Below are positions 1 to 64,000 of a DNA stretch of 64,000 nt, one piece after another (position 1 is the stretch's first letter; the number at the start of each line of letters is the position of its first letter). The notes beneath the pieces are model-generated. The model saw nothing but the letters and a program-made list of their open reading frames with translations. It was not told where the DNA came from and ran no database searches. Source of the stretch: Artemia franciscana (Eukaryota > Arthropoda > Branchiopoda > Anostraca > Artemiidae); NCBI RefSeq assembly GCF_032884065.1, contig NC_088879.1:23670038-23734037 (forward strand), given 5' to 3'. The position numbers and the translations under genes were made by a program.

Positions 1-1230
1 CCCCCCCAAAAAAAAAATCATCTATGGAAAGATCATCCTGTTTAAAATCCCCCTCTCCAGAAGATTAACCCCGGGTATTTCCATCCTCACTGTAAATCCC
101 CCCCCCCAAATATTTCTTGCGATCGATCCCACTGGAAAGTCTCCATGGCATACTTTCATTCGAAAAAAGACTTATTTTTGTTTTATTTCTGATTGCTTTT
201 CAAGTCATGCCAGACCCCCTCCCCCAGTGAAAAATGTTTCCCTGGAAATCCTCCCCTAATGGAACGTTTCTCCTGTTGAAAATTTTTCCATGGATAATTT
301 CTTCTGATGATGATTCCCTTTGGAGATTGTCTCCCATTCCTGCAAAAATCCCCAAGAGAATTTCAACCCCGCTAAAAATTTCACCTGGGCAATTCCTCCA
401 GAACCTTGTTTGTGCCCCACACCCTTTCTTCTCTAGAAGTGACACCAAAAAAGTGTCATTTTAGTTCCAGATAACATATACGATGGATAGATTTACGAAA
501 TTACAACCTTTACAAAAATCATGTATATATGATCAAGAGCTTTGAAATGGACCATTAAACATTTCTCTGTGATGCTGTAGTAGCCTCCTACTTGTGCTGG
601 TCAACCAACGGTTTAAGAAACTTTCAAATATAAGTGGGAGGTGGAGTATACAAGAGAGAAATTCTAACATCTGGTAAATGCCACCAAAATGTCGATTTTG
701 GTATTATATAGAGCTTGAGGATTCAATTAATGTAAGGCACGTAGATATGCAAATTATAATTAATTGAGCTCATAAACAGTTGATCTCTATGATGCCTCCT
801 GCAGAAAATTCCCTCTGGATTTTCATTAGAAGGGGAATTGAAAGTTCTACTTACCTGTGTCAGAGGCAATGCTATAGCGTTTCCCATAGTAAAGAGCCAT
901 AAGCGTCCAGTGTATTAATATTTATTTATTTTTTGCCAGTGGCACTCCATATGAAAGGGATGGTCGTATCAATTTCGGAGGGAGCTTTCTCTACTTGAAA
1001 TTAAAAGTTCTAGGGTCTTTTTCAAGAGACAAAAGTGATTGGAGGGTAACAAGCCACTCACCACATTGTTTTTTTCCGCGAACACATTCGATCAAAATTT
1101 TGAAGTCATTTTGTTCAAAATAGTCCAAAGGTCAAATAACCATGCCTCTAGGTTTGACAACCCCCCCTTCCACCCCCGGGACAAGGGCTGTAAGCTATAC
1201 AAGTTGCCCATTGTTAAGAAATAAGGTTTT
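1..1230. repeat. Older relative of family A, block copy 1
   Basis: This non-coding block is repeated in the same orientation at 8330-9784, with the same order of landmarks: a GGAAATCCTCCCCTAATGGA motif, a stretch with AAAGTGACACC-like sequence near 440, and an AGAAGTGGGAGGTGGAGTATAC-type stretch near 640. The second copy has about 230 bp extra near 8700-8940. The part at about 990-1165 is recognisably homologous to the family A arm (TTGGAGGG, GATCAAAATTTTGA, CATTTTGTTCA), so this is an old or sister subfamily. Short open frames here are accidental. Confidence 0.7.
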
Positions 1231-1597
1231 TAGGGGGGTTGGTTGAATAAACTTTGAAGGGGGCTCATTCAATTGAAAATTGAAAATTCCAGTACCCTTT
1301 CTTAAGATTTGGCCTACTTTTAACCAGTTTTAGCGATTGAGTTTTAATCGACTACAGTGTCTTATAAAAATTTTCTTATACTAATTCAATGGGCTTCAGC
1401 AGTCGCTTTAAAAGAATTTTGACAAATGTCTAACATTAGCATAGATAGTGAGGTTTTGAGGAAGGGGTAGCCCCCCTCATATGAGGGATAATTTTTTTTT
1501 TAAGTTTGAATATTACTCCGTTATGTTGAAAAAAATTCGCTTTTTAAATTTAATTTCTGATTGTTTTTCAAATCATACCCAGGCTTAACCAAGATTA
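1231..1597. other. Decayed repeat-derived DNA, no gene
   Basis: No gene is visible. The stretch is T-rich and holds the palindrome CCCTCATATGAGGG at 1474-1487, which resembles the CCCCTCATATG boxes of family A hairpins. It is probably a remnant of the same repeat superfamily. Confidence 0.4.
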
Positions 1598-2269
1598 AAT
1601 AAAAAAAACACGTTTTTTTAACTGAAAGTAAGGAGCGACATTAAAACTTAAAACGAACAAAAATTACTTCGTATATGAAAGGGGCTGCTTCCTCATCAAC
1701 GCCCCGCTCTTTACGCTAAAGTTTGGCTCTTTCTCTCAACTCTACTTTTTAAAACAGTAAAAAACAGTTTATTTCCGTAAAAAACAGTAAAAAACTTTTC
1801 ATTTCCGTTAGAATCAGCCCTCTCGCAACATTCTAGGACCAATGGATCGATACGATCACCCCTGGGAAAAAACAAATAAAAAAAAACAAAAAAAAAAACA
1901 AATAAACACGCATCCGTAATCTGCCTTCTGGCAAAAAATACAAAATTCCACATTTTTGTAGATAGGAGCTTGAACTTCTTCGATAGGGTTCTCTGATACG
2001 CTGAATCTGATGGCGTGATTTTCGTTAAGACTCTATGACTTTTAGGGGGTGTTTCCCCCTATTTTCTAAAATAAGGCAAATTTTCTCAGGCTCGTAACTT
2101 TTGATGGGTAAGACTACACTTGATGAAACTTATATATTTAAAATCAGCATTAAAATGCAATTCTTTTGATGTAGCTATTGGTATCAAAATTCCATTTTTT
2201 AGAGTTTCGGTTACTATTGAGCCGGGTCGCTCCTTACTACAGTTCGTTACCACGAACTGTTTGATATGA
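1598..2269 (+). repeat. Family A copy 1, internally deleted
   Basis: It starts with the ATTAAATAAAAAAAACA border and the GAAAGTAAGGAGCGACATTA box, enters the first half of the large hairpin, and then jumps at about 1770-1790 into the distal arm. The distal arm ends in the terminal palindrome followed by TTTGAT. The second half of the hairpin and the proximal arm are missing. Confidence 0.8.
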
Positions 2270-2760
2270 TGTGGGCTATCAACCCAATAAACACGCGATT
2301 TATTGTTGTTAAAGAGTATAGACCAATAATTAGTATGTGGTTGGTATTGGTTGGTAGCTTTCCGGTTTTTATGGCATTTGGTATTTACCAAGTGACATAT
2401 AGCGATCGCAATTTCTGTCGCTCTGTCGGTCCCGCTTTTGCTAGTTTGGGTACTTCCAGATAAGCTAGGACGATGAAAGTTGGCAGGTATATCAGGGACA
2501 GTGGAAGGATGGTTAATTCGGAAAAATTAGAAAAAAGTATGTATTTTTAACTTGCGAACGGGGTTATCGGATCTAAATGAAATTTGATATTTAGAAGAAC
2601 CTCGTATCTCGAAGCTCTTATTTTGAATCCCGACCGGATCCGGTGACATTTGGGGGAATTGGAGGGAAAAAGCGGAAATCTTCGAAAACCCTTGGAGTGG
2701 AGAGATCGTAATGGAACTTGGTGGGAAGAAGTTCTTGGCTCCTCAGACCTCGTCACAAGT
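2270..2760 (+). repeat. Family D, single leader plus one unit
   Basis: The segment 2372-2500 (ACCAAGTGACATATAGCGAT, then GCTAGGACGATGAAAGTTGG) matches the leader seen near 59130-59180 and 60950-61012. It is followed by one monomer at about 2550-2756 with the family signature AATGAAATTTGATATTTAGA and the CCCGACCGGATCCGG box. It is a solitary example of the units that form arrays at 33.9 and 59.1 kb. Confidence 0.7.
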
Positions 2761-4115
2761 GCCGTACGATCTCTTGGTTCTTGTTCAATTTTTTGCTTGA
2801 TAATTCAAGTATTAGATTGCAAGTAGAATTTTGGACAAGATTTGAATACTGAGTCAGAATTTTTGATGAGCAGTAGTTTTTCGAAATGGTTCTTAATAAT
2901 AATTTTACTAAAGAGGTTGGGGTGAATAGAGATGGGTAATATTGTTCATGTGGATGGAAGTTCTGCATGACGAGATCTCTCACGTGGCTGAAGCCATCAT
3001 AACCTCCACATTAGTGTTCTCTGATGTTTAAATACATTGTATGCGTATGTTTAAATACGTGTGAACATTTTGTATAGGAAAAGAGGAAAATAACCATTCA
3101 ATATCGGTGAAAACAAAGCTCATGGCAGCACTTGTTACTCCCCTTTCATACCCCAATAATTCCATGGCAAGGCCCATCTCTTCTCTTTCCGGTAAGCACC
3201 TTAACGTATTATTTATGATGCATAGAAAAAGTACTATTGTAATGAGTGACGCTATAACCCCCATCACCTAGTACGTAATTTCTCTGGTTGCTAAATTTTG
3301 TACCGCGGGAATGTGGGGATTTAAACGCTGGCTTCGTGTTCCAGTGCCTAAGCAGTGGCAAAGAAATAAAATCAGACACAGGAGCGTCTATGATGCATTT
3401 TTTTCTCTTTTTTTACTAATTCCCTTCTAAAGGGTTTTTGAACGCAATTTTTCCTATGAGACACTTCATTTTGATCTGACATCTTTTAAGAATGAGTTCC
3501 TCGCTCTTAGAGATTCCCAAAAAATCGCTTTTGCAGTAAACGTTTACTATTAAGAACCACCGAAATGATAGTCACCATTACAGTCAGCTTTACGTGTTTT
3601 TTTTTCTTGCCTTTGAAAAAAAAAATTCTGTTTCCATTTAGAATGGGATTTGGTTTGCTCTTTGCTATGTTGCAGTTATTGCAGCAACCATGTCCAAAGT
3701 GGGGTTTTAGGGTTTGAGCTCGCTCTCGAAATTTTGTCCGATATGTAAAAGTGTAGCAGAATTTGAATATAAAGAGATTTTTTTTGCGTTTTTTAAAGTT
3801 TTTAACTCTTCCTCCCTCTCCCCTCCCCGAACAAAAGTCCTAGATACGTTCTTAGCAATCCCCTAAGGGATTTTATTACGAATACAAACTAATCAGAAAG
3901 GAGTTTGATTCTATCTACTGTTTAAAAAAGGAAAATGCAGAAAATCATATTTAAAAAAAAAAAATATAAGTTTAGGAGTTAAAGAACATAGAAATTACAT
4001 AATCACATAATCAGGATGGTGCGATGTAATCAGTTTCCAAATTTAAAATATGCAAGATTTATTGATTCGAGTATGTCTTCAATTCATCAACACTAGCCAC
4101 TTGGGATCCTTAATG
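2761..4115. other. Apparently unique DNA, no gene recognised
   Basis: I see no repeat shared with the rest of the window and no convincing exon. Open frames are short, low in complexity and lack splice context. T and A homopolymers occur at about 3600-3630 and 3950-3965. Confidence 0.4.
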
Positions 4116-5240
4116 AGAATTAAATAAAAAAAACAAGTTTTTTTAACTGAAAGTAAGGAGCGACATTAAAACTTAAAACGACCAGAAATTACTTCGTATA
4201 TGAAAGAGGCTGCTTCCTCATCAACGCCCCGCTCTTTACGCTAAAGTTTGACTCTTTCTCTCAATTCTTCTTTTTAAACAGTAAAAAACTTTAGCGTAAA
4301 GAGCGGGGCGTTGATGAGGAAGCAGCTCTCTTTCATATACGAAGTAATTTCTGGTCGTATTAAGTTTTTATGTCGCTCCTTACTTTCAGTTAAAAAAACT
4401 TGTTTTTTTTTATTTAATTTCTGGACGTTTTTGAATCAATGCATGTTTTGATTTTGGCTCTCCGCAGAGGAATAATTGAAAAAAAATTTGCATTTTTTTT
4501 TTGGCTAAATGGCTTTCTCATAATTTTGATCGAATGATTTTGAGAAAAATAGAGCGGGGGAGGAAGCCTAGTTGCCCTCCGATTTTTTGGTTAATTAAAA
4601 AGGCAACTAGAATTTTTAATTTTTTTACGAATATTTTTATTAGTAAAAGATTTACGTAGCTTATAAATTAGCTTACGTAAAGAACTTTTGTATTCTCATA
4701 TTTTTATTACATATACGAGGGGTCCCCCCCCTTGTCAGATCCTCGCTCTTTACACTAAAGCTTAAATTTCGTCCCAATTTATTAAGAATGACCCCAGAAT
4801 CACAAAAGCCGTAGAATAAATAGTTGAAATTACTGAAAATACTTTAGCGTAAAGAGCGAGGTATTAGGAGGAGGTGAGCCCCTCAAATGGGTAATAATTT
4901 CTGCTTGTTTTAAGTTTTAATGCTGCTCCTTACTTCCAGCTAAAAGAACTTTTTCATATTTATTTTTTCATTTTTTTTTTAAATAATTCTAGTAAATCCT
5001 GCGCTCCCTTCATGGAGATTTTCTTCCCCCATGACAAACTATCGATGGAAAGTTCCCCCAGCATATACCCCTCTTCTCAACCCCTCCCCCAACCAAAAAA
5101 TCCTCCTGAAAACGCCTGTACACTTCCCAATAACCATTACTATATGTAAGCACTGGTCAAAGTTTGTAACTTGTTGCCCCTCCCACGGGGACTCTGGGGG
5201 AGTAAGTCGTCCCCAAAGACTCCCCCTGAAAGGTTTGTCC
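4116..5240 (+). repeat. Family A copy 2, 3' truncated
   Basis: It has an intact large hairpin at 4116-4420 with inverted GAAAGTAAGGAGCGACATTA / TGTCGCTCCTTACTTTCAG boxes and a GAGCGGGGCG core. The proximal arm follows, including a second hairpin whose stems are TACACTAAAGC near 4750 and TTTAGCGTAAAGAGCGAGG near 4845. The copy stops near 5240, before the distal arm and terminal palindrome. Confidence 0.8.
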
Positions 5241-7445
5241 CAATCGTAAAAACCTAACAACATTGAATGAATACAATTTTTTGATGCATTTTTACCCCGC
5301 CCCCCGCCTCCGAAAACTAAAAAAACAATCCTTTTGTAACTCCAGTCCCCCCAGCAAAAAAAAGGTCCTGGATACGACCTTGTGAGGGGCCTAATTAGTC
5401 AAAATCGCGAACAAATAGTAAATTATGCAAAATTTCTTGGAATATTTTCAAGATTCTAAAATATTTTTGCTTCCTTTAGTGGAGGTGAGTGAGGCTTCAC
5501 ATGCTCCTACTTTTAAAAGGATCGCCTCTAAAGAACTTCTTTAAACTAGTTTGGCTCTAAGGAAATGTGACCAGACGGGAGACACTGAATGCTAATCAGA
5601 TAATACTTGTTGAAATTAGCTGCGTATCTCAAGGTAGTGCCAAAAATCCGCGGGTTTCCACAGGGGGAGGGGCTAAAATAGACGTTTGGTCTACCTGGTG
5701 GAAGAAAAAAGAAATTTAAAAGGTAAAATTTTTCTTAGCATTTGTATAAGTTGATGTTTATAGGAAATGAGCCTTTATTAAAAATTTACCTCCCCTCCCT
5801 TGAGAAATTGTTTTGTTGCTCATAAATGATAGTGGCATAAGAAGGATGTTGTGGGTATAGTTGCACTCAAGGCCGTATCCAATTAGGGGAGGATTAGGGA
5901 TTTGAACCTTTGCCCTACTTAAATGTTTGTCCCACTCGTAAAACCGCAACAAAAATGAATATAAACAAGTTTTTATACTTTCTGTCTTATAGCCACCATA
6001 TTCAAGATCTTGTATCGAGAACATGAGACAATAACCAGTTTTCATGGTCTATACCAGACAATATTAGCTTCGGCTCGGTGGAAAACTACTTTGTAATTAT
6101 ATTTTGATTAAATATTTAGTTGGTATTTTGTTTAGGTTAGTTTATGTTACGTATTTAATACGATGTGGTCCCATAATTCTTCGATGTAGTTTTCAGAATT
6201 TTGTTGATATAGCATTTTTTTTTTTTCATTAGCATTAACCAAACTTCACTTCCCGACAGAACTTGAGTGCGATGACTATAAGACACAAGTTTCCAAATTA
6301 TTATGCGTTACTGAAGTTTTTTCACCCCCCCCCACCAAAAGAAATCTTTATATTCTGGATACGACCCTGGTTACACGTGGCGTAAATCTTCTAGGCCACT
6401 GATATTAGGAGAAGTATCATGAAAGTAAAAAAAAACGAAATTCCAGTGTTAGATATTTTGCCTTAGAAAAAAATTCATTATGAAAAATGCTCTCTGATAA
6501 AACGTGACAAACTGCCATTTGATTTATACCCTGTTTGATGCATTTCAATCAAAGCCAAACAAGTCATGTCTAGCTAAAATAGTCAGTTTAAATTGAAATT
6601 GCTCAAAACTTGTTTCGTTTTGCTGAGTTCTAGACTTGATGGGGGAATTGAAGTTCTACTATTTTTGTGCTTTAAACTTTACACAAATTTGCGTGTCAAA
6701 TATTTTTGCAGGTGGAAGTTATTGTAACTATACAGGTGTTTGTTTCCTTCAATATCGTGAGCAGTGGTTTTTTGGAAGGCATTTACACAATCAAACTGTG
6801 TTCTGTCAATTAAAAGTGATACAGGCTTGGATTAAAGTTGCAACTTGGGCATAATTCGTTGTTAGGTGGTTGAGTTGTTGAATGTCAGGCCACAGTCAAG
6901 TTCCGTTTTAAAATTAATGTTGTGTTTGTTTTTGGGGATGGAAGCACTATTTCTATGCCTCTTCGAGACTACTAATGCTTGATCTGTATACAAAATAGTT
7001 CATTACCTGAAAATGAAGTAATAATTGGGTTTCTTTAGTCCCCCTTTTGTCCCCTTCCCAGACAAAATTGATGTGACGTCTCAGCAACTGTAGGCAAAGA
7101 AGACGTGTGTAATTAAGGATTAAATAGTCAGGTGATTCGAAGCAGAGTTTTTGTAACAGTTTTTGATGTCAATAAGATTAGCAAACTGAACTTGGATAAG
7201 TAAAAATGCTGTTGAATATCCGTACTTTTTTTCATTTTTAAGTATGAATAAACTATAGACTGCACAATTTTGTGCTTCAATACCAAACATCACCAAGTAA
7301 GAATATGTTCTTGGAAGCTGGTAAATCCCTATGAAATTTTCGTACCACAAAATAGACAGGAAATGCACTCATTAAATTCAATAAATTTAGTTAGGTATGT
7401 CGTTTTAAAGGATTCTAGTAACTAAATGAACTTTTTATTTTCCAG
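5241..7445. other. Mostly unique DNA, possible intron
   Basis: No coding region is supported. Two short stretches, 5340-5390 and 6310-6370, share a C-run followed by CTGGATACGACC, suggesting a small dispersed repeat. The last part carries a pyrimidine-rich tract and TTTTCCAG at 7438-7445, which serves as a splice acceptor for the exon-like block that follows, so at least the 3' portion may be intron. Confidence 0.35.
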
Positions 7446-8261
7446 AGGCATGCAAAGCTTTCAATCATTTTCTCCTGCGTCTATTAACTACTTTCCAGTT
7501 TCTTCTGCTTCCATTTTCTATGGACCAGAGGCTGCAAATCAAAATCCTCGTATGTTTTGGGTCAAATATGAAGCTTCACCTGTAGACTTTGGTTGTCAGC
7601 TTCAACCAACTCATTTGGTCACACCTCTTGCTGTGCCCTACCCAGGGCAAGATGTAATTCCCTTCACTAGTCATTTTGATGAGAAAAGTTTGTACTATAT
7701 CCAACAACAGTATATACCTGTGAGCCATGGAAATCTGCAAGGAGAGATCTTGCAGCAAGAATATATGGCCACGAACTTGTATTTCCCGCCTTAAGGTGCC
7801 TCTGTTCCGCAGCAAATGGCTTCGCCCGCTGATACTGATGAAGTGGTTTTCATCCAAGAGCATCTAGTAACAGGGCAGGGTTTTCAAATTGTTAATCATT
7901 CACCTCCCGTGGTCCCAGTGAATCAAATGATTACCCCGCAGAATTCCCCTTACATGAGTAACAGCTACGCAAATCTTAAGCAAGGAAATCAATCCTGTAA
8001 TAATATCAGCCAGAATTTTAGTCAATTAGAGCTTGGTTCGGAAAAGTCCCTCCTAGGCTTAGAATCTGGGATGGAAAATTTTACCTTAAACTTTTCCCCT
8101 GATCTCATTCCCAGACAAGGAAAAGGCCCTAGTGGAAATGCAATAGGGTCAATAATGCATTTCAAATGTCAACCTGATTTCCCAGGAACTGCAAATACTG
8201 AGCTAGATTTGGAAGCTGTCATTGACAGTAAAACCATCAATGGGAATTTTCCAGTTTTACA
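7446..8261 (+). pseudogene. Exon-like block with an in-frame stop
   Basis: The block is bounded by a good acceptor (TTTATTTTCCAG, ending at 7445) and a strong donor (GTAAGT at 8262-8267). It is 816 bp, divisible by three, and both junctions fall after codon position 2, so it is a symmetric exon. One frame reads through it as a soluble, low-complexity protein rich in Ser, Gln, Asn and Pro, with no membrane segment and no motif I recognise. A TAA at 7792-7794 interrupts this frame, after which the same frame continues for about 155 residues. It could be an exon of a pseudogene, a retained exon with a sequencing or allelic error, or a site of readthrough. Its composition differs clearly from the repeats around it. 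Function unknown; it resembles the disordered regions of regulatory or RNA-associated proteins only in composition. Confidence 0.45.
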
Positions 8262-8329
8262 GTAAGTTTACGTTCATTCTTTTTCTTTTATATCTATTTG
8301 TTTTCTTTCTTCATGTCACAGCTTAGATC

Positions 8330-9784
8330 CTGTTTAAAACCTGTTTAAATCCCCCCACCCCAAAAGAATAACCCGGGTATTTCCTTCCTCACTGTAAATC
8401 CCCCCCAAATATTTCTTGCAAACGATCCCACTGGAAAAATTCTCCTTGGCATACTTTCATTAAAAGAAGCTTATTTTTGTTTTATTTCTGATTGTTTTTC
8501 TAGTCATGCCAGACCCCCTACCCCCAGTGGAAAGTGTCTCCGGGAAATCCTCCCCTAATGGAACGTATCTCCTACGGAAAATTCCCCCATGGATAATTTC
8601 TTCTGCTGATGATTCCCCTTAGGAGAATTTCTCCCGAGGAATCCCCCATTCCTGGAAAAATCCCCAAGAGAATTTCAACCCTGCTGAAAAGACTCCTCCA
8701 ACCTCTCAACCTCCAGAACATAATCTACATGTAGAATAAAGTCACAAACGAGAAGATAAAACAGATGTCGAGTAACAATTCTAACAAAATCCCCCTTTGG
8801 AAAATTCGCCTTTAGAAATCTGTTTGATGTTGTAGTAGCCTGGTACTTCTGCTAGCTAGCAGATGATACATGAAACTTACTGAAGTGACTGGGAGTATAT
8901 GAAAGGGGGATTGTAAATACTTCCCCTGTTTGTGCTCAACACCCTTTTGTCTCTAGAAGTGACACCAAAAAAGTGCCATTTTTAGTTCCAGATAACATTT
9001 AGGATGGATAGATTTACGAAATTACAACCTTTACAAAAATCATGTATATATGATCAAGAGCTTTAAAATGGGCCGTTTAACATTTGTCTGTGATGCTGTA
9101 GTAGCCTCCTACTTGTGCTAGTCAGCGAATGGTTTAAGAAAATTCCAAAGAGAAGTGGGAGGTGGAGTATACAAGAGAGGAATTCCAACATCTGGTAAAT
9201 GCCACCAGAAATGTCGAATTTGGCATTAGATAGAGCTTGATGATTCATTACATGATGGTGTTGTCAAGACAAATTAATATAAGGCACGTAGATATGAAAA
9301 TTATATTTAGTTGAACTCATAAACATCTCTCTATGATGCCTCCTGCAGAAAATTCCCTCTGGATTTTCATTAGAAGGGGAATTTCAAGTTCTACTTACCT
9401 GTGTCAGAGGTAATGCTATAGCGTTTTCCATAGTAAAGAGCCATACGTGTCCAGTGTATTAATATTTATTTATTTTTTGCCAGAGGCACTTCATATGAAA
9501 GGGATGGTCGTATCAATTTCGGAGGGGGCCTATTCTACTTGAAATTAAAAGTTCTAGGGTCTTTTTCAAGAGACAAAAGTGATTGGAGGGTATCAAACCA
9601 CTCACAAAATTGTTTTTTCCGCAAACACATTCGATCAAAATTTTGAAAAGTCATTTTGTTCAAAATAGTCCAAAGGTCAAATAACCATACCTCTAGGTTT
9701 GACAACCCCCCTTCTACCCCCTGGGAATTGCATGTAAGATATACAAGTTGCCCGTTTTTAAGAAATAAAGTATTTTATGGGAGG
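8330..9784. repeat. Older relative of family A, block copy 2
   Basis: Direct repeat of 1-1230. It begins about 70 bp after the splice donor of the exon-like block and runs directly into family A copy 3. It has roughly 230 bp of extra sequence near 8700-8940. No gene is present. Confidence 0.7.
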
Positions 9785-11345
9785 GCTTTTCCTTCTCAAC
9801 GCCCCACTCTTTACGCTAAAGTTTGACTCTTTCTCTTAACTCTACATTTTAAAACAGTAAAAACGTAAAGCGTAAAAAACGTTTTATAACGTAAAGAGCG
9901 GGGCGTTGAGAAGGAAAAGCCCCTTTCATATACGGAGTTATTTTCTGTTCGTTTTAAGTTTTAATGTCGCTCCTTACTTTCATTTAAAAAACTTGTTTTT
10001 TTTATTTAATTTCTGAACGTTTTTGAATCAATGAATGTTTTGATTTAAAACGTTAATATGTTTGATTAAAAACAAATATGTTTGATTTAAAACGAAATTT
10101 GTATATATTTTTTTTTTGGTTACATGGCTTTCTCATAATTTTGATCGAATGATTTTGAGAAGAGAAGAGCGGGGGAGGAAGCCTAGTTGGCCTCCGATTT
10201 TCGGTTAATTAAAAAGGCAACTAGAACTTCTAATTTTTTACGAATCTTTTTATAAGTAAAAGATATACGTAACTTATAAATTAGCTTACGTAAAGAACTT
10301 TTGTATTCTCATGCTTTTATTACATATATGAGGGGGTTCGCCCTTTCGTCAGTACCTCACTCTTTACACTAAAGCTTAAATTGTGTCCCAATTCATTAAG
10401 AATGACCCCTGAATCACAAAAGCCGCTGAATAAATAGTTGAAATTACTAAAAATACTTTAGCTTAAAGAGCGAGGTATTAGGAGGAGGTGAGCCCCTCAT
10501 ATGGGTAATAATTTGTGTTCGTTTTAATTTTTAATGCTGCTGCTTACTTCCAGCTGAAAAAGAAAACTTTTTCACATTTATTTTTTCATTGTTTTTTTTT
10601 TTTAAGTAATGCTAGTAAATCCTGCGCTCCCTTCTGAAAACGCCTGTACACTTCCCAATAACCATTACTATATGTAAGCACTGGTCAAAGTTTTGAACTT
10701 GTAGCCCCTCCCACGGAAACTGTGGGAGAGTAAGTCGTCCCCAAAGACATAGTTATAAGGTTTTTCGACTACGTTGAATAAAATGGCTGTCTCAGAATTT
10801 TGATCCGTTGACTTTGGGAAAATAATTAGCGTGGGAGGGGGCCTAGGTGCCCTCCAATTTTTTTGGTCACTTAAAAAGGACACTAGAACTTTTCATTTCC
10901 GTTAGAATGAGCCATCTTGCAACATTCTAGGACAACTGGGTCGATACAATCACCCCTGGGGAAAAAAAACAAAAAAACTAACACGCATCCGTGATCTGCC
11001 TTCTTGCAAAAAATATAAAATTCCACATTTTTGTAGATAGGAGCTTGAAACTTCTACAATAGGGTTTTCGGATACGCTGAATCTGATGGTGTGATTTTTG
11101 TTAAGAGTCTATGACTTTTAGGGGGTTCCCCCCCCTATTTTCTAAAATAACGCAAATTTTCTCAGGCTCGTAACTTTTGATGGGTAAGACTAAACTTGAT
11201 GAAACTTATATATTTAAAATCAGCTTAAAAATGCAATTCTTTTGATGTAGCTATTGGTACCAAAATTCTATTTTTTAGAGTTTTGGTTACTATTGAGCCG
11301 GGTCGCTCCTTACTACAGTTCGTTACCACGAACTGTTTGATTGTT
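9785..11345 (+). repeat. Family A copy 3
   Basis: The large hairpin (9790-9990, with inverted GCCCCACTCTTTACGC and GCGTAAAGAGCGGGGC) is followed by the proximal arm, a deletion junction near 10637, and the distal arm. It ends in CAGTTCGTTACCACGAACTG and TTTGATT. An open frame of 71 codons on the minus strand at 10668-10883 recurs in other copies (see findings). Confidence 0.85.
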
Positions 11346-11369
11346 TTGTTACAAAATCGTCAAAGATAA

Positions 11370-11668
11370 CTAAATTTTGAACCTTTTCTTCCGAAGTTTC
11401 GAAAGTTTAAGATGACTGAGAAATAGACTAGGCAATCATCCTGTGTCCACATATAGTATTCATTTGCACCGGAAATAAACTTTAATCCACTCCCCACTTC
11501 TAATATGCAAAAATACTCTGAATTGTAAGAATGGATTGAATTTTCCGTTATTTTGACAAACCACTAAATAAATCAAATAGTTCTTGGCAACAAACTGTAA
11601 ATTAGGAGCGACCCGGCTCAATAGTAACCGAAACTGTAAACAACAGAATTTTTGGTACAGAGATAATA
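11370..11668 (-). repeat. Duplicated segment, also at 18650-18968
   Basis: About 300 bp here are nearly identical to 18650-18968, in the same orientation. Within it, at 11577, lies a decayed family A terminus (CTTGGCAACAAACTG, then AGGAGCGACCCGGC), so the duplicated unit is unique sequence plus the end of an old family A copy. Confidence 0.75.
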
Positions 11669-12230
11669 AAAAGAAATGATTTTTTATACTGATTTCAAAT
11701 ATATAAGTTCTACTAACTTTAGTCCTACGTATCAAAGGTTAAGAGTCTGAGAAAATTTGACTTATTTTCAATTTTTTCGGAGAAAGGCGTAAACATCCCT
11801 TCAAAGTTATAGAAAATAACACCATCAGAGAACTATACCATTGATTTTTCAAGCTCCTATATGCAAAAAAGTTGATTTTTTGCCAGAAGAAGGATCATGG
11901 AGCCGTGTGTATTTGTTTTATGTTTGTTTGTTTTTGTTTTTCCCCCAGGGGTGATCGCATAAGCCCAGTAGTCCTAGAATATCATGGGAGGGCTCATTCA
12001 AACGGATATTAAAAGTGCTAGTGCTCTTTTTAAGTGACCAAAAGGAATGAAGGGCGACTGAGCCACCTCTCATGACCATTTTCTCCGCAAAATTATCTGA
12101 TCAAAATTTTGAAACGACCATTTTGTTCAGTATAGTTAAAAGATTGAATAATTATGTATTTTGGTGTAAAATAATCCTCTCCACAATCTGTAGGGAGAGG
12201 CCTGTAAGTTATAGAATTCGCCCATTTATT
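11577..12230 (-). repeat. Old, decayed family A arm
   Basis: It reads inward from a degenerate terminus in the order of the family A distal arm: CCCGGCTCAATAGTAACCGA, then GCCAGAAG, CCCAGGGGTGATCGC, GGGCTCATTCAAACGG and the TTTAAGTGACC box near 12030. Divergence is far greater than in copies 3 or 13, which makes it one of the oldest copies. Confidence 0.7.
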
Positions 12231-13480
12231 GCGCATAGTATTTGTTATTAGGAAGTATAGAGACATTTTAGGGAGAGGGGTGTGCTTGGTATGAATTTCT
12301 ATGGGTAGAATCTTCCTTGGGGAGCAAAATTTCTGGGGGGCGAATATTCCAGGGGAAATCTTACACTGATTAGACAGAATTACTATACAAAATTCTTTTT
12401 AATTGTCCTACATTCTCTTTGCCAAATTTTTTTGCGTGGAAATGTTCTGGTGGAATTATCCAGGACTTTTTTTCGGCTGTTATGTTTTCTGGGAAATAGT
12501 TTCTACGGAAGGGGGTTTTCTGGAGTGATCTTGAAACCGATTAGAAATTAAAGTCTTATTCAAATGGAAGAATACTAATACGTAATTTTCTAGTGCTGAC
12601 ACCTTTAACGTAAAGAGCAAGGTGTTGAGGAGAGGGAAGCCCTTAATATTCGAAATAAATCTGTCAAATTGATATGCAAATTTTGTTTTAATTATTCATG
12701 TAGAGTGAGCCAAATTCAAACCTGTATGAGTTGAAATTAATTCAGAACAACAACTCTTTTTTTAAACTGAAAGCAAGGAGTGATATTAAAGCTTAAAACG
12801 AACAGAAATTATTTCGTATATGAAAGGGGCCATTCCTTTGTCAACGCTTCGCTCTTTACGCTAAATTTTGACTCTTGTCGAAACTCTACTTTTTAAAACA
12901 ATGAGAAATTAAGTGTAAGGAGTGAGGTGTTGAGGAGGGGACTGCCACATTCATATACAGATGTAATGTTCGTACGATAATAAAAACCCTTCAATTAAAG
13001 ATGAAATATTTAAGGCAAACAATTGCCTTCAGTGCGAAGTGCCAAATGATTTTTGTTTCCCTCCGCGAACTAATTTTTTCACAATCAATTGTTGTCCCGC
13101 TGTCAGAATTTACCTTTGTTATTCACTATAGTAATAGTTTCCTTTCATATCTCCTTATAAAAAAAAAAAAAAAAAAAATGTTTTTTTCAACTGAAAGTAA
13201 GGAGCTACATTGAACCTTAAGACGAACAGAAATTTTATGTAAAAGAAGGGTTTCACTACCCTCGTCAATACCTTGATCTTTGCGCTAAAGTTTCTTAAAG
13301 AATGACCGCTGAATCACAAAGGCCGTTTAATTAGAATAAATATCTCTTTTGAAATTACTAAAAATACTTTAGCTTTAAGAGTCAGGAATTGACGAGGGGC
13401 AAAGCTCCTCATATACGTAATGATTTCTTTCCGTTTTAAGTTTTAATGTAGTTCCTTACTTTCAGTTGAAAACTTTTTTT
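12231..13480. repeat. Degenerate hairpin repeats of the family A type
   Basis: The stretch contains several worn hairpin modules. One is near 12590-12660. Another at 12760-12970 has GAAAGCAAGGAGTGATATTA and a GCTCTTTACGCTAAA stem. A third at 13170-13470 is bounded by GAAAGTAAGGAGCTACATTG and its inverted partner near 13440. 12240-12560 holds degenerate GGGGAAA-rich arm sequence. No coding potential is seen. Confidence 0.6.
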
Positions 13481-13901
13481 TTAATTTCTTCTCGTTTTTT
13501 AATAATGCTGGGAAATCCAGCGTCCCTTTAATGGAAATTCTCTTTCCCCCTAGATACCCCCCCCCCCCCTTGTCTATATCCATGGGCGTATGTGAACAAT
13601 TATTTCGCATACAACCACAGCTCTCATTTGCCAATATTCTTCAGAATTTGTTTGAATTCCGGCATCCGGAAACCTCAGAATTAAACTTACAGCAACAAAA
13701 TAAACAATTTTATTCACGTTATGCTAGAACAAATACTCAGTAAAATCATTTTATTGCAAGCTTACTGTGATTGGATTACCCTGAATTGCTTTCTTGAAAT
13801 ATTTTCCCACCATAGCTAACTTTGAAATAGCTCGAGGCGTTTTTGCAGTTTGTTTCCCAGTAAAGATAATTTCTCATTTCAGTTCACTTAGGGTGATAGA
13901 A
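13481..13901. other. Repeat border then unique DNA, no gene
   Basis: 13481-13560 resembles the arm that follows a family A hairpin and ends in a C-run at 13557-13569. The rest matches nothing else in the window. An open frame up to 13743 has no start, splice or domain support. Confidence 0.35.
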
Positions 13902-14951
13902 CTAGACCTCCGTTGCCTGTGCAACGGGAAGTGTTGCAGCAACTGTGCCCTGTTCCTTAGGGCACAGTTGCGGAGCAACACGTGCATTTCATGCTTCAGT
14001 TCTCGAAAACATCTATAAAAGTTCTATATGAGTTCATAATTATTTTATCTCTAAAACGTTTACTTCCGAAACTAGGGCCGTCTTAACTTGACGCCAATTC
14101 GAAGTATTATGTTTCGAGACGCACATTTCGGGAATTATTTCCGGGAAATCTGAAAGAGATACGGAAATAACGTCTTATAGTTTTCTGCTTAACTTTTGAT
14201 GGTCTAAGCTAGGAAAATATAAAACAAACCAAATTCACCAAAAAATTTAAATTGCCCCGAGGGCATGACAAAACTTCCAAATAGAAAAACCCAAAGAAGG
14301 AATTTTATTTCGGAGAAACTATTGTAAGCTCCAGTTGTTAGGAGATCGAGACCTGTCGAACCGCGTTGGAAAAAAAATTCTAGCTGGTCCAGAACAAAAG
14401 TTACCTCTAGAACGTCGAAACTTCGGAAATTATTTCTTAGAGAACGAAGCAACTTGGTATATAGAACACTTCACTTCTTCTTGCATACTTTTCATAGCAC
14501 TACTCGATAAAAATATAAGAAACGTCAAAATCGAAAATTTGAGAAAATTCCAAAAAAAATCAGAACGAGATGGACTTTTCCGGAATTATTTCCGGGAAAT
14601 CTGTAAGAGCTACGGAATCTTGTGCTCCGGTTCTCGAAGAGACAAATTAAAGTTCTACATGAGTTCAGCATAACTGTATTTCTAACAAGTTTATTTCCGA
14701 AGCTAGGGTCGTCTTAACTTGACGCCAAACATCGAACGCAGAGTTTCTAAGAAAAAAACTTTTTTTTTTATGGAAAACTGTTAGAAATTTTAGGAACTTC
14801 TCTAGAACTTTTTTACTGTTTCACGTTTCCCTTCCCTCTGAAAAATCTCAAATTTTTAACTCTTACCACTTCGGAGCTACAGGTCGCTGATCACGGTGAA
14901 AAAAAAAACAAAAAAAAACTACGAAAGCAGTAGTGTTGCTCCGCAACACAA
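13902..14951 (-). mobile_element. Short Helitron-like element (same ends as 55275-58684)
   Basis: Read on the minus strand, the element starts TTGTGTTGCGG with a GTGTTGC...GCAACAC hairpin and a T-rich run. It ends with the hairpin CCGTTGCACAGGCAACGG followed by AGGTCTAG, then T. The order of parts matches the larger element at 55275-58684, and both are flanked as TAA|TTG...CTAG|TT. A hairpin next to a CTAG 3' end is the Helitron hallmark, but the 5' end lacks the usual TC. Internally there is a direct repeat about 630 bp apart (13990-14100 and 14620-14730, both ending GTCGTCTTAACTTGACGCC or one base different). No Rep/helicase gene is present. Confidence 0.55.
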
Positions 14952-14986
14952 TTAAATAGGCCAGCGCCGGAGTTCAGTCGTTTGTA

Positions 14987-16364
14987 CGGTAAAATTCTAT
15001 TTTATGTGACTTCTTGCTATCTCGGAAAGGGTTTAGATTAGGAAAATGAAACTTTCAGGGATGGGTTTACAGGCTAAAGTATGTCCTGGGAAAGTATTTT
15101 GAAGGACCTTTAAAAATATGTGTGTCATAAAAGTAAAAGCCTGCAAAATAGATCTTCTGCTTGAATGAAGTGTGACAAAATTATTTTCTGCTTCACAACT
15201 TTGCTCAATCCCAATTTATAAGGTTTTAAAAATATGCAGATACATTTCCTAAATTAAAAACAAACAAAAAAATGGTAAAATTCTAGTTATTTGACTTCTT
15301 GGTATCTCGGAAAGGGTTTAGGCAAGGAAAATGAAACTTTTGGGGATGGGTCTGCAGGCTAAAATATGTCCCGGGAAGGTATTTTAGAGTACTCACCTCC
15401 ACTCCTTCTCCTCTAGATGGCCCTGAAATTTGCCTACATGACAGGTCTATTACCTATTGAAATGTTGACAAAACAATATTTTGCCTTTATTTTCAGTTAC
15501 TAGTTGCTTTTTCTCTGGCTTTAGTTCTGAAAATACAATTCTGGTTATTTGAATAGAATTTTGAGCCATATCAATGTTGTTGTTTTTTTTTTACAAAATT
15601 TAGGAAATGTATTTGTATATCTTTAAAACCGTATAAAATGGAATTGAGTAAAGTTATGAAGCTGAAAACAATTTTGTTGTACTTCAACAAGCAGCAAATC
15701 TATTTTGTAAGGTTTCACTGTTATAACACACATATTTTCAAAGGTCATCAAAGGTCAGGACCCTCTAGAAAGAGAGGGAGTGGAGGTAGGTACTTCAAAA
15801 AATCTTTCCAGGACATACTTTAGCCTGTAAACCCATCTCTGAAAGTTTCATTTTCCTAACCTAACTCCTTTTATAACATACATATTTTTAAAGGTCATGA
15901 AAGGTCAGGATCCTCTGGAAGCAGAGGGAGTAGAGGTAGGTATTTCAAAATACCTTCCCGGGACATACTTTAGCCTATAGTCCCAGCCCTAAAGTCTCAT
16001 TTTCCGAACCTAAACCCTTTCCGAGATAGCAAGAAGTCAATTAACTATAATTTTACCAAAAAATAATAGGCTATTGATGTGGCTCAGAATTCCACTCAAA
16101 TAACAGGAATTGCATTTTTGAACTGAAGGCAGAGAAAAGCGACTGGTAACTGAAAATTAAGCTAAAATGTTGTTTTTTCAAAATTTCAATAGACATAGAC
16201 TTGTCATGTAGATGAATTTTAGGGCCCTCAAGAGGGAGAAGGAGTGGAGGTGGGTACTTTAAAATACCTTTACAGGATATACTTTTGCCTGTAGACCCAT
16301 CCCCAAAAGTTCCATTTTCCCCCTTTTCGAGATAGCAAAAAGTCATTTAATTAGGATTTTACCG
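14987..16364. repeat. Cluster of at least three nested family B foldback copies
   Basis: Left ends (GGTAAAATTCTA...TTGACTTCTTG type) lie at 14987 and about 15273. Inverted right ends lie near 15840, 16052 and 16364. The internal segment with CAAAATTTCAATAG and CTCTAGAGGG-type sequence is present more than once. Copies have inserted into, or recombined with, each other. No protein is encoded. Confidence 0.7.
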
Positions 16365-17095
16365 ACTACTCTTTTATCTTAATATGGTTGGATCAAGGTT
16401 TGGCACAACACAACCAAAAAGAAAATGTACATGTCGGTTCGTTCAATGCTTTTTCCAAATATAATACCAACTTCCGTTGGGTTCCCACCCTCTCCCCTAA
16501 TTGGGCCAGATGTTGTCCTAAGATATGCCTATGTTTAAAATGTTGTTCGCTCGCATCATTTTTTTTTGTATGCCTGTTCCTCGTCAGTAGCCTAGTTTTC
16601 TCACATTCACTTCTCGCTCCCCCATCCAAATTTTTTTACAAGACCATTAGATATATGTATATAGCCTAGGGCTACATTATTGGGGAGGAGGCAGGGATGC
16701 AATTACGGCGACAGCAGGATATATAATTTTAGAAGGAACATTATTGAATGAGAGAATCAAATAGCGTAGTACGTTTTTTTTGTGCGATTTCTATCTTGTA
16801 GCAAAATATACGTTTGGTATTAGGTGATTGCAACTTCCAGAGACCCCTAATCTAGTGGTTAATTAAGGTTTAAAAAAGTGTACATTCAACCCCATACCTT
16901 CAATTTGCCTCTAATTGTGCTGCCTAAGTTTCGAAAGAACCTAGTAAATAGGTCTTAAGTGAACAATAACTGTAATTTACCTAAGAATCTTCTCAAAACT
17001 ATTTGGCTATCTCCTCAACCATGGCCTGGTGGTGAGCAGAAGTTGAATTTGATTCAAACTCATTTTTTTTCCAAAATTAGTAAAAGTATTGATAT
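16365..17095. other. Unique DNA, no gene recognised
   Basis: Short overlapping open frames on both strands at 16388-16669 are each other's shadows and show no motif. No repeat of this window matches. Confidence 0.35.
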
Positions 17096-17700
17096 ATCTT
17101 TCTTCATATAAAATATCAAAAGACAACACGTTTTTCCAACTGAAAGTAACAAGTAACATTAAAACGTAACAAAATAACAAAAGGGCACTTCCTTATTAGC
17201 TAGAACACACTTGAGAATTGAAGCGAGGTTAATCATAATGAAATATACATAAGAATGATAAAAATATAATACTTTAGAAACAAATTTGGGCTATATATTT
17301 GCACATTATGAAGGGAGGGCAAAGTGTAGTGGGTGTGCATGCCTTATATGTTAGGTACAATTATTCTGCATATTATGAAGTAAGGATTGTTGTACTCGAT
17401 AAACTTTATCCCAACCTCCCCTAATACGCCAATATATAGCCCAAATTTGTTTCTAAAGTATTAATGTTTAATTGAAATAATGCCACAATGTTTTCCACCA
17501 ATCCAAACTAATTGTCTGGTATAAGGACTGAAAACCGGCTATTGTTTGATCTTCGCAATACAAATTGTCGAGTGTGTTCTAGCTAAGAACGAAGTACCAA
17601 CAAAATCTATACTGTATATGAGGGGAACTACCCTTTCCTCAACCGTAGCACTTATGCTAAAGTTTGACTAAAGCAGATTTCTAAGACTTAGAAATCAGAA
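17096..17700. repeat. Old family A hairpin interrupted by a small element
   Basis: 17096-17195 (CAACTGAAAGTAACAAGTAAC and CACTTCCTTATTA) and 17587-17700 (TATATGAGGGGAACTACCC, GCTAAAGTTTGACTA) are the two sides of one worn hairpin module. They are separated by the inverted-repeat element at 17196-17586. Confidence 0.55.
17196..17586. mobile_element. MITE-like inverted-repeat element, about 390 bp
   Basis: The outer ends TTAGCTAGAACACACT and its inverse AGTGTGTTCTAGCTAA are matched, with a second inner inverted pair: AATACTTTAGAAACAAATTT at about 17266 and its complement ending at 17461. The two matched stems surround a short AT-rich centre with no ORF. It sits inside an old repeat, so it is a separate, later insertion. 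A TA or TTA target duplication is possible. Confidence 0.55.
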
Positions 17701-17836
17701 GGGGGGTTTACAGGGAGGATATCTTCCCAGTATATGTTTTTGGCCCTGGACTTATCACTGAAAGTTTCATTTTCCTAACCTAACCCCTTTCCAAGATAGC
17801 AAAAAGTAACTAAACTAGAATTTTATTGATTGAAGC
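17701..17836 (-). repeat. Family B end fragment
   Basis: This matches the family B right end: TGAAAGTTTCATTTTCCTAA, then CCCTTTCCAAGATAGCAA and AACTAGAATTTTA. Only the terminal arm is present. Confidence 0.7.
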
Positions 17837-18649
17837 TCCAACTTCCATCTTGAAGGGTTTATTCACATGGCTAATCAACTTTCTGACATTGCAAAAAATT
17901 GCTTCTAAAATTCTCACCAACTCTTCTTGTACCTGCTCTCAACCACTCTCATGGGAAGCGGTAATGCGTATTCTGTCCCCTTTTCTAAACTAAACAATAA
18001 AACAGCTAAATTCTTCCTTTAATAGGGAAACGTCTGTTGAGTGGATTTCCAGAGTTACTTCCAATTTAACTACATACAAGCAACCAGTGGCTTAATTTCG
18101 TCAAAATCCTAGGGGAAGGGGCAAAGTTGGAGCCAATGTTCCCAAATCAAGTGAAAATCATGGTGGAAACTGAAAAATGAGTCATTTGTTACCATAAAGG
18201 CAAAGATGTACTAAAAAACCTGACCTGTTTCTCTGAATGCATGAATTATGCAGGCTTATCTTAATTTTTACCAGATTTTTTGCAGAAAACTAAAATGCAG
18301 CTGGGGGGCAAACTGAGGCGGGGGGATTCGGGTCTGGAGGGGACAGTTGGCTCCCCTGTTTCATAGAAAATTACGCACCTGTCAGCCTCCCTTTCTACCC
18401 TTAATGCCTGGATATAGCCATGGGTTGTATAAAAAGTTCGCTTGTCTCCCTGTCTTTTTAATTTAGAAAGAAATTGACATTGTTAGGCCTTATAAGTCAA
18501 CTGTCGGTGAAAAATAAGCCCATAAGGCTATGTAAACCAGCAAAATCCAACAAATATTTTTTTTTATTATATTACCATAGGCAATAGCTAGTCAATGGGG
18601 GTAGGGCATTTAAACTAGAAATGACCCTGAGAATATGACCCTGAGAATA
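17837..18649. other. Unique DNA, no gene recognised
   Basis: No repeat match, long open frame, or paired splice signals were seen. Confidence 0.35.
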
Positions 18650-18968
18650 ACTGAATTTTGAATCTTTTCTTCCGAAGTTTCGAAATTTTAAGATGACTGA
18701 GAAATAGACTTGTCTTTAGAACCAGGCAATCATCCTGTGTCCACATATAGTATTCATTTGCACCGGAAATAAACTTTAATCCACTCCCCACTTCTAATAT
18801 GCAAAAATACTCTGAATTGTAAGAATGGATTGAATTTTCCGTTATTTTGACAAACCACTAAATAAACCAAATAGTTCTTGGCAACAAACTGTAAATTAGG
18901 AGCGACCTGGCTCAATAGTAACCGAAACTGGTAAAACAACATAATTTTTGGTACAGAGATAATAAAAA
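18650..18968 (-). repeat. Duplicated segment, also at 11370-11668
   Basis: Nearly identical to 11370-11668. A short insertion near 18714-18722 and a few substitutions distinguish the copies. It ends abruptly at 18968, where family A copy 6 begins inside the old family A arm that continues in the other copy. Confidence 0.75.
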
Positions 18969-20571
18969 GTATATTCGTATATGAAAGGGGCTGCTTGTTC
19001 ATTAACGCCCCGCTCTTTACGCTAAGGTTTGACTCTTTCCCTTAACTTTACTTTTTTTAAACAGTAAAAACTTTAGTGTAAAGAGCGGGGTGTTAATGAG
19101 GAAGCAGCCCCTTTCATATACGAAGTAATTTCTGTTCGTTTTAAGTTTTAATGTCTCTCCTTACTTTCCGTTAAAAAACTTGTTTTTCTTAATTTAATTT
19201 CTGAACGTTTTTGAATCAATACATGTTTGGATTTTGGCTCTCTGCAGATGAATAATTAAAACAAAATTTGTATATTTTTTTTTTGGCTAAATGGCTTTCT
19301 CATAATTTTGATCGAATGATTTTGAGAAAAAAGGAGCAGGGGAGGAGGCCTAGTTGCCCTCCGATTTTTTCGTTTCTTAAAAAGGTAGCTAGAACTTTTA
19401 ATTCTTTAAGAATGTTTTTATTAGTAAAAGATATACGTAACTTACAAATCAGCTTACGTAAAGAACTTCTGTATTTTCGTGTTTTATTCCGTATATGAAG
19501 GGGTTCACCCGGTCGTCAGTACCTCGCTCTTTACATTAAAGCTTAAATTTTGTCCCTATTTCTTAAGAATGACCCCTGAATCACAAATGCCGAAGAATAA
19601 ATAGTTGAAATTACTAAAAATACTTTAGCGTAAAGAGCGAGGTATTAGGAGGAGGTGAGCCCCTCATATGGGTAATAATTTCTGTTCGTTTTAAGTTTTA
19701 ATGCTGCTGCTTACTTCCAGCTGAAAAAGAAAACTTTTTCATAATTATTTTTTCATTGTTTTTTTTTTAAGTAATGCTGAGTAAAATCCAGGATTTTAAG
19801 TAAAATCCTGCGTTCCCTTCATGAAAATTTTCTTCCCACATGACATTCCTCCAAGGAAAGTTCCCCCAACATATCCCCTCTTATCAACACCCCCACAACC
19901 TAAAAATTCCCCTGAAAACGTGTGTACACTTCCGAATAACTGATACTATATGTAAGCACTGGTCAAAGTTTGTAACATGTGGCCCCTCCCACGGAACTGT
20001 GGGTCAGTAAGTCGTCCCCAAAGACATAGTCATAAGGTTTTTTGACTACGCTGAATAAAATAGCTATCTTAGAATTTTGATTTGGTTACTTTGGGAAAAA
20101 AATTAACGTGGGAGGGGGTCTAGGTGCCCTCCAATTTTTTGGTCACTTAAAAAGGGCGCTAGAACTTTTCATTTTAGTTTGAATGAGCCTTCTTGTAAAC
20201 AAACAAATAAACACGCATCTGTGATGTGCCTTCTGGCAAAAAATACAAAATTCCACATTTTTGTAGATAAGAGCTTGAAACTTCTACATCAGGGTTCTCT
20301 GATACGCTGAATCTGATGGTCTGATTTTCGATAGGATTTTATGACTTTTAGGGGTTGTTTCCCCCTATTTTCTAAAATAAGGCAAATTTTCTCAGGCTCG
20401 TAACTTTTGATCGGTATAACTAAACTTGATTAAACTTATATATTTAAAATCAGTATTAAAATGCAATTCTTTTGATGTAGCTATTGATAACAAAATTCCA
20501 TTTTTTAGAGTTTTAGTTGCTATTGAGCCGGGTCGCTTCTTACTATTCGTTACCACGAACTGTTTGATAAA
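18969..20571 (+). repeat. Family A copy 6
   Basis: The first border of the hairpin is clipped. The rest is complete: the large hairpin core (inverted GCCCCGCTCTTTACGC / TGTAAAGAGCGGGG at 19005-19090), the second hairpin at about 19520-19645, the distal arm, and a terminus in which the palindrome has lost a few bases (TACTATTCGTTACCACGAAC). Confidence 0.85.
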
Positions 20572-20744
20572 GTAATCCTGATTTGTTGATAGAAGGATGT
20601 GTCTGTTTTCAATATGTAGTATCTATTCAGCATTTTGTATGTGCGATGCTTGATCATTCAGTATCATACTAAAAGAAGATAAAGACGATAGAATGGTGTT
20701 CACTATTTGTAATTATCCGGTGTGACCACTGTGTAAGAAACCTG

Positions 20745-21066
20745 ATAAGATTGTTGTAATTATCGAGGGATAAATCTCTGTAGGTGGCAAATTACGTAGT
20801 AATGCGTAGGTAGTAAGACGATACTTTTTAGACCGAGAGATGCTGTAGACAAAGTTTTAAGAGAAAAACAGTGCGGTTTTAGAAAAGTTAGAGGATGTGT
20901 TGACCAGATTTTCACTCTTAAGTTAGTAATTGAGAAGTGCCTTAGTTGTCAAACACCTCTGGTCCTCAGTTTTGTAGATTATGATTAAGTTTTCGATTTT
21001 GCTGATAGAAGAGCTTTAGAAAAGGTCTTAAGGCCTCGCGGACGTCCAGATATGATATTCTCTGTT
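20745..21066 (+). pseudogene. LINE reverse-transcriptase fragment, degenerate
   Basis: Reading the plus strand by homology gives CNYRGINL near 20755, then QCGFRK, GCVDQIFTLK and SFVDYD, a stop, and FDFADRRALEKVL. These are the finger and palm motifs of a non-LTR retrotransposon reverse transcriptase of the type with endonuclease-RT ORF2. The second catalytic box (YADD region) and everything downstream are missing. Stops and frame breaks separate the pieces, so this is a dead fragment. It is a different lineage from the LINE at 35.7-40.1 kb. Confidence 0.75.
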
Positions 21067-21154
21067 TAATTCTTTTTCAATCGCGGCAAATGAGACAAAG
21101 GCTCAAGGTTATCAGATTTCACTGCCGTCATTAAACTTAAGGGGTTTCTCACTG

Positions 21155-21640
21155 AAAATTACGATTACTGCATTGTTATTTTTCGTAATTTGGCAAGTAA
21201 ATAGGAATATTTATTTGCAAAAGAGCTATTATTCGAGGAGAAAATTAGAGAAATTATTATTCGATATTTTTTTGGGGAGGAGGGGGGTTCAACTCTTATG
21301 AAAGAAATACCAGGAAAACACGGGAAAATTAAACATTTCGCTGAGAAAATTAAGCACTTTACAAAGTTTATGTGGGTGAATCCCTCACCTGCGTGTGTGC
21401 CTGTGGTCTGGTCATCATTATTTGCCAGGGTGCGGTATAAAATTCTGGAAATTACAAATAAAAAGTACATATTTTCGGGTTTTTACTTCATGCAGACCTA
21501 TTTACAAAAATTACGATTATTGCATTGTTATTCTTCGTAATTTGGCAAGTAAATAGGAATATTTATTTGCAAAAGAGCTATTATTCGAGGAGAAAATTAG
21601 AGAAATTATTATTCAAGATTCTTTGGGGGATTTTTTCATT
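21155..21640 (+). repeat. Local direct repeat, about 125-bp arms
   Basis: 21155-21275 and 21506-21626 are nearly identical, from AAAATTACGATTA through GGCAAGTAAATAGGAATAT to GAAATTATTATTC. The offset is about 351 bp. The spacer is unique apart from a short open frame. Confidence 0.75.
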
Positions 21641-21708
21641 CAAACCGATTTATAAAAATAAAATTTAAATAATTGCTCGTAGCGAAGTGACCAATTTACT
21701 TCATTTTA

Positions 21709-23876
21709 TCAAACAGTTCGTGGTAACGAACTGTAGTAAGGAGCGACCCGGTCTAATAGTAACCAAAACTCTAAAAAACGGATTTTTGATATCAATAGCT
21801 ACATGAACAAAATCGCATTTTAATGCTGACTTTAAATACATCAGTTTTACCTATCTAAAATTACGAGTCTAAGAAAAATTGCCTTATTTTAGAAAATAGA
21901 GGGAAACACCCGCTAAAAGTAATAAAACCAAAATTACACCCATCCGATTCAGCATATCAGGGAACACTACCGTGTAAGTTTCAAGCTCCTATCTTCAAAA
22001 ATGTGGATTTTTTTTCCAGAGGTGATCTTATCGAACCAGTTGTTCTAGAATGTTGCGAGCGGGCTCATTCCAACGGAAGTTATATATAAGTGAATTATAT
22101 ATAACAAATGAAGTATATAGTACCCTTTTTAAGTGATAAAAAAAATTGGAGGGCACCTAGGCCCCCTCCCACGCTAATTATTTTCCCACAGTCACCGGAT
22201 CAAAATTCTGATATAGCCATTTTATTCAGCATAGTCGAAAAACCTTATAGCTATGTCTTTGGGGACGACTTACTCCACCAGAATCTCCGTGGAAGGGGCT
22301 ACAAGTTACAAACTTTGATCAGTGTTTATATAGTAATGGTTATTGGGAAGTGTACAGACGTTTTCAGGGGGTTTTTTGGTTGGGGGAGGGGTTGAGAACA
22401 GGGGGTTATGTTGGTGGAACTTTCCATGGAGGAATTTGTCATGGGGGAAGAAAATTTCCATGAAGGGAGCGCAAGATTTTATAGCATTATTTAAAAATAA
22501 AACAATACAAAAATAAATATGAAACAGTTTTTTTCAACTGAAAGTAAGGAGCAGCATTAAAATTTAAAACTAACAGAATACAGAAGTTCGTTACGTAAGC
22601 TAAATCGTAAGTTACGTATATCTTTTACTAGCAAGAACGTTCGTAAAAAATTTAAAGTTCTAGTTTCCTTTTTATGTAACCAAAACACTGGAGGGCAACT
22701 AAGCCTCCTCCCCTACTATGAGAAAAACTATGAGAAAGCCATATAAATATGCAAATTTCGTTTTAATTTCTCATCTGTGGAGAGCCAAAATCAAGACATG
22801 TATTAGTTCAAAAACGTTCAGAAATTAAATAAAAAAGTACATGTTTTTAACTGAAAGTAAGGAGCAAAATTAAAACTTAAAACGAATATCTCAACTCTAC
22901 TTTTTAAAACAGCGCTATCCACTCTTCCAATGTAAGCCCTTCTGCTGTCAAAGGGCACTGTCCTGAAACTACCAATCAGGAAAGCCAAGTATTTCGAAAC
23001 TTTACAAATCCTTTGGGGCATGACAGGAAATGCCCTTTAAATCGACCCGTGTCGATTTACCAAATTTCAAGAAAAATTACTAACCGAATTCAAAGAAAAA
23101 TTAAGTCTCACTTGACTCCCTAAAATCAGATTCAAAGTAAAAATCCTTGCCCCTAATTCAGTTGCATCTCAACTATCATTCAGATTTTTATTCGAGTAAT
23201 CCACAAAGTGCTTATTAGTACGTTAAAAATACCAATATGCTTTTATGAGTTAGGAGGATCAAATTAGCTCGTTAGTTTCTCAGATCCTTTTAAGCCTTTG
23301 CAGACATTCTTTCAGAACCTTTATCCGTACTTTTTAATGATTAAATAAAAAACAAGCTTTTTTTAAATGAAAGTAAGGAGCAATATTAAAACTTAAAACG
23401 AACAGAAATTATCCCGTATAAGTTTGACTCTTTTTCTCAACTCTACTTTTTAATACTGTAAATACTTTAGCGTAAAGAGCGGGGCGTTGATGAGGGAACA
23501 GCCCCTTTCATATACGGGGTAATTTCTGTTCGTTTTAAGTTTTAATGTTACTCCTTACTTTCATTTAAAAAAATTCTTTTTTTTATGCAATTTCTGACCT
23601 TTTAGTTAATCCATGTTTTGATTTTGGCTTTCCGCAGATGAATAATTAAAACGAAATTTGCATATTTTTTTTTTTTTGGCTAAATGGCTTTCTCATAGTT
23701 TTGATCAAACGATTTTGAGAAAAAATGAGCGGGGGAGGAGGCCCAGCTGCTCTCCATTTTTTTGATACTTAAAAAGCAACTAGAGCCTTTAGTTTTTTAC
23801 GGTGGTTTTCATTAGTAAAGATATACGTAACTTACGAATTAGCTTACCTAACGAACTTCTATATTCGCATGTTTCT
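21709..23876 (-). repeat. Family A copy 7, rearranged
   Basis: It starts with the terminal palindrome at 21714 and reads inward through the distal arm (21740-22500), a hairpin box (22530) and proximal arm. An apparently unrelated insert occupies about 22915-23335. A large hairpin follows at 23340-23575 with a short proximal arm in the opposite direction up to 23876. It is probably two partial copies meeting through the insert. Confidence 0.7.
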
Positions 23877-26323
23877 ATCAAACAGTTCGTGGTAACGGAC
23901 TGTAGTAAGGAGCGACCCGGCTCAATAGTAAACGAAACTCTAAAAAACGAAACTTCGATGCTAAAAGATTTATCAAAAGAATTGGATTTTTATGTTGATT
24001 CTAAATATATAAGTTTCATCAAAATTAGTCTTTGTCATCAAAAGTTACGAGCCTGAGAAAATTTGTCTTATTTCGGAAAATAGGGGGAAACACCCCCTAA
24101 AGGCCATAGGATCTTAACGAAAATCACACCATCGAATTCAACGTATCAGAGAACGCTTTAGAAAAATTTCAAGGTCCAATCTACAAAAATGTGGGATTTC
24201 GTATTTTTGTTTTTTTTTTGTTTTTTTTTCCAGGGGTCATCGTATCGACCAAGTGGTCCTAGATTGTTGCAAGAGGGCTCATTCTAACAGAAATGAAAAG
24301 TTCTAGTGCCCTTTTTAAGTGATCAAAAAATTGGAGGGCACCTAGGCCCCCTCCCACGCTCATTTTTTACCAAAGTTAACGGATCAAAATTTTGAGATAG
24401 CCATTTTGTTCCGCATAGTCAAAAACCATAATAAATATGTCTTTGGGGATCACTTACTCCCCCACAGTCCCTGGGAGAGGGGCTGCAAGTTACAAACTTT
24501 GACCAATGTTTACATACAGTAATAGTTATTGGAAAGTGTACCGACGTTTTCAGGGGGATTTTTTGGTTTGGTTGTGGGGTTCAGGGGAGGGGGCTATGTG
24601 GGAGGATCTTCCCTTGGAGGAATATTTTATGGGGGAAGAGAAATTCAATGAAAAGGGTGCAGGATTTTCTAGAATTACTATTAAAATAAAAATGAAAATA
24701 AAAACATTAAAAAGTTTTTTCAATTGAAAGTAAGGAGTAGTATTAAAACTTAAAACGAACAGACATTATTACGCATATGAGGGGTTCTAAAAATACTATA
24801 GCATAAAGAGCGAGGTATTTAGGAGGAGAAAGATACTTCGCTCTTTATGCTAAAGTGTTTTTAGTAATTTCAACTATTTATTATACGGCCATTGTGATTC
24901 AGGGGTTCATTCTTAAAGAATTGGGACAACACTTAAGATTTAGTGTGGAGAGCGAGGTATTAACGAGGGGACAAACCCCCTCATATATATAATTAAAAAT
25001 TTAAGAATATAAAAGTTTGTTGCGTAAGTTAATTCTTAAGTTACGTGTTTTTTTTACTAATAAAAACGTTCGTTAAAAATTAAAAAGTTCTAGTTGTCTT
25101 TTTAAGTAACCGAAAAATTGGAGGGCAACTAGGCCTCCTTCCCCACCCCCTATTTCTCAAAATTGTCTGATCAAAACTAAGAGAAAGCCATTTAGCCAAA
25201 AAAAGAATTAATATGGAAATTTCATTTTAATAATTTATGTACGGAGAGCCAAAATCCAACATGCATTAAATCAAAAACGTTCAGAAATTAAATAAAAAAA
25301 CTAGTTTTTTTAACTGAAAGTAAGGAGCGACATTAAAACTTAAAACGAACAGAAATTACTCCGTATATGAAATGGGTTTTCCCCTCCGCAATCCCTCGCT
25401 CTTTACGCTAAGTTTGACTCTTTGACACAATTCTAATTTTTAAAACAATTTAAAATTTTAGCGTAAAGAGCGAGGCGTTGCGAAGGGGAAAACCCATTTC
25501 ATATAAGGAGTAATTTCTGTTCGTTTTAAGTTTTAATTTCGCTCCTTACTTTCAGTTAAGAAAAACTAGTTTTTTTAATTTAATTACGTATATGAGGGGG
25601 GTTCGCCCACTTGTCAATACCTCGCTCATTACACTAAAGCTCGAATTAAAGCCTAAATCCTTAAGAATGACCCCTGAATCACAAAGGCCGCAGAATAAAT
25701 AGTTGAAATTACTAAAAATACTTTAGCGTAAAGAGTGAGGGATCAGGAGGAAATGAACCCGTTATATGTGTAATATTTTTTGTTATATTTTGTATATTTT
25801 TCGCTCAAAAAATGAGTGTGGGAGGGGGCCTAGGTGCCCTCCAATTTTTTAGTCACTTAGAAAGGGCGCTAGAACTTTCCATTCGAATGAGCCCTCTCGC
25901 AAAATTTTAAGACCACTGGGTCGATACGATCACCCCTGGAAAAAAAAATAAATAAACACGCATCCGGGATTTGTGTTCTGGCAAAATATACAAAATTCTA
26001 CATTTTTTTAGATAGGAGCTTGAAACTTGTACAGTAAGGCTCTCTGATACACTGAATCTAATGGTATAATTTTCTTCAAGATTAAATGACTTTTAGGGGG
26101 TCTTTCCCCCATTTTCTAAAATAATGTAAATTTTCTCAGGCTCGTAACTTTAGATGGGTAAGACTAAACTTGATGATGAAACTTACATATTTAAAATAAA
26201 AGTATAGCATAAAAGTGTGATTCTTGTGATGTATTTCTTGGTATCAAAATTATGTTTTTTAGAGTTTTGGTTACTATTGAGCCGGGTCGCTCCTTACTAC
26301 AGTTCTGTAGTAACTGTTTGAAA
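23877..26323. repeat. Family A copy 8, two-ended palindromic form
   Basis: It begins with ATCAAACAGTTCGTGGTAAC at the left and ends with TACTACAGTTCTGTAGTAAC at the right. The large hairpin at 25290-25590 lies in the middle. The left arm is nearly full length; the right arm has lost part of its middle at about 25790. This copy shows that two single-ended units can share one hairpin, giving a giant foldback structure. Confidence 0.8.
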
Positions 26324-26349
26324 TTACCTTTACCGTTAAGTTCGCTTTA

Positions 26350-26690
26350 TGTTGGAAATAAAATGAAAAAAAGAAGTTTTTTAACTGAAATTAAGGAGTG
26401 ACATTAACGAACTGGAATTACTCCGCATATCAAAGGGGCTTTTCCATCATCAACGCCTTGCTCTTTACGCTGAAGTTTGACTCTTTTTCTCAAGTTTTCT
26501 TTTTAAAACAGCAAAAAACTTTAGCGTAAGGAGCGGGCCGTTGAGGAGGGAAAAACCCTTTTAATATACAGAGTAATTTCTGCTTGTTTTAAGCTTTAAT
26601 GTCGCTCCTTACTTTCAGTTAAAAAACTAGTTTTTTTTCATTTATTTGTGAACGTTTTTGGATTAATACATTTTTTTTCTGTTTTTTTTC
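26350..26690. repeat. Family A hairpin only (copy 9)
   Basis: Inverted boxes flank a core with TTTACGCTGAAG and ACTTTAGCGTAAGGAGCGG. No arm is attached. Confidence 0.75.
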
Positions 26691-26693
26691 TTC

Positions 26694-26950
26694 TGTTTCT
26701 CTGTTTGGTATCCTGGCATGTCCAATGAATTGTGGGACAGAATAGAAGCAGTTCAAAAAACGTGTCTAAGAATTATTTTCAAACAGGGTAAAGGGCCTTA
26801 CATTTCCCTTCTTTGGAGAGCAAATCTAGTCACCCTTATGGAAATGAGAGTACAAATTTCCTTGTGTTTTGCCAACAATACCGTGCATAAGGCTTATACT
26901 ACTTCTCTTTTCCCTAGTGAACATTTACCCACCCGCCACGTCAGGGGTGA
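26694..26950 (+). pseudogene. LINE ORF2 C-terminal fragment
   Basis: An open frame from about 26718 reads SNELWDRIEAVQKTCLRII followed by GPYISLLWRANLVTLMEMR and LPTRHVRG. This is the C-terminal region after the reverse transcriptase of CR1/Jockey-type non-LTR elements, which typically has a WxxRIExVQKxxLRII motif. It has no upstream RT and stops at a junction near 26950, where unrelated sequence (GGGGTGAATCCAGGATTTTT) begins. It is a truncated fragment. Confidence 0.65.
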
Positions 26951-27662
26951 ATCCAGGATTTTTTTTTTTGGGGGGGGGCACATAAAAGGTTGCTCCGATA
27001 AACTTGTGGACAAAGAAAAACCAGCAATTTAAAGGGAATTAAAACAATTTCTAAGTCGTAGGTAGGTAGTGGACATAGACTTTTATTTAATCTAAAATCT
27101 GATGAGTTCTATTGAAATTAAAGTCAGATAGAAATATTGATACAAAAAAGTAAGTTAACAAGAACCACCTCGCCATAAAAACAATTAAAAGGTTGTTCAC
27201 CCTCTACAAAAAAATAATATATTTAATCTTTTCTGCATAAATTGTAGCATTTGCACTTCTGACAACTATAGCGAGTTAGTTAAACTTTGTATTGTCAAAA
27301 AGAAAATTAGTACCATATTTTGTTATCATACATTCTTTTGATCTAATTGTTGATTAAACATTAAATAATAGTTCGTTTGATAGTGTAGCAGGAAAAATAG
27401 AACAAAGAAATATAAATATAATGATTTCTTAATGTTGTTATTAGCAGCAGATTAAGTCAGAATTTTAAATCTCCCCTCCTTACGAATGAAGATTTCCCCC
27501 TCCCTTACTTGTTTACTGATAGGGGAGGAGGGCATTTTAAGTTCAGTCAATAACGAGACTTTGACGATAATGGTAGGCTATTTATAGACAAAGGATAAAT
27601 ATAAGACAATATATATAAGTTCATAATAGTTCATAATATGTTCATAAGATTTTTGTTCGTAT
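26951..27662. other. AT-rich DNA, no gene
   Basis: It starts with CAGGGGTGAATCCAGGATTT and a T/G run, which resembles the CAGGGG-type end of hAT-like small elements. I could not find the matching other end. The rest is AT-rich and unique. Confidence 0.3.
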
Positions 27663-27785
27663 AACTTGTTTTATGCTGATTTTTGCTCATCAAACTTATT
27701 ACATGCTGATTTTTGGTCTTGGAACTTGTTGATTGCATATTTTTGTTCGCAAAACTTGTTGCAAGTTAATATTTCTCCTCGCGAA
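27663..27785. repeat. Minisatellite, about four 30-bp units
   Basis: Units of the form AACTTGTT..ATGCTGATTTTTG.TC follow each other at about 30-bp steps, with divergence. On the minus strand the units are in frame with the LINE fragment, giving repeated CNKF.EQKSA-like peptides, which is a coincidence of a 30-bp period. Confidence 0.6.
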
Positions 27786-28345
27786 ACAAAATTTTCCTTA
27801 CCACAAAAATCCAAAATCTTACGGCCCCAATTATTCTTTCGTCTACTATGGTCCTTACTTACGCTCGGAGGGAGATGGATTACTAAATCAACCCAAACCT
27901 CCCAAGCAGCTTCATCCGTACAGGCATGAGGTGACATCAAAACTTCCGGAGTAACCCCAACATAACCATTAAAGTCCCCCATAAGACAAAACAAGTCAGG
28001 AGGAAACTGAATAGAAAATTTACGTTTTTCATCCTCTAGTATACACCACGTATCCTCCTCGTTGTACGAGCTAGACTCTGGAGGGATATAAATTGCACAA
28101 AAAATAATAAACCGTCCATCGGCTTTGACTCTTAACCATATCAAATACAAGAAACACTCTTCAGCCGTTGGACTTTATGCTGAGACAAAACATTTTCAGA
28201 TATAAAAATTGCGACTCCACCATAAGTTCGTCCATTCTTAGATTTTTTACGATGGACACCAAAATACCGAAAACTTTCAAACTGAATTTCTTTTTCCAAC
28301 CAAGTTTCAGATGTCAATCCCGTATCTAGGACTCGTGCTTAATGT
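27786..28345 (-). pseudogene. LINE endonuclease fragment, frameshifted
   Basis: Reading the minus strand from 28345, one frame gives GLTSETWLEKEIQFES and GGVAIFISENV. A second frame, from about 28150, gives FIIFCAIYIPPESSSY, then CLMGDFNGYVG and GRKILDFCGKENF. The ETW and GDFN boxes are catalytic and metal-binding parts of the apurinic-type endonuclease of non-LTR retrotransposons. A break near 28145 separates the two frames. The C-terminal HRDH-like part and the reverse transcriptase are absent. Its style matches the RT fragment at 20745, but it is not adjacent to it. Confidence 0.75.
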
Positions 28346-28639
28346 TCACTATGTCAATGTTCAATTTAAAAATTTAACAATACGTCCAGCTTTCTCCCTA
28401 CTTTTTGTCAATTACCATTTAGGCCTAAAATAATCCATTTGCACAGTTTTGGACAAAATTTTACTGCGATCCGCATTTCAACAAGATATAACATGTTCAC
28501 CTTTTTACTATCATTCAATGATACACTTTTTCATTCGAAATTAATCACCAAGTCAGCTGTGATACATTCTCCAAAATATCTTTTGAAAAACCTAAAATAA
28601 AACAGCACAAAATAACACTAAAATCCTCCGAATACCAAA

Positions 28640-29640
28640 CAAACGCTTTGTGGTAACGAAACGTAAGTAAGGAGCGACTGGAACGAATAGTTGATAAAAC
28701 TCTATAAATGAATAAAGGGGTGTTTCGAGAACAATTAATACACCTAAAGAGTCGGCTTTTTATGCTGATTGAATTATACAATATTCTTTAAGCCTAAATT
28801 TACCAATCAAAAGGTATGAACCTGAAAAAAATTGCCTGATTTTTGAGAAAAATTGCCTGATCTTTGCGGAAAACAACCCCAAAGGGACAAGTGATCTTGA
28901 TGAATAATATCAACTATCAAATTCCGCATACAGGAAGACCTGATTACCAAGTTTTCAAACTCCTATCAACCAAACGACGGATTTTTTTCGCTAGGAGAAA
29001 GATCACGGGTGCGTGTTAATTAGTTGGGAAAACAGTGTTTTCAGCCATTTTGTGGTACCAAATCACTATTTTGCTCAGCCCAAAGAGAACCAAAAAGAGG
29101 AGACCTCTAGGGACGAAAGTTCTCCTCGCACTGAGGAGATGATAGTTGATTGGGAAGTGGATTAATACTTAGTTTTCAAAGGCAAATGCACTAATGAGCT
29201 CTTTTCTCGAAGCATTGGTGTGCAAAGGTTAGATTATGATTTAAAGACTCAGATTTGAGGGGTGGTGGTCCTCCCAAACAAAGGTTAATCCTGGACATGC
29301 AACGAATAAAGAATAGAAATTAAATAGAGAGCAAGTATTCTCAAATGAAAGTGAGTAACAACATTAAAACTCTATAGAAACGGAAATGACCCCGAATATC
29401 ATGGGGGCAGTCCCCTCCTTGGTCTCCCATTTATAACACAAAAGCTTGGTTTTGTGTCCCAATCCTTGAAGAACATCTGCTCAAACCAAAGGTCCCTTTA
29501 ATTGAAATAAAAAGTGTTTTTAAACAACAAGAAAACTTAAGCACATAGAGCGGGAGGTTGAGGAAGGGGCTGCCTCCTGATATGCACGATAATTTCTGTT
29601 CGTTTGAAGTCTTATTCATTTGAGAAAACTTGTCTTTTTT
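28640..29640 (-). repeat. Very old family A copy (terminus, arm, hairpin module)
   Basis: A worn terminus at 28640 (CTTTGTGGTAACGAAACGTA, then AGGAGCGACTGG) is followed by recognisable arm positions (CCTGAAAAAAATTGCC, GGGAAAACAGTG) to about 29010. A degenerate hairpin module lies at 29310-29640. The middle, 29010-29310, cannot be assigned. Confidence 0.5.
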
Positions 29641-30162
29641 ATCTAATGTATACAAAGTATACTTTTGTGTTAAGATTAATTAGTTCTTATATATGAAATT
29701 AGCAATTTTTTATCCCTTTCTCTGTAAATTCCTTGAATTTCCTGATTAAAATGAATGCCTGCAATTTTCGACGCGAGTTTAAACTTTCAGGGACATTATT
29801 GTGGGGCTCAAATGGCCCACTTTTTTGCTTTGCGGGACGGAGAATTTTTTTTTTCCGAGTAGCGCAAAAGGGTATAAATAACATTTTTTTTCGTCTCCTC
29901 CCTATCGTCCGACACACTTTGCTTCTAGTTCAGATTTTATCCCCTCCCTCACACACACCCGCAAAGGTGTGTGTGACGCACCCCCAACATTAAATCGATA
30001 TTTTACGTTTACTACACAACAGCACAATTTCAGTAGCCTACGCCTGTCATTTACTTATCCAAATAGTCATAAAATTACACAAGTTATTGCAAATATATCA
30101 GATTACAGGAATCTTCCATTAAGAATACGAGTTCATCCAAAATTCAACGTTTAAAGAAAAAA
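29641..30162. other. Unique DNA with one perfect small hairpin
   Basis: A perfect 11-bp stem lies at 29949-29959 and 29966-29976 (TCACACACACC / GGTGTGTGTGA) with a 6-nt loop. It is made of CA/GT steps, so it may be a microsatellite by-product. No gene is seen. Confidence 0.4.
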
Positions 30163-30790
30163 CGGTAAAATTCTAGTTAATTGACTTCTTGCTATCTCAG
30201 TAAGGGTTTAGGTTAGGAAAATGAAACTTTCAGGGATGAATCTACAGACTAAAGTATATCCTGGGAAGATATTATGAAGCAACTACCTCCACTCCTTCTC
30301 CCTCTAGAGGGCCCTGACCTTTGATGACCTTTAAAAATATGTGTGTGATAAAAGTGGAACCTTGCAAAATACATCTTCTGCTTAATTGAAGTACAACAAA
30401 ATTGTTTTCAGCTTCATAGCTTTGCACAATGCCATTTTAAAAGGTTTTAAAGATATGCAAATATATTTCCTAAATTTTGAAAAAAAAATTGATATGGCTC
30501 AAAATTCTACTCAAATAACAGGAATTACATCTTCAGAACTAAAGGAAGAGAAAAAGCAATTAGTAACTGAAAATTAAGGCAAAATGTTGTTTTGTCAAAA
30601 TTTCAATAGGTATAGATCTGTCACGTAGGCAAATTTCAGGACCCTCTAGAGGGAGAAGGAGTAGAGATGGGTACTTTAAAATACCTTCCTGGGACATACT
30701 TTAGCCTGTAGACTCATCCCTGAAAGTTTCATGTTCCTAACCTAAACCCTTTCCGAGATAGCAAGAAGCCATTTAACTAGAATTTTACCG
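30163..30790. mobile_element. Family B foldback element, complete
   Basis: 628 bp with long inverted ends. The left arm begins CGGTAAAATTCTAGTTAATT and the right arm is its complement ending in AATTTTACCG. The inverted match runs about 155 bp into the element, through the GGGTTTAGGTTAGGAA and CTCTAGAGGG boxes, with scattered mismatches. The unique centre of about 320 bp carries no transposase, so it is a non-autonomous MITE or foldback element. It is flanked by A-runs on both sides, which hides any target duplication. Confidence 0.8.
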
Positions 30791-32285
30791 AAAAAAACAG
30801 AAACAAATATTTAAAAAAAACTATCGCTGGAAGTCGTAGGCTTAATCGTATACTAAACGAAAACAGTAAAATAATGAAATTCTTGCTTTATAAAAGGCTA
30901 TGCAGAATGTTTCTATTAATTATATTATCTTGTTTCCTTCCATTCTTATTCTCTTTTTAAAACCATTTCAAATAATGTTGATGTATAATCGTTTAGTGTT
31001 TTGGTGTAATCATTTCAAATAGTATATTGAAACCAATCACAGACTAAATTCTAGACGGTAGAAAACACGTTTATAGAAAGAACTTACGACTTATGACTAA
31101 GCTAGATCTTGGGCTAGATCCAATTAACAGGTGAAATAAGATTATTAAGTCTATTATATGGGACAATCAGAGGAGGGATGCGTTCTCAAAAAAGTGACCA
31201 TGATATTTGGGAAGAACATACAAAAAAAGAAATCTAATGGTACTCATTTTATTCTATCAGCACATTTCCTTTATAAGAGCCCTAACTACCAACTTTTACC
31301 TTTCTGAAGAATCCCTTTCCCGCCTCCCAAACACTCTAGTGAATTCGTGTCACTGTTTGGAAATAGGGAAGAGGTAGAGGAATGAGCATGACAAAAACTT
31401 CCTGGAACAAATAGGCTCAGAATGCATCCCCGTAAGTTTTACTCTGCTTATTCAACTAGGCTACTTTTCAAGATAACAAATAGTCCATCATCTGGAGTTT
31501 TACCGTCTTTTTTTTTTCTTGACAGATATCTGTCATATAAGAAGTCGAGTAACCAGTTGGCCTAGGTAAATAAAATTTTGTAAATATACGCAAGACTCCA
31601 TACTGAGATAGGGACAAGACAAACCCACTACTCAATGCCTTTTTTTATATTATTTCTTTACACAATAATCGTAATTATTTTCATCGTAATCACAGTAACT
31701 GGAATTTTCCTTAGTCTTGTGAGTAAAATCCTATTTTGAAAACAAACTTACGTGAATTCTTAAGAAGAGCCTGAATCCCCTAAACAATTATATTATAGCA
31801 TGACTCACGCTATTCTTGGAGGGTTTATGGCTCTTTTTAAAAAATTCTGTAAATTTTGTTTTGATACTGATGTTTTACTATTAAGACTAACAAAAATAAT
31901 AATTACCATTCCTACATCAGCTACAAATGGCAATAATGGTACTTGTGTATTATACCGACCACAATGTTGTTCTTGACCTGCTTAAAGCCAGTTTCTCTGT
32001 GTGCATTCAGAGATAATCAGATTAACCTAAGTGCGATAAACTATAATGCAGGTGTATTTCAACTAAATATATTTATAGGCTATATATAGTTGGTTAGGTT
32101 AGGTGTTTAATATAATACGTTCTGGGTGGCCTGGTTTCAATAATTACCCGTTGTCGTTTCGATCATTTGGTAAATAAAGTATATATTTTCATCAGATTTG
32201 GATACTATATTTCACTAAGCGTAATCAAACTCTACTTCTTGAGTGTGTTCGGTATATTACACAAGTACCCCAAAAAAAAATTGAA
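30791..32285. other. Mostly unique DNA with an old family B end
   Basis: Near 31400-31506 a worn family B right end can be seen, finishing with TGGAGTTTTACCG. The rest is AT-rich and without recognisable genes. Confidence 0.35.
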
Positions 32286-32740
32286 GGTAAAATTCTAGTT
32301 TAACTACTTTTTGCTATCTTAGAAAGGAGTTAGGTTAGGAACATGAAACTTTCAAGAATGGGTCTAAAGACTAAAGAATGGGTAAAATTCTAGAATTTAG
32401 TCTAGTTAAATACTAGTTAAATGCTTGATAATAATAGATTATAATAATTATAGTTAAATACTAGAATTAAATACTAGAATTTAATGTACTGCGAAGGTAT
32501 TTTGAAGTACCCACCTCCACTAATTCTTCCTCTAGAGGGCCCTGAAATTTGCCTACATGACAGGTCTATACCTACTGAAATTTTGACAAAACAACATTTT
32601 ACCTTAATTTTCAGTTACTAATTGCCCTTTCTCTGTCTTTGGTTCTGAAGATGCAATTCCTGTTATTTGAGTAGAATTCTGAGCCATAGCAGTTTTTTTT
32701 TCAAAATTTAGGAAATGTATTTGGATATCACGATCACGGG
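32286..32740 (+). repeat. Family B partial copy
   Basis: It starts GGTAAAATTCTAGTTTAACT. A small internal scramble with repeats of TAAATACTAG lies at about 32390-32480. It continues through the CTCTAGAGGGCCCTGAAATT box and stops in the central region near TTTAGGAAATGTATTTGGAT, where family A copy 11 begins. Confidence 0.7.
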
Positions 32741-33113
32741 TAATCACGGGTGACACGCACCCGTGATTTGTCTTCTGGCAAAAAATACAAAATTCTACAT
32801 TTTTGTAGATAGGGGCTTGAAACTTCTACAGTATGGTTCTCTGATACGCTGAAACTGATGGTGTCATTTTCGTTAAGATTCTACGACTTTTAGGGGGTGT
32901 TTCCCCCTATTTTCTGAAATAAGGCAAATTTTTCTCAGGCTCTTAACTTTTGATGGGTAAGACTAAACTTGATGAAACTTATATATTTAAAATCAGCAAT
33001 TAAATGCGATTCTTTTCATGTAGCTATTAATATCAAAATTAAATTTTTTAGAGTTTTGGTTACTATTGAGCCGGGTCGCTCCTTACTACAGTTTGTTACA
33101 ACGAACTGTTTGA
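32741..33113 (+). repeat. Family A copy 11, distal end only
   Basis: Only the last 370 bp of the arm are present, from the CACGCACCCGTGATTTGTCT box to the slightly altered terminal palindrome (AGTTTGTTACAACGAACTG) and TTTGATA. It is 5'-truncated. Confidence 0.8.
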
Positions 33114-33870
33114 TAATGTGGCTGTAGGCTGTTAGACAGTGAGATAGGCGTGATCTTGGCACGTAGTGACATTTTGTACCAAGCAATGTTATGACAGGAT
33201 GAAAGGTATGGTTTAATTGTCTATACTATAAGATGTATCAAAATCTTCCTTTTATCTTTGAATGCTTGAAAAAGATTCAGGCTTCCAGAATACAGTTTCA
33301 GGAGAAAAAATTATTTATATGTAATAGGCAATCGATATCGGGTATGAGGGGAGGAGGGTATCTTCTACTACGTCCGTTTTTGACTAGACAAACCTGAATA
33401 AAATATTTTTGCATACTATTTTTTCCTGGTGTGTCACATTTTCCACAATAATCATCTTTTCGGTGGTATATTTTATTTATTAAAATTTTTGTTTACATAT
33501 ATATTTTTTATTGATATGTTTGTATTTATGTATATTTTATTTTTATTTTTCAGCCTTGAAAGACCGCATTTTACATTTATTCACTTTAATTACACTGTAG
33601 TCACCGGAGAAAAAGATTACTTAGCCTACCAAAGTAGCTATTGCCAAATTTTCACTGAAAAAAAGGAGTAGAAAAGATGTATTAATGCCTAATCAAACCA
33701 GGTGAGAGAACTTTCAGCTTTTTTTAATTTTTTCTCAGGAACGAATATTTTCTAGATTAAACAGTTTCCAATTACAAGGAATCCAAGATCAATTGTCCGT
33801 AATAAAAAAAATTAGAGCAATAGACGAACTGTACTAATCCATAGGGACAGAATTTCTGCCTCATTTAATT
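33114..33870. other. Unique DNA with a weak exon candidate
   Basis: A pyrimidine-rich acceptor (TTTTTATTTTTCAG, ending at 33553) is followed by 118 bp open to a TAG at 33669-33671. It could be a terminal exon, but there is no motif, no poly(A) signal I can rely on, and such acceptors arise easily in T-rich DNA. Confidence 0.25.
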
Positions 33871-35110
33871 TTTCAATGGTCTGTCATTAGTTTTTCGCTT
33901 CTTTTTTTGTGGCACTTGATATTAACCAATTCTGGTTAATTAGGAAAAAATAGAAAAAATGAAGTATTTTTAACTTATGAGCGGGTGATGGGATCTTAAT
34001 GAAATTTGATGTTTAGAATGATATTGTTTCTCAGAGCTCTTATTTTAAATCCTGAGCAGATTTGATGACATTGGGGGGGAGTTGGAGGGGGGAAACCTAA
34101 AATATTGGAAAACGCTTTTGAGTAGAGGGGTTGGCATGAAACTTGATGGTGAAAATAAGCAGAAGTCCTATATACCTGATTGATATAACCGAAACCAATC
34201 ATGATCCATTGGGAGGGGGAGGAGGGTTAATTCTGAAAAATTAGAAAAAATGAGGTATTTTTAACTTATGAAGGAGTGATCAGATCTTGATGAAATTTTA
34301 TATTTAGAAGGACTTCGGACCTTGATACGTGATTGATATACTTGGAACGGATACGATCTCTTGGGAGGGGGAGGGTTAATTCTGAAAAATTAGAATAAAT
34401 GACGTATTTTTAACTTACGAAGGAGTGACCGGATCTTCATGAAACTTCGTATTTAGAAGGACCTTGTAACTCAGATCTCTTATTTTAAATCTCAATCGGA
34501 TCCAGCGTCATATGGGGGGCAGTTGGGGGAGAGGGACCGGAAATCTTAGAAAATACTTAAAGCGGAGAGATCATGATGAAACTGGATCGGAAGAATAAAA
34601 ACAAGTCTAAGGTATGTGACTGACATAACCGGACCGGATTTGCTCGCTTTGGTGAAGTTGGGGGGGGAGGAGTAATTCGGAAAAAAAGGTGTTTGTAGCT
34701 TACGAACGGGTGACCAGATCTTAATGAAATTTGATATTTAGAACGGTGTTGTGCTTTAAAGCTCTTATTTTAAATTCCGACCAGATCCTATGACATCGGG
34801 GGGGGGGAGTTGGAGGGGGAAACTGGAATTCTTAGAAAATGTGAAAATTGGGCTACTTTTATCTTACGAATAGGTGATCAGATCTTAATGAAACTTGATA
34901 TATAGAAGGATCTCATGTCTTAGATGCTCCATTTTCGACTCGAATTTGATCCGGGGACATAGGGGGCTGGAGGAGGGAAACAGAGATCTTGGAAAACGCT
35001 TATAGTGAAGAGATCGGGATGAAACTTCATGGGAAGAATAAACACAAATTCTAGATACGTTATTGACATCATTGGAATGGATCCTTTCTATTTGGAAGAG
35101 CTGGGGGGTT
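33871..35110 (+). repeat. Family D tandem array 1
   Basis: The signature GATCTTAATGAAATTTGATA (or close variants) occurs near 33991, 34278, 34427, 34707 and 34870. Spacing alternates between about 285 and about 155 bp. Each full unit has the order: TTTTTAACTTACGA, signature, AGAAGGAC, CTCTTATTTTAAATCC, CCGGATC, G-rich run, TTAGAAAA(C/T)GC, GATGAAACTTGG, GACATAACCGGA, G-rich run. Short units lack the second half. Units are strongly diverged, so the array is old. No protein is encoded. Confidence 0.8.
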
Positions 35111-35527
35111 GTTACCCCCAGCTCCTTGTATAAACTACCTACTCAGGGGAAAATATTTCTCCTTACCCTCTAGATCGATTTTCTACTAAATAATTGCTGA
35201 AATACTGAGCGTCTTTAAATGGTAACATCGTGCCGAAAATAGGCAAAAGATATAAAAGTTATGGAGTCTGAGTAACAGTAGTAGAGTAGGAGGGACTGGC
35301 CAGTCAGAGAAGATTTGTTTCGTCATATTTCGCTGACGATTGAATGTGTAAAACAGTATATTTTCTGTAATATTTAGAACATATTTTTCCTGTACGGAAC
35401 TTCGACGAGGGGCTTGAGATATCTATTAGTTTTTCCATTTTTTATTATCTTGTCTGTTTCAATATTAAAAAAAAGGCATTTATTATGGTGAACAAAATAG
35501 AGACGAAAACCACACTGCCTTTCCATA
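35111..35527. other. Unique DNA, no gene
   Basis: Nothing recognised. It separates the family D array from family A copy 12. Confidence 0.35.
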
Positions 35528-35691
35528 ATTAAATAAAAAAAAAGTTTGTTTTAACTGAAAGTTAGGAGCGACATTAAAACTTAAAACGAACAGAAACTAC
35601 TCCGTGTATAAAAGGGACTGTTCCTCCCTCAACGTCCCGCTCTTTTCGCTAAAGTTTTACTCTTACTCTAAATTCTACTTTATTCAATTCA
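35528..35691 (+). repeat. Family A copy 12, first piece (left hairpin arm)
   Basis: It begins ATTAAATAAAAAAAAAG and has CTGTTCCTCCCTCAACGTCC and the GCTCTTTTCGC stem, then breaks at CTACTTT. The complementary half (GAGCGGGACGTTGAGGGAGG) is at 42117, so this copy was split by the LINE and later insertions. Confidence 0.8.
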
Positions 35692-35885
35692 ATTCAATTC
35701 GTTTATTAACAAAAAAAAACAAATCACACACTATAAACTAACTACACCCTAAGAGAGCACTGTCCGTAACGGGTGACAGTATTCATTCAATCATCAAGAA
35801 AAGAAATATAAGGTAAGAAAAGAAAAGAAGAAGAAGGGAAAAGAAAAGAAAACAAACATAAATTAATAAAACATAACATAGAGAA

Positions 35886-38800
35886 CTATCGGTAAAAGAA
35901 ATTAGGATCTAATTCAATATTTTCCATTAAGAAGCTTTTAATCTTACTTTTGAACTCTGGTAGGCTATTAGCATTTCTCAAAGTGTTTGGCAAATAATTC
36001 CATATTTTCGGTCCGGTAAATTTGATTGAAAAACCAGATGACGTGAGACGTCTCGTTTCTGTAACTAGTTGCGATGCATGTCGAGTATCATGTTGGTGAA
36101 TTTCATCATTCCTTCGAAAAGCTGACATAAACGACTCAGGTGCGGTATTTGTGCTTACTTTATATAAAATTTCGGCAATCTTTTTTTCTCGAAATTGAGC
36201 CACATTTAATATCTTAAGTCTTATTAAAAACGCCTTCAACTCTGACGAGACTCAAGCTTGCAAATTGCACGTATAGCTTTATTCTGAAGAATTTGAACTT
36301 GCTTCCATTCTGACTTATAGTTTGAAGCCCAAATGCTTATTCCATATAAAAGATATGAGTAGAATAGACTAAAATATAGGATAAGTAATATTTTATGGGG
36401 AAAAATAAATTTCAGTCTATGGAGAATACCAACAGCTCTTGACAGCTTCATACAAAGAAATTTAATGCGGATTGCCCAATCCAGCTTTTCATCAATTATT
36501 ATACCTAAATATTTAATGTGGTCAACTCGTTCAATTTTTTCGTGGTCTGCCGTATTTATCTTGCTGTCGTAAACTGGGTCATTTCCATGCTTAAAAATGA
36601 TATACTTCGTCTTTTTTTGTATTAAGGGAAAGCCCCCGCTCTTCAAAGAATTCAGTTGCTGCCTGGAGGCAAACTTCAGCGTTTGTAATTAGTTGCTCAC
36701 GGTTTTTATGTGTTAGAAATAGTACTATGTCGTCCGCAAAATTTATTATATATGCAAAGGGGATATCAGCCAAAAGTTAATTCACATAAATTAAAAAAGT
36801 AATGGTCCAAGAACTGATCCCTGGGGCACCCCACAAGTTGCATCAAATGGATCTGATAAGATACAATTAGCAAGTATTTTACTGCGTCTATTTGTTAAAT
36901 ATGACCGAATCCATTCAAGAACCGTCAACTTTATCCCATATCCTTCTAATGTTTCAAGAAGGATGTCAAAATCAACGAAATCAAAAGCTTTTGTTAAATC
37001 TAGAAAAATTGCCAGTGAATATAAACCATCATCTTGCGCCGCTTTTATATCCATTATAAGATCCGTAATTGCGAGTTCAGTGGATCTGTTTTTCCGGAAT
37101 CCATATTGTTTATCAGAAAGAATTTTATTAGCTTCAAAGTATTCATATAGTCTTTTTGCAGCAAGCTTTTCATATATTTTCGGAAAAATTGGAAGTAAGC
37201 TGATTGGTCGATAGTTATCAATTACTGTTGGGTCTCCTCCTTTAAAAAGTGGAATTAATTTGGATTCTTTTAGTTTAGTAGGGACAATACCTTCTTCAAG
37301 GTTTCTGTTTATAAGGACCGTAAGAGGCTCAATGATTGCTGGTTGTATTTTTCTTATTAGTTACAAAGAAAGTCCATCTAGGCCCGTTAATCTTGTCCCT
37401 TTAATTTCACAAATGCATTTTTTTACTTCATCACATGTAACAGATGAAAATTTTTACATTTCTGCCATTGTCTCTTGTTTCTTTAGTTTTGGAGGTGTTA
37501 CCTGTGTCATTAGTTTATTTTTTGATTTTGCATTCGACAGTTTATCTTTTATTTTTTGTCCTTTATTTACAAAAAAGGAACCAAGAAGACTTGAAATTTC
37601 TTCCGGTGATTTTATTGATTCTTTTTCACTTACTAGTTCTTTTATATGATGTATTTTTTCCGATTTATTTGGATCGATGACCGAATTAATTATTTGCCAA
37701 GTTTTCCTGGGGTTCCCATTTGCATTTTTAAAACTATTTTGAAAATATATTTCCTTTGCATTTCTTTTTAGCTGGTTTAACTTATTTCTATATTCTTTAA
37801 ACTGGTGAAAATTCTCTTCAGACGGATCATTTAAATATTGTTTATAAAGAGTTTTGCGGTTGTTAACAGAAACGAGAAGTCCCCACGTCATCCATGGCTT
37901 TCTGGGCAAATGCTTACGCTTTGGCTCCTTCAACACAGGACAGTGGTAATTATAACTGCTTGTAATTAAATCAATAAATGCCGAATACGCTGAATCTGAA
38001 TCAACGTGGGCTGGAAAAAAATCTTCCCACTGAATATAATTTAAGCTTAGTACCAGATCCGCAATATTTTTTTCTGACTCATCTCGCCGATTAAGCCTGT
38101 AATTCGTTTCTGACTTCATTTTACTTTTACCCGTCACTACTTCAATGAAAGTAGCAAAATGATCTGATGTTTGAAATAATAGCATTTCTACGAACTTTCT
38201 GACAATATTTTGGTGAGATACAAATATATTATCAATCAGAGTCGCGGACGTTGGGGTTACCCTTGTGGGTATTCGGACAGGTAACAGGTAACAATAGCAG
38301 GTAACAATATGACATACAGTTTTGAAGAAATAACAGATTTTTGTTATTTTTTAAAGATAGTAGATCCATATTAAAATCCCCAAGCATTATTAGCGGGTAC
38401 TGATGACACTTCAACTTTGTCAAAAGCTTTTCTAGTTCATCCATAAATATTTCCGTATCACCTGACGGGCTATGATATACCAACACCATTAGAATTTCCT
38501 GATGATTTAATTTTACCTTGAGACAGAATGACTAAAATATTCCTTCAACACGAACATTAAAATCAGGTATTAGCGAATAATCAAGTCCTTGTCGCACATA
38601 ATACGCTAGGCCACCTTTCCTTAGATTTTCACGGTTTAATACTTCTAACGAGAAACCCGTAATATCAAGCATTTTCTTATCCATACTCTCTGTAAGGAAC
38701 GTTTTTGTCAGTGCTAGAACATCAAATTGATTATTTCTACTAACAACTTCAGATATTTCATCATATGCTGTCTGTAATGACTGACAATTTAAGTGACCAA

Positions 38801-38966
38801 CCCTTAAGTCCGACTTATTTACCTTTTTCGAGCATTCACTTACATATCTGCATGATATAATATCTACCCATAATTCACTTTGTTCTTTGTCATCTTCACC
38901 TAGCGTTGTGTTTATCAGAGAATCCAGGCACAGGGGATTTTTTTCAAACTGTTCTAGTCGATTCAT
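35886..38966 (-). pseudogene. LINE ORF2: endonuclease plus reverse transcriptase
   Basis: The minus strand encodes an N-terminal endonuclease (HLNCQSL near 38800, then GGLAYYVR, MLGDFNMDLL near 38380, and TLIDNIFVS and SDHFATF near 38170). A reverse transcriptase follows (NYRPISLLPIF, GFRKNRSTELA, IFLDLTKAFDFVD, CGVPQGSVLGPLLF near 36800, NFADDIVLFLT near 36740) and then a C-terminal domain (FTGPKIWNYLPNTLRN). The FADD box is the RT catalytic site. Damage: a TAG at about 38535 in the endonuclease; a frameshift near 38290 beside a small tandem slip (GGTAACAATA repeated); stops near 37445 and 37370; a one-base loss in the T-run at 36786; further shifts near 36625 and 36240. Order and motifs fit the CR1/L2/Jockey group. 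The exact clade needs a tree. Confidence 0.85.
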
Positions 38967-39026
38967 CTGTATAACGCACTAAATGAACTAATTAATTAAT
39001 CACTAACCCAATGACTCCCTGTCTTG

Positions 39027-40080
39027 TTACATTACTGGTTGAGAAGGATCGGGCAATGCAATTATGTCATCGACATTCGTGATTCGCTTTGTAGTTGACC
39101 CGATTTTGACCATGATTTTTCCGTCTACTGTCCAAACATTCCAATTTCCAACTTTGTCTTTAGTAGCATTGAGGAGGTCTAGCCTCGCTTTAGTCTAAGA
39201 CTCAGAAATGAAGAGACCTGTTCCTTTTAATTTTTTTCTTTCACTCAGCACTCTTTTTGCCAACAAAACTGTTCTGAAGCTCACCTCAAAAGATGCCCCT
39301 CTCTCCTTTGTCTCGTTGCCAATCTTTCGAACATCACTTATATCGGCTATGCTGAGGTCACTAATTTCCAGCTTTTTTTTCATAATGTTCAACAGATTTG
39401 ATGACGCAGTTTGTGAGGCTGAAACCTCTTTTACGCCATGTATGACCAGCTTTGTTGCCTTTGCTTCCTGTTTCAAACAGTCAATCTCACACCATAGCGA
39501 ATTGACTGACTTTTCATAGGTCGAGATCATTTTTTAAATTCGCAGTAGTGACTTATGGTATAGTTCAAACTTCATGTCGTATTCGATCTTCAAACTGTCG
39601 TGGACAGCTTGAGTGATTTTTTCAATCTGAGAAATCGTAATTCCTGGCATATTTTCCTTTAGTTTTTCTACTTGTTTTGTGATTTCAGCAGAAACCGTTG
39701 TGCTAATATTGGCTTGATCGGACGCTATCTTGAGTGTTATTTGATCAAGCGATTCTCGAAGCGAAGTTGCGTTACTCAAGACAGTTCCACCAAGATCCAG
39801 ATTTTGAAGGATTTCTTTTAGTGCTTTTGCTACTGCGGGCCGTTTGTCAGTTTTGGCCACTTCATAACCAGCATCGTATGCCATTAGGGACCCAGCAGAA
39901 ACAATTGCGAGTTCATTTTTACCTCCGTAGCAGAGTACTTGGTACTTAACTTGACCGTCCTTAATTGGTATAACTTTTAGTATCTTCACGGGCCAGCTTT
40001 TGTAGTGTGTAAATCGGCAAAACACTGTTTCACCGATTGTAAATATCAGTGGGCGGGGACTGACTATATCTCGATACTCA
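39027..40080 (-). pseudogene. LINE ORF1 with PWWP-like N-terminus
   Basis: One minus-strand frame runs from about 40080 to the TAA at 39027, interrupted by a TAA at 39534 and a TAG near 39195. The N-terminal part reads GETVFCRFTHYKSWPVKIL, then YQVLCYGG and SAGSLMAYDAGYE. This matches the layout of a PWWP-type chromatin-binding fold (G-x-V-x-x-K/R, P/S-W-P-x-x-I/V, a V-x-F/C-[FY]-G strand, then an acidic end). A helical region follows (residues about 80-190). Next comes an RRM-like segment (LVIHGVKEV, FEVSFRTVLLAKRVL) and a C-terminal part (LDLLNATKDKVG, VWTVDGKIMVKIG) seen in ORF1 proteins of many LINEs that bind their own RNA. No ATG is found between the upstream stop and the PWWP-like part, so the true start is lost or further upstream. 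Confidence 0.65.
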
Positions 40081-40189
40081 AAGTTTGATTATAGTCCAAA
40101 AATACGGTAAATGACTTATCTTATTCGAGGTTTTTAATTAATTCAATATATAATCCTTTTTCCACCACTGGTTCAGATTCAGTCTTTTT

Positions 40190-41544
40190 ACAATTAAATA
40201 AAAAAAACTATTTTTCTTAGCTGAAAGTAAGGAGCGACATTAAAACTTAAAACGAACAGAAATTACTCCGTATATGGAATGGGTTGTCCCCTCCGCAATT
40301 CCTCGCTCTTTACGCTAAAGCTTTTAATTGTTTTAAAAAGTAGAATTGTGGCAAAGAGTCAAACTTTAGCGTAAAGAGCGAGGAATTGCGGAGGGGACAA
40401 CCCATTCCATATACGGAGTAATTTCTGTTCGTTTTAAGTTTTAATGTCGCTCCTTACTTTCAGTTAAAAAAATTAGTTTTTTTATATTTAATTTCTGAAC
40501 GTTTTTGAATTAATGCATGTTTGGTTTGGGCTCTCCACACATAAATTATTAAAATGAAATTTGTATATTAATTCTTTTTTTGGCTAAATGGCTTTCTCTT
40601 AGTTTTGATCAGACGATTTTGAGAAATAGGTGTGGAGAAGGAGGCCTAGTTGCCCTCCAATTTTTCGGTTACTTAGAAAGGCAACTAGAACTTTTGATTT
40701 TTAACGAACATTTTTATTAGTAAAAAATATACGTAACTTAAGAATTAACTTACGTAACAAACTATCATAACCTTATATTTTTATTATGTATACGAGGGGG
40801 TTTGTACCCTCGTTAATACCTCGCTCTTTACACTAAATCGTAAGTTTTGTCCCAATTCTTTAAGAATGACCAGGAATCAGAAAGGCCGTAGAATAAATAG
40901 TTGAAATCACTAAAAATATTTTAGCATAAAGAGCAAGGTATTTATCTCCTCCTAAATACCTCGCTCTTTATGCTAAAGTATTTTTAGAACCCCTCATATG
41001 CGTAATAATCTCTGTCCGTTTTAAGTTTCAATGCTACTTCTTCCTTTCATTTGAAAAACCGTTTTCATGTTTATTTTTCATTGTTTTCTTATAGTAATGC
41101 AAGAGAATCCTGCGGCCTTTTCATTGAATTTTTCTTCCCCCCATGACAGATTCCTCCAAGGAAAGATCCTCCAACATAGCCCCCTCTCCTCAGCCCTACA
41201 CCAAAACAAAATAAAATCCCCCTGAAAACGTCTATACACTTCCCAATAACCATTACTATGTGTAAACACTGGTCAAAGTTTGTAACTTGCAGCCCCTCCT
41301 CCAGTGATTGTGGGGGAGTAAGTCATCCTCAAAGACATAGTTATTATGGTTTTCGACTATGCTGAGCAAAATGGCTATCTCAAAATTTTGATCCGTTGAC
41401 TTTGGGGAAAAAATGAGCGTGGGAGGGGGCCTAGATGCCCTCCAATTTTTTTGGTCACTTAAAAAGGGCACTAGAACTTTTCATTTCCGTTAGAATGAGC
41501 CCTCTTGTGGCATTCTAGGACCACTTGGTCGAAACGATGACCCC

Positions 41545-41629
<85 letters not shown>

Positions 41630-41995
41630 ACGCACCCGTGATTTGTCTTCTGGCAAAAAATTACAAAATTCCACATTTTTGTAGATAGGAGCTTGAAACT
41701 TCTACAGTAGGGTTTTCTGATACGCTGAATCTGATGGTGTCATTTTCGTTAAGATCTTACGACTTTTAGGGGGTGTTTTCCCGTATTTTCTTAAATAAGG
41801 CAAATTTTCTCAGGCTCGTAACTTTTCATGGGTAAAACTAAACTTGATGAAACTTATATATTTAAAATCAGCACTAAAATGCGATTCTTTTGATGTAGCT
41901 ATTGATATCAAAATTCAATTTTTTAGAGTTTTGGTTACTATTGAGCCGGGTCGCTCCTTACTACAGTTCGTTACCACGAACTGTTTGATATTCAC
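40190..41995 (+). repeat. Family A copy 13, near-complete
   Basis: This is the best-preserved single-ended copy. The large hairpin is at 40190-40495 with stems CTCGCTCTTTACGCTAAAG / CTTTAGCGTAAAGAGCGAG. The second hairpin is at about 40815-40975, then the proximal and distal arms, and the terminal palindrome CAGTTCGTTACCACGAACTG ending at about 41983. The internal A-run has expanded (41548-41628). Confidence 0.9.
41548..41628 (+). repeat. Poly(A) run of 81 bases
   Basis: Uninterrupted A81 at the position where other family A copies have a short A-rich stretch (before the CACGCATCCGTGATC box). It is an internal expansion rather than a retrotransposon tail. The length may be unreliable in an assembly. 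Confidence 0.9.
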
Positions 41996-42082
41996 TTTAA
42001 TCTGTTGCGTAACACAGAAATCACTTTTCAAAATATAATCCTTTTTCAAAACTGGTTTTAACTGGACGAAGTCTGAATGAAT

Positions 42083-43169
42083 ACTTATTAAACAGTAAAT
42101 AACTTTAGCGTAAAGAGCGGGACGTTGAGGGAGGAACGGCCCCTTTCATACACGGAGTAATTTCTGTTCATTTTAAGTTTTAATGTCGCTCCTTACTTTC
42201 AGTTAAAAAAAACTTTATTTTTTTTATTTAATTTCTGAACGTTCTTGAATTAATGCATGTTTCATTTTGGCTCTCCACAAATGAATAATTAAAACGAAAT
42301 TTGTGTATTAATTTGTTTTTTTTTTGCTAAGTGGCTTTCTCTTAGTTTTGATCAGACGATTTTGAGAAAAAGGGTGGGTTAGGAGGCCTAGTTGCCCTCC
42401 AATTTTTTGGTTGCTTAAAAAGGCAACTAGAATTTTTAATTTTTAGCGAACGCTTTTATTATTAAAAAATATACATAACCTACAAATTAACTTACGTAAC
42501 GAACTTCTATACGTATATTTTTATTATGTATATGGGGGGGGTTGCCCCCTCGTTAATACCCCACTCTTTACACTAAAGCTTTGATTTTGTCCCAATTCTT
42601 TAAGGTTAACCCCCTGAATCACAAAGGCTGTAGAATAAATAGTTGAAATTACTAAATACTTTAGCGTAAAGAGCGAGCTATTTAGGAAGAGATGGATCAC
42701 CCATATTCGTAATAATCTCTGTCTCTTTTTAAGTAATGCTTAACTTTTTAACTTTCAGTTGAAACAATTTTTTCATATTCTTTTTTTTTTAATAATGCTA
42801 TAAAATCCTGCGCCCTCTTCATGGAATTTATCTTCTCCCATGAGAAATTCCTCCAAGGGAAGATCCTCCCACGTAGCCCCCTTCCCTCAACCCCCCTCCC
42901 CCACTAACCAAAAAATCATCCTAAAAATGTCTGTACCTCTGAAAAAAAAAAAAAATTAACACACACCCGTGACCGGTCTTCTGGCAAAAATATCAAGTTC
43001 CACATTTTTGTAGATAAGAGCTTGAAACTTCTACTGTAGGGTTCTCTGATACGCTGAATGCGATGGTGTAATTTTCGTTAAGATGGTATTACTTTTAGGG
43101 GGTTGTTCCCCCTATTTTCCCAAACTAGGCAAATTTTCTCAGGCTCGTAACTTTTGATGAGTGATGAAA

Positions 43170-43175
<6 letters not shown>
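42083..43175 (+). repeat. Family A copy 12, second piece
   Basis: It starts in the hairpin loop (AAACAGTAAATAACTTTAGC) with the half complementary to 35528-35691, then the proximal arm, second hairpin (42560-42690), a shortened middle and distal arm. It breaks at GATGAAACTCATATATAT, where the (TA)n tract and Helitron interrupt it. Confidence 0.85.

Positions 43176-43243
<68 letters not shown>
43176..43243. repeat. (TA)n microsatellite, left of Helitron
   Basis: About 68 bp of TA dinucleotides; the tract resumes at 45126 on the other side of the Helitron. In other family A copies this position reads ACTTATATATTTAAAATCAG, so the tract grew from the short ATATAT in the arm. Confidence 0.9.
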
Positions 43244-43244
<1 letters not shown>

Positions 43245-45122
43245 TAGCTGTTGGGGTGGCGCTTCGCGCCACCCCAACACCTAGTTGGTGGGGGCGCTTC
43301 GCGCCCCCCCCAAGCCCCCCCGCGCGCGTAAGTCGTTACGCGCCATAATAGTTACGCGCCATTGTAGTTATGTCCCTATGTCCCACCTGTGAATATAGAT
43401 ATATATATATATATGGTTTTAACTACGTAAAACTTGCGAATATACAACATTCTTTGCTGTCCCATTGTCTTTGCATATAAATAGATTGTCAGGTTATCCC
43501 CCTGTTTCCCCCGGTGTCCCCGTTGTAGTTGTGTCCCTGTGTCCCGGTCGTCATTTATATTCCCTGTGTCCCGGGTCCCGGTCATCATTTGTATCCCGGT
43601 GTCCCGGTCTGTATATACATTCGTTTTTTAGTTTTGTTTTTCTCCTTTATTTTTTTCCTTATTTTTTCTTTTTTAGCTTATTTAGATTTTTAGATTTTTT
43701 AGTTTTTTTTATTAGTTTTTAGTTTTTATTTCTTTTTAGTTTTTTTGTCCCGGTCGTCATTTATATCCCCCTGTTTCCCCCGGTGTCCCCGTTGTAGTTG
43801 TGTCCCTGTGTCCCGGTCGTTATTTATTTTTTAGTTTTTTACCTTTTTTTAGTTTTTTTAGTTTTTTAGCTTTTTTATTTTTTTTATTAGTTTTTAGTTT
43901 TTTTGTAGTTTTTGCCTTTTTTTTAGTTTTTTTAGTTTTTTAGCTTTTTTATTAGTTTTTAGTTTTTTTTGTGTCCCGGGTCCCGGTCATCATTTGTATC
44001 CCGGTGTCCCGGTCTGTATATACATTCGTTTTTTAGTTTTGTTTTTCTCCTTTATTTTTTTCCTTATTTTTTCTTTTTTAGCTTATTTAGATTTTTAGAT
44101 TTTTTAGTTTTTTTTATTAGTTTTTAGTTTTTATTTCTTTTTAGTTTTTTTGTCCCGGTCGTCATTTATATCCCCCTGTTTCCCCCGGTGTCCCCGTTGT
44201 AGTTGTGTCCCTGTGTCCCGGTCGTTATTTATTTTTTAGTTTTTTACCTTTTTTTAGTTTTTTTAGTTTTTTAGCTTTTTTATTTTTTTTATTAGTTTTT
44301 AGTTTTTTTGTAGTTTTTGCCTTTTTTTTAGTTTTTTTAGTTTTTTAGCTTTTTTATTAGTTTTTAGTTTTTTTTGTAGTTTTTGCCTTTTTTTAGTTTT
44401 TTTAGTTTTTTAGCTTTTTTATTTTTTTTATTAGTTTTTAGTTTTTTTTGTAGTTTTTGCCTTTTTTTAGTTTTTTCAGTTTTGACGTCACCTGATCCAG
44501 TTTTTTCAGGTGACGTCACCTGATCCACGATCCACAGATCCACAGACAACTTATTTTTATATATATAGATAGTTTTTTTTTTTACTTATGTCCTGGTCGT
44601 CATTTATACTCCCTGTGTCCCGGTGCTTTGTTGATTGCTAATCGAACATTCCTTTTGTCCTGGTCGCTTTCTCTTTGAGTGTCGTCATTTATTAGTTTTT
44701 TCCTTTTTTTTTAGTTTTTTATTGGTTTTTACCTTTATTTTAGCTTATTTTTCAGTTTTTTCCTTTTTTTTAGTTTTTTTTTATTTTTTATTTTTTTTAG
44801 TTTTTTACCTTTTTTTAGTTTTTTTAGTTTTTTTAGTTTTTTAGCTTTTTTACTTTTTTTATTAGTTTTTAGTTTTTTTTTGTAGTTTTTGCCTTTTTTT
44901 AGTTTTTTCAGTTTTTTTTTTTAGTTTTTTATTGGTTTTTACCTTTATAGTTTTTTTAGTTTTTTAGCTTTTTTATTTTTTTTATTAGTTTTTAGTTTTT
45001 TTTTGTAGTTTTTGCCTTTTTTTAGTTTTTTCAGTTTTGACGTCACCTAATCCAGTTTTTTCAGGTGACGTCACCTGACACATCCATCCACACATCCATC
45101 CACAACTTATTTTTATATATAT

Positions 45123-45125
<3 letters not shown>
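43244..45125 (-). mobile_element. Non-autonomous Helitron
   Basis: Read on the minus strand, the 5' end is A|TCTATATATATAAAAATA (TC at 45125) and the 3' end is a 12-bp stem hairpin (TTGGGGTGGCGC, TTC loop, GCGCCACCCCAA at 43251-43277) followed by CAGCTAG|T. This fits canonical Helitron rules: a TC start, a GC-rich hairpin, a CTAG end, insertion between A and T, and no target duplication. It landed inside a (TA)n tract. No Rep/helicase is present; the interior is TTTTTAG-rich with many GTCCCGGT boxes. A second 5' terminus lies at 44569 (same GACGTCACCTGATCC...CTTATTTTTATATATATAGA arrangement), so two 5' ends share one 3' end. Confidence 0.85.
43566..44375 (+). repeat. 405-bp tandem duplication within the Helitron
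   Basis: The block starting GTGTCCCGGGTCCCGGTCAT at 43566 repeats at 43971 (offset 405). By eye the two copies are identical over their full length, so this is a very recent duplication or an assembly feature. Confidence 0.85.
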
Positions 45126-45159
<34 letters not shown>

Positions 45160-45278
45160 CAGCATAAAAATCCAATTCTTTTGATATATGTATTGGTATC
45201 AAAATTCTGTTTTTTAGAGTTTCATTTACTATTGAGCCGGGTCGCTCCTTACTACAGTTCGTTACCACGAACTGTTTG
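45126..45278 (+). repeat. (TA)n remainder and family A copy 12, last piece
   Basis: The (TA)n tract continues to about 45157, then AAAATCAGCATAAAAATCCA and the distal arm down to the terminal palindrome and TTTGAC. It completes copy 12, which therefore spans 35528-45278 with three interruptions. Confidence 0.85.
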
Positions 45279-45334
45279 ACAAACAACTACAAAGTAGAAA
45301 CAATATGGGAAAATCTTTTCAAGACAGTTGAAAT

Positions 45335-45580
<246 letters not shown>

Positions 45581-45658
45581 ATACATTAAAATGTGAGAAT
45601 TAAAACTAATAATATTTTTTTTAAAAAAACAGCCTTAGCATTCTTACTTCAACGAAGT

Positions 45659-47155
45659 CAAACAGTTCGTGGTAACGAACTGTAGTAAGGAGCGACCCGG
45701 CTCAATAGTAACCAAAACTCTAAAATATGGAATTTTGATATCAATAGCTACATCAAAAGAATCGCATTTTAAGCTGAATTATAAATATATAAGTTTAATC
45801 AAGTTTAGTCTTACCAATCAAAAGTTACGACCCTGAGAAAATTTGCCTTATTTTGGAAAATAGGGGGAATCAACCCCTAGAAGTAACAGAATTTTAACCA
45901 AAATCACACCATCAGATTCATCGTATAAGAGAAATCTTTTGCAGAAGTTTCAAGCTCCTATCTACAAAAATGTGGAATTTTGTATTTTTTGCCAGAAGGC
46001 AGATCACGGATGCGTGTTTTTTTTCAGGGGTGATCGTATTGACCCATGGTTTTAGAATGTTGCGATAGGGCTCATTCTAACGGAAATGAAAAGTTCTAGT
46101 GCCCTTTTTAAGTGACCACAAAAATTGGAGGGTACCTAGGCCCCCTCCCACGCTATTTATTTTCCCAAAATCAACGGATCAAAATTCTGAGATGGCCAAT
46201 TTATTCAACGTAGTCGAAAAACCTTATAACTATGTCTTTGGGGACCACTTACTCCACCACATTCCCCCTGAGAGGGCCTACAAGTTAGAGGGGATATGTT
46301 GGGGGAACTTTCCATCGAGGAATTTGTCATCGGGGAAGAAAATTTACATGAAGGGAGCGCAGGATTTTCTAGCATTATTTACAAAAAAAAAAAATATAAA
46401 AAAGTTTTTTCAACTGGAAATAAGTAGCAGCATTAAAACTTAAAACGAACAGAAATTAATAAGCACATGAGGGGCTCACCTTCTCCTAATACATCGCTCT
46501 TTACGCTAAAGTATTTTTAGTAATTTCGACTATTTATTCTACGGCTTTTGTGATTCAGGGGACATTCTTAATGAATTGGGACAAAATTTAAGCTTTAGTG
46601 TAAAGAGCGAGGTACTGACGAGTATATAGGTACTAAAAACATGAGAATACAAAAGTTCGTTACGTAAGCTAATTTATAAGTTACGTATATCTTTTACTAA
46701 TGAAAACATTCGTAAAAAATTAAAAGTTCTAGTTGCCTTTTTAAGTAACCAAAAACATTGGAGGGCAACTAGGCCTCCTCCCCCACTTCTTTTTTCCCAA
46801 AATCTTTCGACCAAAACTATGAGAAAGCCATTAAGCAAAAAAAAAATATATATATATGCAAATTTCGTTTTAATTAATCCTCTGCGGAGAGCCAACATCA
46901 AAACATGCATTGATTCAAAAACATTTAGAAATTAAATAAAAAAAAGCTTTTTAGCTGAAAGTAAGGAACGACATTCAAACGAACAGAAATTACTTCGTAT
47001 ATGAAAGGGGCTGCTTCCTCAAACTTTAGCGTAAAGAGCGGGACGTTGATGAGGAAGCAGCCCCTTTCATATACGAAATTATTTCTGTTCGTTTTAATTT
47101 TTAATATCGCTCCTTACTTTCAGTTAAAAAAAACTTCTTTTTTTTAATTTAATTC
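45659..47155 (-). repeat. Family A copy 14, nested in the Penelope-like element
   Basis: It starts with TCAAACAGTTCGTGGTAACG, runs through distal and proximal arms, and ends in a shortened large hairpin (46930-47150). The loop between GCTGCTTCCTC and AAACTTTAGCG is deleted. It lies inside the Penelope-like element, so family A was mobile after that insertion. Confidence 0.85.
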
Positions 47156-47479
47156 AACCAGGAATGACAAATAGAATGAAGTGAGATGGTAAATTCACTC
47201 AAACAAAACAGAACAAAGTGATTAAATACAAGTTTTCAGAGCCAACCTTGCATTTTTGGCAGCCTGCCTCAAAGGACTTTTCATAACTGGTTCAATACTA
47301 TTATAAATCGGTTAAGTAAAATATTTTGTTGTATCATTTTTAATTAAATTTGAGCATAAAGAATTTAGTGAGAACTCCCCCAAGTCCCTGTTGAAAGAAA
47401 TATTATTATTTATTTTGAGACTAATTTCGATAGATTCCCGAACCACCTGTTTTATCCTAAATCACTACTGATGGTTGAA

Positions 47480-49640
47480 GATTTTTCAAAAAGTACCGTG
47501 TGGAAGGAATTATTAAATATATGCCGACCTAAAGCAGGATCAAAGGAGTTGTTGGAACTATTAGAAATTAATGCCCTGTCTATGTCTTTTTTATACTGTT
47601 GTAGCCGTTTTTCTAGATTCTGATGTGTCCTGCCAACATAGCAATTTCCACAGTCAAAAGGTATTTGATAGACTCCTCTTTGGAGAGTAACTGGGGTCTT
47701 ATCTTTACCAGAATTTAAGAAATTAAATGATTTGAAAATTATTAGTAAAAACTACATATAGATTATTTTGTGTGCAAATATTTTTTAATTTTGTTGTGAT
47801 TTTTGGGATATGCGGAAGACAGACAATATTTGAGGGCTTATCAGTAGCTTCACATTGTGAAATATCTTCTTAGATTTTACAAGAATACTTTTTTAGTCTA
47901 CGGTTAATTATCTTATTGACAAAAGGAAGGGGGTATCCATTACAAAAAAGAATATCCCTGATAAAGTTTATTTCTGCATTTATATACGAATTGGAGCAAA
48001 CGTTCAGGACACGATCAATGAGAGAAGTTACAACTGCTCTTTTAACTTGTGTGTGTGGGGGGGGGTGATTTGAATTAAAGTGAAGATATCTATTGTTTTG
48101 AGTTGGCTTTCGACAAATAGTAAAATCCACTTTATCAGCATTATGAATAATTTATTTTCAGTTTCTTTTCAGAAGGTAGTTTATTTTCAATTTCAACTTC
48201 TAGGGTGAACTGCAAATTTTGGACATAAGTGTTAAGATGATCTAAGAAGCCCCAAAGTTCAGCTTCCCTGTAATTCCAAAATGAAATTACGTCGTCCATA
48301 TAACGACCCCAATAGACATGTTTTAAAAAATAAGAATTTAATGACCAATTTTCAAGGTTCTCAACATAAATATTTGCGAGTAGCCCGGACAAAAAGTGCT
48401 CCCATAGGAAACCCATTTGTTTGCTGATAAAAAGAATCGCGAAATTGAAAGTACATAAAAAACTTATTACAAATTTTATTCAGAGTCATTAAAACTTCAC
48501 AATCAATTCCTGTCGCTGAAACCTCGATTATGTGCTAATTTTCTTCTATTTTTTTTTTAATAATTCCTCAGAAATAGTCACATCTATATTCGTATACATG
48601 GAAACAGTGTCAAAACTACTAACTATTGTGTTTTCTGAAATGCTTGTCCTACTAAGTTTTTTTAATTAAATCTGCCGAATTACAAATATAGGAATTTTGG
48701 TATTGGAATAAAGGTTTGAAAGCTGTGCAAAGCCATTTCCCATTATTGGCATCGGGGGCTTTAGTATAGGGAATACCTTGTTTATGTATTTTTGGTAAAC
48801 CATAGAGTTTGGGACAGAAACTACCACTTGGGAAAAATTTATTCTATAAAATGTGGGGTGATATACCATTTTGTTTTAGCTGCTTTAATACAATTATAAT
48901 ATTATTAACAAACAGATCAGTAGGATCATGAGTTATTGTTTATATGTAATTGTGTCATTTAAATGCGAAAGAATTTTTTTGTCATAGTCTGTCGTATTCT
49001 AGACAACAAATGAATTGCCTGTGTCTGCTTTAGTTATTATAATAGAAGGGCGGAGATTAGATAGTATTTTTATGTCGTGCAAATTTTTTGGTGTGGAAGT
49101 GGTAGGAGGGTTTAACCTTTTTTTGGCTGTTATAAAGGGTAATTATAAGACCAGATCTAACTTCATCAGGGTTAGAAACAGATGTATAGTGTTTATGCAA
49201 AGCGGACTCTAGAGAGGAAACTATATCTGCGAAAGGAACTTGTTTCGGTAGAAAGGAGAATTTTGGACCTTTTTCCAGTATTTCGATTTCCTGGGGCTCC
49301 AAAGTGTTAGAAGAGAGGTTAACAATAGCAGGTCCAGGAGTGAATCTTGGCGAATAAATACGGTTTCTCATCTAAGATTCATTTCTCAAGCCTTCCAATT
49401 TTTTATTGAGGCGTTCCTTGGACAAGCAAAAATCATGGCTAAACAAATTCCTTTCTAATCCAACAACTTGAGCAAAATCAACAGTGGACAGGTTTTCCAA
49501 CAAAAAAGTTTCCAACGATTTCCTCTCTGGAGAAATTATATGTCTTTTTTGTTTTTTGTTCTTAATAATATGGACTAAGGTTTTTAACTGTAGTGTATGG
49601 GGAAATTGCGCTTCTTTCCGGGTATTTAAATGTAATTTAT
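47480..49640 (-). pseudogene. Penelope-like RT with GIY-YIG endonuclease
   Basis: Minus-strand motifs in order. N-terminal region: SPERKSLETFLLENLS near 49520, a stop, then NLSSNTLEPQE and EKGPKFSFLP near 49290. RT: IIITKADTGNSFVV near 49020, LYGLPKIHKQGIPYT near 48780, LLANIYVENLENW near 48370, YWGRYMDDVISFW near 48290, and RYLHFNSNHP and VKRAVVTSL near 48040. Linker: CLPHIPKITTKLK near 47810. GIY-YIG: GVYQIPFDCGNCYVGRTHQN at about 47676-47617, then LEKRLQQY and FDPALGRHI. The YMDD box is the catalytic site. It is a canonical endonuclease-positive Penelope architecture. At least four frameshifts and several stops kill it. Confidence 0.85.
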
Positions 49641-49724
49641 ATCTTAAAGACTATAAAGACTGTTAAACTTAAAAAAGTTTAAAAAAAAACATTATTAGTT
49701 TTAATTCTCACATTTTAATGTAAG

Positions 49725-49730
<6 letters not shown>

Positions 49731-49819
<89 letters not shown>
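49731..49819. repeat. (TA)n microsatellite in right terminal repeat
   Basis: About 89 bp of TA steps, the counterpart of 45391-45577. Confidence 0.9.
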
Positions 49820-49823
<4 letters not shown>

Positions 49824-49833
49824 CTCTTTCTCG

Positions 49834-49884
49834 TATTGTGCTGAAGACGGCCCTTGGAAACAGGGCCGATATTTTCACAAAATT
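49834..49884 (+). ncRNA. Hammerhead-like ribozyme motif, right copy
   Basis: On the plus strand: ATTGTG, CTGAAGA, CGGCCC, an 8-9 nt loop, GGGCCG, ATATTTT, CACAAAAT. CTGAAGA fits CTGANGA. Stem II is a perfect 6-bp GC-rich helix, and stem I pairs TTGTG with CACAA. The GAAA box has become GATA, so this copy too has one core change. The other copy has the complementary defect, and a consensus of the two would satisfy the hammerhead core. It is antisense to the RT gene, upstream of it. Confidence 0.5.
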
Positions 49885-49935
49885 GATTTCCACTATCTTG
49901 AAAAGATTTGTCCTATTGTTTCTATTTTGTATTTG

Positions 49936-50309
49936 TTTATTATGTTGAAGAGGACAAACAGGCAGTATGTAGCAAACAAATTTTAGATCTAAAGTAAAAA
50001 TCCATAAAAGATAAAAAGCATGACTTGAGAGAATATGAACATTTGTCTGATTCTCTGATCATTTATTTATTTATATTTTTTTGTCGGGTTGGATAGATGC
50101 CTTGGCAGTATTCAGTAATCAAACTTTTAAAATTCGTTAATGGTTAATTTTTCCTTGCTTTATTTTCCTGGCCAACATCAAATCATCCTCTTTTCTGCCT
50201 CTCTTCTTCGTCTCTCTTTTGATTTATTTTTATTGTGCTGATTTTGTTGCCTAGTCTCTCAATAAGAAAATATTGACTTGTTCATCGTTAATCTGGCCTC
50301 GTTTTAAGT
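49936..50309. other. Unique DNA, no gene
   Basis: Nothing recognised between the Penelope-like element and family A copy 15. Confidence 0.35.
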
Positions 50310-50744
50310 TTGAATAAAAAAAAATAATAAAGTTTTTGTAACGGTAAGTAAGGAGCGACATTAAAACTTAAAACGAACAAAAATTACTCCGTATATGAAA
50401 GGGACTTTTCCTCCTCAATGCCTCGCTCTTTACGCTAAAGTTTGACCCTTTCTCTTAACTCTACGTTTTAAAACAGTAGAAAACCTTAGTGTAAAGAGCG
50501 GGGCGTTGAGGAGGAAAAGTCCCTTTCATATACGGAGTAATTTCTGTTCGTTTCAAATTTCAATGTCGCTCTTTACTTACCGCTACAAAAACTTGTTTTT
50601 TTTTATTTAATTTCTGGACGTGTTTGAATTAATGCATGTTTTAATCTTGGCTCTTCGCACAAAAATAATTAAAAAGAAATTTGCATATTAATTAATTGCA
50701 ATTAATCGGAAGATTTTGAGAAAAAAGAAGCGGAGGAGGCCTAG
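50310..50744 (+). repeat. Family A copy 15, first piece
   Basis: Large hairpin at 50315-50615 with stems CCTCAATGCCTCGCTCTTTA and its inverse, followed by the start of the proximal arm. It breaks at AGGCCTAG (50737-50744), the target site of the hAT element. Confidence 0.85.
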
Positions 50745-53304
50745 CCAGGGCTGCCAAATTTTGTTTAAGGAATGTGTCATATTTTTTCCGAAAATGTGCT
50801 TTTTGTGTCATCTCAGATTTTATAATGTGTCACAAAATGTGTCATATTTTTTTGCTACAAGTGGTATCATATTCAATTGTCAAATCTTTATTTAGAGTTT
50901 TGAATATATAATCTTTTCCAAATCAGTTCAAAAAGGAGTAAACTTAACCTTAAAATATTATTTTTGGATCGAGACGTTTTTATGACGTCATGAAAGTAAT
51001 AGGAGCATTCGATTATGTTACACAGTATGAATTTGTGTCGGGGCGGCCAACGAGGCAAGTTTACACTTATAAAAGTTTTTGGGACAGTCAATTCCGACAC
51101 TGAATTAAAGACTTTTCGCATGACGCCTTAATCGTAATCGCCTAAGCTTTAGTTGACACCTTCGAAAATGGAAAAACACAAGACCACAGTAGGAGCTTGA
51201 GAGGTTATTAGTTTGCGAGTATAAAACTTGCCCAAGACCTGGATTCAATCGAGAAGAAATTTGTAAAAATGAAGTATAACGCCTGAACACGCTTCTTTTT
51301 GTTTTAACATGCTTTGTGCCTAGTTTTCTTCTTTTGTACAGTATGTCACTTTGACTCGGCAATCGGAACTTGGTTCCCAGAAAAAAACAGTTCCAACTAT
51401 CTGTCTATCAACTTGTGTGTGGTTCATTGTGCCCTCATTGAAGCTTAGCTTGAACCAACAATGCTACTAAGCCGTCTTCCTGTCTTAATGGTTACAATCG
51501 TACTTCTAATGGACCTTGAGGCCGAGGAAAAATGTAAGCCAAAACCAATCGCATATTTGTAGTAAAAATTACAGATAAATATCAGATATATAAGCACTGA
51601 ACAGCTTGATCACACACACAGACCCCTTCCCCGAAACTTCAAGTATATTCGACCCTAGCTATATCTAGGGCTCATTGGTCTCTTCTTCTTTCTCCTTGTA
51701 CCAAGCCATAAAATTCTTCCGCATATCGGAAGGAATTTCCCAGTCGTGCACGATTCCTGAGATACGAGAGACCAGCTGCTTTGCATGCATCAGTGAGTCT
51801 ATCGTGTCGAGAAGTAGACTATTCCTGAGTTTCGTTTTTATATTTGATAGAACTGAAAATTAACGTTCTGCAGCTGCACTGGAATGCGGAAGAGCACACA
51901 GATTTAGCATGAAAAGGGACAGTTCTTCGAACTGTGGCTTGCCTTGAGCATCTTTCGTATTCATTAACGTCTTCCAAAAGATAGAAGGAGACATTTAAGT
52001 CCCCATGGCTCTGATAATCTCATCCCTATGCTCACTCATCAAGATCCAATGAGTTTCTATTACATTCCTTGACCTTTCTACTTCACCTTCATGTTTCCCA
52101 CGTAAGCTGCTGAACTGACCAGTCAGTCCCACTAGAGTGTCAACTTTTCCACTCAAAGCAGTCACTGGGTCTAAACAAGCCAGAGCTTTTAAAGTGGGAT
52201 CAGAATGATCAATTTATTTCCTCATTTGTTTGATAACTTCTACAAGGAAGTTCAGGCAGTTCAACCTAAACTGTTTAGGTCATTCGAGGGTATCACATCC
52301 TTGTATTTCAGCACGTGTATTTCGGTATTTGGACCAAAAGAAATCTCGGAGATTTCCTTCTAACAGCCTGAGATCATGGGTATGACAAAAGCATCACCAT
52401 TCTCTAAGATGTCAGTTTTGACAAAAGCTTCATGATAGACTTCATGGTTGCCCTTGAGGTGGAAAGGAGTTTGTGAAGGCGAGTGTCACTACTCTGGAAC
52501 TCCAAATTCAATCAACTGATCTTGTTGACCTTTTTCATCCTTTTTAAGTGAAACAAGGTAAGGTTTGAATGAAGTAATCTTGTTTGAAAATAGAAGTATG
52601 TTCAATTAGAAATTTTGAAGCTATATTTATTTACTCAATATGTAAACCATTCAACTAATTTCGGTCTAGTATTTTTGTCATATTGGTTGGTGCCTTTTTA
52701 AGCCAGATCGATTATTCTGAAGGAAAGACTTCTCTGGAAATTTGTAATCTTATCCGAGGTGGATACCCCTCCTGTACTCTTAAAAATGTGAGTTCCTGCT
52801 TATGCATACAGCTCTGGTAAACTGCACGCTGTTTACTTTTTACTATTAAGCACTTACCAGTTGGCTACATCACATACTCAATCAAGCAGCCTATTAAGTT
52901 CAGATATTCAACGTGCATTTTGATTTGAAATTTCCACTATGGCTGATTCATTCTCGTGGTTTAAACTTTAAATATGGTAATGGCATCTGTCCTGAATTCG
53001 GCACGGTTTGTGTACTACTATCACCGTTAGGTAGTGCTATTCCCTTCCGTTAATTTGTAGCTTTTCTGGAGGTAGAAAACTGAAATTTTACTTTTCTTTT
53101 AATACCATTTAAAAAACAAGACTTGGATGACAAAATTGTATAATTTTTTTGGAAAGATGTGTCATTTTCTTCAATTGTGTCATTTTTTCTTGAAAAATGT
53201 GTCATTTGCGTCGATTGTGTCATCATTTCGACTGAATGTCTCATAGTGTCACGTAACATAAAATTGTGTCATTTTGACCCAAAATGTGTCAATTTGGCAG
53301 CTTA
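50745..53304 (-). mobile_element. hAT transposon, 2.56 kb
   Basis: It splits family A copy 15 and is flanked by AGGCCTAG (50737-50744) and GGGCCTAG (53305-53312), a near-perfect 8-bp target duplication as hAT elements make. The ends are imperfect inverted repeats: CCAGGGCTGCCAAATT and, inverted, TAAGCTGCCAAATT. Both subterminal regions hold several TGTGTCAT repeats in the same (plus) orientation, 50780-50850 and 53155-53290. It contains a degenerate transposase on the minus strand (51665-52275). Its insertion postdates family A copy 15. Confidence 0.85.
51665..52275 (-). pseudogene. hAT transposase C-terminal region
   Basis: The minus strand reads FLVEVIKQMRK, a stop, LKALACLDPVTALSGKVDTL, LRGKHEGEVERSRNVIETHW, a stop, SIFWKTLMN, then LCALPHSSAAAER, a stop (TAA), FSVLSNIKTKLRNSLLLDTI and ending at a TAG at 51665-51667. 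The P-H-S-S-A-x-x-E-R-x-F-S and IKTKLRNSL block is the hAT C-terminal dimerisation domain. The in-frame TAA hits the position between R and FS. At least three stops make it a pseudogene. The N-terminal BED finger and first catalytic residues are not recognisable in the rest of the element. Confidence 0.8.
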
Positions 53305-54540
53305 GGGCCTAGTTACCCTCCAAGTTTTTGATTACTTAAAAAAGCAACTAGAACTTATAATTTTTTACAAACGTTTTCATTGGTAAAAAATATACGTAAC
53401 TTGCGAATTAACTTACGTAACGAACTTCTATATTCGTATGTTTTTATTGCGTATATGAGGGGTTCAACCCTCGTCGATACTTCGCTTTTTACACTAAAGC
53501 TTAGATTGTGTCCCAATTCCTTAAGAATAACCTCTGAATCACAAAGGCCGCAGAATAAATAGTTGAAATTACAAAAAATACTTTAGCGGAAAGAGTGAGG
53601 TATAACGAGGAGGTAAACCCCTCATATGCGTAATAACTTTGGTTCGTTTTAAGTTTTAATGCTGCTCCTTACTTTCAGTAGGAAAAACTTTTCATATTTA
53701 TTTTTTCATTGTTTTTTTTTTAAATAAAGCTAGAAAATCCTGCGCCCCCTTCATTGAAATTTTCTTTTATTATGAGAAGTCTCTCCATAGAAATATCCTC
53801 CCACGTAACCCCCCCCCCCCCCCCTCAACTCTCCCCCTAAACCCAAAAAATCCCCCTGAAAACGTCTGTACACTTCCCAGTAACCATTACTATATGTAAA
53901 CACAAGTCAAAGTTTTCAACTTGCAGCCCCTCCCACGGTGACTGCGGGGGAGTAAGTCGTCCCTAAAGACATAGTTATTAAGTTTTTCGACTATGGTGAA
54001 TAAAATGGTTATCTCAGAATTTTGATCTGGTGACTTTGGGGGAAAATGAGCGTGGGAGGGGGCCTAGGTGCCCTCCAATTTTTTGGTCACTTAAAAAGGG
54101 CACTAGAACTTTTAATTTCCGTTAGAATAAGCTTTTTCGCAAGATTATAGGACCACTCAGTCGATACGATCATCCCTGGGGGAAAAACAAAATAAAAAAC
54201 AAGAAAACAAATAAACACGCATCCGTGATCTGTCTTCTGGCAAAAAATGCGAAATTCCACATTTTTGTAGATAGGAGCTTAAATCTTCTACAATAAGGTT
54301 CTCTGATACGCTGAATCTGATGGTGTTTCCCCCTATTTTCTAAAATGAGGCAAATTTTCCCAGGCTCGTAAATTTTGATGGGTATAACTGATTTTGATTA
54401 AACTTGTATCTTTAAAATCAGCATTAAAATTCGATTCTTTTGATGTAACTATTGGTATCAAAATTCCATTTTTTAGAGTTTCGATTACTATTGAGCCGGG
54501 TCACTCCTTACTACAGTTCGTTACCACGATCTGTTTGATT
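53305..54540 (+). repeat. Family A copy 15, second piece
   Basis: It continues the proximal arm after the hAT target site (GCCTAGTTACCCTCC), then the second hairpin (53470-53600), a C-run at 53808-53825, the distal arm, and a terminus with one change in the palindrome (CCACGATCTG). The two pieces together give about 1.67 kb, a full unit. Confidence 0.85.
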
Positions 54541-54615
54541 AGTGAAGCAAATTTTGGATTTAAAAGCGGGGATTTGGGGATTCCTCCTGTCTTTGCATAT
54601 CCCCCCTACCTCTTT

Positions 54616-55274
54616 GGAAATTTACCTTGTAGAAGTACAATCCCCATATATCCTGACTTACCTAAGAAAAAACACTTTTTGTGTAATTTTTCCAGATAAG
54701 GTTATATTACCGATCGTTTTTTTTTTGCCTTTTCAATGCGTATAGTACCTCTAAGCTATGTAAAGGAAAAATAAACTTACTCTAATAAAAATTTGGTTCG
54801 AAATAATAATCTTTTTAGCTGAATATCCTGCTAAGATCACTTTCTAAGTTCAATTTACCTGTTCTGTCAACCAGCAAGTTCGTATTTCTGTAATAGTATT
54901 AATGATGTAATTGATGTTAAGTTTTCCTCTTCCAATTGTCACACTTAATTTTGACAGTTTTTTCGGGTGCTCTGGAAAATTTACCCTGTGGAAGTCTTAC
55001 CTCCCATATCTTGATTGACACAAGAAAAAACACTTTTTGTGTAATTTATCCAGATTTGGCTGTATTACCGATCCATTTTCTTTTTTTGCCTGGTCAATCC
55101 GTAAATTGGTATTCCTAAGCTATGTAAAGGAAAAACAGACTTAATCTAATAAAATTTCGGTTCGAAATAATAATGTTTTTAGCTGATTATCTTGCTAAGA
55201 TCAGTTTTTAAGTTCAATTTACCTGTTCTATCAACATACAACTTCCAATCAATTTAATAATGTTAATGACCTAA
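54616..55274 (+). repeat. Tandem direct repeat, about 357-bp unit
   Basis: 54616-54972 and 54973-55274 (continued after the Helitron-like insertion at 58685) are diverged copies of one unit. Shared landmarks are AAGAAAAAACACTTTTTGTG, AAGCTATGTAAAGGAAAAA, GGTTCGAAATAATAAT, and the end TTAAGTT...AATTTTGACAGTTTT. The first copy shows the uninterrupted sequence at the later insertion site. Confidence 0.8.
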
Positions 55275-56589
55275 TTGTGTTGCGAGAGCAACACTTTGGT
55301 TTTGTCCCGATTTTTTTTTTTTTTTTTTTTCCTATGCCGCCGATCTCAGCTTATTCCTGGAAACTGGTAAGGGTCTAACCTGTGCGGTTTTTACGGAAAG
55401 TGTGGACCTCAGGCCGGATTGATGAATATGACATTACATTTTGGAAAGCTCCGTAGAACTCTTGCCTGGGGCCAAAAAGGATGGTTTTTGCTTGTCCTCG
55501 AGCCAGAGCCTATGGTGTGCGAAGTGAAGTGGAGTTATATAGCCTATGTCAGAGAGGAGTATCTGAAGTTGTGCAGCCAAGCTTTCGTTTCATCAAACCA
55601 TGTTTCTGCTTTCGAGTGGAAAGCTCCGTTCTAGCAGGCAAGCAGGCAGGCACCAGTTTCAAATTGAAGATGGACTAAAATCTATAAGTGTTAAATATAT
55701 GCGGTAGTTCCCCGGCCCCACAGCCAATATATCTTCTTTGAGTGATAAATAGAAAATTTACAGAAACAAAAAAGTGCGATTTTCCCGCGGGTCCGAAAGT
55801 GCTGCCATCTATTGTTTCTAGACATTTCTGTTCGTGATTTCAGCTGACTTTACCATTCTTTTTTTTTCTACTTGGGATTGCAATAGAGAACGGTATCAGA
55901 TATACCTCTTAAACTTTAAAAGTTCTCTCATTGCTAAAGAAATTAGAGCTTATCCTTTGGTCCTTTCTAAGTGGTGGTGTTAGAAAGTTGGCCTCCGGCA
56001 AAAAAGTCAACTTTTGAACTAAGACAGATAGATTTTTTTTTCAATGACAATTGATAGACCTTGATGAGCTGATCAAAGTATATGTCATCCATTTTTTGTT
56101 ACAAAAATTCCTTCATGACATACACCAGTTTGAAAGTTTCAAGGGGTTGACAACTTCAGTGGTAAGGTACACACTTGAACCAAAAATAGGCCGATACCAA
56201 TTGTGAGATATATAGGGGACTTCCAAGCAACAGTCGATTATTAGCTTATAATCATCTTTGGCAATGAGGGGTTTGCAACTTTTGCTGATTGGTGTACCTA
56301 TTATCTGTTTCTGGTGTAATTGATGGTAAGAACAACTTGGTTCCCGATTGTAAGACATGTAGGGGAGTTGTAAGTAATAATCGGCTGTTAGGCTACAATG
56401 ACTTCAGCGACAAGGGGTTTGGAACTTTTGCTAGTTGGTGTACCAATTATTTGTTTCCGGTGAACTTGGATGTATATCCCGGGAGAGGGACTTGTAAGTA
56501 AGAATCGGTTGCTAGAGGAGGCTCACGAGGGGCTACAAATTTGTGCAAATTGGTACACATCTATGGAATCAGGGACCCATAACTTGGAT

Positions 56590-56831
56590 AAACTTGGAAC
56601 ATTATCTTATGTAATCTAGTTGGTATTATAAAGCTATCTGTAACTTTTCAGGATCAAAATACCATCAGGGACCCGTAAATTTCCTGTAATGACTCGCCAT
56701 CCAATAATAAGCGATCCTGGATGGCGAGTCATTACAGGAAATTTACGGGTCCCTGATGGTATTTTGATCCTGAAAAGTTACAGATAGCTTTATAATACCA
56801 ACTAGATTACATAAGATAATGTTCCAAGTTT
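56590..56831. repeat. Perfect inverted repeat, 113-bp arms, 16-nt spacer
   Basis: 56590-56702 and 56719-56831 are exact reverse complements by my reading, around the spacer 56703-56718 (AATAATAAGCGATCCT). The unit inside the arms (AACTAGATTACATAAGATAA) also occurs singly near 57290 and 58360 with changes, so this pair is much younger than the other copies. Confidence 0.9.
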
Positions 56832-57424
56832 CCATCCGTCACGATGTCTACGATTGAAAAGGATAAAGTTCAACCGGCTGCAAAGTGACATTTAGGGGCC
56901 TAGTAAGTAATAATCGCCTGTTAGGTTACAATCATTTTCAGAGATGAGGAGTTTGCAACTTTTGCTTGTTGGTGTACCCATTATTTGTTTCCGGTTGAAC
57001 TTGATGTCTATCTCGGGAGAGGGACTTGTAAGTAAAAATCGGTTCACTTTAGGCTAGAAATTTGTCCAAATTGGTGCACATTGTATTCGATCCCTGTAAA
57101 TCTGTCGGTAAGAAAGTTCATATCGATGGTCTATCAATCACTGTAACCTAGAATTAAGATGTTACGCAACGGGTACAAACGATAATACAAAACAATGAGG
57201 TAGTTTCGTAATAATTAATAGAATGTCATCTATGGTATATGATCCTGAAAAGCTCCGGATAGTTTTATAATTAATACCAGCTAGATTATACAAGATATTG
57301 TTCCTAGTTTTCATCCGTTACGATGTCTACGATTGAAAAAGATAATGTTCAACTGGCTGCAAAGTCAATTTAGTTCTTTCTTTCAATACTCTTTTGTTGT
57401 TGTTTTTTCAACGCTGGGGTGTGA

Positions 57425-57712
57425 TCATGTGATTACTGTGAAACTTGTGGAATGGTTTACAAAGACATATCGGACCTTAAGAGATCTTTTGTTGGCACCA
57501 ACGCGATTGTTCGCAATGCGAATGGACAAACATACCCCATCGCATTTTCTGATAACGCTGTTCAGTCATACGCGGAAACGTTGGAGTCTTCTGGTGATGA
57601 CGTGATTATAGATGCTCTGTTGGATAGCGAGTCAGTTGAAATAGTAGTAAACGATAACAAGTCGATTGTTTTACAAATTCGACGAAACAAAGTAGAGTTT
57701 ACCGAGGAGTGA
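57425..57712 (+). CDS. Small gene-like ORF inside the Helitron-like element, unknown
   Basis: A frame open from 57425 (just after a TGA) to the TGA/GTGAAA end at 57712 encodes about 95 residues. The first possible Met is at 57452, giving 86 residues. Just before it the frame reads CDYCETCG, a compact cysteine cluster (C-x2-C-x2-C) that would suit a metal-binding knuckle. Then come IVRNANGQTYPIAFSDNAV, SSGDDVIIDALLDS and EIVVNDNKSIVLQIRR, with alternating strand-like segments and an acidic end. Composition looks like a globular protein, unlike the T-rich shadows around it. The sequence up to GATTACTG is repeat shared with 58495, and the ORF body is not found elsewhere in the window. This suggests a captured or inserted fragment. 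No family recognised. Confidence 0.35.
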   Translation, partial: SCDYCETCGMVYKDISDLKRSFVGTNAIVRNANGQTYPIAFSDNAVQSYAETLESSGDDVIIDALLDSESVEIVVNDNKSIVLQIRRNKVEFTEE

Positions 57713-58684
57713 AAATATTACGATTGCTCCCTTTTTTACGCATAATCCGAATTGTTTTTTGTTTTTTTCTTTTTTGGTGTCGAATTAAAAAGATTCGAAA
57801 ATTTGTTGCACAATTCCTTTTTACATTTCAACAAAATACGTCTACTATAGGCGAAGAGTAAACTGCACAGCAACATTTTGGTTTTGTCCCGTTTTTTTTT
57901 GTTTTTTTTTTCCTATGCGGTCGATTCCAGCTTATTCCTGGAAACTGGTAAGGGTCTAACCTGTGTGGTTTTTACGGAAAGTGTGGACCTCGGGCCGGAT
58001 TGATGAATATGACTTTATATTTTGGAAAGCTCCGTACGACTCTTGCCTGGGGCCAAAAAGGATGGTTTTTGCTTGTCCTCGAGCCAGAGCCTATGGTGTG
58101 CAAAGGATAAAGTTCAACTGGCTGCAAAGTCAATTTAGTCCCTTCTTCCAATATTTTTTTTTCAACCCTGAGGAATAGCCTTTGATCATCTAATTACTGA
58201 TTGTGTTATTCTTTGTCTCTCACGAAAGAGGGACTTGTAAGCAAGAATGGGTTGCTAGAGGAGGTTCATGAGGGGCTACAAATTTGTGCAAATTGGTGCA
58301 CATCTATGGTATTTGATCCTGAAAAGTTACGGATAGCTTTATAATACCAACTAGATTATATAAGATAATGTTCCAAGTTTCCATCCGTCACGATGTCTAC
58401 GATTGAAAAGGATAAAGTTCAACTGGCTGCAAACTCAATTTAGTCCCTTTTTCCGATATTCTTTTGCTGTTGTTTTTTCAACGCTGAAGAATTTGATCAT
58501 GTGATTACTGATTGTGTTCTTCTTTGAATATGCCGTTTTGAAAGCTTTGATAGTTTTGACAACTTCAGCATTTAACCGATAGCGAAGAAACAAAACCAAA
58601 GTGTTGCTCTCGCAACACTTTAATCGGCAAAGCCGGACAAAGGTTGCCGCAACACTTCACGTTGCCCAGGCAACGTAGGTCTAG

Positions 58685-59120
58685 TTGATATTAAGTTACC
58701 CACTACCAGCTGTCAAACTTAATTTGACAGTTTTGTCCGGTGCTCTGGTCTCTCAATCTCACTTTATGAAGGACTTCAGAGTGCTGGGAAGGAAAAGGGG
58801 TGCCATATTAAGGGTGCTGGGAAGGGAAAAAGAATTTTCCCAACGTTAGAACTAAGATAAATGTATGTAATAATTTTACTATATTGTATGAATTATATGT
58901 TTGTAAATTTATAGATGTTGGTAGGAAATGGGAGGAGTGGTTCCCCAACCACTGATTTATCATTGGGTCATTTAATAACTTATTTTTCGTTTTAGAGTGA
59001 AGATGATGATTTTGAACGTGTATGCCATCCAAGAAAACATAGAAGCAGAAAGGGAAATGTATCAAATATATATTTCAACATGGCAGTAAGTCACTTTTCA
59101 GAGTGTGTTGAGTCTTGATG
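58685..59120. other. End of local repeat, then unique DNA
   Basis: 58685-58760 is the continuation of the tandem repeat interrupted at 55274 (GACAGTTTTGTCCGGTGCTC). After that there is a small direct repeat (GTGCTGGGAAGG at about 58778 and 58818) and AT-rich unique sequence without a gene. Confidence 0.5.
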
Positions 59121-61200
59121 TGTATTGATGGTATTAACCAAGTGACATAAAGTGATCCCAAATTCTGTTGGTCTGTCAATATAAAATAGAAATAGATAGG
59201 AAAAAATAGAAAAAAACAAAGGATTTTTAACTTACGAACGGATGATGGGATCTTAATGAAATTTTTTGTTCGGAAGGACATCTCTTATTTTAAATCCTGA
59301 CCAGATCCAGTGACATTTGGGGGAGTTGAAGGGGGAGGGAGCCTAAAATCTTGGAAAACGCTTAGAGTGGAGGGATCGGGATGAAACTTGGTGGGAAAAA
59401 TAAAAAGAAGTCCTAGATACGTGACTGACATAACCAGAACGGATTTGCTCTGTTTTGGGGAGTTGGGGGGAGGGAGGGTTAATTCCGAAAAACTAGAAAA
59501 AATGAGGTATTTTTAGCTTACGAAGGTATTTTACTTACGATTGGATCTTAATGAAATTTGAAGTTTGGAAGGATATGGTGTCTCCAAGCTCTTACTTTAA
59601 ATCCCGACTGGATCTGGGGACATTGGGGGGAATTGAGGGGGAACCTAAAATCTTGGAAAACGCTTAGAGTGGATGGATCGGGATGAAACTTGGTGGGAAA
59701 ATAATCATAAGTCCTAGATCGTGATTGACATAACCGGAACGGATCCGCTCTCAATGGGGGAGTTGGGGGAGGGGGGTTAAATCTGAAAAATTAAAAAATA
59801 GAGGTATTTTAACTTACGAAGGAGTGATCGGATCTTAATGAAATTTTATACTTGGCAGGATAACATGTCTCAGGGCTCTTATTTTAAATCCCGACCGGAT
59901 CCGGTGAAGGGGAAGTTTGGGGGAACCTAAAATCTTGGAAAACGCTTAGAGTGGAGGGATCGGGATGAAACTTGTTGGGAAAAATAAGCACAAGTCCTAG
60001 ATACGGGATTGGCATAACCGGAACAGATCTGCTCTCTTTGGGGGTTAATTCTAAAAAAATAGAAAAATTGGGTATTTTTAACGTACGAAAGAGTGATTGT
60101 ATCTTAATGAAGTTTCATATTTAGAAGGTCCTCGAAACTCAGATATCTTATTTTAAATCCCGACCGGATCCAGTGTCATTATTGGGTGGGGGAATCTTGG
60201 AAAACGCTTATAACGGAGAGATCAGGATGAAACTTGGTGGAAAGAATAAGCACAAGTCCAAGACAGGTGACTGACATAACTGGACCGGATCCGATCTCTT
60301 TGGGGAGTTGGGGGGGGGAGTAATTTGAAAAATTTGAAAAAATGAGGTATTTGTAACTTACGAATGAACGGGTGGTCAGATCCTAATGAAATTTGATATC
60401 TAGAAGGATCTTGTTCTTCAGAATCCTCATTTTAAATCCCGACCAGATCTGGTGACATTGAAGGGAGTTTGAGGGGGAAACCAGAATTCTTGGAAAACGT
60501 GAAAATCGAGGTATCTTACGAACGGGTGATCGGATCTTAATGAAACTTGATATATAGAAGAATCTTATGTCTCAGATGTTCCATTTACAATTCGAATCAG
60601 ATCCGGGGACATAGAGGGTTGGAAGGGGGAAACAGAAATCTTGGAAACTGGAAATCTTGGAAAACCCTTGTAGTGGAGAGATCGAGATGAAACTTAATGG
60701 CAAGAATAAGCACAAGTTATAGATGCGGTATTGACATAAATGGTACGGATCCGTTCTCTTTGGGGGATCTTAATGAAATTTGATATTTAAAAGGAACTCA
60801 TGTCTCAGAACTCTGATTTTAAATTCCGTCCAGATATGTTGACAGAAATCTTGGGAATCTTGGAAAACGCTTATAAATGACGTAGATACGTGATTGACGT
60901 AACCGGACTGGATATGTTCTCTTTGAGGGAGTTAGGAGGTGGGGTTCAGTGCTTTTGCGAGTTTGGTGCTTCTGGACGTGCTAGGACGATTAAAAATTGG
61001 TAGGCGTGTCAGGCAGCTGCACAAATTGACTTGAGAAAGTCGTTTTCCCTGATTAGACCATCTGGGGGGCTGAACGGAGAGGAAAAGTTAGAAAAATTGA
61101 GGTATTTTTAACGTACGAGTGGGTGATCAAATCTTAATGAATTGGGATATTTAAAGGAGCTCGTGACTCAGCTGTTATTTTAAATCCCAACTGACATTAA
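59121..61200 (+). repeat. Family D tandem array 2
   Basis: After a leader (ACCAAGTGACATAAAGTGAT at about 59138) the signature (G)GATCTTAATGAAATTT recurs near 59248, 59544, 59828, 60096, 60372, 60528, 60765 and 61128. Steps are about 296, 284, 268, 276, 156, 237 and 363 bp. The last step contains a second leader (GTGCTAGGACGATTAAAAAT near 60980). Units share AAATCTTGGAAAACGCTTA, GATCGGGATGAAACTTGGTG and GACATAACCGGAACGGATC. Open frames on the minus strand recur in several units but have no start or domain support. Confidence 0.85.
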
Positions 61201-62257
61201 GCCTCTGATTTTAAAAAGCAAGGGAGTCCAACATTGTAAACAATTGAAAGAACCGAGGGAGGAACTTACCGACACAACGGATGACACATAAAAACACTAA
61301 GCCAGCATCCTCAATCATCGGACCTCGCTGACCATGAGGAGGACAGCCCCGAAGCCGAAACTTCCCCAGCACCTATAAGTCCATCATCAATAGCCCCTTT
61401 CCCACCTATAACACCGATAGAGACCCTTCCCCAACCCATAAATCTTGAGTGTAGCTCAGCTCTCCACTATACATCTCAGATAGATGGCTCTGGTTGACTT
61501 TGCAGCAGTCCCAGAGACCAATCTAAGTTTAGCTTATTTGTGCCTGTTTCATGTAATCTAACGAAAGGATGCTGTTTATTATATAGTTATTGACACTCCT
61601 AAGTTTGTCTAATGTGTGTGCCTTGTCATTGAAAATATGATAAAGTAGCTTTAATCGAACTGTTTTCACCTGAGTTAACTGTAACGGTATCTTTTTTTGC
61701 AAAAATTCTAAGTTTAGCTTAATTGTGCCTGATTCGCGCAATACAGCGAAAAGAATACTGTTTATTATATAGTTATTGACACTATTAAGTTTGTCTAATG
61801 TGTGCAATGCCATTCAAATACAATAAAGAAGCCTTAATTGGACTGTTTTCGCCTGAGTTAACTGTGGCGTCATCTTTTTTTGCAAAACTCGTAGCATTAA
61901 ATTTGCTCAGAAGAACACCAGATGACAGACCACTGCCCCAAGAGCTCCTGTCTAACTGTAAAAAGGGGAAACGATGACGCAAGCATGGCAGCAAACGAGG
62001 CCAGTTGATGATCCCAGTTATCGTTTCATTGATATCAACCAGTCTTGCTCCGAAAACCTAACCCCATCAACGTATCCTTGTTAAGATAGATTGCTCTACA
62101 AATGCCAATATGCCATCTCATATTACTTTCAATCAAGCTCCAATATATTTGACTAGTAGTGATCAGCCTCCCCCCCCCCCTATTAGGGTCAGTGACTAGT
62201 AGTGATCAGCCTCCCCCCCCCCTATTAAGGTCAGTGACTTTTAATTCGAAAAATAGA
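61201..62257 (+). other. 5' region of the LINE with local duplications
   Basis: It holds a diverged tandem duplication of about 184 bp (61528-61712 and 61713-61895; shared TTATATAGTTATTGACACT and GAGTTAACTGT). A younger 43-bp tandem duplication starts GACTAGTAGTGATCAGCCTC at 62151 and 62194. A weak coding trace at 61980-62090 (DDPSYRFIDINQSCSENL) could be the end of a LINE ORF1, but it is too short to be sure. Confidence 0.45.
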
Positions 62258-64000
62258 ATGCCGAATTTTCTCGTTGTAAACTGCCAGTCATTATGTAACA
62301 AAATGGAAGAATTTGAATTTATCGTCCGTCAAAATAGTATCCCAGTTATCGCAGTTACAGAAACGTGGAATCTTGATAGGTTGTCAGGTCATATGGCAGG
62401 CTAAGAAATTTCCCTGAGCACACGTGCTGATTGAGGTGAGCATAGACTAGGTGGAGGTGTTGCCTTGTACATTCGGAAAGACATCCCCTGCAAATTATTA
62501 CTGGAATTATTTGATCCAGCTCATGAAGTAATCTGGGCTATCTGCTATCTTCCCCGTCGCTTTTCTTGTATTATAGTCGCTTCAGTATATTACCCGGAAA
62601 GTGCCAGAAACCGGGGTGACTTGGTTTTCCACCTCGAAACGACTATTGATCACCTGAGAAGTATATACAGTAGCCTAGCTTTTATTATAGGAGGAGACTT
62701 TAACCAAACCAACAAGAGTTGGTTATCATCTTGTTTGTCTTTAAAACAAGTAGTGGTCATACCCACCCACTCTTTGGGGGAGGGCATATTGGAACTTATA
62801 CTCACAATTTGTGATAATTTTTACTCCCCTTTCTTTTCTCTTAGTCCCGTTGGCATGTCAGACCACAACGCAATTCTGTGGAAAGCAAGAAAAGTTCATA
62901 CAAAGCCCAAACTATCCCGTTTTTCTGTGCGTCCTTGTACGGAGTTGGCCATCTGTGAATACGGTCGATGGATTGGCACATTTCATTTCCCCGAAATGTA
63001 CAGTAACGAGCCCTTGGATACTAAGGTATCCGATTTCAATGCCACTTTACTTGGATCTTTAATATACCTAAAGATCTTTACAGCAAAATCATTTGTTGTT
63101 AGTGAATACGACAAACCATGGATCTCTCCAGCTATTAAATCATTAATAAAACAGAGGTCTCGTCTCAACTCATGGGGTGATATTATCAACGGCAAGAAAT
63201 TGCGGATTCAATTAGTCTCTTTGGTAAGGAAAGCTAAAGATCGCTATGGTTGTGAAACCATGCCCTACGAACTACTTACTTCAGACCCCCAAAAAGTGGC
63301 ACAACGCTGTGAAAAAAGTGGCTGGCCAAGCTTTTGACAGCAGTTTAAAGCTCAGCAATGATGATGGGTCCTTAATCAGTGCGGAAGAAGTGAGCGAATC
63401 CTTCACCAAGATCTGCATTACCTATCCACCTATTACGGCTGATGAAAAGTCCACCATACTTGAAAAATGTGAGCGTGAGAACAACATAATAGTCAGTGAG
63501 TTCGACGTTTACTCGGAATTACGGAAGATCAAACCGAATACATCTTCATACCCTGGTGAATTACCTGCCAAATTACTACTTGAATATGCAGCCTTTATAG
63601 CATTACCACTGTCCAGCGTCATAAACGAGTGTTTTGCTTCCGGCTATTTCCCGTCACAATGGAAACGGGCCTATATTAGAATTATTCCAAAAAGCGTGCT
63701 ACTAGTCCATGCGACGATCTCCGCTCGATCTCACTTACACCTTGTTTGGCGGAAGTAATTGAAGCCTTCATATTCAAGTTTCTTCTGAAAAAAATTCATT
63801 GGCGTACTGATAAATTCCAGTATGGTGGGCTCCCCAAGTGTAGTACTACAATCTACCTAGTACGGATGTTTGACTGTGTCCTCCAATGGCTCGAAAAAGG
63901 TAGCTGTTTCGTCGACATTTGCGCAGTAGATTTCAGAAAGGCCTTTGACCTAATCCGCCACCTGACTGCAGGCATGAATCTCCAGGAAATGGGTGCCACA
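62258..64000 (+). pseudogene. LINE ORF2, endonuclease and start of RT, partial at window end
   Basis: From the ATG at 62258: FLVVNCQSLCNKMEEFE and IAVTETW (endonuclease start), two in-frame stops (TAA 62402, TGA near 62432), GGGVALYIRKDIP, IIVASVYYPESA, AFIIGGDFNQ near 62690 and GMSDHNAILW near 62860 complete the endonuclease. After a frameshift near 63280 the linker reads KWHNAVKKVAGQAFD and ELPAKLLLEYAAF. A second shift near 63695 leads into DDLRSISLTPCLAEVIEAF, FQYGGLPKCSTT and AVDFRKAFDLIRH (first RT motifs) before the window ends. The catalytic YADD box lies outside. It is a different lineage from the 35.7-40.1 kb LINE. Degenerate. Confidence 0.8.

Follow-up and report, generated by a model that had tools for sequence, protein, structure and literature searches.

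A non-coding repeat of Artemia franciscana with a 300-bp terminal hairpin probably moves like a Helitron2/Helentron derivative

Within a 64,000-nucleotide stretch of the Artemia franciscana genome (the window, whose own numbering is used throughout), many copies of one repeat, here called family A, carry a long hairpin at one end and a different terminus at the other. This layout raises the question of what kind of mobile element family A is, how it moves, and how its hairpin changes from copy to copy. We read it as a non-coding DNA element, mobile in the manner of a Helitron2/Helentron derivative, whose hairpin has been remodelled by template switching, and we give this reading a probability of roughly 0.64. 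The serial-hairpin architecture with unlike ends, first described in an earlier note on this DNA, is borne out by the type copy, A13, which combines a 5′ hairpin of about 300 bp with a degraded inner hairpin and a 3′ palindrome.

A BLAST search of the window with A13 as query found 18 copies and fragments (A1–A18, on the plus strand unless marked otherwise); short old pieces at 1413–1571 and 17108–17169 and a tail at 18868–18972 were left out of this count. The repeat is abundant, as had been reported, with a copy number above the first estimate of about fifteen. The 3′ end is kept in 13 of the 18 copies and the base of the 5′ hairpin is reached by ten. Both ends are present in five: A7 (23341–26321), which is interrupted by A8 (23878–25583, minus strand); A8 itself; A13 (40194–41988); A15 (45658–47152, minus strand), which has lost its loop; and A18 (1595–2264), which is deleted internally from the loop to the S2 module. 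Further entries are A1 (4120–5220), with an intact 5′ end and a truncated 3′ side; A2 (9776–11340) and A5 (18972–20567), both truncated at the 5′ side within the hairpin; A3 (11573–12987, minus strand), the most diverged copy in our tree; A4 (13165–13552), with a hairpin of the inner type (H2) at its apparent 5′ end; and A6 (21709–22912, minus strand) and A14 (42090–45279), which start inside the loop. A9 (26356–26675) consists of the hairpin only, A11 (32753–33113) of the 3′ tail only, and A12 (35529–35690) of the left arm plus a partial loop. A16 (50310–50700) is a hairpin truncated on its 3′ side, A17 (53306–54538) is truncated on its 5′ side, and A10 (28641–29614, minus strand) is old and broken into a tail (28641–29017), a right arm (29315–29418) and a left-arm piece (29517–29614), its 3′ hairpin being decayed.

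A13 and its nearest full relative, A8, are 88–90% identical, so the type copy is fresh, as it had been called, in a relative sense only. A1, A2, A5 and A18 are 86–91% identical in pairwise comparison, with the exception of A1/A18 (0.66 over a short overlap), and long mobility of the family, also proposed earlier, is supported. We considered whether A13/A14 and A7/A9 could each be parts of one rolling-circle concatemer and rejected this, as sequence of another kind fills the spacers (about 100 and 34 bp) and the start of A14 lies within the loop. Separately, a segment at 11366–11673, made up of spacer and an old A3-type tail, is duplicated at 18647–18969 (93%), and A5 begins where this duplicate breaks off. 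The satellite DNA that splits A14 is foreign to the family and includes two head-to-tail copies of about 405 bp (43565–44377) that are 100% identical, a duplication that is either very recent or an assembly artefact.

Several other repeats share the window. The region 45281–49938 is probably a Penelope-like element, a name that we derive from a GIY-YIG match (47455–47751), an RVT_1 match below the Pfam cut-off (48144–48479) and pieces of 45281–45626 that are repeated in inverted orientation at 49678–49938. Its GIY-YIG and reverse transcriptase pieces lie on the minus strand and its inverted repeats are rich in (AT)n. A15 lies inside this region, whose border is directly adjoined by the 3′ end of A14; the insertion of family A into a Penelope-like element, as suggested before, is thus probable for A15. 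The paralogous empty sites of A14 and A15 match on one side only and were not used as evidence. Remains of a non-LTR retrotransposon occupy 35889–40088 on the minus strand (RVT_1 at 36794–37360, PWWP below the cut-off at 39537–40088), and A13 starts about 105 bp past them. Related repeats lie far apart at 33934–35108, 59200–60767 and 2503–2730, and the stretch 34168–34501 is a tandem repeat with a 149-bp unit (TRF). A palindrome of 242 bp at 56590–56831 matches its own reverse complement at 95%, and the family A query has no match there.

Eight of the 13 copies with a 3′ end are without a 5′ end. A SINE-like or Penelope-dependent passenger would be consistent with these truncations, with the probable Penelope-like element nearby and with an A run inside A13 (41548–41628). 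However, this A run is internal rather than terminal, so that the reported lack of a poly(A) tail stands for the end of the element and not for its interior, and a tRNA search found none, in line with the reported absence of a tRNA-like promoter. Furthermore, the outer 5′ ends are sharp in seven of ten copies, and by our own count six of the eight missing 5′ ends break inside the hairpin, the break in the decayed A10 being uncertain. Such a concentration of breaks in the hairpin is expected for an unstable palindrome and fits this better than an early stop of reverse transcription. We therefore regard a retroelement as highly improbable.

The ends of family A do not vary randomly between copies. 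TTAAAT forms the start in seven of the ten copies that reach the hairpin base (A1, A7, A8, A12, A13, A15 and A18), and the host base before it is A in all seven. A16 starts with a one-base variant preceded by T, and the starts of A9 and A4 read differently. At the other end, TTTGA is found in 12 of 13 copies, with A10 as the exception, and is followed by T in nine of these 12, by C in A14 and A15, and by A in A7. The C after A14 may be secondary, because a repeat shared with 49938 has its border at this position too. From these starts and ends, the type element therefore spans 40194–41988 (1795 bp, TTAAAT ... CTGTTTGA, flanked by host A and host T), which corrects the initial extent of 40190–41995.

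The nested copy A8 allowed us to reconstruct an empty site. Its flanks in A7 align without gap or overlap to three sister copies, with the junctions at 4706/4707 in A1, 10319/10320 in A2 and 53446/53447 in A17. In A5, two bases stand opposite three, and in A13, A14, A15 and the matching segment of A8 the alignment stops before the junction on at least one side. This precise, duplication-free insertion is the single one for which a two-sided empty site was obtained, and its cut position can slide by 1–2 bases because the site is A/T-rich. The insertion target looks like A followed by T, or AA followed by TA. When the junctions of all 18 copies were scanned for direct repeats, no constant target-site duplication appeared and no repeat exceeded 6 bases; 6-base repeats occur near A5 (AAAGTA) and A15 (GTTGAA), and 5-base repeats near A13 and A17. 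A one-ended insertion of A5 with a 6-bp duplication was also considered and was indistinguishable from chance.

These sites bear on whether a DDE transposase could move family A as an element of the foldback or MITE type. Its long inverted repeats, its many copies and its lack of coding capacity would all suit such an element. On the other hand, the duplication-free empty site and the lack of a constant target-site duplication across the 18 copies argue against it, as do the two ends, which are not inverted repeats of each other beyond a 13-nt box and a few neighbouring bases. Together, these points make a DDE-type element quite unlikely.

The 5′ hairpin of A13 (H1, 40192–40493) is about 300 bp long, its first two bases being host sequence by the chosen boundary. 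Its arms (40201–40323 and 40361–40483) measure 123 nt each and are 97% complementary, and they enclose a loop of 45 nt (40320–40364). The predicted DNA fold reaches −143.4 kcal/mol, compared with −28.4 for 100 shuffled sequences (z −31.9). Within the left arm, 32 nt from the 5′ end, lies the 13-nt inverted box AGTAAGGAGCGAC (ATIR/subTIR, 40226–40238), and its inverse is found in the opposite arm at 40446–40458. The 3′ inverted box (41950–41962, minus strand; GTCGCTCCTTACT on the plus strand) is located 26 nt from the 3′ end and is the exact inverse of the 5′ box, in support of the earlier idea that the terminal box is related to the hairpin box. The 3′ hairpin adjoins it directly (41963–41984) with a 9-bp stem and a 4-nt loop, ACAGTTCGT-TACC-ACGAACTGT, and is followed by TTGA.

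The recurrence of hairpin boxes, likewise noticed before, goes far beyond chance. More specifically, GAAAGTAAGGAGCGACATTA has 26 matches in the window with up to 3 mismatches (0.00 expected), TTTAGCGTAAAGAGCG has 40 with up to 2 mismatches (0.01 expected), and AGTAAGGAGCGACCCGG has 14 with up to 3 mismatches (0.05 expected). The last 60 bp are also more strongly conserved than the remaining tail, with 93.4% and 85.0% identity, respectively (11 copies, 55 pairs; of the copies with a tail, the two that diverge most, A3 and A10, are not included). In A3 and A10 the 3′ hairpin folds no better than shuffled sequences (165 and 43 of 200 as good), and in A7 it folds weakly better (16 of 200 as good). 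An Rfam scan gave no match above the gathering scores.

The terminal plan of family A resembles that published for Helitron2, Helentron and HINE elements, which comprises a shared inverted box, no target-site duplication, and gene-less forms (PMC3627910, PMC4067079); the earlier remark that no described class with this layout was known is accordingly not supported. In Helitron2, a 5′ box sits within a 5′ hairpin, and an inverted 3′ box immediately precedes a hairpin, at a distance of about 20–30 bp from the 3′ end (PMC3627910). Family A shares both arrangements, with its 5′ box in an arm of H1 and its 3′ box 26 nt from the end and directly upstream of the 3′ hairpin. Non-autonomous Helitron2 families are described as mostly lacking target-site duplications and as including 5′-truncated copies (PMC3627910), and the nested insertion of family A is without a duplication, next to the 6-bp repeats near A5 and A15. 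Helitron2 begins with T (PMC3627910), which TTAAAT fits, with a boundary that is movable by 1–2 bases at an A/T-rich site. In contrast, the Helitron2 5′ box is placed 0–2 bp from the end and insertion occurs after TTTT (PMC3627910), whereas in family A the box lies 32 nt from the 5′ end, the 5′ hairpin is far larger and the target is A followed by T.

HINE/DINE-1 elements are gene-less, non-autonomous Helentrons with a similar terminal plan and boxes of 11–15 nt (PMC4067079, PMC7492417, PMC2374699). They share with family A a 3′ palindrome and inverted boxes in subterminal position that measure 11 bp or more; in family A, the box has 13 nt and the palindrome a 9-bp stem. Differences are seen in the insertion site, which is TT or T-rich in HINE/DINE-1 and A followed by T, or AA followed by TA, in family A, and in the 5′ terminus, where a short inverted repeat contrasts with the giant hairpin described here. 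In mite HINEs, the 5′ box lies 2–4 nt from the end, the 3′ box about 38–60 bp and the palindrome about 8–35 bp from the 3′ end, compared with 32, 26 and 4 in family A. Canonical Helitrons (Helitron1) differ by their 5′ TC and 3′ CTRR termini, as opposed to TTAAAT and CTGTTTGA, and are alike in inserting between A and T, which agrees with the A before seven of seven and the T after nine of 12 family A copies.

When stop-to-stop frames of the window with a length of at least 75 aa were compared with Pfam (E 0.01; 108 frames, low-complexity ones dropped), none matched a Rep or helicase family, so that a RepHel like that of Helitron2 was not found among them. The Pfam families seen here are six: RVT_1, two endonuclease/phosphatase models, GIY-YIG, PWWP and FtrD-like. 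As to an existing name, five box stretches of family A matched no paper in the open-access literature searched, and a sixth matched only two papers, apparently on unrelated subjects. A search of viral and prokaryote contigs with a 20-nt pattern had no match. As several published features differ and the defining protein was not found, we describe family A as working like Helitron2/HINE rather than as a proven member, and we infer the rolling-circle step and its enzyme.

The interior of the element suggests that it has more than one 5′ end. The inner hairpin H2 (40781–41058 in A13) is degraded, and the order of modules is the same in both halves, with H1 followed by S1 (40583–40700) and H2 followed by S2 (41366–41486). 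Pieces of the hairpin arms are 74–87% identical between H1 and H2 in A13, A1, A2 and A5, with one 17-nt piece reaching 94%, and S1 matches S2 at about 77% identity in each of A13, A2 and A5, while A1 ends before S2. H2 is therefore read as a relic 5′ end, giving an element with two 5′ termini before one 3′ terminus. In A4, the outer end carries a loop of the H2 type (direct score 67, against at most 25 for shuffled sequences), at an apparent 5′ end that is not sharp because its outermost bases are a poly(A) run. A separate pair of repeats (404–1236 and 8924–9781, 88% identical) contains a diverged S-like module on the opposite strand (68–74%), as if this module were common to several elements.

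Multiple 5′ termini have a precedent in FoHeli, the Helitrons of Fusarium oxysporum, in which several 5′ termini before one 3′ terminus are explained by self-insertion (PMC5148889). FoHeli and family A have in common non-canonical ends with inverted boxes and hairpins, and multiple 5′ termini in some copies. They are also alike in the insertion site, which in FoHeli lies between TNAT and A (T in one legend) and in family A between A and T. They differ in that the repeated FoHeli 5′ ends are the first 73 or 85 nucleotides, and the passages concerned mention no long palindrome (PMC5148889). Self-insertion is visible within family A as well, in the form of A8 in A7, but in opposite orientation.

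The two arms of the 5′ hairpin are coupled within copies. Among the 40,320 possible pairings of left and right arms in the eight copies with at least 79 comparable columns in each arm, the true pairing is the best (0.868, compared with a mean of 0.802). It remains the best of 5,040 without A8, a close relative of A13, and 20,000 random pairings of all 11 copies in which both arms are at least partly present all fall short of the true value. In the set without A8, the parts of the arms next to the loop and at the outer end carry a strong signal. The middle third, in which the copies all resemble one another, carries a weak one (49 of 5,760 sampled pairings did as well as the true one). Within single copies, the identity of the two arms is highest in A13 (98%) and A1 (97%) and lowest in A4 (69%) and A3 (66%). 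It exceeds the best same-arm identity elsewhere, on both sides, in three of the 11 copies (A1, A13 and A16), so the coupling is clear across the set and strong in some copies only. The private changes that both arms of a copy have in common come in multi-base patches.

The loop occurs in two orientations. Of 13 copies that could be scored, nine are flip (A1, A2, A5, A7, A9, A12, A14, A16 and A18) and four are flop (A3, A6, A8 and A13), with small margins in A3, A6, A12 and A14. The flip call in A14 is based on 29 nt (score 30, best shuffle 26), and the flop call in A6 on a broken hairpin. In a tree of the non-hairpin part, which covers 12 of the 18 copies, flip A14 is grouped with flop A8 and A13 at 96% support and A6 is placed elsewhere; flop copies thus do not form one clade. 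Tree and orientations together call for at least two inversions, and a third is required if the orientation read from the broken A6 hairpin is accepted.

Fold-backs are present at two further places, in support of the earlier proposal that the element grew by fold-back copying. A duplication of 78 bp at 40910–40987, found in A13 and A8 only, turns the arrangement X-Y of the sister copies into X-rcY-rcX. In A7, the 3′ hairpin has been replaced by TTACTACAG-TT-CTGTAGTAA (26294–26313), the stem that folds weakly better than shuffles. As a side observation, at the 5′ junction of A11, the copy reduced to its 3′ tail, element and host flank together make up an inverted repeat (32720–32770, CACGGGT...ACCCGTG), possibly another fold-back junction.

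Arms could in principle be kept alike by structural selection alone, through paired point mutations without copying. Helitron2 hairpins do show compensatory changes, and their structure is assumed to matter (PMC3627910). However, multi-base patches and inversions of a whole loop are not produced by point mutation, which makes selection alone an unlikely account. Template switching in replication, by comparison, generates perfect new stems, grouped multi-base compensatory changes and fully inverted loops (PMC8794818), outcomes that are all present in family A. The published cases concern rRNA and microRNA genes with mostly short stems and loops (PMC8794818), while family A is mobile and has arms of 123 nt and a loop of 45 nt. 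We infer that template switching is the source of the coupled arms and inverted loops and that it takes place during transposition, probably on folded single-stranded intermediates.

Such copying may instead occur during ordinary replication of the palindrome. We consider a single-stranded transposition intermediate the likelier setting because A1 and A13 have near-perfect arms, whereas those of the diverged A3 and A4 are decayed; given the small number of copies, age is confounded with mechanism in this contrast. The two loop orientations, the coupled arms and the terminal palindrome also recall rolling-hairpin replication, in which every transposition would copy the whole 5′ palindrome from one end to the other, as happens in parvoviruses, and the loop would flip in each round. 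Orientation in family A nevertheless looks inherited, with A1, A2, A5 and A18 all flip and A8 and A13 both flop, whereas flipping in each round should mix orientations among near relatives (with the qualification that the relationship among these copies is not very close). At the 3′ end, a palindrome comparable to that of the 5′ end is missing. Parvovirus-like flip-flop was accordingly set aside as the main reading, and we judge it very unlikely.

Taken together with template switching, movement like that of a Helitron2/Helentron derivative would proceed as follows. A Rep/helicase encoded elsewhere would nick the 5′ end of family A and peel off one strand, stopping at the 3′ inverted box and hairpin, and the freed strand would be joined between A and T of the target without duplicating it. 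The second 5′ terminus, H2, would have been left behind as after self-insertion or tandem copying. During copying, the polymerase would switch template onto the opposite arm, which would keep the arms alike and occasionally invert the loop, and this switch would be easiest while the element is a folded single strand. A further-reaching and doubtful version is that self-primed fold-back synthesis renews the 5′ end as part of transposition, each round recopying one arm and sometimes inverting the loop. If true, family A would combine hairpin-primed replication with rolling-circle transposition in a working cross, with old 5′ ends accumulating within the element.

While the layout of family A has precedents, the turnover of its hairpin appears to be undescribed for such elements. 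A search of the open-access literature found no description of how the arms and loop of such a hairpin behave in Helitron-type elements, and the HINE/DINE-1 passages mention neither fold-back turnover nor loop inversion, both of which are present in family A.

To our knowledge, the DNA intermediate of Helitron-type elements is not settled for all groups. A 5′ hairpin that records template switches as arm patches, inverted loops and fold-backs would provide a countable trace of a single-stranded stage, with switch events expected to cluster on transposing branches and to be absent from copies that are merely resident in the genome. Family A furthermore illustrates a way in which a short hairpin at a terminus could lengthen to 300 bp, and in which 5′ ends that have gone out of use become part of the interior.
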